Shown in pieces: positions 1-64,000 of a stretch of 64,000 nucleotides of DNA. The number at the start of each line of letters is the position of its first letter. The stretch's first letter is position 1. Location: the NCBI RefSeq assembly GCF_027887165.1, contig NC_077231.1:125439987-125503986 (forward strand), written 5' to 3'. Under the pieces are notes generated by a model. The model was not told the DNA's origin. It saw nothing but the letters and a program-made list of their open reading frames with translations, and searched no databases. Both the position numbers and the translations under genes were made by a program. The stretch comes from Monodelphis domestica (lineage: Eukaryota > Chordata > Mammalia > Didelphimorphia > Didelphidae).

Positions 1-240
1 TACCACTTCTGATATCATTGCCATATTATATTAAATTCTATAGATTGGCCCCAACAAAGACGCTGTAACCAAGGCCCTAACCAGATCTCATCATCCACCT
101 TTGGGGAAGGGGATGGAAAATGTAATCTTTAAAGGGGGAAAAGCCCAAGTCTGTCTTTTTTCTCATTAATGGCTAAATTTAATGACTTTTTTTTTTACTT
201 AATGCATCTGTAGCTGCTGATACTGTTTACCACCCTCTTG

Positions 241-369
241 TCCAGGATGCTCTTTTCCTTCCATGACTTGTGTGATACCACAATTAGGAAGTATCTAAGG
301 CCAGATTTGAACTAAAGACCTTCTGTGTCTAGACCTGGTTCTCAATCCACTGAGCTACCTAATTGCCTT
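241..369 (-). mobile_element. SINE fragment, tRNA/CORE type B
   Basis: Antisense of the common marsupial SINE head: GGCCAGATTTGAACTAAAGA, then CTCAATCCACTGAGCTACCT. The 3' part is missing. Confidence 0.7.
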
Positions 370-2589
370 CTGATTGATTTGTTTTTAATTTTTATTCAAA
401 TAACCCCCAAATCTACTTCGCTAGACCTTTTTTCCTTCAGAACTACAGCCCTGAAGTGTCAATTGACTTTTGGACATCTCTCCCTATCTAAAGACAATTG
501 TCCAAAACAGGATTCATTCCATTTACACAATTATCCATCCTTTCTCCAAACTTATTTTTCTTCAGGGAACTATCATCTTTATTATCATCAATTTTAGAAA
601 ATTCAGTAATTTCTGACTATTCTCTCTCCTTCAACCTTTTTCCTAACCAACTTTTTTTGTCAATACTATCATATGTATCTTTATGACATCTTTTTTATGC
701 ATCCTCTTCACATTACTCATATGGCTTTTATTTCAGGCCCTCATCAACTATATCAGTTGCAAAATTCAACTGAAATAGTCACCTATTTGGTTTTTCTATG
801 CCTATTCTTTTCTCTCCTTTAATCCAACTTCAACACAACTGCCAAATTATTTCTAAGATTCAGGTCTCACAATAGCACAGCCTTAAATTTTTTTCCATTG
901 TTTTCTTATTTTCTCTAGGACAAAAGAAAATTCTTCATCCTAGTACTTAAAACCAAACCTCTTCCAACACCCATATTTCTCAAGTAAGGAACTGGAGTCC
1001 CCAAGAAGCTAAGTAGGAGTCAGCATCTTTAGATCTTTAGTTCTACATCTAGTTTTTTTTTTCACTCTACTGTTATGTTGCCATTTTTTCTGACAAATCA
1101 CAAATGTAGAAGCTACAGAAGACAGTAATAACCTGAAGGTCATTTTATATTTTTATCAGTTTTGTGTGTTGTTATGGGCAACAATTTATAGTCCTCCTAT
1201 AATAGTCATTGGGGCTGTACTTGAAGTCTTTATGGAACATGCCTAAGATTGTAATTCACTGAATGGCTTCATTAGAACTAAATATAAGCAATGAAGAAGC
1301 ATGATTTAAAGTTTTCAACTCTGTCCTTTTTAACATTTTTATCAATGGCTTAGGTAAAGACAATATTTCAAATTTGTGGATGATACAAAATTATTAGGAA
1401 TATTTTAATCCATCATTAAAAATTAGATCCCAAAATATTTCAACAAGATGAAATTTAATTGAAATAAATTTAAATTCCTGCTGCAAGGGCTGAGGCCTCT
1501 CAGGCAAAGGACTAACTCTCCCTGCCCAGGATGAGCCAGGGATCAGAGTAAATTACTTAGTGCTTAGACTAAATATCTTACCCTATCCTCTTTCTGATTT
1601 TCTAACTTCACTCTTTCTATATTTTGTAAATAAATTATAAATAAATCTTTTTAGAATAAATTAAATTTATGGTGACCCTATATTAAAATAATCCAGTCCA
1701 ACTTTTTATGAAGTAACCCCTTTTTCTGGGGATACAGGGAACCTCTCTCAAGAGGATAAGTCTCTCGTGGGACTAGTCTCTTCAGAAAACCCAGGAAAGG
1801 AGTCAGCCTTTTCACACACCATGTGTCAGTCCAAAGGAAAAGATTTAAGAACAGACTCACCAGGAATAGGGTCTCAGGTCCAGTCAGCAGATTATTCTCC
1901 AGTATCAACTCCAGAAAAGAACTCATTCTCACAGGAAGTTGTAATTCCTTTTAAAGACACTTTCCTTTGTGTCACTTCCTGTGACTTCTTCCACTTTTTA
2001 AGTGGACAAAGCCTTGCTTAGGACTGCCCAGGAGGCAGTCAGTTGATTCTGATTCATCACCCACTATTGTACATGTGGGTCACAGACCTTCCCACTAAAT
2101 GAGTAAGTGGGATGTTTACACTTTTGGTGATTAGATCTAAAAATGGGCAGGGGAGTTAATTTAATTTTCACAATCAAGGGAGAATTAAATTTAATCATCA
2201 CATTAGGGAGACATACAACAAAAAGAGTTAGGCATAGGATCCTGGGAAAATTGGATCCCACTTTTATTATAACCATAAAAAATGGCACTGAAAGAAACCC
2301 GAGTAAGCCATTTTATTCATCTTCCTAACTTCAGTCAATATTAGAGCAAAACCAAGATGAGTAATTATTTATCCCACTCTTAGGGAAAGAGGAAATGGTT
2401 GCATTCATATTCAAATGGTGAAGCATTTGCCTTGCATCCAGTGGAAAGTATTTTTCTCACCCAAGGATGTCACTGTTCCAAATGGACATTTCCAAATTCT
2501 CACAACAGATAAAGATAAAGGAATTGAAGGGATTAGGAAAGCAAGTGGTTAATAGTGGGAATTGGTTCCCCACCCCCCCAAAATCAGCT
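370..2589. other. Non-coding, no recognisable gene
   Basis: AT-rich sequence. Apart from the weak LTR-like end at 1.5-1.7 kb I see no repeat I can name and no splice-flanked coding segment. Open frames here are short and without codon structure. Confidence 0.5.
1480..1680 (+). mobile_element. Possible LTR end (fossil), weak
   Basis: An AATAAA-rich segment followed by TTATGGTGACCC near 1,666-1,679 looks like an LTR end next to a primer-binding-like site. Nothing certain follows up to 2,340. Confidence 0.2.
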
Positions 2590-5450
2590 TCTAGTCTTAT
2601 TTATTAATTCAATAGTTCTTTCACTTTTGATTTTATTAATTTCTCCTTTAATTTTTAGGATCTCTAATTTAGTTTTCATCTGGGGAGTTTTAATTTATTC
2701 ACTTTTCAAGTTTTTTAATTTGAATTTCCAATTCATTGACCTCTGCCCTCCCTAATTTGTTAATATATGAACTCAAGGATATAAACTCTCCTCTGAGTAC
2801 TGCTTTGCCTGCATCCCATAAATTTTGAAAAGATGTCTCATCATTGTCATTTTCTTGAATGAAATTATTAATTGTTTCTATGATTTCTTCTTTAACTAAC
2901 CAATTTTGGAGAACCATATTATTTAATTTTCAATTAATTTTTTATTTGCCTCTCTATGTACCCTTACTAATTATTATTTTTATTGCATCATGATCTGAAA
3001 TGGTTGTATTTTTTAATTCTGATTTTTTGCACTTGTTCGCCATGTTTTTGTGCTCTAGTACATGGCCAATCTTTGTGAATGTACCATGTGCTGCTGAAAA
3101 GAAGGTGTATTCCTTTTTGTCCCTATTTATTTTTCTCCACATATCTATTAACTCTATTTTTTCTCAGATTTTATTCACATCTCTTATGTCTTTCTCATTT
3201 ATTTTTTGATTTGATTAATTTAGATCTGGTAGAGGAAGGTTCAAGTCTCCCACTAGTATAGTTTTACTATCTATTTCCTTCTTCAATGCCACTAATTTCT
3301 CCCTTAGAAATTTGGATGCTATACCATTTGGTGCATACATGTTGATTGCTGATATTTCCTCATTGTCTATAGTAATTCCCTTCCCTATCTCTTTTTATCA
3401 GATCTATTTTTAATTTGGCTTTGTCAGGTATCATGATTGCAACTCCTGCCTTCTTTTTCTCAGTTGAGGCCCAATAGATTTTCCTCCAGCCTTTAAATTT
3501 TACCCTTTGGGTGTCTACCTGCCTCATGTGTTTCTTGTAGACAACATATGGTAGGATTTTGGTTTCTAATCTACTCTGCTATTTGCTTTCATTTTATGTA
3601 TGATTTCATTCCATTCATGTTCAGAGTTATGATTACCACTTGTGTATTCCCCAACAGTTTGATATTCTCTCCTAGTTCTGTCCTTTCTTCTCTTGCTATA
3701 TCCTTTTAAACCAGTGGTTTGCTTTTAATCAGTCCTCCTAATTCCCACCCTTATTATACTTCCCTTTCTTCCCCCTCCTTTTTTGATCCCTTCTTTTTCT
3801 TATTTTTTAGGGTCTCTTAAATTCCCTCCCCCCTCTCTTTCCCTCCCTTTTTGAACTCCCCACCCCACTCCCCCTTTAGTTTTTCCATTTTCATTTTCTC
3901 TATAGGGAAGATAAAATTTGATACCCCAATGGATCTAGATGCTCTTCCCTCTCAGAACTGATTTCACTGACAGTAAGTTCCTCTCCCACTTATAATAGTA
4001 TTCTTCCCCTCCCATTCCCATGCAACTCTGTGTGATATAGATTGTCCTGTTTATCTTATTCCTTCAAGTTTCTCTTGATGCCATATTCTATTCCCCCCAC
4101 CCCTTTCCTTTTTTTTTGCATATCATCTTAGACTAATTATTACCCCCAATCTTTACCTATGAATGATTCTTCTTATTACTATAATAGTGAATATAATTTT
4201 TGAGAGTTTACAAATAATGTTTTTCCATATATTAATATGAACAACTAGATCTTATTGAAGCCCTTAAAGAAGAAAATTTTCCCCTTTCCCCTCCCTTTCT
4301 TATTTACCTTTTCATGTTTCTCTTGATTTTTGTGTTTGGATATCAAACTCTCCACTTAGTTGTGGTCTTTTCTTTACAAATACTTGGAAATCTTCTATTT
4401 TGTAGAGTGCCCAGACTTTCTCCTGGGACTATATAGTCAGTTTGGATGGGTAGGTGATCCTTGGTTGAAGACCCAATTCTCTTGCCTTCCTAAATATCAT
4501 ATTCCAAGCCTTTAGTGTGGAAGATGCTAGATATAGTGTAATCCTGATTGGTGCTCCTTGATATCTGAATTTTCTCCTTTTGGCTTCTTGTAAAATTTTC
4601 TCCTTAGCTTGGAAGTTCTTGAATTTGGCTATTACATTCCTGAGGGTTGTCTTTTGACGGTTTGCTGTAGAGGGTGTTCTATGAACTCTTTTAATGTCTA
4701 TTTTGCTCTCTTGTTCAAGAACATCAGGGAATTTTTCTTGGATAATTTCTTGTAGTATGATGGCAATATTTCTGTTTATTTCTGGGCTTTCAGGTAGACC
4801 AATGACTGTCATATTGGCTCTTTGAGACTGGTTCTCATGGTCTATCATCTTGTCAGTGAGATATTTTATGTTTCCTTCCATTTTGTCAGTCTTTTGACTT
4901 TGTTTTATTAATTCTTGCTATTTTTTGAGATCATTGGCTTCCAATTGCCCAATTCTGGTCTTTGGTTTTCTACTATAATCTTTTGATTTTCCTTTTTGTT
5001 TTGGTCTGTCCTGCTTTTCATGGCTTCCAGTTGTTCAATTTTCATCTCCAGTTGGGAGTTCCTGTCTTTTAAACTGTTATTTTCTTTTTGAAGTATTTTC
5101 AACTTTTCTTGCCAAAATTCATCCATATTTCTCATAAGCTCTGCTTTAAATTCTTCAAGAGCTTGTAGCCAATTCCTATTTTGGGGGGAAAGTTCCTATG
5201 TATTTATTTGTTCATCCACTTCTGCTATTTCCTCTGTAGTCTGGATTTTTCCTCCATAAAGATTATCCAGGGTCAGAGCCTTCTTCTTGTTCCTCTTGGT
5301 GTTGGGAGGTTGTGTTTCCTGGGCATTGTTTGCCATTGCTACACTGGTTTTTCCTTCCCTTTCCAGTCAGAAATCTGAGTGAGGAGGGCAGGATCTCTGT
5401 GTATGGAGCTATTTTATGTCAGGGAATTGCGCTTATTTACTCTCCCCCTC
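2590..5450 (-). mobile_element. LINE-1 fragment: ORF1 and 5' part of ORF2, 3' half missing
   Basis: On the minus strand, ORF1 begins near 5,336 (MANNAQETQPPNTKR...), runs through a coiled-coil part (4,908-5,135) and an RRM/C-terminal domain (4,429-4,881) with the diagnostic NMTVIGLPE, ILQEIIQEKFPDV, NVIAKFKNFQAKEKIL and LGLQPRITYPSKL. Below it comes the ORF2 endonuclease region, down to about 2,590. ORF1 is broken into two frames, so the copy is dead. The reverse transcriptase part and the 3' UTR are absent. Confidence 0.85.
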
Positions 5451-5464
5451 TCAACTCAGAAAGT

Positions 5465-5735
5465 TCTTATATTTCCTCCAACTAGAAATAAAATTACTTA
5501 GCTTTGTATTCTGCTGAATTGTGTTCTCTTAATTAATTGACCTTATTTGATTGATTTTAAGGTATAAAAGTCTGTATTCCCCTATATTCAATCAAAGTCC
5601 AGTCCTAAGCTGAGGAAGGGGCTTGATCTGAATTCATTAGGCAAGTGGAATGGATTGCTTAATAAATTTATATGCTCGAAAGCTCAAAACTTGCTTTCTC
5701 AGTCATTTCATCTTTCCCCCACTACAAGGAAAAGT
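5465..5735 (+). mobile_element. Possible solo LTR (fossil), family not resolved
   Basis: A TATAAAAG box at 5,563-5,570 is followed about 95 nt later by AATAAA at 5,661-5,666 and a short pyrimidine-rich tail, the U3-R-U5 layout of an LTR. No internal genes are seen next to it, so it would be a fossil. Ends and target duplication were not resolved. Confidence 0.35.
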
Positions 5736-5844
5736 AATTCATGGGGATCTCTGAAGAGTATAAGACACTCAGAAAAAAAAAAGTATTTTTTTCCTACTTG
5801 ATCTATTAGTATCAAGGCATGTTTTAGCAGTATGGAGGTCATGG

Positions 5845-6030
5845 AATCATTAACTTTGGAGTGGAAAAGACCTCAAAGATCACACTGTGATATAATATCC
5901 TCATATTATAGATGAGAAAACTGAAGCTCAAAAGAATCTGTAACTTGCCCAAAATCATACAAGCATCAGAACTGGAGAATCCAAAGTTAGACCTTCTGAC
6001 TCAAAATTGCCAGGTTTTCATTCCCCATTT
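5845..6030. repeat. Ancient MIR/CORE-SINE-like repeat
   Basis: Degraded phrases (GATGAGAAAACTGAAGCTCA, AACTTGCCCAAAATCATAC) match the antisense core of old mammalian MIR-type SINEs. A similar relic lies at 6,545-6,640. Confidence 0.45.
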
Positions 6031-6639
6031 ACAATAGCCTACTTGCTTGATAATGACAACTATAAGAATAATGGTTTCTTTCCAAATTTTTTGGAAACAA
6101 CCACATTGCAAAGATCCATCATTAGTCTCCTTGCTACCTCTATTGCCTTTAAAAGCAATACATTATGAACCATTTTGCCCTGAAACTGGGGAAGCAAAAC
6201 CAACCATGTAGAACCACAGGTATCTCATTTTTCCTGATTCCTCTCTTTCCTTCCTCCCTTTCTCACTTCTGAAACTTGCATTTTTGCCACTGTACTTTAC
6301 CCATTTTAATATATTTTTCTGAATGGATCAGCAGGTTCAATTAAAAAAGCTTTGAGATCCATAGCTTTTAATTTACCTTCTTTAGTGTTTCTCCTCATTG
6401 AGACTCTTTTCTGGACTTTTAAGCTTTTCTGTTGCTATTTTAGACACTTCACTTTTTCCCATATTCTTTTACAATATAGAGATTTCCCTGGGTATGATAA
6501 TCTAAGGGGGCGAAGAATTATTTCTGATTTCTGAAGGTTAAACGCATTCAAAGAATTTTAGTACCAAAAGGACCTTAGAGATTATCTCTCTAAAGAGAGA
6601 TTGGCTTTCTTTAGAATGGAAATGTAGGCTTAGAGAGAC

Positions 6640-7974
6640 TCACTCTTCTATTATTTTGTAAAACTACCATACTACTATATCCAATGTTCTATATGTGTAG
6701 TTAGTCACAGACCCTAGAGTAGAACATAGATTTTTCATACCACTCTGCCTCCTTTATATCCCATTTTTCTTATTATTTTTTCTTTAAAAAAATCAGTATC
6801 ATTGTCCTAGCTTTCATTTTGGTATTTCCTCTTGTACCATTGTGAATATTTTCTTATTTTTTTTTAATTGATCAAGGAGAGAGAACTTTCCAAGGGCTAT
6901 TTGGTTTCTTCAATATTGGTTTCTTCTTCCCTTTTAATTTACTTCCTTTTATATTCTTCCTCCCTGGAGAATATAACCTATTAAATCCAGAAGTTGCCAT
7001 GAAAATTGTATGCTGTTTTGTGACCAGCAAGACTGATTATTGAAAAAGTTTGTTTTTGGAGTCTCTACTTTGGGTTTCCTTTCCCCCCACTTTAGTATAA
7101 CACATAAAGACTCTGTTCACTTTCCAATACCAACTTGCACGGGCAGGTAGGTCTATCAAGAATGGATGACTTAGTACTATCATTTATAAGACCCTATTTG
7201 GTGTATTTGTTCTCATTTTAGTCATCAATGACTACATCCCCAATGTCAACCACCAAATAGAAAATACCCAAATAAGTTGATCCCTCAATATCTCCTTAAT
7301 GTCAATTCACCAATGAACACAAATTAGCTTTTACAAAGGAATATTTACTGAAAAAAAAAACCCTATGAAATCAGGATCTCACTCTGATCCACCATCCTTG
7401 GGGAGTATGAACTTAAAGTGGTTATTGTAAATATTCCTTTCACCAAAATTCACTTTTAGGTGTGGGATAGTTAATGGATAAGTAGGACATAGCATGTTAG
7501 GAGGTGGGTAGATTCACTTCTGGGATCATTCATTCAGGTCACTCCTCAGGGTTGGTTCATCTGCCAGTAGGGACATAACAGATCTTGTGACTGAAGCTAG
7601 GGATTCTTGGAGGTGGAAGTAAGGAGGTAGTATGGGCTAGGAGAAGGAATGTTGCCTTTTAAGACAAGGACCACCTGTTCTGTTTAAATACAGGCTTAAA
7701 ATGTTGCATTTCCCCTTTTGTCCCAGAATGAATTTGGGATGACCAACTTGGTTTCTTTCCAACTAATGCTTTCATTTATTTACAGAGAACATTACATCTC
7801 CCATGGGCATCATTATCCTTGCTTGAACAGATAATGAATGATCAGAAATTGTTCTCCAGAAAGACATTGCTTAGAGGTGGAAAATGCTTTGTCAGTGAGC
7901 TCAGATATTTTACTCAACAAAATCTTAGATAATATTTAAAACTGTACTGAATGCAATATTAGTAATAATAACGT
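6640..7974. other. Non-coding, nothing recognised
   Basis: AT-rich intergenic DNA with no coding, RNA or clear repeat signal. Confidence 0.5.
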
Positions 7975-8225
7975 TAGTATTTATGGAATGATTTAAGGTT
8001 TGCCATATGCTTTAATGTATATGAACTCATTTTACCCTCGCAATAACCTTGTGAGATAGATGCTATTGTCCTTGTTTTATAGATGAAAAAATTGAGGCAT
8101 AGAAAGAGGTTGACCCTATCCAAGTTGTACAGTTAATAAGTGTCTGAGGTAGGATTTTAACTCGGCTGTCCTGACTTAAAATCCTGCATGCTACCCACTA
8201 CACACACACACCACCTAGCTGACCA
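7975..8225 (-). repeat. Ancient MIR/CORE-SINE-like repeat, minus strand
   Basis: Antisense features: CCCTCGCAATAACCTTGTGA, ATAGATGAAAAAATTGAGGC, ending in ACACACACACA and CACCTAGCT. Confidence 0.6.
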
Positions 8226-8784
8226 GTAGTAATTATATTTTAGTCACTAATTTCACTAAGAATCATCACCCAGTAAAGTAATTAAATTACTAACAATATC
8301 AAAACAAATTAAAAAATTTTTAATCTATGAAAATCACATACTATACAGAACTATACAAACTATACAAAAGAATGGTTAGGTGTTGGGAAAACACCTCAAA
8401 ATAAATGCAAACAAAGCAGAGCCAGAGAGTGTATGTGTGGATGGGGTTGGGGAGGGATCAGGGGCCAGATATACTTTATGGAAAATAGTGATACTCAGTG
8501 ACTGAGAGTCCCAATTCAAGAACTGAGGTTGAAATTGCACCTGAATAAAAGAAATTAATAGTGATTACCAAGATATTTTATAGTTTCAGAGAAACTTTAA
8601 ACTTTAATACAATCTGGAAGACAATAAATTCAAACTAATTCCAAACGTAGTAAAAAAAAATGATTTGACCACAAAGACTACAAGTGTAGCTAGAAGAAAG
8701 GAAACACGAGATCCAAAACATAATTATAATTTAAATCATAACTTGGAAAGAAACAATTGGAAAAAGGAAAAATATCTTTTTTAA

Positions 8785-8972
8785 AAATAATCTTTACCTT
8801 CCATCTTAGTATCAATACTGTGATTGGTTCTCAGGCAGAAGAGCAGTAAGGGTTAGGCAGTGGGGGTTAAGTGATTTGCCCAGGGTCACCCAGCTAGGAA
8901 GTGTCTGAGGCCAGATTTGAACGTAGGACCTTTATTTTCTAGACTTAGCTCTCAATCCATTGAACCATCTTG
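8785..8972 (-). mobile_element. SINE, type B, minus strand
   Basis: Nearly full length: tail CTTACCTTCCATCTTAGTAT, core GGGTTAAGTGATTTGCCCAG, head CTCAATCCATTGAACCATCT, all antisense. Confidence 0.8.
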
Positions 8973-8984
8973 TAAGAAAAGGTG

Positions 8985-9722
8985 ATGAACTTTACTTAAG
9001 GAATTAACTCGCTGAAAATTAGAATGAACTGAACTGAAATTAATGACAGAAAAAACAATCAGAAATATGAGAATGGAATCAAAAGACAGGGGAAAAAAAG
9101 GAAAATATCGAAGTATTTACTATAAAAAATAAGTTACATGGAAAATAAGTAAAAAAAAACAACCATTTAAGAATCTTTGTCCACTCTGAAAACCATGACC
9201 AAACAAGAACATTGGATGAATATATTAAGAAATCATAAATGAAAATTTCCTGATATTCTTAAAACTAGAGAGCAAAATGAAACTACCACCTCTTGAAAGA
9301 AATGCCAAATTGAAGACTCCCGGGAGCATTATAAACCCCAAATCTAGGACTTCCAGGTCAAAGGAAAAAATACTGCAAACAGGTAGAAATACTGATTTTG
9401 AGTTCCAAGGATGCAGCCATGTTCATATAAAACTAAGTAGTTGCCAGAATAAGTGAGGGGAAATATTGGAATATGATATTCCAAAAGACAAATGATAAAG
9501 GTTTTCCACCAAGAAGAATTTACCCTATAAAATCAAATATAATCCTATACAGATTTTTAATGGAATGGAGGACTTTCAAGCATTTCTGATAAGCTGACCA
9601 AATATGTGAAAATTCAATCACTGGAATAAAGTAAAACATAGAAAAGTGAAGATATTTGAACTAATAGAAGGATATACTTGTAGATAAAGTGCTTATATTC
9701 TAATAAAGGGAAGTTCTTTATC
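8985..9722 (+). mobile_element. LINE-1 ORF1 fragment, plus strand
   Basis: This resembles degraded L1 ORF1 in the sense direction: remnants of the RRM region near 9,165-9,290, then a segment equivalent to the AWNMIFRKAKELG...PRINYPAKLS motif around 9,455-9,545. It ends abruptly at about 9,722, where an oppositely oriented L1 begins. Decay is heavy. Confidence 0.6.
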
Positions 9723-10522
9723 TATTGAGATGATCATATAGTTTTGAATGGGTTGGTTTTTAATATGTTTATGTTGGTTTTCCTAATATATCACTGGTAT
9801 AAATCCCACTTTGTCATTCTTAGATGTTCTTAGATAAATAGCTGTAGTCTGAGAGGATTTTATTTAAATTTTTTTTGTGCCAATATTCATTAATGATATT
9901 GGTCCATAGCTCTCCTCCTGTGTTTCATCTTTCTTGAATTGGACATTAGAATTATATTTATCTCATGAAAGAATTTGGATAAAGTGCTTTCTTTCTCAGT
10001 TTTTGAGAATAATTTGCCAAATGTGGATACTATTTATTCTTTACAAATTTGATAGAATCATTCTATACATCCATCAGGACAGAATTTTTTTTTCCTTTGA
10101 TAATTCCTTTTTTTTTTCTTTCATCTAGATCTATTTCCTTGTCTGAAACTAAGGTAAGACCTCTAATCTTCTGATAGATGGTTTGAGTATTTTATATTTT
10201 GGAAGGTATTCCTCTCTTGTATTTTGTTTAGTTAGCCAATAACTGTGCATAACATGTTTTGATTATTCTTTTTTATTTCTTCTGGTTTTGAAGTGATTTA
10301 ACTTTGTTCATTTGCCCTTATATTAATTTGATTTTCTGCTCTCTTCTTTTGAATCAGATTAAGTAAAGACATCCATTTTTTTAGACTTTTCAAAGAATTA
10401 GCTTTTAATTTTATCATTTTTGTGAGTTTTTTCCAATTTATCAATTTCCCCTCCAATTTTTAGTATATCCTCTTTTGTGCTCATTTTAAGTTTATTTGTT
10501 GACTTTCTTAGTTTTTTTTAAA

Positions 10523-10790
10523 TGGGCAACTAGGTGGCACAGTGGGCAGAGCACTGGGTCTGAAGCCAGAAAGACTCATCTTCCTGAGTTCAAATTTGGC
10601 CTCAGACACTTCCTAGCTGTGGGACCCTGGGAGAATTATTTAACCCTGTTGCCTTAGTTCCTCATCTATAAAGAATGAGCTGGAGAAGAAATGGCAAACC
10701 ACTTTGGTATCTTTACCAAGAAAACCCCAAATAGGGTCATGAAGAGTCAGACATGACTGAACACTCCTGAACAATAAAAAACTTTAAATG
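10523..10790 (+). mobile_element. SINE, type A (MAR-like), plus strand
   Basis: Head GGGCAACTAGGTGGCACAGT, core TTCAAATTTGGCCTCAGACA, tail AGAGTCAGACATGACTGAAC. It is inserted in the old L1. Confidence 0.8.
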
Positions 10791-11956
10791 CATATTCAGT
10801 TCATTAATACTTTAAAAAATTATTAATGTATGTTTGTAGGGATATCCTTTCCCCCCTTGAGGATTACTGTAGTTACATCTTAGTTATGATCTCTTATTTC
10901 AAAATTATATTTTTCTTTTACATATTTATTATTTCTATGATTTGTTCTTTAACTCACTTATTAGAGTATTTAATGAATTGTTGTTTTGTTCTATATCTTT
11001 TGCTTATGACCCATGAACCAATTATTATTTTTATTGCACTATGATCTATAAAGTACATATTAACTCTTTCTGCCTATTTACCTGTGTTTACAATATCTCT
11101 GGGTCAATCATGGCCAATTTTTATAAAAGTTGCGCCTGTACACATCTGTGCATATGAACATATATTCTTTTGCAGCCCCATTGAGATGACATAACTATTT
11201 TAAATCTTGTGTTTTTGACAATCTGTACAATTCTATATTTCCCCTCTTGTTTATCTTTATGTATGATTTATCTAAAACTGAAAGTGATATTGAAGTCTCT
11301 TGTTACTTTGTGGTGCTATGTCTTCTTGTAGTTCAATGAATGTTTCTTTTATGAATTTGAACACTAAAGCATTTGGAGCATAAATTTAATTCTATTATTG
11401 GTTTGTTGTCTATAGTTTCTTTCAACATAATGTAGTTTCCTTGTTTATTCCTTTTATTTTTTGAATGCTTTTGCTTTGTAAGATAACACGACTGCAGTTC
11501 CTGATTTTTAAAAAAATTCACTTGATGCATAGTAAAATTTTCCCATTCTCTCTTTTATTTTATAAACAAGGGATTGTAGTTTTGTTTTCTTGTCCAGTGT
11601 CATTTCCCCCTTTTATTCACTCCTTTATAGGTAAAGTTTTAAGTTATTTACTTTTTCCTCTATTTGTTTCTAATATTGTTTCCCCCCTCAAGTTCTTTTC
11701 CTCCCTCTTCTGCTGTAAATATAGCACTATGTTCTTTCAGTTACTTTATTCTTTTTTAAGGTGGCCATTTTCCCACTGGCTACCTCTTCCCTCCACCCTT
11801 TCTCCCAATCCCCACTGCCTCTTTATTTTTGGAGTTTATTTTACTAGTTTCCTTTTCTTTCTTGCTTCTATCTTGTTTACTTCTTCCTTTCTCAGATAAT
11901 CAAAATAGATTCCCTCTTCTCCCTTTTCAACTAGTTCTGTTCATTAGTTCAAAATT

Positions 11957-11980
11957 TGTGTGTGTGTGTGTGTGTGTGTG
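11957..11980. repeat. (TG)n microsatellite
   Basis: About 12 TG units. Confidence 0.9.
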
Positions 11981-12432
11981 CCTTTTTCAAGAGAGTTTCT
12001 TTATGTTTTTATTATCCATCCTCTGCTGGATCCTCATTCTCTAGTTTGTGTCTCCTATAAATATCTAGAATCTATTTTCTGCATTCCTTATGAAATTAAA
12101 ACTTCTGAGGAATCCATCCCAGGCTCTCCATTTAGACATTTTCTGCCCATCTTGTTGAGTAGCACCTCCGTTTCCCTTTTTCCATTGTGCTTGCTCCCAG
12201 AACAATGCCAGTTCTTGCAGGGGACAGAGAAGACATTCTGCCAAGGTAGGATATGCTTCCCCTTCTGCCCATTCTTGATTAGGCAGTCCACTCCTAATCT
12301 CTGTCTTCCTCCTGGATACCTTCTTTCCTCATTTGCCTCAAAATCATCTCCATGGGTTGATACTTTCCTATTCCTCCAGATGGCGGTTGCCCCTAGGAGT
12401 TCCAATTCCCATCTCGTCCACAAGGCAGGTTA

Positions 12433-13865
12433 AATGATTAAAAAAAAATATTTTTATTGTCATAAAACACACTTTCATATTGGTCAGTGTTATAAGAGCA
12501 AAGCCATATATACATAACCCAAACCCCAAAATAAAATCCTAAATACACTGATGTGAAAGACAACTCCAACAGGTTTTTCTCCAGGTTTTGTCTGGAAGTG
12601 GATAACATTCCCCATCATAAGTCTTTCAGGATTGTCCCAGATCATTGCTGTTTTCACAGATAATCATTGTCCAATATTGCTGTTGCTGTATACAATGTTC
12701 TCTCAGTTCTGCTCCTGCAGATCTTTCCAGTTTTTTTCCTGAAATTATCTTATAATTTCTTATAGCACAATATTTTTCATGACCAACATGCTCCACAATT
12801 TATTCAGCCATTTCCCAATTGATGGACATCCCCTCCTTTTCCAATTCTTTGCCACTACAAAAAGAGCTGCTATAAATATTTTTGTACAAATAAGTCTTTC
12901 CCCCTTTTCTCTTTGGGATATAGACCTATTAGTGGTATTACCAGATCAAAAAGTACACAGTTTTATAGTTCTTTGGGCATAGTTCCAAATTGCCCTCCAG
13001 AATGGTTGGATCAGTTCACAACTCCACCAACAATGCATTAGTGTCGCAATTTTACCATATCCCCTCCAACATTTACCATTTTCCTTTACTGCCATATTGG
13101 CCAATCTGATAGATGTGAGGAGGTACTTCAGCATTTAAATTTGCATTTCTCTAATTATGAGTGATTTAGAATATTTTTTCATATGATTATTGATAGCTTT
13201 GATTCCTTCGTCTAAAAATTGTTCATACCCTTTAACCATTTGTCAATTGGGGAATGGCTTGTATTTTTATAAATATGAGAAGTTAGAACTTTATCAGAGA
13301 AATTTGTTATAATTTTTTTGCAATTTGTTGTTTCCCTTTTAATCTTGGTTACATTAGTTTTGTTTGTACATAAGCTTTTTAATTTAATATAACCAAAATT
13401 ATTCATTTTATATCTTATAATTTAGTTGGGTGATAAATTCTTCCCTTCTCCAAAGATCTGCCAGGCAAACTATTCTGTGTTCCCCTAATTTAGTATCATT
13501 CCTAATTTTAGAGTATCACTCTTTAAATCTAAATCATATATGCATTTTGTCCTTATTTTGGGACAGGCTGTGAAATATTGGTCTGTATCTATCTAGTTTC
13601 TACTAAATTGTTTTTCCAATTTTCCCAGCAGTTTTTGTTAAAGAATGCGGTCTTATTCCAAAAACTGGGGTCTTTGGATTTATCAGACACTAGGTTGCTG
13701 AGGTCATTTGCTGCTGGATATTGTGTATCTAATTTACTACATCGATTTACCATTCTATTTCTTAGCCAGTACCAGATTGTTTTGATTATTGCTATTTTAT
13801 AAATACAACTTGAGACTTGGTACTACTAGACTTCCTTCCTTTACATTTTTTTCTTTTCATTAGTT
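12433..13865 (-). mobile_element. LINE-1 3' end, minus strand
   Basis: The minus-strand sequence matches the typical marsupial L1 tail: phrases equivalent to ...GGCAAAGAATTGG..., the small-scale AACCAGGAG-type segments and the A-rich end at 12,433-12,460. It is 5'-truncated at about 13,865. Confidence 0.75.
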
Positions 13866-14434
13866 CCTTTGATATTCCTTTTGTTCAGGTTAAGTGATTT
13901 TTTTTTCAAGCAACTAATTCCCCAGATCACATCCAGCATGAAGTTCTCATCTCATTTCACAGAACATTTCTCTTTATCCATAGGAACATTCATCGGTGGA
14001 ATCCCTCACTACCAAACAAGAGCCCTCTTCTGCATGCCCACTCTCCTGCAGGCTAATTTCTTGGGGCCAGAAGAGTTAAATTCTCCTCACTGCTGGTCTT
14101 CTGTTTGATGGAGGCACATCAAAAATTCCTCTTTGCCCGCTTCCACTTTCATGTACCCTCCCATTTTGTAATGCAGTCCTATAAGGTAGAGTGTCACAAG
14201 GTTCTGTTCATAATGTCACCTTTTCTTTTTCTCTCTTCTTGGGAATATTTAGAAAGAAGTTTCTTACTTGGTGGTCTCTCTGATGCCACTCAGTAGCGGC
14301 TGCTGTTCTTGGCTTCCAGCAGTCTTTCATTCCTCTTGGATTTCTGTTGTTGGGGGTGTTCGAGAAGCAAATAATCTCTTAATATCTGGTTTCCTTTCTA
14401 AGAAAGTTTCAAATGTTTCTATTATTGAATGTAC

Positions 14435-15041
14435 ACTTTTTTAATTTATTTTTTTTATTTGGTCATTTCCAAACATTATTCACTGGAGACAAAGATCATT
14501 TTCTTTTCCTCCCCCCCTCCCCACCTCTCCCATAGCTGACACGCGATTCCACTGGTTATCACATGTGTTCTTGATTTGAACTCATTTCCATGTTGTTGGT
14601 ATTTGCATTAGAGTGTTCATTTTGAGTCTCTCCTCAATCATGTCCCCTCCACCCCTGTAGTCAAGCAGTTGCATTTCCTCCGTGTTTTTACTCCCACAGT
14701 TTGTCCTCTGCTTGTGGATAGTGTTTTTTCTCCTAGATCCCTGCAGATTGTTCAGGGACATTACACCGCCACTAATGGAGAAGTCCATTACGTTCGATTA
14801 TACCACAGTGTCTCAGTCTCTGTGTACAATGTTTTCCTGGTTCTGCTCCTCTCGCTCTGCATCACTTCCTGGAGGTTGTTCCAGACTCCAGCACAATAGT
14901 ATTCCATCACCAACATATACCACAATTTGTTCAGCCATTCCCCAATTGAAGGGCATCCCCTCATTTTCCAATTTTTGGCCACCACAAAGAGCACAGTTAT
15001 GAATATTCTTGTACAGGTCTTTTTCCTTATCTCTTCGGGGT
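14435..15041 (-). mobile_element. LINE-1 3' end, minus strand, with 11-bp target-site duplication
   Basis: This copy is younger looking than its surroundings. ATTGAATGTAC occurs at 14,424-14,434 and again at 15,042-15,052, flanking it exactly. The T-rich tail (the element's poly-A) is at 14,435-14,459. A stretch near 14,813-15,040 still reads as L1 ORF2 C-terminus-like (AEQIVVYVGDGILLCW). It is inserted in the older L1. Confidence 0.85.
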
Positions 15042-15439
15042 ATTGAATGTACCTTTTTAAAAAATTTAAAGTTCAGATTTGTAGAGTAGATCATCTTTGT
15101 GAGCTATATGTAGAGCCCCATTGCAAGTATAGAAGTCTTTGTTACTCAAATTTACTTTCCTTTGTAGTTGAAGATCTTTTTTTCTGAATTCTTACAGAAC
15201 TTGTTTTTGAATTGAATTGTTAAATTTAACCATTAAGTAACTTGGAATAACAAGATTTTTTTTCTAGGAGCAATCTATATATTCTTTCAGTTGATACTTA
15301 GGTTTTGGAAGTTCTGGGAAGTTCTCTTGTATTATTTTCTGTGTTATGATTCTTAGATTTTTTTTTCTTCATCATATTTTTTCTGGCAGACTCATGATCC
15401 TTAGGGTGTCTCTCTGTGCACTCAGTCTTTGAGATAAGA

Positions 15440-16205
15440 GCAGCAACTTATTTTATAGGAATTCCAACACATGCAAATTCGGATATATGTGACTGGCAAT
15501 CCAAAAAAATAGAGGCAAAAAATTCATAAAATAAAAAAATTAATTTCCCACAAAATCCCTGCCATTTCCCCAAGTTCTATAAAGTTTGGCAGCAGTTCAC
15601 CCAATCAAGTTCAAGTTAGTGTGAGTTATTACACTGGTAGGTCCAAACATTAGTTCCACATCAGTCTTTGTTCAGAGTTCTCACTTGAGAAACGTTGTGT
15701 CCTGTCAGAGCAGTGCTTCTCTGTTTCAAGACTATTTAGTTATTATAATAGCCCCAAAATACAATAGTAGTGATGCTGGTAGCTCTCATAGGCCCAAGAA
15801 AAGTCAAAGTCCTTAGGTGTGTTTGTATAAGAAATACTTAGGAAATAATGGAATTTGCTGTTACATACTATTGTAAGATAAAAATTAATATCCAACACTC
15901 CAAGTATTATATTTTATAAGATTTATTAATAATCACTTGAAGTAGAGGAAATAAAAAGACAAAAGTAAAGCCTGAGTAAAGAGAAGTTTCTTGATTGCAG
16001 TAGCAGGAGAAGAGCAAGAGAGCGAGAGAGTGGGGTTACAGAAAATTTATCTCCAAAACCTAAGGATGCAATGCGAGGATGAAAAGTGGGATTCTGGGAA
16101 AGGGAATCCTGGGGTACAAAATTCTAATTACACACTATTTTCAACTTATGTGAAGAGTTAAGGAACGTGTTGGTCAGGTAAAAGGGGTTCTACTGTATAT
16201 TTTCT
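15440..16205. other. Unidentified block interrupting the old L1
   Basis: L1 ORF1-like sequence stops near 15,440 and resumes near 16,210. The 765 bp between read as neither L1 nor a SINE. It may be another old insertion; no ends or duplication were resolved. Confidence 0.4.
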
Positions 16206-17774
16206 TTGGGTAATATGTTTTCTTTGAAAGCTTTTTTTCTTTTATTTTTCTGGATTATTCACTTCTCTGTATTTGTATTCCCAATCTATTGTTATTGTTC
16301 CTTCTGTTGTTTTTTTTTATAACACCATTACAGATTCCACTTTTTCTGTTCCACTTAACATTTTAGTCATACTGCCCATAAATTTTGAATTCTCTTTTTT
16401 TTTCAACTACTCAGGAATAGGGTACTATAGTTTTTCATGTTCTTTTCAGATTTCACTGCGTTCTCCAACAAGTGTTTCTTTTGTTTTGCAGTATTTAGTC
16501 AGAGATGCTTGAGCTAATTTATTTCACCTGGAGGATGTATTTCCTTTGGCTGTTAGTATTTTCCCTGTTGATTTATCTGCTTATGTCTAAGGCTTCAAGG
16601 TTTCTTCCTAAGATTTTAGGTAATGTCTTCCCCCTTTCTTATGCCTCAATTTCTGACTCTCTCCTCTGATGGTAGTTTCCCTGAAGGCTGGATCTCAAAA
16701 GCATCTCAGGCTCCTTTGCCACTGGGCAATTCATGGTTCACCAGCCTACCCAGCTAGTCGTCGTGCTCTTTTCCCACATACATACTCCTGTGGCCTGGCA
16801 GTTCAGAGCATTGCCACACTGCAGCCAGGCTTGGGTGACTTATCATTTGGGAGTTTGGGCCTCTGAGACTCTGGGAGACCTGGGATCAGATCAAGCTCTA
16901 TTTCAAACCCAGATGTTTCCTGCCCCTTTCCCTGTTTGTGTTTCAGAAATTTTTTGTAGTACAGAATGCAGTGGTGCTGCTGGGGGCCTCAGCAAGCTTT
17001 CTACAGCTTCAAGAGGTACCAAAGCACTGGCTGATTGTCATAGCTGGAATCAGCTTTCATAGCTTGGAGATAGGATCTCCATGGCCAGTGGAGAGAGGGA
17101 GGCACAGAAAGGACCAGTATGTGGGGTTGGGTTTTGTTCCAAGCCCCTGTATTGAGCACATGGGTTGCTGGTGCAGCAGTGGACAGGTATGTGGTGAGGC
17201 CGAGGGTCTTGAGTGAGCTAAGTGTAGGCTCAGTTCATGTTGGCTTTTTCTTCTTTGGATTCCAGGTGTCCATGGAGGAAGCTGAAGTAGCTTTATCTGT
17301 GGCACATAATTTGTTTTATTTTGAGAGATCACGGAGTTGAGAAAATCTAGACCTCTTTTTGTCAATATGGCCCAGTGATTTACAGGTTAAGAATTTTAAT
17401 AATTTCTAACTTCCTGATAAGGATGTTCCATGTATATTGTACAGAGTACAATAATTACTAGGATAACTGCTAGGTAGATGAATTAAGAATATAAAATGGA
17501 CACCAGAGTAATACAGCGAGTGATTACATACCAAGCTAGAAGGCCATTATTTAAAGAGAAACAAAACTATAAGCCTCACAAGAAATATCATAAAACCTGA
17601 CGTCACAAGGGCAATATGTAATTCCTGACAAATTTTGTCATTTTCATGTCTTCCTCTCAATAATGCTGACTCTTCTTTATTAAAACATATTCATCTACAT
17701 TCCCCATTTCCCCACATACTTAACCAGAACTGACCCCAACAACCTGAGTTGTATTTATACGTTAACTGAATACC

Positions 17775-18848
17775 AAAGACAAGGTTTATTTTTGTAGAAC
17801 ATTTATTTCTTTCATGAGAGACACTCAATTTTTTTTTTGTCACTGAGAAGTCATCTCAATTAATACATATTATATTTTCCTTCCCCAAGCATCCTGCTTC
17901 GTAGTAGGGAAATGAAGCTGTGATCCATTTCACTACAAGTAAAATGTTACAAAATATTTACAAGGAAAGTTAAAAAACAAACAAAACCAGAAGTAAAAAC
18001 ACAAAAACACTGGATGAAATGCACTAGTTTCTAACAAAATATCTACTCCAGTGGCTTACCCAACCACTTCAGGATTTAAAAAATAAAAGTAGAGACACTA
18101 AAATCCTGTCTATCTCATGCCTTCAAAGAAAAATGGAAATGGTGGTGGTGGTGGGTATAGTAGAGATGTGAAGGGACATTGCTCTAGAAGTTTACCAGTC
18201 TACTCTGAAATATCTTTTTCTTCTGTGCAGTGAATTATGACCAAAGCTAAATAACATTAAGACAATCCTTGCACTGAAGTTAGGAAATGCTCCGATAAGA
18301 ATAAAAATTAACTCCTCTGCACTTAGGTCCAATATATAAGAACCCCTTCCTCTATGAACCATTTTTTCTAATATGAATTTGTGGGATTAAAACTTTCTCT
18401 GGCATCACAGGTTGTCACAGTAGCCCCTCCATCTCTTTCATGAAGGCTTCATACACATCATCCTTGGTTTGTACCGAAACAGGAGCAGAGGGGCCAGATT
18501 TGGGGACTGCTTTGGCAAGGGGTATAGTAGAATCCTCTTCTGATTTTCTTTGGGGAGCAGCAGTAGCTCCTTTGTTCTCTCGTCGAACTCTCAGTGCAGT
18601 GGGCACAAACCTGGTAATTTCTGCCTTGGGATTAGTGATTTGTGGCTTGGCACTGATGGTTGCTGTGGCTTTCTTCTCAATAGTGGCTGCACTGGTATCA
18701 TCCACTTTGGGTCTCTGAATCAAATTGGGTGGGGCACTTAAAACCCCTGGATTCGGTAAGGGAGCTGGTGGAAAAAGCCCAGGTGGAGCAGGTCCAAGAG
18801 GAGGCACCAAAGGTGGGCGCATCATACCAGGACGAGGTGGAGGGATGC
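17775..18848 (-). CDS. WBP11: WBP11 exon 12 (C-terminus, stop, 3' UTR)
   Basis: The acceptor is TTCTTCATAATAG. Coding runs from 18,848 to the TGA at 18,415-18,417 and ends EAFMKEMEGLL. About 640 nt of 3' UTR follow, to AATAAA signals complementary to 17,802-17,807 and 17,785-17,790. The transcript end is set by the signals only and is approximate. Confidence 0.92.
17785..17807 (-). promoter_or_regulatory. WBP11 polyadenylation signals
   Basis: Two AATAAA hexamers on the minus strand (TTTATT at 17,802-17,807 and 17,785-17,790) are the first good signals downstream of the WBP11 stop. Cleavage would be expected roughly 10-30 nt further, near 17,760-17,790. Confidence 0.55.
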
Positions 18849-21800
18849 CTATTATGAAGAAAACATGTGAAATGAGAACCACACAAATAACCTAAATAAG
18901 CACAACCATTCACATCAAATCTTTCCCTGCTAGTTAGGTCTTATTCTAACCCCAAACAAGCATAATGAGCTAGCTTATGTGGCAAAGTGGGAGAGACATT
19001 ATACTGGTGATTCCTTTAAAAAAGGGACATGTAATTTATCGGACAGTTTTCAGGGAATGGTGCCTAATCTAATGAAAGTCTTTTATATTGACATCCTTGG
19101 CCATATTCAGTGCACTTACCTCCATAAATAGTCTTCCCTTATTTGAACAAATCGATCCATTACAAGCTTGCTATTTAATCTTAATGTGGCCCTCACTATA
19201 CTGCATCATAACAATCTTTTAAAAATTATTCCTTCAGTATCACATAGTTCCAACAAAAACTGTTCCAAACTTTCAAAACTTTCTCAAGCCCAAAACACTA
19301 GTTCCATGTTCAGCCAACTTTCAGTGCCCTCTAGTGAAAACAAAACAAAACACAAAAAAAGCCAAAGCTAAGAATTAGAAGTTCTCTCCTCCCCTAATAA
19401 ACACCCCCTCAAAATATTTTTATGTCAATACTCTTTCTCTCATTTATAAAAGTAAGAATCTCAGGAAGAGATGGTCCTGCTTTTAGTGCAAAGGAACAAA
19501 TCACAGATTAGGAGTCAGAAGACTTGGTTTGAATTAGGGATTTGCCACTTACAACTAGTGTAAATTTGGGTCAATCATTTAAGTTGTCTGGACTTTATTT
19601 TCCTCATTAGAAAAACGCAGACGAATACTTGTAGTGCCTATTTAACAGGGCTGTGAAAATTAAATGAGATAAAGAATGCAAAAGGGCTTTGTAAACTTTA
19701 AACTACAACAGAATTATCAATAATTTTTTTCAAAATGAGGTATCAGAGGTCCCATTCTAGCTCTAAATCTGTTACCCTTTCAAAGGTTAACCCATCCCTT
19801 TCTGTTACCTTAGGAACTTGCCCTTCCCTTCTTTTCACCCTGTTCTTTCCTTATTCATTGATAGATCCACTTGCCTAACAAACATGACCACACTTCAGTT
19901 CTTAACAAGAACAAAAATATATTGCATGACCTGCAATATATTAAGCATTTAATGTTTATTAATGATCCTCTCAAATGATCTCTCTTTGATTTCTCCCCCC
20001 GCCTCAAAAAAAAAAACCCTAGAAAAAGGAGTTTTAACATCACTTCCTCTTCTCTTAGACATTCTCTTCTCTTGCTTTCTGGGACATTTTTTCTAGTTTC
20101 CTACTTTTCTTCCTATCCTACCACTCCAGTCTCCTTAATATCATCCATCTTGTGACCTTTAAGTATGAGTGTTCTCCAAAAACTGTCTTCTATTATCTCC
20201 TCTCATTCTCTGTATTCCCTTTGATGATTTCTCTTGTTTCCATGGGTTCAGCTATTCCCTCTATGCAAGTGACTCCCCAAGTCTTTATATTAAGACTTAC
20301 TCTCAAAACTTCATCATCATCTCACTCGTAAGACTCTGTCCCATTGTTAACTATCTATTCAACATCTTCATATAGACATTTTGTTGACATCATAAACTCA
20401 TCAAGTCCAAGATGGAACTAATTATCTTCTTTAAATCTGCCCCCTTTCCAAAACTTCTGCTACTTCTTTTTTTTTACTTAATTTTTATCCCCTCCTTCAA
20501 TTAATTACATGTAAACAAAAAATTTTAACATTTAAAAAAATCTTTTTAAGTTTCAAATTTTCTCCCTATCACCTCCTTAACGTGAGCAATGTGATAGATT
20601 ATACATGTGCAGTTATGCAAAATATTTCCACATTAGCCATGTTACCAAATAAAGCAGACAAAAAACAAGAATGATAAGAGTAAAAGCATGATTCAATCTG
20701 CATTCAAACACGATCAGTTCTTTCTCTGAATGTAGACAGCATTTTTTGTCCTTCTGAATAGTTTTCAATCATTTATATAGCTGAGAATAGCTGTCTTTAA
20801 CAGTGACCATTGTATATTGCTGTCATTGTGTACAATGTTCTTCTGGATTTGCTCATTTTTATATTATTTCATGTATGTCTTGCCAGGTATTTTTAAAAGC
20901 ATCTTGTTTGTAATTTCTTATATCACAGTATATCACACAAACATATACCACAACTTGTTCAGTCATTTCCCAAATGATGGGCACCCCACCCAGTTTCCAA
21001 TTCTTTGCCACCACAAAAAGAGCCACTATAAATATTTTTGTATACAGATCCTTTGTGTAGTTTTATATATATAGGTTCTTTTCCTTTTTGCTTTAATCTG
21101 TTTGGGATACAGATCTAGAAGTGGTATTGTTGTCTCAAAGGGTATATGTATTCATATAGCCTTTTGGGCATTATTTCCAAACTCTTCTCCAGAATGACTG
21201 GATCAGTTCAAAACTCCACAACAGTGCACTGGTGTCCCTATTTTTCCACATCTCTGACATTTGTTGTTTTTCTTTTCTGTGATATTAGCTGCCAATCTGA
21301 CAGATGTGAAGTGGTACCTCTGAGTTGTCTTAATTTGAATTCTCTTATTAATAGTGATTTAGGGCATTTTTTCATATGACTATAGTTTTGATTTCTTCCC
21401 CAAACTGCCTGTTCATATCCTTTGGCCATTTATCAATTGGAGAATGACTAGCATTCACATAAATTTGACTCAGTTCTCTATATAGTTGAGAAATGAGGCC
21501 TTTATCAGAGAAAGTTGCTATAACATCCCCCTCCACACCCCAGCTTCTTGCTTTCCTTCTTAACTTGGCTGAATTGGTTTTGTTTGTGCAAGTCCTTTTT
21601 AATTTGATATAATCAAAACTATCCATTTTACATCCCTAAATACTCTTATTTGGTCATAATTTTTCCCCTTATCCATAAGTCTTGGAAGGTAAAATAAGTC
21701 TATGCTCCCCTAATTGAGCTCCTTGTTTCTTTTGAGAGAATCTCTATCTTTTCAGTAAATATAGGTTCACAACTTTATAATTACTCTGCTTCTTCCCTCT

Positions 21801-24800
21801 CCCATACTCATAAAATTTTATATTCAACAATTCTTCTTGCATCTGTCCCTTTTTCACTCATTTCAAGTCCTCAGTACACTATACAGACTATTGCAACAGT
21901 TATTTAATTGTTTTCCCTGCTTCCTCCTCTCCCATCTATATTTCACAAAGTTGGCGAAATATCCTTCCTCCGGTGTAGGTCAAATCTTGACATTTCTCCG
22001 CTTTACAACATTCAATGATTCTCCATTGCCTTTCTCAATAAAATGCAAATATCTTACCTTGGCATTTAATATTTAATCTATACTTCCTTGGATTTACCTT
22101 ATATTAATCTGGTTTATATACTCTTTCTAGACAAATTGATTTAATAGCTTTTGTCCATATAGTGTAAGCCTTTCCATTTCCCTTCTATGTGACTCCAGAG
22201 ACCATCTCTTATGCCCTGAATGCACTCTTTCCCTTTCCTCTACTTCTCAAGTTCTAGCTCAGATGCCAATTCCTAGGCAAAGCCTGTACTAATCCTTATC
22301 CTGGCAAAGTATTAACCTCTCCTCTACTTTCTCAAATTAACATAAATTTGACTTAATTCTTAATACATTTTATTTTGTCCTTGTAAACTCCTTGAAGGCT
22401 GGGTTATTTTGTTTTTTGGTCTGTACCTACTACTTGCTGGGAGCATAATTATGATGCTGGGAAGGCCTTTTAAAAATAGCTCAGGGACATCTCTATGTTA
22501 ATACAAGGCATTTTAGTGGAAACAGCGGAAATCCAAATAGCCTAAAGAATTTTAAATGTAAGGTAAAATTGGCAATTACTCTCTTTTTCCAAGTACAAAT
22601 TCAAATTTGATAACTGTAGATTCTCTTGTTAGCCTGAACAAATCAGTTCCATTGTTGAGGCCAAGTTTAAAGATTTAATTCCCAAATCCAAAAGACATGT
22701 ATTTTTGTTCAAAGGGCTTAATTTACCTCCCTAACCTTGCTAATGCATACAGCATAAAGACAAAGTACCATTCAAAAGAATCTGATATCATTTTTGGAGA
22801 AATAGCAAATGTTCTATTTATAGACTGGCATTTCCCCCCACATACCAAAGTCAGTAGAATTATATATTAAAAATAAAGTTATAACTACATTTAGTTACAT
22901 TTTCTGAATACTTCATTGAAAAGGTTCTAGGTTTCTTAATATAGAGTATATCTGATGTTTTATGTAGCATATGAGGAATTTGATGGTTGTAAAAACAAAA
23001 ACGTCCTTAGAAAGTCTATCTTCTGATTAGCAAGCACTTGGATTCAGTGTACAGAAGGAAAGGAATAACAATGGCAGTAACAATGAGAGTTTAAAACCTC
23101 TAAATGGCAAATTCTAAGTAGCTATTGCTTGAGCTACCCTGGACTTGGAAAAGTTCCAATGTGGTACTACTTTAATATGACAAATGACTTGTTCACATTG
23201 AGGAGCTTAGAAAATACATCATGGAAATGAGGTGGAATAATTCTTCCTCAGATCCAAATTATGTAAATTTGATATTCTCTCTGACTAACATAAAATGTAT
23301 AAGTTCTATAATTTCCTTCTTTACCTATGCAACATTAATTAATAGAGGATAATGAATACCCCAATTTAACCCTTTACCTGGAGGTGCTGGGGGAGGTAAC
23401 CTTGGAGGTGGTCCTCGTGGAGGAGGACCAGGAGGAAGACCAGGAGGTGGGCCTGGTGGTGGACCAGGAGGCCTGCCTGGTGGAGGACCAGGAGGTAGAA
23501 GCCGGGGTAAAGGCCCTCGAAGCCCTGGCATTCCAGGTGGTCTTAAGAATGGAGGAGCTCCTGTAAAAGAAAAAAAAATTAAATCAAAGTAAGTTTACTT
23601 ACAAATGGCATGTCAGTCCAAAAATACTGAACTTAAAAGTCACCTCGGAAAAATAAATGAAATTTGCACATGAATAGTCCTCTGACAAACTTATCACTCT
23701 TATTTATGTAATGTTAAGATTTAGTATTGAAATTGTGCTTGCTGATCTCTCCCCTAGGTAATAACTAAAATAAAGTAAATAATTATAGTGCAAACAGAAG
23801 TCTTTTGAATCCATAATGAAGCAATGAGATATAGCTATGGACCACTGGGAACCAGAACATGAAATATACTTCTCTGTTAATCATAGATGATTTCAGTAAA
23901 TCATTTAAGAAGCAGGATCACAAATATCAGGTTCTATACATTATCAATTGGTTTTAAGTAACTTTATATCAGTTCATAAGACATTGTTCCTTATCTGTTG
24001 GGGTTGCTGTTTAAGAACAGAATGAACTATACACCTAAGACTGAATTTCTAATTTTCTAATTGTGTGAAAACCAGAATTTTACAATCAAAAGTTTAAACA
24101 CCCCCAAATTCCTTCTCCAAAAACCAATATCAAAAGCCCCAATATGTCTGTGAGTTGGACGTGTGGCAAAATCAATTCTGATATTTATTAGATATAATTA
24201 GAGGAAATAAAGCTACACTGAGGAAAGTTTAAGAGAAAAATGGACAGTTGTGAAAGTATTTAATATTAGGAACAAACACTTCAAAGCCTGGATTCTAGGA
24301 CACACAGCTAGCTCTTACTTATCCTCTAACCTATTCCATAAAAGATTTGCATATCATGGGTTTACCTGGAGGTGGACCAGGAGGAAGGCCAGTGGGTGGT
24401 CCAGGTGGTCGTAATGGTGGAGCAGGTGGTGGTCCAAGAGGGGGTGGTCCTGGCATGGGAGGTGCCTGTATTTGAGCAGGAGGAACAGATTGTGGAGGTG
24501 GCTGCTGTTGTTGGGAAGCAGGAGATGATGCTGCCCCATCAGGAAGAGAGTCTTCTTTGTGCTGCTGCTGTGCTGTGTCCTCTGACTCCGAGTCATCAGA
24601 ATCCTCCTCATCATCATCCTCTGAAAATTCTTCCACTTCTCGGCCCTCTTCAGGAATTTCTTGACCTGAAGAAAATATACAAATAGAAAATTAGAGGTGG
24701 TGGTAGAGGGTTGGGAGAAGTTAGCTTTCTTTAGATATCTCTTAGTTAAGGCAGCACCACAGAAGGTACTGTGAGAAGTATTAGAAGCAATGAATATGGA

Positions 24801-27800
24801 GTCAGGAAAGACCTGACTTTTCCACTGGGTATTTATGGGTGATGATGGGTAACTAAATTAACACTTCCAAACCCCAAGTTCCTCAACTGTAAATAGAACT
24901 AATTCCTAAAGTTCTGACATTATAGGGTTTTTATGAGGATTAAATGAAATAATAGTTTGCACCCATAAGATGTTATATAAATGTTAAATATTATCACTAT
25001 TACAAAAGCTTTCTGGAAATTAATGCTGATAAAAACACTCAACATGATCAAATAATCATCATTAATGAAAGGTTTAGGAAAAAGATCTACTGATCTTCAC
25101 CTGCCATTCTAAGCATCATAGCTTGAAGAGGTGTTAATTCCTTCATGTTTTTCTTTTTCTTTCGTGATTTTCCAGGAACATCAGCAAATCGTACACTCAG
25201 ACCTAAAAAAAACAAAACAAAACAGAGAAACACTAAAGTTTAAGAGGTATATCATGGCTCATGACTGCTACCTCTTCATTTTTTACTTCAGCCGAAGCAC
25301 AGATTCTGGTTCATTACTTCCCCCTTTCCCTTTAAATTTTGACTGCATCTTTCTGTCTTAAATGTTTCTTATAAACAACTTATTGATGGATTCTGCTCTC
25401 TACTTCTGCTTTTTTAAGGGTGGGTTCTTCCTCTTGCACTTATGATTACTAATGTATTTTTTCTTCCATCCAGTTCTCTTATACATTTTTTTCTGTTTTC
25501 TAAATCTTAAAGAATTTATTTTGCTTAAGACAAATCCCCCCCATCTGTCCTCTTTCTTCTCTTCTCTTTTACTGTTTTATTTTTGAATGAGATATATTTT
25601 CTATATCCAACAGTATATATGGGAGTGTATTAATTCTTTGACAGGTTCAAATGCCACCTATTCCCATTCTCTCCTTCTGTATATTGTCTTCTATTTGTGC
25701 ACTTGAATTATGTGAGATAATCTTACTCATCTTTTTTTTTACTTTTCCTTCTTCCATTATAATACTCTACTCCTCCTTAATATCACCGAAACAGAGCCAT
25801 TCTAAGGCTCTCTAAGACCTCTTTTATGAGCCCTGATGATGATAAAGTTCTGATAGGCTACTTGTATCATTCTCTCTCTATTAAAATGTAAACAATTTAT
25901 CTTTAAGGATAGTTGTTAAAGCTTGTCTATCTTTGAATGCTTCTTTTGTCTCCTGTGTTTGCATTTCAGATTTTCTACTAAACTGGTCATTAGTAATACT
26001 TGGCAATTCATTCATCCATCTCACTGCCCCCTTTAAGATTAGTCAGTTTTACTGGGTAAATTTTTTTTTCCCTAGAATATGGTATTCCAAACTCATTGCT
26101 CAGTTAAGACTAGTGGCTTGTTTAATTTTGTGTAATAGTGACTATGGCTCCTCAAATTTGAATTCTTTCTTTGGTTGTTCTTGTTTTGTTTTGTTTTGCT
26201 TTTTTGACTTAGAAACTCTGGATTTTGGCTTTATCTTCCTGGAAGTTTCCTATTGAGGTTGTGCGTGCATGCATGTGTGTTGGGGATTTTTACTTTCTAC
26301 TATGGTTCTAAAAGATCTGGGCAGTTTTCTTTTTTTTTTTTTTGGGGCAGTTTTCTTTTATGATTTCTTGAAACAATGTTTAGGCTTTTTTTTTGTTGTT
26401 GTTGTTGTTGATGACTTTCATGAATCATTCTTAAATTATCTTTCTTCAATCTGTTTTCCAGATCAGATGTTTTTGTTATACAGTGCGCCTCACATTTTCT
26501 CAATCTTTTGATTTTGTTTTTATATTTCTTGTCTCAATTTTTTAGCTTCTATTTGATCCATTCTAATTTTCAGGGTATTTGTTACATAGGTAAAGATTTA
26601 TACATAGCTGTTAATTATGTTTTCAAATCTTTTTCCCATAGCTCTCATTTCTTTTCTCAATTTTTCCTCTAAGCACTTAGTTTTAACAATCACTTTTTAG
26701 TTTTTTTTTTTTAATTAACTCAGAAATTCTGGTTGGACTTGTACTTAAGTTGAGGTTTTTGCCTATAAATGTTTTGTAGCTTTGTGGGTTTATGTTTTGA
26801 GCATTCTGACCAACATACTCTGGGGTATAGTGTGTTATATTATTCTAGGATCTCAGGGACACCCTGGGCTAGAGACCTGCATATGCTTTTACTGCTCTCA
26901 AAGTAGTGTAATCTGAAGCAAAAATCTGATCACTGCCCTCCTGATCTGAAGCCAGAAAGTTTGATTAATTTTGAATAAGAGCAAAACTCCTTAAGGTCTG
27001 TCCCTAGTTGGATGTTTCCAGTAGACTGCTGCTAGGCTCAAACTTATCAGCCAGTTTGGAAGTTCTACAGGTTTAGAGCAAAAGAACTGTAGGTTTATTT
27101 GACATGGGATTGCTACCCTGGTTATTTCATTGCAGTTTTCAGATTAAGATAAATACTGGACACTTAAGATTGTGCTTTGATCTTGGGATAAACCATGGGC
27201 TCATTACTCTCTGAGGCATAGAAAAGAATCTGCTGAAAAGTATTCATGTTTAATACATACTGCTCTACCCCTACCCCCACTTCTAGTTCTTTGAAAGTCA
27301 CCAAAAATCTTATCTGGATTCAGTTCTTCAAATCTGGACATTTAAATGAATTTTTTCATCAACGTGAAATACGGAGCTCTAGAATTCTTCATGCAGTTAT
27401 TCTTTTGTAGTCAATTTTAACTAGGGCACTTGCTACATTACCCTATGTCCGTGTCGGTTAACCTAAGTAACATGTGCCAGAGGGGGCTGCTCTCCGCTCC
27501 CTCTTGCCTGAGGACACTGCTCACATGACTCACCCCTCTGCTCAGCAGTCCAATGAGAGTGCTTCCTCCCTCCCCTGTCTGGGGTAAGGAGGTAGCTCTC
27601 ATGTGGGTATATAAGGGTGGGCATTCAGGCTCTAAGAGGTTTGCCATCACTGCCCTATGTGATTTAATTCCCCAAATACAGATATTATTTCATAAAGAAA
27701 ACTTATATGTAGACTTTCCTAAAGTATTTTAAAAGTATCTTTAATCTATAAAATGTGCTATGCTTAAGTATAGTAGAACCTTCCTTTTGTAAATGTTTAA

Positions 27801-30800
27801 AGAAGTGCCCAATTGACTGAATTTGCACACACCTGACTTTTTGTCCTCATTAGTCTCTCTCTCTTCTTCATCACGATGCATGAACTCTTCTCCTTCACTG
27901 TCGGCATCTGACCTATCAGTGTCACTGTCATCACTGCTGTCATCATGCTTATCTTGATCCATGTCTTCAGGATAACCTTCATCTTCACTCGTGCTGGAAG
28001 CATCATCATCATGACTTCGATGAGCTGAAACAGGAGGAAAACAGAGAACAAATATTAACTAAGTTTTCCTCAATTTACTAAACAAAAATATAGATATCAT
28101 GACTTAGGAAACAATACAACCTAAAAAGTAACTAAAGTGTTAAAATACTTCTATCAAATAGTCTGTTCCTCATTATCATTATAATCTCATTACCAAGTAG
28201 TTTAAAATGAAATCTTGACAGAATAGGCAAATGGCTCAGTGTATAGAGTTCCAGGCCTGGAGTCAGAAGGACCTAGGTTCAAATCTGGCCTCACACACTT
28301 TCCAGTTATGTGATGCTGGGCACACTTAACCCTTATTGCTTAGCCCTACACCAGTCTTCTGTCCTGAAACCATTACAGTGTTGATTCTAAGATGGAAGGT
28401 AGGAATTCTAAAAATTAAAACAAAACAAAAACTTGAAAGAATGTTAGGATTTAAATAGCATAACCCACTAGAGCTGAGTAAAAATACTGTACTAGATGAA
28501 ATTTAGAAAAATAGTAATAAATCAAGAAGTATCTTTTCAAAAAAAAAAAAAAAAGAGCCTGGTAAGAAGGGGAACCTCTGGTACCTGTCTCCATACTCTA
28601 TCCCATCTACTTCTGATTTCTGCTTCTCCATTCAACACAAACTCTCTCAATGTTTCCCAACTAGCTCTGCCTGTCCGTTCCATTGTGCTCTCTACAACAC
28701 TCTTTTCATCATTAACAAACTGCCTTTCATTTAAAACTACTCTTTCTCTTCTCCTTCCATCTTCTGGCATTCATGTAGATCTAGCTCCTCCCAGAAAGTG
28801 CTATAGCATGGTCTTCTTCCAGTACATATTGCACATTTTCCCTTCCCCCACTCAGATCCACTCTTTTAGGAATTGGTCCTTGTTCATTTCTACTCTCATC
28901 TCCTCAGCAAGTCCCTTCCTTTGAGGTTTATTCTATTGAACTATATCACCAAGCCTGAAATGATAGAAGGTATCTTTTGGATCCCAGTCATTCTTCCCTT
29001 CCTTTTCTCAAGGAATTCTGTACTTTGCTTACAGTGTTTCTCTTCGCCTTAATTTTTGCTTTCATCCCAAGAGCCTTAGTCTCAATCTCAACTCCCATGA
29101 CCTATTCCTTTTCTGTATCACAGCTAGAAATGGCTACATCCTTGATCCCATTGTTTTCCACAAGTATTTTACATCTGATCAAGAATGCTGAAATTCTTTA
29201 ATATGACAATATAACCTTCTAGCTGTCATTCTATGCCTTCCTATATCTCCCTCCTCTAAAATTCATTTTTCATCCTTACCTTCACCTCCAGAGTTCAATT
29301 TGTTCCTCAGTACTCTCCCCCAGGTCATTAGCTATGCGTGGATTCCCTTTTCGATCTTGTTACTTTGGTTAACTGGTTCAATCACACTGGGCTCTACTTT
29401 CAATTTCATTTCCCTCATCCTACTGCTGTGCTAATACCTTGCCAAAACTCAAATACAAATTATTCCCACCATCTACCTTATTTGCTCCTGCTCAACTGAT
29501 AGAGGAAGTTACGAAATATGTCAAAGAGAGGCACTACAAATTTGTTACCTACCTTCAACTGGACTTTCACTACAGCAAGGAAATTTATTTTGCCTTAACT
29601 GATTCCCTATGACACCAACCAAAGTTGTTAGAAATCTTCTCAAAATTCTCACAACTAACATTCTTTTTCTTCCTCTCCCCCTCTCTCTGTATTTGATTGT
29701 AAACTTTTTAAGGACAGGGCCTATTCAGTTTTTGTTTTTGTATCCCTAGTGCCTACCAATGCTCTTTACATGTGAACAGGAGGTTCCTAACAAATGCATG
29801 GTTCAGTAGTGATGAATGTGGAGTATAGGCTGTGGCCCAATTCCAACCCTGGTATTTCCTCCCATCTGTGTATCACCAGGTAAGTCACTTAACCTACTTG
29901 GGCCTCACTGATCTATAAAATCAAATAGGTGGACTAACTAACATCCAAGTTTCCTTCTAGTTCTAAATCTGTGATGTTCTAACTTTTTCACTAAGTTGAA
30001 CTACACAGAACAGCCATATTTCTAGTATATTCAACAAATGCTATCTGAAGACAATGAAAAATGACATAAACAAAGGAAGTAGCTGACATCTTACCAAGGT
30101 CTGGACTATATAAAATGTCCTCCTCTCGCCGCCGAGGGGCAAGTTCTAGGGCAAAGCCCACTTTACGACCATACATCTGCAGAACTTGGGGAGGAGGTGG
30201 TCCAGGAGGTGGCCCAGGAGGCTTTCTGCCAGGAGGCAAACGAGGGACACCATGTCCAAGAAGAGGAAGTATAGAAATTGCCCTGGTGGGAGGTCTGGGA
30301 AGAGAAAATTTTTACTGATTTTTTTTTTCAAGTCAGTTCTCTCAATTAGCAAGAGATTCCAAAATTTCAAATATAATCAAAGGGATTAATTTCCATTGTA
30401 GAATGAACAATACACTCAGGAGGTCAATGTTTATTATAGGCCTGCCACTAACTAGTTTTGTGATCATGATCAGTTACTTTTATCTCTTCTGGGCTCTAGT
30501 TTACTCATTTGGAAAATCATGGAGTGGATTATGTCATCTCTTAGCTCTCTTTTAGTTCTAGAATTTGAGAGAACTTCAAGTTCATTTCTACACACACATC
30601 AGGAATACTTCATTGGATTTTTGAACTCATTAATATGAGTAATAACAATAGACATTTATATGGTTTTGCAAACTACTTTACATATATATGTGTGTGTATA
30701 TATATATATATATTTTTTATATATATATAAAATTTAAGTCCCATAAACATTTATTAGCTCCATTATATAAATTAGGAAACTAAGATTCAGAGAGATTAAT

Positions 30801-33800
30801 GCCTTGCCACGGTCATATCGCTGTTACTAGTGGGAGGCTTAGATTCCAAGAGGCTCTTTTCACCCTGCTTTGTGGCTGCTCTATTCCATCCTTCTTTACT
30901 GTAGACCAAAACTCATTTGTGCTTTCTTACTGGGTAGAATTCTTGTCCATTGTTTCACCACAAATTCTCCAGAGGACATATCCCACGTGACATAGGACTG
31001 TACTCTAGATCTTACTATTTCATACATGCTAGCACACTGCTAAGGATATCTTTTACTATCAAACAACACAGACCCAAAGATTCTTTAAAATCCCCTCTCT
31101 ATCCACTGCATATTTGAAGATTATAATCTTATTTTGTGCTTAATAACTGCTATTTAACTATGATAATGCTCCTTTACCCATAGGCAGAGGTTTTTTTGAG
31201 AATAGAGGGTGGCTGTGCACCAGGCAATGGGATGTCTTGGATCAAGATGTTAGAAGGAGCATGAGGCATATCTGGCAATGGGATGCTTTCCACTTCAACA
31301 TGTTGAGCATTCTGGAAAATAAATAAGTAGATGAAAAATCAATACAAGAACAAAAGAGGCAAATTCAATATAGGAATCAATTATTTTGCAAACTGGATTA
31401 ATTTCTATTCAAATAGAAATATGAAAATAATAAGAACATAATATAAACAAGAGGCAATCTTAAATGAACAATACCAATAACTTTCCAAATAGAAGACATC
31501 TCTCTCTTCAACCAAAGGATCAAAACAATCAAATTTGTGTTTTAATTCTACTCTTTTTGGGATGTAATTTCTTTGAAATAAAATAAATGTTAAAATACAA
31601 TGTATTTGAATGAATACAATGTAAACGTCTGGGTAAACAGGGAGGGCATTGTAAAATTTTATAAAATAGCACAAAACTATGGGATGAAATAACAAAAAAC
31701 CAGAGCAATCTGTGACCATGTTCTATAGAACCAGTAAGTGTAAAATAAACCTCTTCTTATAAGATTAGGCCTTGGTGGTGAGATTACCATGACAGTCTCC
31801 CCTTCAAGGATTAAGCTTATAGACCAAACTCATGGAAAAATATAGGCAATACTATTTTTCAAATGTTAGTACAATTAGTACAGACCCCCAAATAATATTT
31901 TGTTTGCCACTAAGCTTTCATTCTCCTAAGAGGAGAGGAGTCCTCTTTTATGCCAGAGGACTATCACAAAACACTTATACTCACTGATAAGAAATTCTTT
32001 CCTATATTGTTTAGGTAGGCTGGGTTTAGGCATGTGTCACCTTTCCTGAAATTTTCTGTTCCAATCTATAGGCAATATCCAGTCTAGTATGTGACTGCAG
32101 AGCAATTTGTTATTTGTTTTAAATAGTTATTGCAATATATTTGTTAGAGGAGTTTTATAATTAGGTCCCCCCCGCCCATACCTAAGCTCTCTTAACAAAT
32201 TGGCCAAATAATATTCATATCAATAGGAGATAAGAGTACATAAATGAAATAATTTAACCCAAAATGTTACATTAAAAGATATGAAGCTGAAAAGACCCAT
32301 TTTTTAAAAACCAGAAGAAAAAATAAATTATTTTGAGGTTCTTCATTAAAAAAACAAACTTGATTACCTTTACTGCATCAAAGTATTGACTGAGTTGGGC
32401 CCTTTTCTGCTCATATTCTACCTCTAACTTTCTAAGTTCTTTGTAGATATCTGGATTTTCCTTTTCATAGAGTCGGAGAATGCGCTCAAAAGTTTCACGA
32501 AGCTTTTTTCGTTTATCTTTTAGCACCTTCTCATTTAGTTGTGGTTGTTGTACTGGATTGAACTCTGATGGAAGAGAAACAGATAATTTTTTAAAAAAGG
32601 GTAACTTTCTTGGGTAATATATGTTATGTCATATATGGTTCATAGAGATCATAAATTTAGAGCTGGAAGGAATCTTAGAGATCATCATTTGCAACTCCTT
32701 CATTTTATAGATGAAGCTGAGGCCTAACCCACATAGGGTGTAAAGAGCCCATATTTTAAATACAGGGTCTCTGATTCAAATCTAGTACTTTCCATTGCAC
32801 CACAAATCAAAGACATTGACCTATACTGATTATGCAATGTTCACCAAAAAAAACCACCACACCCCTATAAATGGTATTTAATAAATGAGTATATTCTATT
32901 CTCTCTCTAAAGAAATAGTACCAGATGGCTTAACTTCTATAAACAAGTATAAATATTGATAATTATTTCTCTAAGAATGACTACTTTCATCTCTATAAAG
33001 TCCTAAAACTTTAAATAAACTATCCTACAACTCATTAAGCCAAAGTATTCACACAAAAATCTGGTCCTCCTGCATCCTCCTACTTACCCATCTCATCTAA
33101 TTTCTCCATGTCCCGGATAATTTGTTTGGGATCCTTCATCTTTAGTACTGCAGCTCGTACCATCATTCGTTGTTTCTTATTCTAAGAATGTTAAAGGATG
33201 GCAGAAAATCAAAGGGTTGAATTTCAAATAATATTTTATTTCAACTCTTACTGAATTGTGGTCTTTATCTAAGCTATTACTCACCTATTCTAACACATCA
33301 AAGTTCAGTTAAAAAATATAATCACATAATTTTTTAAAAAAAGAAAAACATTTTTTGAATCCCAATTGATCTTTAGTAGATCTATGTAATGCTATGTTAG
33401 CATATACCCCTGTTGTACATTGGCATTTTCAGTGGAGTTTGGAGATGAATTCTAAGCCAACTTAAACGATTACCAATCATGTGTGGTGAAAAGAAATTTC
33501 TCTAGTTATTCTTATTAGTTTATAATATGAAACCATTGTAGGGAATTATTTGTTCATTCACCTAACAAATATTTATCCACTGTATAAATCAATAAAGTAA
33601 AACCCTTGATTTTCTTAAGAAAATTTTCATATCACAAACCTAACATTGACTGATTTCAGAATATAATTAATGATGCAAAATATAGCTTTTTGGAACCAAA
33701 AAACTGTGATAAAAATTACAGTAAAGGTTATGATAGCACATTTATGACAAGAAACTTTCCTTCTTTGTTTTGCAAGCTTCTAATTGAGACTGAAAGCTCT

Positions 33801-34924
33801 CCATGCACTTATTCAGACTATTAGAAATTAATTCTGTACTACTTATTTTTTTCTTCTTGAATGAGTGGGATGGTTAAAAATAAGTATTTGAAAGGTAAAA
33901 ATCAATGTAAATATTAACAAAATATTTTTACTTTATAAAATGAGGAACAAACCAAGGTGAGAGATCAAAAAAAAGGTAAAATTATCATAAATCTGGATTT
34001 TGAAATGGTTGATCCCAAAACTTTAATAAAAAAAAAATCATAACAACAGTGCTCATACAATAGTGTGAGTAGCTGTTTCTAGAAGAAAAAAAACCCATAC
34101 CTTTTTTAATTCCCTCTTCCGGGCTTCTTTTCCTATGAAGGAAAGAAAGAAAAGAACACATGATATAAAATACTGAATATTAGCATTTCTTTCTTTGTGC
34201 CAATCTCAACTAGGCTGAATTTTCAGTGTCTATAACTGTCTTCCCCAAAAGATCATATTTCAAATTATTTGGAGGTGGACATACACAAGCCATTCTTCAA
34301 ACAGTATTTCTGTTGATGTATTACTCTCTTGGTTCTGCTCATTTCACTCTTCATAAATTTCAAGTCTTTCCATGTTTTAAGAAAATTAACTTGTTCATCA
34401 TTTCTGATGGTGCAGTATGTATTACATCACAATCATATGCCACAACTTGTTTGGCCATTCCTCAATTGATGAGCATCCCCCCTCAATTTTCATAATAAAA
34501 ATAACAAGATATTGTTAGAAAAATTATTATGGATAAATAGTATATCTAATATATAAAATTAAAACAAAAATGTTATATACCATATTATTGCCAAAAGACT
34601 CACTGAATCCAGAGTTCTTTGAAATTCCAAAGATCCAGAGAACCTTAAATATATTTTAGTTCTGCCAACTAATCTCCCCTCTCCCCAACTTTCAAGTCAA
34701 AAAATTTACATTAGAGAAACTAAATAATTTGGCAAATTAAATAGGTTGACCTTCCTAGCTTGGCTGTTCCAGTAATAAAATTAAAACAGACTCCTTAGTA
34801 CCTACATTTTATAATATTTGTTTATCTTTGTATCATTATCCTATATCAGTATATACTTACGAGCCTGGTCAGTGGGGTTCATGAACTTCCCACTCTTGGT
34901 GGATGATGTAGATCTCCGCCCCAT
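18415..34924 (-). CDS. WBP11: WBP11, WW domain-binding protein 11 (splicing factor), spliced CDS of 11 coding exons
   Basis: WBP11 (also SIPP1/NpwBP) is a nuclear pre-mRNA splicing factor that binds WW domains of PQBP1-type proteins and protein phosphatase 1. Eleven exons read on the minus strand join in frame, each bounded by AG and GT, to 643 codons plus TGA; the human protein is about 641 residues. Visible parts: a very basic N-terminus (MGRRSTSSTKSGK..., residues 1-40), a charged helical region around 64-129, a first proline-rich PPGRKPPGPPPG block near 190, an acidic Asp/Ser/Glu stretch near 245-300, LSVRF near 306-310 resembling the PP1-docking RVxF motif, a KKKK cluster, a second acidic block, then long PPG/PPR repeats in exons 10-12 that match the family's WW-binding PGR region, and a C-terminus ending KEMEGLL. 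Coding is intact, with no stop or frame break. The start is the ATG giving MGRRS at 34,922-34,924, as in the family. Identification is by recognition of the protein sequence. Confidence 0.97.
19505..19715 (+). repeat. MIR-like repeat, plus strand
   Basis: GGAGTCAGAAGACTTGGTTT, then a core (GGGTCAATCATTTAAGTTGT) and a tail with GGGCTGTGAAAATTAAATGA. WBP11 intron 11. Confidence 0.6.
20040..22450 (+). mobile_element. LINE-2 3' region, plus strand, split by an L1
   Basis: L2-type 3' sequence is recognisable at 20,040-20,460 (ACATCATAAACTCATCAAGT... context) and resumes at about 21,770-22,450, ending in the CTCCTTGAAGGCTGGG motif near 22,388 that is typical of L2 tails. The middle is an L1 insertion. 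It lies in WBP11 intron 11. Confidence 0.65.
20464..21765 (-). mobile_element. LINE-1 3' end, minus strand, inserted in L2
   Basis: It opens with a T-rich stretch (20,464-20,475) and carries the same 3' region as the copy at 12,433-13,865, including the segments equivalent to ...CCACAACTTGTTCAG... and ...AATGACTGGATCAGTTC.... It is 5'-truncated. Confidence 0.75.
22451..23377. other. WBP11 intron 11, part nearest exon 11: nothing recognised
   Basis: AT-rich intronic sequence without a nameable repeat or gene. The same holds for most of intron 10 (23,561-24,365). Confidence 0.5.
23378..23560 (-). CDS. WBP11: WBP11 exon 11 (PPG/PPR repeats)
   Basis: The 183-nt exon follows acceptor TCTTTTACAG and ends before GTAAAGG. 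It is almost entirely proline/glycine/arginine: APPFLRPPGMPGLRGPLPR, then repeated PPGPPPG units. It forms most of the second WW-binding region. Confidence 0.95.
24366..24665 (-). CDS. WBP11: WBP11 exon 10 (acidic, then Gln/Pro-rich)
   Basis: The 300-nt exon follows acceptor TATTTTCTTCAG and ends before GTAAACC. It encodes GQEIPEEGREVEEFSEDDDE, a Ser/Asp stretch, a poly-Gln/Pro run, and the start of the RPPGPPTGLPPGPPPG repeats. Confidence 0.95.
24790..24995 (+). repeat. MIR-like repeat, plus strand
   Basis: GGAGTCAGGAAAGACCTGAC through TTATGAGGATTAAATGAAAT. WBP11 intron 9. Confidence 0.55.
25101..25202 (-). CDS. WBP11: WBP11 exon 9 (RVxF-like and KKKK cluster)
   Basis: The 102-nt exon follows a T-rich acceptor ending TTTAG and ends before GTGAAG. 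It encodes GLSVRFADVPGKSRKKKKN, then MKELTPLQAMMLRMA. SVRF is a plausible PP1-docking motif and the lysine cluster a plausible nuclear localisation signal; both are inferences from motif form. Confidence 0.94.
25260..27270 (-). mobile_element. LINE-1 fragment: inter-ORF, ORF1 and 5' UTR, minus strand
   Basis: This lies within WBP11 intron 8. The plus strand is T-rich with L1 antisense phrases: ORF1 region about 25,900-26,700, then a 5' UTR-like stretch to about 27,270. ORF2 and the 3' end are missing. It is strongly decayed. Confidence 0.6.
27449..27652. mobile_element. hAT-type non-autonomous DNA transposon (MITE), 204 bp
   Basis: Perfect 8-bp repeats CCCTATGT at 27,441-27,448 and 27,653-27,660 flank a 204-bp GC-richer element. 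Its ends are imperfect inverted repeats: CCGTGTCGGTTAACCT at the left, and the complement of CAGTGATGGCAAACCT at the right. An 8-bp duplication with CA(G)-type ends is the hallmark of hAT transposition; the CAGTGATGGC-type end resembles Charlie-like hATs of marsupials. It has no coding capacity. Confidence 0.85.
27833..28024 (-). CDS. WBP11: WBP11 exon 8 (acidic Asp/Ser region)
   Basis: The 192-nt exon follows acceptor CCTGTTTCAG. The donor GTGTGTGC is weaker than the gene's other donors, which fits a regulated or slow splice site. It encodes the acidic stretch around DEGYPEDMDQDKHDDSSDD and ends ...NEDKKS. Confidence 0.93.
28222..28435 (+). mobile_element. SINE, type B, plus strand
   Basis: Head GGCAAATGGCTCAGTGTATA, core CAAATCTGGCCTCACACACT, tail TGATTCTAAGATGGAAGGTA. 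It is in WBP11 intron 7. Confidence 0.8.
28560..29815 (+). repeat. Old LINE (L2/CR1-like) remnant, plus strand
   Basis: Pyrimidine-rich sequence in WBP11 intron 7 with an L2-type 3' motif near 29,697-29,760 (TGTAAACTTTTTAAGGACAG, TGTATCCCTAGTGCCTACCA). The 5' part is too degraded for firm assignment. Confidence 0.4.
29825..29985 (+). repeat. MIR-like repeat, plus strand
   Basis: CCAGGTAAGTCACTTAACCT core and GTTCTAAATCTGTGATGTTC end. Confidence 0.55.
30095..30294 (-). CDS. WBP11: WBP11 exon 7 (first proline-rich WW-binding block)
   Basis: The 200-nt exon follows acceptor TTTCTCTTCCCAG and ends before GTAAGATG. It encodes PPTRAISILPLLGHG, then the PPGRKPPGPPPGPPPP block and MYGRKVGFALELAPRRREED. 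Proline-glycine-arginine blocks of this kind are the WW-domain ligands of the family. Confidence 0.95.
30425..30870. repeat. MIR-like repeats flanking a TA/TG microsatellite
   Basis: A plus-strand MIR-like relic (30,425-30,570) is followed by a second, antisense one (about 30,645-30,870) split by an AT/GT simple repeat at 30,681-30,731. Confidence 0.45.
31178..31311 (-). CDS. WBP11: WBP11 exon 6
   Basis: The 134-nt exon encodes NAQHVEVESIPLPDMPHAP through KKTSAY and two bases of a Gly codon. The acceptor is TTTATTTTCCAG and the donor GTAAAGG. Confidence 0.95.
32368..32564 (-). CDS. WBP11: WBP11 exon 5
   Basis: The 197-nt exon follows acceptor CTTCCATCAG and ends before GTAATC. It encodes the helical EFNPVQQPQLNEKV to YFDAVK region, rich in Lys/Glu, likely coiled coil. 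It ends in phase 0 at residue 129. Confidence 0.95.
32640..32830. repeat. Ancient CORE-like dispersed repeat
   Basis: AATTTAGAGCTGGAAGGAAT followed by TTTTATAGATGAAGCTGAGG and a tail ending TTGCACCACAAATC, as in old mammalian MIR-like elements. WBP11 intron 4. Confidence 0.45.
33088..33181 (-). CDS. WBP11: WBP11 exon 4
   Basis: The 94-nt exon encodes NKKQRMMVRAAVLKMKDPK through KLDEM plus one base. The acceptor is ACATTCTTAG and the donor GTAAGTA. The sequence is the conserved N-terminal WBP11 domain. Confidence 0.94.
34101..34132 (-). CDS. WBP11: WBP11 exon 3 (32 nt)
   Basis: This is a very small exon between acceptor CTTTCCTTCATAG and donor GTATGG. It completes the split Arg codon and encodes KEARKRELKK, ending in phase 0. 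The basic peptide matches the family exactly in place. It falls below most ORF-length cutoffs. Confidence 0.93.
34205..34500 (-). mobile_element. Short LINE-1 3'-region fragment, minus strand
   Basis: The fragment carries the antisense of the L1 tail (TTGGTTCTGCTCATTTCACT and CATATGCCACAACTTG phrases). It is truncated at both ends, in WBP11 intron 2. Confidence 0.6.
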
Positions 34925-34968
34925 TTTCACAGGTTATGTGATACAGTCAGTTAAAGGAGAATAAAAAC
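34861..34968 (-). CDS. WBP11: WBP11 exon 2 (contains start codon)
   Basis: The acceptor is a run of T followed by AAG, with the AG complementary to 34,969-34,970. The ATG is at 34,924 to 34,922. The donor is GTAAGT complementary to 34,855-34,860. The coding part is 64 nt: 21 codons (MGRRSTSSTKSGK to TDQA) plus one base of the next Arg codon. The 5' edge is less certain than the donor. Confidence 0.9.
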
Positions 34969-35459
34969 CTTAAAAAAAAAAATCGGTTATTCTCTAAAAT
35001 TGCCTTTGCTTCTAGAATCCTTATTTTTCAACAACTTTTCTTAAAAGCACACTTTTACATTAATGTTTCTATAAACAGTTGGTAATTCTTTTTTCAGGTA
35101 TATGGATTTGCCCAGCATTTTGAATTTGAGTTTTAGATTAATTTGATTCTGTTTTCTAGAGGACACATGACCAGAAAGATCAGCAGAATCAAATAGGTCA
35201 TTAGCAATTCTGTCTTCCAGTTGCTGACTATATCTCAGAATAGTAATAAATTTGGAGAACAAAGCCGATATCCCTTAAAAATCAACTAAATTTAAAAACG
35301 AATACAAAGATGAACAATTCAAGTCAATTTAGATAATTAGGATCCAGGAGGCATAGGATATATTTATTAGCTTGCATACATACATTAAAAAAAAAAAGAC
35401 ATTAGGTCTTTTCTTACTGTCATTACTTTAAATTAAAAAAAAAAATCATTTTTCTTTCT

Positions 35460-35655
35460 TTCAAACCTTTACCTTCCCTCTTAGAATCAATACTGTATTG
35501 GTTCCAAGGCAGAAGAGTGGTAAGGGCTAGGCAATGGGGAATAAGTGATTTGCCCAGGGTTACACAGCTAGGAAGTGTCTGAGGCCATATTTGAACCCAG
35601 GATCTCCCATCTCTGAGCCTGACTCTCAATCCACTGAGCTACCCAGCTGCCCCCT
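35460..35655 (-). mobile_element. SINE, type B, minus strand
   Basis: A full-length looking copy in WBP11 intron 1: CCTTTACCTTCCCTCTTAGA at one end, and CACTGAGCTACCCAGCTGCC at the other. Confidence 0.85.
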
Positions 35656-36929
35656 AAATAGGTTTCTAAGAGTTAATATATATAGAACAAATGTATGTAT
35701 GTATTTAATACGTATAGAACAAATATTCATTCTCTTACATACCCAACAAAGTGATATTTGAAGACCACTAAGGATAAAATATATATTACTCTCTGAGATA
35801 GGGCATTCTTGTGGTTAACTCTAAATGTTAGTCTTCTCTTATGCCAGATTTAAATCTGCTTCTTACTTTTGGCTTTGTCCTCTGGAGGAACTAAGTTGAA
35901 TAAGTTGTCTTTCAAATATTTATAGACTAGCTATCATGTCTACCAAATCTTCTCTTTTCTCAGCTTTTGCTATAACCTATTTTCATATGGCTCTATCTCT
36001 TTAGTTCTTCCTAAAATGTGGTCTCCTGTTTCTATATGTAGTCTGATTAGGGAAAAGTACACTGATACAAGCATCTTCTTTCTGGTTACTATGCACATAT
36101 TAACACAACCTAAGATCACATTAGCCTATCTGACTAAAGGCTTCAGTGTTGACTCATAATGACCTCACAATCCATTAAAACTCCTAGATGTCATTCATAA
36201 GAATTATCTCACAATGTAAATTACTACCTAGATTTAACTTAAAAATTAATATCTCTGTACACATGTACCTAGAATCCAGTATACATTACTTATTATATTA
36301 ATGTCACAAATTACAAAGCCAATTTCTCAGATTCTAAATGCAGTCCTGAATTCAATTCCACATGCTTTAATGATGCCAGGCAAACAATAAATTGGAATTG
36401 ATGGTTTTCTCATTAAAATGAGTTTAACATTAAAAATACTCAGAAAATGCCAAATATACAAAAAAATCATTTCCTCAGAATTTAGTTGTGATTGAATACA
36501 AACTGGACTTTCTACATTAAAGATAGCACAAAATATCACATTATCATCAAATCTAAGGTTTTAAGGCACCCATTACTTTCAACATATTTTCTAGGGGATA
36601 TTGCTTTGACCATATACTGGCTTCTGATTAATGTTAAAAGGTCTTTCAACTTAAGAAGCGAGAAATTGAAAGCTCTAGAAATGTCCCTCATCCATTAGAT
36701 TTCAGTGTTTTGCTGAAGACACTGTAAATAGGATATGTCCTCCTTAGGCAAACTTTAAGCATATCAAAAAGGGCCACCCTGCTATGAAGTGTCGCTGCTC
36801 TATTAACAGTAAACTGTGCCTCTACATGACTCTATACATCTTTTCCCAGGAAAATTCTTGAAGTTTTTATACCTGCTTTTTGTCAACTGGGCAGGAAGCA
36901 ATGCAACTCAGGCTAAGTAACTCAGGAAT

Positions 36930-37193
36930 GCAAATTGATATTCAGTCATGTCTGACTCTATAACCACATGAACTTGTTTTTGGCACTGTTTCAGCAAAGA
37001 TAATGGAGTGGTTTGGCATTTCCTTTTACAATATATCCCCATTTTACAAATGAAGGACTGAGGCAAATAGGGGTTAAGTGACTTGCCCAAGGCCACATGG
37101 TTAGCTATTAAAGAGTCTGAGGATGGATTTGAACACAGATCTTCCTGACTCCAGGCCTGGAGCTCTATACACTGCACCACCAAGCTGCCCTGG
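36930..37193 (-). mobile_element. SINE, type A (MAR-like), minus strand
   Basis: Antisense tail TTCAGTCATGTCTGACTCTA, core GGGGTTAAGTGACTTGCCCA, head CACTGCACCACCAAGCTGCC. WBP11 intron 1. Confidence 0.85.
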
Positions 37194-40100
37194 TATGCAA
37201 ATTACTTTTGAAGAAAGAAATGACAAGTTTTTGGTTTTGTTTTGTTATATTCTGCTTATCAGCAAAAGTCCAAGTGGTTCTCTAAGTTTTTCACAGTCTT
37301 GTAACATCCACTTGCAAAAAATATTTTAGACACTTTTTACTTCTAAGCTCGGAATTCTAATCAAGCAGCAGAATTGTTTTGGAAATATATTAACTCTCAA
37401 ATGGAAAAAGAATACAGCAATAACCTAATGCCATGTTACAAATCATAAAGAATAATTCATCTCAGAGGAGAAAAACAATGCGTTAAGTGGGGTTTCATAT
37501 GAGGAATTAACATTAGGACTAGTGTGTCAAATGATGAAAAATTTTATCAATTTTACTTTGAAATATTTTCATTCTATTTCTATTTTCTTTGCCTTATGAA
37601 TTTTTTAATGCATTGCATAAATTAATGTTTTGCTTGGTCCTTCTAGTGCTAAAGAATATGCTTAAAAATTCTTATTAATTCAATGCCAAATTGTGTAAAA
37701 TAAGTGACTGTAGCAAAAGGGACACATTGCAATTTTTTCCACATGTAAAAAGTTGTCAAGTTTAAGTCAACAAATTATTTTACTTTCTTAATATATACTT
37801 TGTAATGCAATCTACTTAGAATCTATCAAAGTATCAATGAAGTAGAGTAATAATAAAACTTATCAAATGAAATATTTGAAAAGCTATTAATACAGTGCAT
37901 GGCACAGTAAATACTTAAAACAAAATGCATATTCCTAGTAATTTTCAAGTTGAGAATCATCTAGACAAATACATTTCCTTCTGTAAGTAATTTCATTTCT
38001 TTCACAGAAACTTGTAGACAAATAGCTTTTTATTTTATGTTTTTTCTTCAATTCAACAAACAAGAGAAAATGAAAGAACAAGGTTAGGAGAGAAATCTAA
38101 GACTTAAAGAATAAACTCACTACTATAACCCTTCACTATGGTATTTGTGATACATATGCTATATAGGGAATCATTAACCTAGAAGTACAGGTGCCAAAGA
38201 TAACCATTGAGAGAAGCATGGGGGTGGAAAATAGGATCACCTACCATTCTTTTATTTTCCTACCTAAAACTAACTTAAAAGACTTGCCTGTCTTCCTAAC
38301 TTTAAATCATGGATGCTTTGACTTTTAAGAATTTAGGAGCACAAGTAAGATCCTTCACATTCTTATTAGATAACCTGAAGTAGACAGGAGAAGAGGAGAC
38401 AAATATTCCAATCTCATGTTTCATCCTCCTAAGATCCCAAAGGATAGCTAGGGAAGAGGAGATAACATAACATCCTTCTTTCCCCTCCCACCAGCAATAT
38501 TTACTTTGGAACCCATTCCTAGCCTTTCCTTAAAAAAAATTAAGCATCCTTAACAATTATCAGTGATAGGATTTTTTTTTCTATTCAAAATGGGAAAACT
38601 GGAAATCTATCTTTGGAGTTGCCACATTATCTGGGACTGTAGTAGTCTTATTATCTTCAGCCAGCTGTAAAAAAATATCCTTTAACAAATCTCATTTGGA
38701 CATATGTCTTGTTTGTGGGTTTTTTCCTTTTCCTGTTTATAGAGCAGATGTTAGTTTGTCACATAATCATTCATTTGGAGGAGCCCCACTGCTGCCAAAT
38801 GTAGGAGGTAAAATGGATGGGAAAAAGTGATCATGTCACTCTCATTTTAAAGCTAAAAGAAATAACACTCATATAAACTGTAGCAGTTAATGGCCCTAGT
38901 TTAGTTGAGTAGCAAGTGGGAAGAATGTGGCTAATTCAAATGAAAAAGTCTTGAAGATTTTTTTAGTGGTGTGAAAGCTCAAAACTTCAGTAACAGAAAT
39001 AAAAATAGCTAGAGAAATCTTAGGCTATATTAATAGAAGCATAATATCTAGAATAAGGAAAGTAATAGGGCTATTTTACTTTGTCCTGATTAGATAATAT
39101 CAATTATAGTAGGTTCACATCTGGGTACCATGTTTTAGAAAGGATACTGATAAGCTACAGTGAAACTGGAGAGAAACCAGATAGAGGGGACTTGAGGCTA
39201 TACTATATGGTGTTGGTTGAAGAAATTGCGAAAATTTAGGCTAGGAAAACAAAGAACAGAAGGAAATATTTTGTTATGTGTATTACATATTATTATGTGA
39301 AGATCTGCTGCAATGGAAAAGTAAATAAGACTTATTTTGATAGAGTACAGCAAATAACAGTGAGTGCCTAGTAGAGAGAAAGATTTTGCTTTCATATGCA
39401 TAAGGAAAGCTAAACTTAAAGAGTTGTTTCAGAAAGAATGGACTGTTTTCATAAGTGGTAAGTTCATCACTACTGGAGTCTGATCAATCATTATGTATAT
39501 TCCCCCTTAATTATGCTTTTTTCTAACAACTGGAAATTTCTTCCAACTCCAAAATTCTGTGATCTAGTATTTTGGATATAAACCACACCTTGAGATGATC
39601 ACATAATGTGACAAACTAGTAAAATTATTAACAAGTGCTGTTTATTCATGAATGTTTGATCATGAAGTAGTAGAAATATAACTAGATTTCTTTTAAAAAC
39701 ATTCTACAATTTGATTTCTCCACTAATTTGTAACATTCATTCCACTCCTGCCCCTTAAAAAAGGTTTTAATTTTCTTTCAAACTTTCTATGTTTAACATA
39801 TGTGTTCACATAAAGAAGAGCAGTAAATTGCTGAGAAATATAAAGAAACAATTTATTCCCTAGCAGTAGTTCCAAAGATCTGGTCACCAGCAGTTTGTAA
39901 CATATCATCAATTATAATTTGTTAATATCTTCCAAAGAATAGTGTCATTTATATACTTTTACTCTTTAGGGTCTTTGGAGGTTCCAAGTTGCTTGTGATT
40001 TCCCCCATCAAAGTTACTTTGTATTTATTCTATATTTTGTACATATTTTTATGTATTATTCATTATGTATACAGTATGCAACTGTGTATGATATTTTCTC

Positions 40101-40519
40101 CCAGCAGGTTATTAAGTTCTTTGAAAGTATTCCCAGTGCACATCTTAAGAGCTTAAGTCATTGATTGACAACTGAAAAACATCCTGCCTGAAGATTTAAT
40201 ATTTCCTTCTCAAAGTCTGGGTGAGAAAGACATAAGCAAATAAACGACAAACTTATTTATCCGATGATTTCACAGATTTTTTTTTTCCTTCAAAACTATC
40301 TTTGGATTCCTAGAGATGTAGTGATGTAAAATCTAAAGAGCTGTTGCCTGGAGAATTTGGTTCATATTCCAGTTCTAGTGTGTACATTCAAGTGTGGAAG
40401 TAGACAAATTACAATATCTAGATTCCTTTCATCATTTGCAAGAAGCACATAATACTTGCTTTAACAATACTTTAATAAGAAGCCAATTCTGTGGCAAGAA
40501 TATTCCAATACTTCCGGAA
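37194..40519. other. WBP11 intron 1, long AT-rich stretch, nothing recognised
   Basis: There is no coding signal, young repeat or RNA gene that I can support. Some of it probably derives from repeats too old to read by eye. Confidence 0.5.
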
Positions 40520-40690
40520 TAAAAAGGAGCTAGGTTCAAATTCCACCTACGGCTGATTACTATCTGCAGTGACCTTGAGCAGGTCACTTAACCTCCTTGG
40601 ACCTCAGTTTCCTAATCCATAAAACGGGAGAATGAAGTAGATATGGTCTTTGAGACCCCTTTTCCAGATCTTAATCCTATTAAGAAAAAA
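40520..40690 (+). repeat. MIR-like repeat, plus strand
   Basis: GGAGCTAGGTTCAAATTCCA, core GAGCAGGTCACTTAACCTCC, TTGGACCTCAGTTTCCTAAT. WBP11 intron 1, close to the promoter. Confidence 0.65.
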
Positions 40691-41423
40691 ATTACATAAA
40701 TGGGATTTACTATTATTCCCCAGTCCTTCAAAATTTTCATTTCTTACCACCTTCTTCTAATAACAGTCCTTTAACCAAAAAAGATTGAGAAACTGGAACA
40801 AACATCTGGTAACCACAGTTTAGGAAAGCTAAGTTTTTGCCCAAAGACATGACAGTTGCTGGAAGAAACCCACAACACCCTCAAAATCCATTGAAAACCT
40901 AAAGGAGGTTCAGGGGAGTATCTAGGAGAGGCGAGAACTCAGCTCCAAGATTCGGGCTCATTCCCTTATACCAGGGGCCTGGCAGGCTCACTCACACTCG
41001 CCTAAAACGAGCAGCAACAACAGGGACAACCACAGAGGCCATCCAGGCCTCCGAAAGGACCCGCAGCGACGAATGGCCCCCCGAATCCAGGCCTACAAGG
41101 GAGGACAACAAGCACTTTCCCCAAACCAGTGCAACAAGAAAGCCACAAACCGAGCCCAAGCGAGTCAGCAACCTGACCCCGTGCGGGCCTCCTCCCCACG
41201 ACTAGGCAGGGATCAGCTGGACTCCGCCGCCTCCCGAGGCCAGGGGGCGGATCTCTCCCCGGATGCTTCAAAAGGACCGCGCAGGCGTCCGGAAGTGGGG
41301 TCTGGGGATAAGGAAGCGGGGAAGAAGAGCCTCGAGATATCCTCGAATTTACCTTTAGGCTGCTCGCTGGGGCCACCGAGGGCCGCAGGCCCGCGCGCCA
41401 CGCCGGCTCGCGCTCCCTCCTAC

Positions 41424-41540
41424 CTCTCCTCGGGCCGGGGGCGGGGGCGCCTTTGCCTTCGCCTCTCGCCGGGGCCCTAAGCCACCGCCATCTTGAAGCC
41501 GCGCGCCGCACCGCCTCTTCACGTCACTTCTGTTTTCTCA
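41424..41540 (-). other. WBP11: WBP11 exon 1 (non-coding, 5' UTR), predicted
   Basis: Read on the minus strand, a GC-rich segment ends in GAGGAGAG followed by the donor GTAGGA at 41,423. It contains AAGATGGCGG, a YY1-type motif often found just downstream of start sites, and lies just below a TGACGTGA box. The 3' end rests on the donor. The 5' end is only approximate because no transcript was available. A four-residue upstream ORF lies inside it. Confidence 0.55.
41477..41491 (-). CDS. Upstream ORF in WBP11 5' UTR (MAVA, stop)
   Basis: If exon 1 is transcribed as predicted, its ATG within AAGATGGCGG opens a four-codon ORF, ATG GCG GTG GCT TAG. It would precede the true start, which is in exon 2. 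Such very short uORFs can dampen translation, but the ATG may simply be part of the YY1 motif. There is no direct evidence for its use. Confidence 0.3.
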   Translation of the reverse strand: MAVA

Positions 41541-42329
41541 GCGCGTTGCTAACGTCGCAAAGCATTTCCGGCCCCTGCAACCATAGAGAGGGCCTCGGAG
41601 CTAGAGGAACTTCCGCTTTTGAATTAGCACTCCTCCTACCACGCGCTTCCTCAGTGCAGACTGGGAAAGTAGTGGGTTTGGTGCCTGCGTTGCTATGTTG
41701 CTCTTAGGCCCACCCTCTTCCCCCTGCCCGTATCACCTCGGGAGTTCTTGTTTCAGCACACAAAGACAATAGTCATCCTCGGTTACCGAGAGACTACTAT
41801 TACTCTACCTCCTAATACAATTATCTAGGCCGTGGACGGAAAAAGAGCCAGAGAAGCAGGGAAGGGATCTGATTGGCTGGAGGGGGCCTTTGTTCCCCTT
41901 CGAACACTGAGCCTGCGCATTCTATTACCTCGTTGCTATTGGTTCGCCCTCTCCTTTAGATTGGACCACTGTTTTATTGCCCTTTAAGGTTTAACCCCGT
42001 TGTTTACTGGAGTCTGGGTAATGCTAGTTAGCCAGCCCACCTCTTCACCCTCAGTGAACGACGAATTACCTTCATTTTTCTCTAGTCCCTGAGAACTTCT
42101 TCCTTCCCCCATCCCCATCCCCACAGGAACATGTCCGTCACTGCAAGCATTTCACTTCTTAAAAAAGCATAAGTTTGTGGGGAGGGGTCCTGCTTCCAGT
42201 CACATAAACTAGGAATTCTTCTGGTGGGTTGAAGAGCTTTTAGGATCAAACTGGAGGAGGTCCCCAAGCCCAGTATCTAGTTTTTACAGATGAGGGAAGA
42301 GATCCAGACAAGTTAGATAATTTGTTCAC

Positions 42330-42770
42330 CAAGAATCCATTAACTTTGTTCTCAGCACTGAGTTACAAAAAGATAGCTCCTATTTTTGAGGAACTCTCCA
42401 TTTATGGGGTAGACAACGTGCAAATAAATGTGTACAAACAAGGTATATACAGGAAAATTTGGAGATAAAAAGGGAAGCTACTAAAATTCAGAAAGACTGG
42501 GAAAGGTTTCCTGTAAAAGGTAGGGTTTGAGCTGGAATTGGAAGCCAGGAGTTGGAGATCAGGAAAGAGAATTCCAGCCATTGGAGACATTCTAAAACAT
42601 GAAAAGACCTGTAGGGAGATGGAGTGTTTTGTATGAGGAATAGTGTTACTGGATCAAAGAACAGCAGTGGGGGCTAATGGGGTATAAAAGTAAGAATATG
42701 GGTAGAGGAGGAATTGGTCAATTGTGAAGGACTTTGAATATCTAACCGAGCCAACTCTCCTCTCCAATGA
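42330..42770 (+). repeat. Ancient dispersed repeat (old LINE 3' region type)
   Basis: GAACTCTCCATTTATGGGGT, GGGTTTGAGCTGGAATTGGA and TGTGAAGGACTTTGAATATC are hallmarks of a widespread old mammalian repeat, probably from an L2/L3-type LINE. Two further copies in the window, at 43.0-44.2 kb and 53.6-54.1 kb, share this order. Confidence 0.45.
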
Positions 42771-43039
42771 ACTTCTGAAGTCAGGCTGGTGGTTGACCCA
42801 AACAGATAAAATGGCCGTAGAAACCCTTTCTGTTTAGTAAAGACTTCTGACCTTTTTCTCTGAGGTTGGAAGATTCCATTTCCTTCTCTTAAGGTGTGTG
42901 ATATTACAGAACATCTGTGGTATGTGCCAGATTAACTCCAATTCAATTCTAACCGACTTTTTTGGTTCTGGCCAAGTCACTGGGCCATTTTGCTGCAATT
43001 TACAAATCTGAAAAATGTGTTAACACTACTGGGCATCAT

Positions 43040-44200
43040 GGACATGAACACAAAAAAAAACAGTATCTTATTCTTAAGCACCTTAGCTAATATACTGGAG
43101 CCATATGACATATTGACAAAGAAGCAAATAAAGAATATATAGGAAATAAATATAAAATGAATGAGAGAAGGTAAGAAGAAGAGAATTTTAAGGAGATAAA
43201 GATACAGTCAATGAAAATACACAAGGACAAGAAGTTGAGTGTTTATAGGGACCAGCAAGTAAGAACCAAGTTTGCCTGGAAGATAAAGTGTATGGGAGTG
43301 TATGGGAGTGTAATTTGTAACCAGTCTGGACAAAGACTGTAGACGCTTTAAATCCAAGAGTTTGTATTTTGTCCCAGAAATAATGGGGAGCTACCAGCTC
43401 TTATAACACCAATGAGAGCTAGGATTTATATCATGGTTAAGGTTTACCAAACATTTTACAAATTTTATCTCATGTAATCCTTAAAATGACCTTGTGAAAC
43501 TAGGTGCTATTTCCCTCATTTTTACAGACAAGGAAACTCAGAATAAGAGACATTTATGTGATTTGTCCAGGGTCACATAGGTAGAAAACTTCTGAGGTGG
43601 CAACTAAATTATACATTTTCTGACTCCCCTATTCACTACTCTAACTTAGGTAACTTCTTAAGCAGGAAATTAAAAGGTTATATGCTTTAGGAATATCAAT
43701 TTGGCAACTGTATGGAGGATGGATAGGAACGTAGGAAGACTAGATGTAGGAAGGCAACAATTAGGAAGCTATTGCTATTAATAGACCAGATGAGAGATGT
43801 TGAGGGCCAGGACTATTTCTTTTGTAATATGAATAGAGAAAATTGATTGAAGAGAAGTTGAGGACTGTGTTATTGAGGAGACTTGGCAAATGATTGTATA
43901 TCTGAGAAATGGCAAAAAGAAAAAGATAATAGATTTCTAGGCTTTAAATCTGAGTTAATGCAAGAGTGGTGGTACCTTTTAAAGAAACAGGGAAATTATA
44001 ATGGGTGAGAGAGGATTGTAGGGGGAAAGATAGTAACTTTATTTGGATACTTTGGGATTGAGATGCCTATGGGATATCTAAGTGGAGGTGTCTTGCTGGC
44101 AACATGAAAAGGAATTTCAGGACAGAGATTAAGGGCTATGTAAATTTGGGAGTCAAATATATAGAGCAGGATCACTTTTTCATTTATGTTTTGTTGGCAA
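43040..44200 (+). repeat. Ancient dispersed repeat, same family, interrupted by a MIR-like relic
   Basis: The order TTGTATTTTGTCCCAGAAAT, TGGAGGATGGATAGG, GGAAGCTATTGC, GATGAGAGATGTTGAGGGCC follows the same consensus. An antisense MIR-like element (about 43,405-43,650) splits it. Confidence 0.45.
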
Positions 44201-44726
44201 AGATTATATTGAAAACTGAATAAGAGGAAATGCTGAAACCTGGAAAAGCATGAAGTGCTACACAGATGTCAAGTGATGACTTTCAGCCTGTTGCTTAGCT
44301 GAGAACCTCAAGGCCTCTATGAGGTCATTGTTTCATCCCTGCTGCTCATTATTCATTTTACTATATAGTCTCTCTACCTCACTAGAAGCACCCTTGCTTC
44401 TTCCCTTTCATTTCTCTCTTTTCCTCTCTCTACCATTTCTCTCTTTCTCTCCCCCCCCTCCCTCCCCCTTTAACCATGGAAAGCTAGAGGTAAGGATATT
44501 TTGAATAGATGATTTTAAACTAAATTCTGAACACTTGCAGTATACTTAAGTTTTTTATATACCTATAACTTTCTGTTTATTGGTAAATAGGTTAATTATG
44601 AACCCAACCATCCTCTTAACTCTGAATAAACATTTTTAAGTGTTGATGAGAAACTATATTATATGTAATATTTAATAACTATATAATAATTACCTTTGTA
44701 AATTTTTCTTTTTGATTTGGTTCTAG

Positions 44727-44784
44727 TTTAATTTTTGAGTTTCCTAGAAGAATAATAACCAGCTCATAAAGCTCCTAACCCCAG
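44727..44784 (+). other. Candidate C12orf60 5' UTR exon (58 nt)
   Basis: A pyrimidine-rich tract ending TTTGGTTCTAG (to 44,726) and a near-perfect donor CCAG|GTAAGT (from 44,785) enclose 58 nt on the plus strand, between the CpG promoter and the C12orf60 coding exon. No conservation data were available, so this is a splice-signal prediction only. Confidence 0.3.
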
Positions 44785-45195
44785 GTAAGTAACTTTCCTA
44801 AGTATTTTTTTAATTTTTGGAGGTAAAATTCTATTTAGTGAATAACAGAGGCATATTGTAGTAGAGAGAAAATGATGAAGTAATACATTTTGAAGCAGAA
44901 GTCATCTGATCTTTAGCTTTTTAATAGTGAATATTTTATTTTGGGATGTTTTGTCTTCATGTGAATAAAATATTCAAACTTATATTCTGCCATCAATAGT
45001 AAAACTACTTTTTAAGCCTAAGCAATGTTAAAAGTTAAGTACTTGTAGCAGGCTTAGTAGTAAATAACAACATAGATCTGCAGAGGAAATAGATTTTTAA
45101 CCACAGGCCCACCATAATACCACCTGCATTCCCAGAAAACTGGAGAAGCAGTACCCAAGGGCCACTTACATTAATAACAATGGCTTTTAAAAATA

Positions 45196-45285
45196 TATAT
45201 ATATATATTCTATGTATCTCAAAGCATTACTTGAATATATAGTATATATATATACATATATCTTTTATATATGTATATATATATA
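45196..45285. repeat. TA-rich simple sequence
   Basis: Two clusters of TATATA runs separated by about 30 bp of ordinary sequence. Confidence 0.85.
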
Positions 45286-46066
45286 TTGCTACAGGAGATT
45301 GGGACATTCTTTTCATCATGACACAGCAAATCAGTGAATATTAGGGATTTGGAAATAGAAGCTTGGTATCTGTAACTAAAACTCATTATTCTACCCAAAT
45401 TAAAATATCTGTCTGTGATATTTGTATTGAGAATTTTGTAATTAGTAAAAAGTACTTAAGATCACTACTTAATTTCACTTCCATTCACATCTAACAATCA
45501 AACTTTTCATTCACTTTCAACTTTAGTATAGTACTAGTACTTAAGATTATGTTCCTTAACTAAGGCCCAGAACTTAGTGAAGTATAAGTATTAGAGATCT
45601 AAATGATCCCTGAAACCCTTGGCATATAGCTGCATTTCTCCAGGTAATTTAGTCAAATAAGGAGAGTAGAAGAGACAAAAAGAGAGGTCTTTGCCTAGTG
45701 CCTTATAAGAGCAATGCTGATCTGCTGGAGCAGTTTGGAAGAGTAGTTAATGAAGCTCTGAGGTACACTCTTTGCCCTTCATATTTGAGATCTCCCTCGA
45801 GATCATTATGAGCTCAGGCAGACAAGAGAGCTGATCTAGTGATGGTTTTAGAAGCAAGTGGTACTTTGTCTCTAGTATCTCTAGTCTCTAGGTCTCTAGT
45901 ACCTCTGAATCACACCCTTTATCCCTGACTACAACTGCCAATAGCCACCCATCTCCAATTTTGCCACTGCCTGAAGCTGAAAATGTGTAGGAAATCAGCC
46001 TAATCTGAGAAATAAGGCTGAAATTGAAGCAATAGAAACTGAAGTTGGTAGTAAAGTACAGACTTA

Positions 46067-49699
<3,633 letters not shown>

Positions 49700-49757
49700 A
49701 GTAGTCATGATGAAATCAGCTGGGGCCACAAAGTCAGACACAACTGAACAATAAAAT
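49700..49757 (+). mobile_element. SINE type A 3' tail fragment
   Basis: Only the tail remains: GGGGCCACAAAGTCAGACAC followed by AACTGAACAATAAAA. Confidence 0.5.
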
Positions 49758-49942
49758 CACACCTTTCCCAAGAAAATTTCTTGACTCCTCTTTTCTCCCC
49801 AGTAGATAATTGTATTCCCCACTAGCCCTCACATTACTTTGCCTTGTAATTCTTTATTGAATTCTTTAATTGTAAGGGATCTGTTCCACACTTCCTCTGT
49901 CAATTAATTTAAGGTAATCAACATAAGGTAGTGGTAGAATTT

Positions 49943-50158
49943 AATTTAATTAAAAATTGTTTTAAAATCCTTAACTTCTGTCTTGGAATCAATACTGCAT
50001 ATTGGTTTCAAGGCAGAAGAATGGTAAGAGCTAGATAATGGGGGTTAAGTGACTTGCCCAGGATCACACAGCTGGGAAATGTCTGAGGTCAAATTTGAAC
50101 CCAGGATCTCCCATCTCTGGGCCTGGCTCTCAATCCACTGAGCTACCCAGCTGCCCCC
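49943..50158 (-). mobile_element. SINE, type B, minus strand, with 14-bp target-site duplication
   Basis: TAGTGGTAGAATTT occurs at 49,929-49,942 and again at 50,159-50,172, flanking a full SINE whose head (ATCCACTGAGCTACCCAGCT) abuts the right repeat. The intact duplication and low divergence suggest a young insertion. Confidence 0.9.
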
Positions 50159-50701
50159 TAGTGGTAGAATTTTAAATGTGTGAACAAGTATGGTTTACAC
50201 CTTGTGGTCCCTTATAAGATAAGAATCTTTGATTGAAGCTAACAAACAAGATGGCTGCTACTCGGGGACTTTAAACAGCAAAGGGCTTTTAGCAGTTATT
50301 CCAACAGCAAAGCAGTCAAATTTTAGGATTTCCCACGTCCAGAAATGCTTTGAAGAATTAGGGTTAGACCTTTAGACCTGTACCAGAGGACAATAAAGGG
50401 CAGAGGCTGAGAAGAGAGCCCAGACAGTGTGTTATGCTCCCCTCCCACCTACTCCCAGGTTACCTCAGGTCCATTCTGTTGGAGAGTCTGAACTAGTAGG
50501 AAATAATGTATAAAATTTGGAACAGAGACATTGCCTCACCTAGAACAAACAGGTACCCAGAAATATGCAGAGAGACGTCACTTGAGAGAAGTAAATAGCT
50601 TCAATGCATATAACCCCTTGAACCAAGAAACAATATTGGTCCTCAAGAAAGGACTTGTTGGAACTAGGAGTTACGAGTTTACCCTTTGGTCACACATATT
50701 T

Positions 50702-50703
<2 letters not shown>

Positions 50704-50746
<43 letters not shown>
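50704..50746. repeat. (TA)n microsatellite
   Basis: About 21 uninterrupted TA dinucleotides. Confidence 0.95.
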
Positions 50747-50749
<3 letters not shown>

Positions 50750-51064
50750 CTACCATCCTACTCTAAGTTGAAGGTTACTCTTCCCTGGGTACTGGCTGAT
50801 TGTACTGAATAGGAGAGGGCGCCCCAGGATTTGGAGGTGGAAACACACACCCATGGGACCTTTTGAGCTATGGCACTAGAAACCCAGACAATCAAGGTTA
50901 TCCCTAGAGTCCTGAAGGAAGTATGTAGCAACCATCTTCTGGGGATGAGCCCCAATATAAATGGGAGTTGGGAAAGTGGCCCAAAGGGGGTGCTACACCA
51001 TGTAATATTTATCATAGCTTTTTGTGTTGGTGCTTTTTTCCTCTACTAGACTATAATGTCTATA

Positions 51065-51325
51065 AGGAAGGAAGGAACGAAATAAATAGATATTAAGTGG
51101 CTACTATGTACCAAGTACTGTGCTGATTACTGTATAAGTATCTCATTTGATTCTCACAATAATCTTGGGAAAGTAGATGCTATTATCCTCATTTTACAAT
51201 TGAGCAAATGGAGGTAGAGAGAGTTTAAGCGACTTACCTGGGTTACACAGCCAATAAGTTTTGATGATACATCTTCTGGATCTAGAACCCAGAACCATAT
51301 TCACTGTGCTACCTCGCTATTTCCA
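51065..51325 (-). repeat. MIR-like repeat, minus strand
   Basis: ACTATGTACCAAGTACTGTG, CTCACAATAATCTTGGGAAA, ATTTTACAATTGAGCAAATG and a head ending TGTGCTACCTCGC. Confidence 0.65.
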
Positions 51326-51902
51326 ATCCTCTTTCTATGTATTCTCTATAAGGGTAAAAACTTTTATCTAAGCTGTGTTTCTTCCCCTATTTGAGAGCAT
51401 AGTGCTCTGTGTATGAAGAAGGCATTAATGTTTGGTATTTTGGTTACAAAATGCTGATGAATAACATGAATAAAAGCACAGCCTTTGTTTGTAAGGAGCT
51501 AACAACTCTTAGTAGTTAGCTGTCTCCTTTAGAGTATGAGGAGAAGACCGTCTGTACAAATTGCATTCTCTGGCTCATTACCAATCCATTTGGACATGAT
51601 AATCTCATTTGGCTTTGGCAATGTATGAGGAGAAATATTAGATCACTTCAACTTTATACATTAAGTAGCACAATAGTTAAAATTGCAGGGAGAATTCTGC
51701 ATTTCCCCATCCTTGGGACAAGTTTGGGAGGGTACCCAGGGAAACTTTATGTATATTCATACTAGACTGAGACTATACTATAGAGAATCAAGGTCATTAC
51801 ATTTTATTAGCCACATACATATATAGATTGAAGCTATGGGCAAACACCTTCAACTTGATAGTGGTCTCATGATTGATTTTAGAATTTATGCTTTTTTGAA
51901 AA

Positions 51903-52113
51903 ATTTCTGGGGGCAGCAGGGTGGCTCAGTGGATTGAGAGCCAGGCCCAGAGATAGGAGGTCCTGGGTTCACATCTGGCCTCAGATACTTCCTAGCTATG
52001 TGTGCCTGGGCAAGTCACTTAACCCCCATTTCCTTGCCCTTACTGCACTTCTGCCTTGGAGCCAATACATAGTATTGATTCCAAGATGGAATGTAAGGGT
52101 TTAAAAAAAAAAA
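51903..52113 (+). mobile_element. SINE, type B, plus strand
   Basis: Head GGGGGCAGCAGGGTGGCTCA, core CTGGGCAAGTCACTTAACCC, tail TATTGATTCCAAGATGGAAT with a poly-A run. It looks young. Confidence 0.88.
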
Positions 52114-53639
52114 GAATTTCCATGTAACAAAATTTCTGTTTTAGTCATCATAAGCATCTATGGAATGCTTATTATAAATATTTATGAAATGAGGATAATA
52201 ATTCTTGTACTACTTTCAGAGGGTTGTGAGTGAAATATTTTTCATAAGCCTTAGTGTGCTAAATAAACAATTATTATAGACAAGGGTATATATAGAAAAG
52301 TGATCAGTAACATGCTTACTTTCCTTAAGGAGCTTAAAATCAATTTAGAGATGCACAGCATGTTTAAACACACTTACAACATACAAGTGAGATACAAGAG
52401 CCTACTGTAGCACCAAAGGAGTATTAGATAGTTCCTGGTCATTAATAAATACAATACATAGAAACATTTTTGTCTAACTGATACACATTCACACAATGGC
52501 CACTTAATCCTTTATAATTTTTAAAAAGTTATTTTTGCTTTTTAAATCTTTTGCTTTTTAAAATCTAACTTTGCTTTTTAAAATCTAACTTTAATTCTAC
52601 TACTCTTGAAAGAACAGAATTTACTTTCTTCCTAGCCCAGAGGCTTCTGTGGAGCCTGGAGAAGCCAAGCATCACAGGGTCCCATAATTTTGTAATTAAA
52701 TTGTCCTTAAATGAATTGATATGCTTTGCCAAATTCCACCCTATGGATGGATAGTGCTATACAGTGAGATTTCAGCAGCAATAGAATTGCCTACCTGTCT
52801 GTACTTCTGAGTTGTGTAGTCCCAGTGAATGTTTAAAAGAATTGTGGGGGATGCTTTTTCATCTAGTTGTTTCTGGAATGTGATGACACAGGTTTATTGT
52901 GTTTGTTGGGCTCTGCTAGGTCCTGCTGCCTGCCTTGTTATGTCATTTTTGCATCTCTTAGTGTTTTCAAACCACCTTCTTGCCTATTAATATTAATCTA
53001 GCTATTTTAGAATAATAAAGATCACAAGGCAAATAAATGAGTCTTTATTTGCTTTTCTAAACTTTGTGTTGTTGAAAAATATTGTAGTCCAGTGCAAAGA
53101 AACAAAATCTATAGATTAGGCTCACTGGCAAGGAACACAGATTTTCAGAATGATTTATTTATAGTGCTGTGGGTTGAAACTGGGGTATGTTTCCATATCT
53201 CAGGGTAATCTGAAAAGATCACTTTAATTGTTAACTTTGTGCCTCCTGTATAAGTACTTCACATCCTTAAGTCATTGTTTCTTTGTCATGCTACTATATC
53301 TACTTTATAGAGGTTATATTATATAGAGAAGTCAGAGTTATAGGTTTAACTTAATTATATTACATGGAGAAATCAGTTATATATTTAATCTCTGTAAATT
53401 TGGTTTTTCATTATTGCATAACTGGAAACTTCACCCTCTAATCATAGCTAATAAATAGTGTATTAGTGGGGAAATTGAGAAGGTTATATTTAGAGTTAGG
53501 CAAAAGAGTACACTCATAAGTCCTTTTCAATGATAATTATGATGGTGATTGGATCAATTCCTTGGATCACTGTTTTATAGGGCAGAATCTTCAGGAGAAC
53601 TTCAGATGGGAGCCGATACTTATCCAAACCTAGAATTGT
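52114..53639. other. C12orf60 intron, nothing recognised
   Basis: AT-rich DNA with no supported feature. Confidence 0.5.
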
Positions 53640-54120
53640 CAATTCAATCAATCAATAAAGCTATTAAGCCCTTATTATGCACCACACTATGGAATAAGGG
53701 TTGGGGGAAACAGAGACAAAAGTCAAGCAATCCTTCTCTTACATTATTGCAGAATATATACAAAATGAATTCAAGGTAGTTTGGAGAGAAAGGAAGAGGC
53801 ATAAGCAAAAAAATCTTTGTGTAGAAGGTGGTACTTGAGCTGAATCCTGAAGAAAACTATGGATTTAAAGAGGCAAGAAGTGAAAAAAAGGACAGTAAAT
53901 TCAAAGGCATGGGGATGGGGAGCTGTAGTAACTTTTGTGAAGAACAAGTTGATCACCAGAGTATATATAGGACAGGAATAATATATAAGTAAACTAGAAA
54001 GGTGGGAAGGTACTGACTTTGAAGAACTAGTCAAGTTCCCTGTAACACTTAAGTCTCTTAGGTTAGGCTTTATGGTCCTCATTACTCTACTTCCTCTTAT
54101 CAGGTCCCATTTGTCTTACC
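53640..54120 (+). repeat. Ancient dispersed repeat, same family as 42.3 kb
   Basis: Begins TCAATCAATCAATAAAGCTA, then AAGGTGGTACTTGAGCTGAA and TAAACTAGAAAGGTGGGAAG, in consensus order. Confidence 0.45.
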
Positions 54121-54450
54121 AAAACAGTATTCCGCTTTATCCAGGTGAGACAATCCAAAGGACAGAATCTTAAGTAAAAATAGATTAGGAAAGGTGAAAG
54201 AAGTGAATATTTTCTTTTTTTGTATACTGACTTGCCCATACTAGGTATGGAAATCCTAGTGTGGGATAGGCTGCCTTGAGTGGCAACTTATACACTACCT
54301 TCTATTGTTTCCTTGAACAAATTTAGAAGCCATTTTTGGCATTGAAAGCTCTTAAATGAAGACCCTAATCCAAAAATACCTTTCTTTCTCTTTTCCAAAA
54401 GGATTATTTTGATTATTCTAGTCAGTTTACCTTCTCAGTAGGATTGATTT

Positions 54451-54451
<1 letters not shown>

Positions 54452-54496
<45 letters not shown>

Positions 54497-54536
54497 CTGT
54501 CTATCTGTCTGTCTGTCTGTCTGTCTGATCTATCTC
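54452..54536. repeat. Compound tetranucleotide microsatellite (TATC)n(TGTC)n
   Basis: About eleven TATC units, a short interruption, then about six TGTC units and a return to TATC. Confidence 0.95.
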
Positions 54537-54889
54537 TTTTTATCTATTTCTGAACAGGTTAGTTTTATATACCGGTTTATGTTTCTTCACATATATCTCA
54601 TTTATTTTTATGAGTTTGGGCTGTCTTCTCTCCTTAGATCCTTTTAGGACAGGATCAACACTGAAAACAGCATTTTTTTGTATCTTCCAACAGGTGACTC
54701 TCTCAACCATTCCACGCATTAGATTCATTAATGTTGTTTTAATTTACTTATATTTTCTCTTCACAATGAGATCCCCTCTGCTCCCAAAGGACATTATAAA
54801 AATGATAAGGGACTTTTGAGAACATCTTCTAAACTCTTTCATGTTATAGATGAAGAAAATGAAACCCATTATGGAGGCTGTATTGTATA

Positions 54890-55040
54890 GTATAGTATAG
54901 GGGAAAAAATAGAGGATTCGAAATCAGAACAACTTTCTGATACTTAGGTCAGTTATTTAACCCCTCTGGGCCTCAGTTTTCATATTTATGCAGGTAGATT
55001 AAATAATCTCTAAGGCTTCTTCTAGCTCTAAAACTTCTCT
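54890..55040 (+). repeat. MIR-like repeat, plus strand
   Basis: GGTCAGTTATTTAACCCCTC, GGGCCTCAGTTTTCATATTT and CTTCTTCTAGCTCTAAAACT. Confidence 0.6.
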
Positions 55041-55342
55041 AATGTGAGGTGACTTACTAAATGCCATATTACTAGTTAGCAATAAAGCCAGAATTGGAAT
55101 TCACATTCCCTGACCAGAACAGAGTTTGGTGTGCTGTATATTAATCATATGAGACATCTTCAAACTAAAGGGAGGTATAAGACTATTTTTAGTTTAGGCG
55201 TTAACTATGTGATCAGGAATTACAATAAGTCTATATACAGTTGACATAGTGACTACTTACAGTACCTTAGCGAAGAGACTATGATTTTTTTTCTTCCTAT
55301 ACTTTGATTTTCTTCACTTTGGTTTCCTGATTTGTTTTGCAG

Positions 55343-55366
55343 TGCTTCTACTTCGTTCTTGGAAGA
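55343..55366 (+). other. Start of C12orf60 coding exon, 5' UTR part after splice acceptor
   Basis: A long T-rich tract leads to TTTTGCAG ending at 55,342. The exon therefore starts at 55,343, with 24 nt of 5' UTR before the ATG. This implies at least one upstream non-coding exon. Confidence 0.7.
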
Positions 55367-56464
55367 ATGTCATTAATGTCAGAAGCAGATAAAGAAAGAT
55401 TATGCCAGTGCAGTAACACTTTTTACAATAGCCTACAAAAGCTTAATACTTCCATAAATACCTTCATTGGATTACTCACCAACTGTGGCTGCCCAGTACC
55501 TTGTATCAGTGTCAATGAATGTGGAACCATTAAGGATTACTTTGAATCCGTAGCATGTTACTTGAAGAAGGTCCAGTGTGACATAGAATCAAAAGACAGA
55601 GCCAGATGTTGTGATCCTTGTAGGAGTGATCCATGTCAATTTGCCAAGATGACAACAGCCGTGTCTTCTGTGGAAACTCCCTGTTCAAAAAGTACTAAAA
55701 TGTTATGTGAGTCAACTAAAATTGCTGACTGCAACCCCTGCAGTCCCTGCAACCCCTGCAACCCCTGCAGTCCCTGCAACCCCTGCAACCCCTGCAGCCC
55801 CTGCAATCCCTGCAATCCTTGCAACCCCTGCAATCCCTGCAACCCCTGCAACCCTTGCAACCCTTGCAACCCTTGCAGCCCCTGCGGCCCCTGTGGTCCC
55901 TGTGTTCCCTGCGGCCCCTGTGGCCCACTTGTTTGTATGCTGAAAAATGTCAACTTTTTTGAGAGTATGGAAACTGCTCTTTGTCAGCTGATGAAGTCCT
56001 CAGTCATGGAACTCCGACTAACAGATCTCCGTAAAACTACCTGTGAAGCAGGACCTGCCCGAGCAATTTGTTGTTCACCTTGTCCACCACCTTGTCCACC
56101 ACCTTGTCCACCGTCACCTATGGACATTCTAGAAAAATTGAGCAAGCTGATAGAATGTCCACCTCCCTGCCCACCCCCATGTCCACCCCCTTGTCCACCC
56201 CCCTGCCTACCCTCTTGTCTACCCCCTTGTTTACCTGCCTGCATACCATCCTGTCTATCCCCTTGTCTACCTCCTTGTCTGCCTCCTTGTCTATCCCCCT
56301 GTCCACCCCCCTGTCCTCCCTGCCCACCCCCCTGCCCCTGTCCACCGTTGTCACTTGCTGATCATCTCCAAGATATTTGCAAGACTATGGAGCCTGTTGC
56401 AATGTTAATGCAACAAGTCATTAAGAATATGGAAGCCAATCTGGACGCACTGAAATTATGCTAG
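55367..56464 (+). CDS. C12orf60: C12orf60 orthologue with Cys/Pro-rich tandem repeat expansions (365 aa)
   Basis: This single coding exon opens 24 nt after a strong acceptor (TTTCCTGATTTGTTTTGCAG). The ATG at 55,367 gives [12 protein letters not shown], which lines up with the human start MSSESEKDKERL as I remember it. An in-frame TTG upstream lies across the splice site and is not a start. Conserved helical blocks: about 5-36, TIKDYFESV...YLKKVQ (54-70), [20 protein letters not shown] (191-210) to [16 protein letters not shown] (252-261), and [14 protein letters not shown]...[10 protein letters not shown] (331-363). Between them lie 21 X-P-C triplets (123-185; 12 NPC in total with SPC, GPC and VPC), a short CPPPCPPPC block (238-247) and a long PPPC/LPPC array (264-327). 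About 63 of 365 residues are Cys. No stop interrupts the arrays. The human protein is about 245 residues and lacks the arrays. Function is unknown; the composition suggests disulfide cross-linking or metal binding. An alternative would be an unrelated Cys-rich gene, but block order and synteny argue against that. Confidence 0.8.
55730..55921 (+). repeat. 9-bp coding minisatellite (AAC CCC TGC)n, X-P-C triplet array
   Basis: After one leading TGC codon come 21 nine-base units reading Asn/Ser/Gly/Val-Pro-Cys. Units differ mostly at synonymous sites (AAC/AAT, CCC/CCT) or switch AAC to AGT/AGC, then GGC/GGT near the 3' end. The reading frame is kept throughout. Confidence 0.95.
56075..56343 (+). 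repeat. 12-bp coding minisatellite (TGT CCA CCA CCT)n, CPPP/CLPP arrays
   Basis: Two arrays of 12-base units encode CPPP: a short one (about 56,075-56,117), then, after a conserved [10 protein letters not shown] helix, a longer one (about 56,156-56,343). Central units have drifted to [12 protein letters not shown] and CLSP. The frame is open across both. Confidence 0.9.
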
Positions 56465-56712
56465 TAGCTCCACAATTAGTTAGTAGTGGAACTGCAGAGG
56501 AGAGATGTTTTGTTTACTAGAAGAGCAATTCTAATCCCACTCATGATTCCTCACCGTTAAGAAGCTAGGAAGCTCATATATCTGTTAGAAACGAGGCACT
56601 GAGGAGCTTTAATTTCGGGAGCAATAGGCCTATGATTTAATTTGAAGTACAAGTCTAGGGAACTATCAAACAGCAAGTCATTTACTTCTCTTCTTGCTTG
56701 TTTAAAACTCAA

Positions 56713-56754
56713 AATAAATTTCCTTTGGTGTGGCATCTGCTTAACAAAATAAAA
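56713..56754 (+). promoter_or_regulatory. C12orf60 polyadenylation signals
   Basis: AATAAA at 56,713-56,718, about 250 nt after the stop, and a second AATAAA just before the A-run near 56,748 mark the likely 3' end of the plus-strand transcript. Confidence 0.5.
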
Positions 56755-57026
56755 AAAAATTCAAAAGACCAAACATCACTGCTATATTTGACAATTTTTC
56801 TGAGCACTAAATGGTTCTCTTAGAGCAAAACTAAAATTTTTGGCTTTTCAACTTTGAGATAATTTACATTATATACCTGCTGTCTGCAAAAACAAAAACT
56901 CAAAAAATTGGCAAGTCCAAGATTGTATAAACCTTATCCTTGAGCAATGGATATTGGCCAACCTCACAAGATAGCCTGAGGGATGATTAGATTTAGGGCA
57001 GTAAAAAAATACTTTCCCCCCTCCTT

Positions 57027-57145
57027 TTAAAAAAATCCTTTCTGTTTTAGCTCTTAAGACAGAAGGTCAAGGGCTAGGCAGATGTGATTAAATGACTGGC
57101 CTAAGGTCACACATCTAGGAAGTATCTGAGGCCATGCTGTCCCCT
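57027..57145 (-). mobile_element. SINE type B fragment, minus strand
   Basis: Antisense core and tail (GGCCTAAGGTCACACATCTA, GAAGTATCTGAGGCCATGCT). The head is partly lost. Confidence 0.65.
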
Positions 57146-57851
57146 ACTTGCCTTTTTTTGCCTACCTGATCACCCATGCCAGTTCTTACAGTGCTTAAAA
57201 TAGTGTATTGAAAATAGTAAGTGCTCAGTGTTTGTTAATTTGTTTTCCCAGAAAGAAATAGCCCAAGTGAATGTATAGTATTGGATTATGTGAATTGGGC
57301 CAGTGCAATTATAAATTTCTTCTCGAAATATAGACTACCTCAGGATGTAATAGATTATCCCTTGCCTAACAGTTTTTAGACAGAAATCAGATGATTCCTT
57401 GGTAATGTAATAGTAGAAGAAATGTTCAGGCATGAGTTGACTAGATGGTATTTGAAGTCCCTTCTGATGATCAGATTCTGTGATTTTGTGATCTCTGTTT
57501 TACCTTCTTACCTTCAGACTTTGGAGTTTGAGAAACACTTGTCCCAACTAGTGGACTGTATATTTTGTTAGTGCTTAAAAATATATGTATTCTCATCAGT
57601 ATGGCAATATCTTTTAATAGTGCAGCTTAGAATTCCTGAATATCTTATGGGGCCAAAAAGCAATCACCTGATGGCCAGCCTTTTGGTGATGAGCCTCTTT
57701 GAACTCTAATCAGCTAGCCCTCAAACACTACTATTATCCTCAAAATATTTCCATCTTGTTGCAACTGCCAGAGTTTATACTCAGCTGGCATATTCTTTGG
57801 GAACTCAGGTCAGCACCATATCACAATGAAGCATTTGCAGTAAGACTTTAG

Positions 57852-58231
57852 TAATGTTCTCCCTTTACTATCAAAATTAAATAAGAAATAATAAGGATAA
57901 GCAAGTGGTATAGAGTGAGCGTCATCTTATAAAAGGCCAAGGAAAATATTAAATTGATAGTGTGGAATTGTTCTTGAGAAACAAGGAGCAATTTCCTTTT
58001 AATTATACAATAAACACATGGTATCTTATAGTACAGGCCCTTAATGTTCTCCCTTTACTATCAAAATTAAATAAGAAATAATAAGGATAAGCAAGTGGTA
58101 TAGAGTGAGCGTCATCTTATAAAAGGCCAAGGAAAATATTAAATTGATAGTGTGGAATTGTTCTTGAGAAACAAGGAGCAATTTCCTTTTAATTATACAA
58201 TAAACACATGGTATCTTATAGTACAGGCCCT
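57852..58231. repeat. Perfect tandem duplication, 2 x 190 bp
   Basis: Positions 57,852-58,041 and 58,042-58,231 read as the same 190 bases (TAATGTTCTCCCTTTACTAT ... GTACAGGCCCT), head to tail, with no difference seen by eye. The unit is single-copy looking, with no known repeat in it. Confidence 0.95.
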
Positions 58232-58499
58232 TACCAATGGCAATACACTTCCACTGTTTTATGCATGAAATATTTTACCTGCTATAGAAGAGGAAATTTC
58301 AACCAGATGTTATAGATGCAAAGATAACTAAGAAAGCAGGGATGAGACAAAGTTTTTAAATAGGCCAACTGAGATTCTACTCAAAAGAGTATTCGCTTAG
58401 TAATGTTCACCATATAGCTCTCTATTACTCTTTCAGAAGCCCTATATGAGGTTTGGAGAGATTTATTCTGAGGCTTAAAAGACTAGAATATTAGTGTTT

Positions 58500-59290
58500 T
58501 TAAAATGGTCTTTGAGAAAGTGATAAATGTTGGAGGGGGTGTGGCAAAATTGGGACACTAATACACTGCTGGTGGAGTTGTGAATTAGTCCAAGTATTCT
58601 GGAGGGCAATTTGGAATTATGCCTAAATTGCTTTAAAAGAATGCCTGCCATTTGATCTAGCCATAGCACTGCTGGGTTTTTATCCCAAAGAGATAAGGAA
58701 AAAGACTTGTACAAACATCTTTATAGCCGTGCTCTTTGTGGTGGCAAAAAATTGGAAAATGATTGTGGTATATGTTGGTGATGGAATATTTTTGTGCTGA
58801 AAGGAATGATGAACTGGAGGAATTCCATGTGAACTTGAAAGAGCTCCAAGAATTGATGCAGAGTGAAATGAGCAGAACCAGGAGAACATTGTACACAGAG
58901 ACTGATACACTGTGGCACAATCCAATGTAATAAAAGACTTTTCTACCAGCAGCAGTGCAAAGACCCAGGACAATTCTGAGGGACTTATGAGAAAGAACAC
59001 TATCCAAATCCAGAGAAAGAACTGTGGGAGTAGAAAAAGAAGAAAAAACACATGATTGACCACATGGTTTGATGGGGATATGATTGGGGTTTTGATGTTA
59101 AAAGATTGCTCTATTGCAAATATGAAAAACATGGAAATAGGCTTTGAACAATGATACATGTATAACCCAGTGGGAATTGCTTGTCATATTCGGAAGTGGG
59201 GAGGAAAGAGCGGGGGGTGGGGGGTGGGGGAGGGGAAGAAATCAAGAATCATGTAAGGATGGAAAAATATTCTAAATAAAAATTTTTTAA
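58500..59290 (+). mobile_element. LINE-1 3' end, plus strand
   Basis: This is a clear sense-strand L1 tail: ...TGGGTTTTTATCCCAAAGAG..., GTGGTGGCAAAAAATTGG, GTGATGGAATATT, GAGCAGAACCAGGAGAACAT, ending in GT/G-rich sequence and an A-rich tail at about 59,290. It is 5'-truncated at about 58,500. Confidence 0.85.
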
Positions 59291-59619
59291 ATTAAAAAAA
59301 TAAAAATGGCCTTTGATTCAGGGAAGAAGCTTAGGTTCATTAAAAACAACAAAATACTACAGATCCTAAAAGGCCATCCATTCTGTTGTTATCCTCCTAT
59401 TCAATTCACTGCCCATTTGCACTGTCTTGTCTTGTGTATAAACAGATGAGCTCTATGAGTGGTTCATCTAACTTCATCATAGTCTGGACAGCAGGCATTC
59501 TTCATTCACTTGGTTCTTTTTATGTGGAGGTGGATAGTTAGGCTAAATGTTTAGACTGATTATGGATGCCATTTCCGAAGCTCTATAGAGTTCTAGGCCT
59601 AGCTTTAATCAGTATGATG

Positions 59620-59770
59620 AAAGAACACTGTTTATGGAGCCAGAGAACTGTATTCAAATCATGCCTCTGATGAACAAGCCATGTGGCCTTGATCATCAGC
59701 CTCTTAACCTCCTTGTCCTTCTGTTTCCTTTCCTATAAAAAGAGAGGATTGAATTAAATGGCTATACAAG
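59620..59770 (+). repeat. MIR-like repeat, plus strand
   Basis: GGAGCCAGAGAACTGTATTC, CATGTGGCCTTGATCATCAG and TTCCTATAAAAAGAGAGGAT. Confidence 0.55.
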
Positions 59771-61159
59771 TATCTTTTCCACATTGGGACTTTCTTCATT
59801 GCAATTTCAATATATTGATGGATTGGTATAAGAAATTAAATGTGAATTTTTTTGGGAGATTTACAAAAGCTACAGATGACATACATAGGCTAAAAGATGA
59901 CAGAAAAAAATTGGAAACTCAGAAATGCATACAATGTATGTATGGCATTACATATTATCAATAAATTTTAGCTTTTAATATCATTAGTATACACAATTTC
60001 TATTGTATACATTCCACAAAAGAAAAAAGAAAAAAAAATCAAATTTCTTCTTTGGTATAAAAGGAAGACCAAAAAAATTAACCCAGATTTTCCAGAATAC
60101 AGGGGCTCTATGTCCCTAACCTCCATGATGTGGAAGGGATTCCTGTACTATATCTTTTAGCCAGCTGTGTTGTTTTAAAGATTTAAGTTACTATGGAACA
60201 TTACCTGTACTTTCTAATACAATTATATTCAAATGTCATAATTTATTTAACCATTTTCCAATTGCATAGAAAAGGCATTTCTGATTATAGTATTAAAAAA
60301 AGCAGTGGATATTTTCTTACAGATTGTTTCTTTTAATGATGTTTTTGAGAATTGCTGTGTCAGAAGGTATGATGAAATTGTTACTCTTGTTGAATATTGA
60401 TATATTGTCTCCAAAATGTTACTAGACAGCTGTCTTGTGAAATACATATTAGAGTTACAAAATCTGGGTCAATTTCCTTTATCTGAGATGCTTAATGCAA
60501 TGATAATTTCCCCCCAATACAAATCTTCTTTTCAAGTATAACTGCACCAATTTAATACATGCTAAATTAGAGTTTTGTTTGTCTGATTGGACATATTAAT
60601 TTCTTTTATATTTCCTGTCAGTTAGTTGGGAATTTGTACTCAATTTAATAAAGGTAGTAAATAGTCTATCAAGTTTGTTGATTTTCAAAAATACTGCTTT
60701 TTATGCTTCAATCCCAGTAAAGCCAAGAAAAATAAACTACTGTTTGAAAAGAACTGTGCAAAAAAAACTAGAAAGCAGTTTGGGGAGGGGGAAAGGATGG
60801 TTCAGCATCATGTACCATATAACAGAATAAGTTTGAAAAGAATGCTTTACTTAAATATAAAAGATCTAGTAATTTCTCATATGTTCAATTAAAGGACCTT
60901 TTAATAAACAAAATAAATTCAGCTAAGATAAAAAGGAAAACCTTTGATTAAGAAAAATCCTTCCATCAAATACCTTTGATAAAGAAGTGATCAGTTTATT
61001 TGCCACAATGAAGATATTTGTTCATTCTCCCTTGTTTTGAAACAATAGCTGGCTTCTAAGTCCCTGTAAATGTGTTTCCTATTCTGTAAGCCACATCCAA
61101 ATTCTATTCTATTCAGACTTATTTATATAATTTTTTTCTTGTAATTAGGTGTTCTGAAT
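59771..61159. other. Intergenic, little recognised
   Basis: AT-rich. A stretch near 60,235-60,460 weakly resembles an antisense L1 tail, too degraded to call. There is no sign of the next expected gene (ART4 in human order). Confidence 0.4.
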
Positions 61160-61680
61160 TGTCATGAATGAAATCCACCAGAAGAAGACTGAGGCATGTT
61201 TTCTCTAAGCAAGACAGCATTTTATTAACAGGCGATACTACTTGCCAATAGAATGGATCAATGCCTGCCTTTATGTCAAAGACATGGAGAAGGACAGTTC
61301 CCCTTTTATAGGTTTTGGGGAATATAGAATGACGAACAGAACAGGATAGTAGAGGGAATAATACATTTAGTCAGTTGGTGACATTATGGGGTTGAGGACC
61401 ACAATGCGATTGGTTACATAAATGAGGTGCAAAGGACAATATGCTTGGTTAAAATTTAAGAATGAGGGGCTAGCAACAGCCCCCACCATCTCTGTGACTA
61501 AGAAATGCCCATTATTTGAGTCTGCTTGCAAGGTTAAAGGTACTGGACCAGATGCCTTTGAAGGACAGAAGGTGGTGTACAGATACTGGTCCAGATACTC
61601 TGGTAGCCACTGATATCCCTAAAGGATAACAGATTTCCTTGAGATAAAAAAAAGGACAGTGATTAGCTGGAGAGTGGATT
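61160..61680 (-). mobile_element. Possible solo LTR (fossil), minus strand, family not resolved
   Basis: On the minus strand a TATAAAAG box (complement of 61,303-61,310) precedes AATAAA (complement of 61,221-61,226) by about 80 nt, followed by a short U5-like tail. The layout fits an LTR. No coding remnant is attached. Ends are approximate. Confidence 0.45.
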
Positions 61681-62482
61681 TCGAAACATACCTCATTACT
61701 GCCTGGCTGAATTTCTGCATTAAGTTCAGAGATAAAGAACCATGACTTAGGGAGTTATAGGACAAAATCAATTTACTTTAAATAGAATCAATAAAAAATG
61801 ATATAAAATCAACTAAATTTTCTCAGTATGTAGTCAGTTTCAATATTACAATGTCTCTTTATACATACCCTGATATCTTACACAATATCATCTTTTTATA
61901 TTTTCTCCTGCCACCTTTCTTATGGGCTAGGGATAATTGCATATACTAGACACAAGCTTAATAAGGAGTCACCAAAAAGACATGTTATTTCGGATTGGGA
62001 TCCCCTTGGGGATTGATTGACCAATAACTGACTCAATAAGTGTTCTTTACTAGCTGATTCTGCCCTTTTGGATACTTCTTCTTCTACTCTGGCTATCCGA
62101 GGATTAGGCAACCAAAGAAAATGAACATTCTACATATTGCTACACATACTTGATATCAGTGAGGCTCATGGCATACTTCAGAGTTCAGGAAGCTGAACCT
62201 AGAGGCCAACTATGAATGAAGCTACCATGTTAGAGCAGTGATTTTAGACTGCAAGACTGCTGACTTCTCTCTGATTCCATACATTCTTCAAGAAATATTT
62301 TTAGCTTTATCATGGGAAGTCTTATATATCATTTCCAATATGTTGTAATTCCTGTTTCTGTTGCAAATCACTTTATCTCTCTCTTACCTCAATTTCCTCA
62401 TCCAGGTGGGAGGTATGGATTAGATGGTTTCTAAGATCCCTAAATACCTGGTCCTATAAGATATATACCAAATGAATTTTGT

Positions 62483-62728
62483 CATTGTTGTTCAGTCATG
62501 TCTGAATCTTTGTGAGCCCATTTGAGGTTTTCTTGGCAAAGATACTGGAGTGGTTTGCCATTTCTTTGTCCACCTCATTTTACAGATATGGAACTGAAAT
62601 ATTCAGGGTTAAATGACTTGTCCAGGGTCACACATATTAATTATCTGAGGCCCCAGATTTGAACTCAGGAAGATGAGTTTTCTTGACTCCAGGCCTGGCA
62701 CTCTAACCATTATGCTACCTAGCAACCT
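62483..62728 (-). mobile_element. SINE, type A (MAR-like), minus strand
   Basis: Antisense tail GTTCAGTCATGTCTGAATCT, middle AAGATACTGGAGTGGTTTGC, head TATGCTACCTAGCAACCT. Confidence 0.85.
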
Positions 62729-62774
62729 CTGGAAATTAATGCAATTATATAAGACCAAGAGACATTCTACTATA

Positions 62775-63480
62775 GGTAAACGAAATGAACATAAGAATAG
62801 AAAATACTATGAATCTGAAAGATTGCCCCCAAATCATTAATAATAAGAGAAATACATATTAAAATAATCTTGAGATATCACCTCATACCTAGCACATTGG
62901 CAAATGACACACTATGGAAACTGCTGATATTGGAGGGGACTAGACAGGATTTAGTGATGGAGTAGCTATAAATTTGTTCAGATAATCCAGAAAGCAATTA
63001 AGAATTATGCAAAAAAGAAATGACTAAAATCTCCATGGCTTTTGAATCAGTAATCCCACTCCTGGACATAAAAGTTCAGGAGGTAAAAGATAGAAAATGA
63101 GGCCTTGACATTCATTATGGCCCTTTTTATGGTAGCAAAGAACAAAGTAAGTGCCAATTGAGTAGGAACGAAAAAGCAAATTGTGGTATATAAATGAAAC
63201 AGACTATAAGAAATGACTATAAAGAGCTCAGAGAAATTTGGGAAGATGTGAATTCTTCCTCAATGAACTGAGCAAATTTAGGGCAAAAATATAATCAATC
63301 ATAATAAGAGTGTAAACAAAGAACAACAACAACACAAAAAGAAACTGAATCATAGTTGGCCCCAGAGAAGCCATGTGAAAATGTACCTCCTTTCATTAAA
63401 GAAAGGTGAGAAACTATGAATATTGAATCTTGGATATGTAGGCATGGTGCTGGTTGCTTTTGTTAAACATCTTTTTTAAC
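62775..63480 (+). mobile_element. Degraded LINE-1 3' region, plus strand
   Basis: Phrases equivalent to the L1 tail are visible (ATCACCTCATACCTAGCACA, TTATGGTAGCAAAGAACAAA, CAAATTGTGGTATATAAATG) but strongly mutated. It is older than the copy at 58.5 kb. Confidence 0.65.
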
Positions 63481-64000
63481 CTTTAGGTTATTACCAGGGG
63501 AATTCACTGAGTATAGGAGAGGTATATTTGGAAATCAATGTGATATTGAAGTGAAAGTCATCAACAAAACTTAAAAATTAGTTGAGTTCCTTCTCTCAAA
63601 GGATATAATCATTTGCATAGTGTAACTCCTTGATACGGTTCTCATACACATACCTCTTTGCAAATCTCTTCCTTATACTTTTACATCACAGAAATTCTTT
63701 TTTGATTGGCAGTTTTAAAAATCACTACTCATTTTTACTTTCAGGTAAGGTAGGAGATGAATTAATGAGTCTCTGGTCAGATGAGGAGGGGGGAAGAAGA
63801 ATGGAGTTAGCCCTCCACTTATAAGTGAGACTGGGGAGGAAAAGCCAGAAAGAATTTTTACACTACATTGCTAGTACCAGTTAGTCCCCAAGAGTTTTTA
63901 TTGAGAACTAGGTATGATCTTTACCTTGCAATGGGTCCCAACTCAGGCTAGGTTTAGGGGTGGGGAAACAAGATTCCATGGACCTTAGTGATAGAAGACT
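63481..64000. other. Window end, nothing recognised
   Basis: No gene, repeat or RNA signal that I can support. Confidence 0.5.

Follow-up and report, generated by a model that had tools for sequence, protein, structure and literature searches.

Genes and features of the window

The window analysed here comprises 64,000 nucleotides of the Monodelphis domestica genome (NC_077231.1, positions 125,439,987 to 125,503,986, forward strand). It carries a C12orf60-like gene, whose predicted product is designated P0001, a second gene of the same DUF4533 family and frames of WBP11 (Table 1). One of four putative WBP11 frames was identified by its match to a PDB sequence and gave weak coiled-coil matches in Pfam. 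For the remaining three, which we take to be WBP11, Pfam returned no family. The second DUF4533 gene, which we take to be SMCO3, yielded two weak matches among PDB sequences (E 0.029 and 0.19). WBP11, SMCO3 and ART4 are described as flanking the H4C16/H2AJ pair in human and other mammals (PMC9526256), and ERP27, SMCO3, C12orf60 and MGP are listed for a human association locus (PMC7844411). No ART4-like frame was recognised by eye among the frames of at least 45 aa at 57000-64000 of our window, and no frame of histone H4 length was noticed at 1-18000 in the list of frames of at least 100 aa. The gap between WBP11 and the second DUF4533 gene contains a CpG-rich stretch with observed/expected ratios of 0.77, 0.90 and 0.76 in 500-base windows starting at 41001, 41251 and 41501, respectively. 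Scans of the window for Rfam families and tRNAs were empty. A LINE-1 ORF1 fragment is located at 4432-4917 on the minus strand (Pfam PF02994, E 1.1e-13).

Table 1. Features of the window, in window coordinates; residues refer to P0001.
Feature	Position	Strand	Remarks
Frame holding WBP11 exon, synteny anchor	32275..32628	-	PDB 7abf_X, WW domain-binding protein 11, E 5.7e-35
CpG-rich region separating WBP11 from the DUF4533 paralogue	41001..42000	.	CpG observed/expected; candidate shared or bidirectional promoter (putative role)
Paralogous DUF4533 gene	46070..46744	-	no arrays; 4 Cys in 225 aa; Pfam E 8.7e-58 for 235-aa frame 46070-46774
Untranslated start of coding exon (predicted)	55343..55366	+	follows AG acceptor 55341-55342; sequence only
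C12orf60-like coding frame (P0001)	55367..56464	+	365 aa then stop; Pfam PF15047, E 1.5e-19
DUF4533 block 1	55388..55675	+	residues 8-103; profile 1-91; 12 Cys; Pfam; helices in low-confidence model
Array 1, ODF1-like	55730..55927	+	residues 122-187; 21 X-P-C triplets (X = N, S, G, V)
DUF4533 block 2	55931..56047	+	residues 189-227; profile 117-156; isolated fragment E 1.4e-4, 22 bits, below curated cut-off 28.6
Array 2a, PPPC/LPPC type	56075..56119	+	residues 237-251 (15 aa); Tandem Repeats Finder and sequence
Short 12-aa block between PPPC arrays	56120..56155	+	residues 252-263; helix 251-261 in low-confidence model
Array 2b	56156..56347	+	residues 264-327; PPPC/LPPC-type units, then shorter irregular ones; 17 Cys
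C-terminal block, contains DUF4533 block 3	56348..56461	+	residues 328-365
DUF4533 block 3	56351..56434	+	residues 329-356; profile 198-225; isolated fragment E 0.0018, 18.4 bits, below curated cut-off 28.6
Two AATAAA hexamers, candidate poly(A) signals	56713..56753	+	at 56713 and 56748; sequence

P0001 matched the Pfam family DUF4533 (PF15047) with 71 bits (cut-off 28.6) in three stretches, which follow one another in family order; the three blocks were also scanned against Pfam as separate pieces. The model of the family comprises 225 positions and aligns around the arrays, i.e. these sit where profile positions 91-117 and 156-198 are skipped. When the genome (3,586,138,614 bases, 13 contigs) was searched for DUF4533, 6 matches were obtained, 3 of which exceeded the cut-off. 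The latter represent two loci, the C12orf60-like gene and the gene at 46070-46744, both located in the window; one further match below the cut-off falls into the C12orf60-like gene and two weak ones lie elsewhere. The two genes are adjoining paralogues on opposite strands and the sole DUF4533 loci of this genome over the cut-off.

A preliminary description of this DNA had regarded the helical blocks as homologous to C12orf60, and the profile search and the neighbourhood bear this out. Three of four blocks aligned to human C12orf60 with a score reached by 0 of 1000 shuffles, a result to be taken as a lead; for the 12-aa block at residues 252-263, 45 of 1000 shuffles reached the score and the alignment is not convincing. 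As judged from sequence, the assignment of the gene at 55367-56464 to C12orf60 is well supported, and C12orf60 is its best name: the DUF4533 blocks occur in order, WBP11 and a second DUF4533 gene are nearby, three blocks tentatively align to the human protein and the alignment to the paralogue is weak (25.8 bits, E 7e-4). The gene is probably the C12orf60 orthologue. In block order, neighbourhood and block alignments it resembles C12orf60 and its family, but here Cys/Pro arrays fill both stretches between the blocks.

The coding exon contains no internal stop codon (55367-56464, plus strand; 365 residues and a stop). The stop-to-stop frame is open from 55331, and a T-rich tract precedes the predicted AG acceptor at 55341-55342. 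Translation and Tandem Repeats Finder agree with the preliminary description, which had listed an intact 365-codon exon with 21 X-P-C triplets and two PPPC/LPPC arrays and had put Cys at about 17%. By our count, 63 of 365 residues are Cys (17.3%), as opposed to 2 of 245 in the human protein, and 73 of 365 are Pro; a CCDPC motif is present in one copy at residues 81-85. The 21 tandem units of array 1 span residues 123-185 and correspond to 9-base arrays at 55729-55893 and 55878-55926, whereas the units of arrays 2a and 2b are of the C-P-P-P and C-L-P-P type and were detected as 12- or 36-base arrays at 56076-56112 and in three overlapping rows within 56156-56337. Two AlphaFold models of low confidence (mean pLDDT 39.8 and 44.1), which rest on input alignments of two sequences, were used for the helix pattern alone; in the former, helices fall into the conserved blocks and almost none into the arrays. 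When P0001 was compared with PDB sequences, each of the 5 matches fell on its array stretch, the chains matched being Pro-rich, collagen-like or of the NP-repeat type; a search of NCBIfam gave nothing near a cut-off.

Units of 9 or 12 bases hold a reading frame open unaided. Therefore, stronger evidence against chance comes from the DUF4533 blocks, from the codon-phase pattern and from the gain of Cys outside the arrays. Cys accounts for 21 of the 219 residues outside the arrays, PC pairs containing 4 of these Cys, compared to 4 of 225 in the DUF4533 paralogue (Fisher p 3e-4). This enrichment indicates that the gain of Cys in the C12orf60-like protein is not merely a by-product of repeat slippage.

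Array 1 and the C-X-P tail of ODF1

The best non-self match of the C12orf60-like protein in its own genome, the best candidates being scored, is located on contig C3 (167423095-167423541, minus strand; 47% over query residues 40-187, E 2e-19). This exon matches HSP20/alpha-crystallin (PF00011, E 4.3e-6) and then continues into a C-terminal C-X-P array. Judging by the HSP20 match and the C-X-P tail, the exon is ODF1. In the reverse search, for which 146 aa of the ODF1 exon were used, array 1 ranked first among the non-self matches (81% over 49 aa, E 1.7e-8); the 12 rows comprise the ODF1 piece itself, the C12orf60-like gene twice and 9 rows in loci taken as tandem repeats. The two proteins are reciprocal best non-self genome matches and their likeness consists in a tandem NPC/SPC/GPC peptide: the predicted X-P-C triplets of array 1 are the C-X-P repeat of ODF1 (HSPB10), i.e. 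the same tandem peptide. Cys is frequent also ahead of the ODF1 array, amounting to 11 of 106 residues in the exon of this genome, and three of these are already C-X-P-spaced. However, no HSP20 match was found in P0001, for which DUF4533 was the sole Pfam family listed at E <=10 (search filters drop most matches above approximately 0.1). In addition, the C12orf60-like gene employs other codons, its array is internal and it carries the extra PPPC/LPPC arrays; array 2 is without counterpart in ODF1.

The preliminary description had likened the protein, for a cross-linkable or metal-binding character, to keratin-associated or sperm mitochondrial capsule proteins, but the X-P-C triplets of array 1 match the C-X-P peptide of ODF1 instead, and we rank both of these analogies lower. 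SMCP, the sperm mitochondria-associated cysteine-rich protein, is a Cys/Pro-rich sperm protein with CCPP-type repeats and is not known to contain X-P-C triplets. ODF1 is described as belonging to the outer dense fibres and as a spermatid protein, its C-X-P domain mediating the binding of OIP1 (PMC8913478). Its Cys content is reported to be high, and its loss in the mouse to cause sperm decapitation and infertility (PMC9499666).

The search of the genome with the C12orf60-like protein produced 29 rows: 2 fall into the gene itself, 1 is ODF1, 21 lie in loci that were translated or read in part, and 5 were left out (C3:271562827, C4:415294883, C1:758465325, C2:470435593 and C1:362662925). The 21 further rows were taken as tandem or collagen-like repeats; one of the translation listings of these loci kept frames with more than 12% Cys and at least 4 PC. 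Two tandem loci may be mentioned in their own right. Contig C7 carries a 366-codon open frame (local positions 2813-3910, plus strand) made almost entirely of LPC, LPS and FPS triplets, which is probably a tandem repeat, and a tandem repeat of approximately 5 kb at C1:1466593-1471609 contains HPC-containing units (e.g. SGPLHPCSI) and several open frames.

The two genes write the shared peptide differently. The 22 Pro codons of array 1 comprise CCC 17 times, CCT 4 times and CCA once, whereas the 17 Pro codons of ODF1 comprise CCA 10 times, CCT 6 times, CCG once and CCC not at all; the ODF1 count starts at CDPCNPC and leaves out three earlier C-X-P steps. Asn is encoded by AAC 10 times and by AAT 3 times in array 1, but by AAT in all 8 cases in ODF1. 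These differences correspond to chi-square p values of 1.2e-5 (Pro) and 0.003 (Asn), which are descriptive as the copies of an array are not independent. In contrast, Cys codons are similar (TGC 19 and TGT 3 in array 1, 13 and 5 in ODF1; p 0.47). The best ungapped DNA match between the two arrays is 68% over 72 bases, 13 of the 23 mismatches being at third positions. As the Pro codons differ, with CCC prevailing here and CCA in ODF1, the simplest reading is that the same peptide grew independently in the C12orf60-like gene and in ODF1. Gene conversion from ODF1 was also considered and ranks lower on account of the codons, although homogenisation within the arrays could hide an old transfer or a shared origin. 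The reciprocal match to the C-X-P tail of ODF1, with different codons, is in our view the most useful new result of this analysis. It would mean that one peptide repeat arose on two separate occasions in this genome, in genes that are otherwise unrelated to each other.

Codon differences within the arrays and competing readings

Between neighbouring units of array 1, the Pro and Cys codons show no difference at the first or second position and 7 at the third; for the Cys codons of array 2b, the corresponding numbers are 0, 0 and 6. For array 1 the test took in all 21 units, and for array 2b the 12 regular units that come first; the irregular final part of 2b and the whole of 2a lay outside it. 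When transitions are weighted by 4, a value of our choosing, the probability of an all-synonymous outcome is 1.3e-4 for array 1 and 1.2e-4 for array 2b, whereby the choice of units for motif fit biases toward a synonymous-only result. Since one changed unit may count twice, runs were also counted by eye (4 and 3), giving p 0.006 for array 1 and 0.011 for 2b. Addition of GPL, which is likely a decayed edge unit, changes the count for array 1 to 1/1/8 (p 9e-4; when runs are counted, 0.008 to 0.02). When all codons of the units are considered, third positions carry 17 of 27 differences in array 1 and 21 of 33 in array 2b. Non-synonymous and synonymous codon differences then number 10 and 11 in array 1 and 11 and 16 in 2b, the non-synonymous ones falling at X and at some Pro positions. 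Cys is present in 12 of 12 regular 2b units at fixed spacing, up to the spacing change. By these counts, change is tolerated at X and at some Pro positions but not at Cys, and the arrays look as if they were kept by selection on the peptide.

These patterns have to be weighed against replication slippage, which could have lengthened G+C-rich 9- and 12-base repeats in a weakly constrained gene, the frame staying intact since each unit length is divisible by three and the product having little function. Units of these lengths would indeed keep the frame unaided, and other LPC, FPC and LPAC tandem repeats exist in the genome, one with a 366-codon open frame. Moreover, non-synonymous unit differences are common at X and some Pro positions, and a list of genes carrying homozygous loss-of-function variants includes human C12orf60 (PMC3868571), a point that we count against a functional reading. 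However, among the units compared, array 1 varies only synonymously in its Pro and Cys codons, as does array 2b in its Cys codons. Counted by runs, the probabilities are 0.006 and 0.011, and 0.008 to 0.02 once GPL is added to array 1. Cys is enriched outside the arrays, and ODF1 makes the same peptide from other codons. We consider slippage with little function rather unlikely.

A second alternative concerns the age of the arrays, which might date back to the therian ancestor, with a loss in placentals in place of a gain here; such a history would be compatible with the functional reading that we prefer. Data from one genome accommodate an old origin, and the units within the arrays have diverged from each other. 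Against it stand the paralogue, which is free of arrays, and the 225-position family model aligning around them, and we regard such an origin as unlikely. The same two observations fit the earlier statement that C12orf60 has turned into a Cys/Pro-rich repeat protein, of which the direction and the date rest on one genome.

It is improbable that the gene encodes a structural protein of cornified tissue (hair, skin or claw), disulfide cross-linked in the manner of keratin-associated or avian EDCRP proteins. KRTAPs and avian EDCRP are described as Cys-rich tandem repeat proteins that are thought to be convergent for disulfide linkage (PMC4423139). The Cys-rich tandem repeats, the Cys content of 17% and the single CCDPC motif, which recalls the CCDPCQ core described for avian EDCRP (PMC4423139), speak for such a likeness. 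However, repeat units, loci and exon structure differ: the main arrays here are X-P-C and PPPC, and a predicted splice acceptor precedes the coding exon, whereas KRTAPs are described as single-exon genes with a TATA promoter (PMC4423139). Furthermore, no KRTAP or epidermal protein was recognised in the genome-search rows inspected, i.e. 24 of 29. A metal-binding protein whose arrays serve as thiolate clusters for zinc or copper is very improbable. The dense Cys would suit it, and the first piece of 122 aa matched metallothionein, though at chance level (8.5 bits, cut-off 31.8, E 3.3). However, no metal-binding Pfam family reached its cut-off, and Pro before every Cys of array 1 would be more in keeping with an extended arm than with a folded cluster.

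A candidate structural protein of the sperm tail

The reading we prefer, for and against which the balance is about even, is that the C12orf60 orthologue is a helical scaffold turned into an ODF1-like, cross-linkable structural protein, probably of the sperm tail. According to this model, (X-P-C)n and (PPPC/LPPC)n arrays would have grown between the conserved DUF4533 blocks, presumably in this lineage as far as one genome can tell, and further cysteines would have been gained inside the helical blocks themselves. The gene would be expressed in spermatids, where the helical blocks may position the protein or drive its oligomerisation, and the extended Cys-Pro arms, dense in thiols, may form disulfide links with one another and with ODF1-type proteins. 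ODF1-type proteins are supposed to be disulfide-linked. The result would be an accessory structure that is stiff and probably located in the sperm tail, in the outer dense fibres or the connecting piece. More tentatively, C12orf60 might have evolved the C-X-P peptide of ODF1 independently, from different codons, and have become a second C-X-P protein in the outer dense fibres or connecting piece of marsupial sperm; by extension, the members of DUF4533 might act in germ cells or flagella throughout the mammals. The little-known C12orf60, in a form that shares its repeat with a fibre protein of the sperm tail, provides a concrete lead to where the protein may act.

An analogous case is provided by the Drosophila Mst(3)CGP sperm genes, which are not known to contain a DUF4533 part. 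These male-specific genes (Mst84D, Mst87F) are described as containing a repetitive Cys-Gly-Pro motif, and deletion of the Mst84D family as disturbing axoneme assembly and leaving fewer motile sperm (PMC10645079).

Among the literature matches listed, no Cys-rich C12orf60 is reported in titles or abstract openings, subscription journals and supplements being outside the search. In these matches, the name C12orf60 appears in no title or abstract and is mentioned 1 to 4 times per paper. Database annotations of marsupial C12orf60 may already contain the present sequence without comment. The human C12orf60 locus appears in work on muscle weakness and osteoarthritis (PMC7844411).
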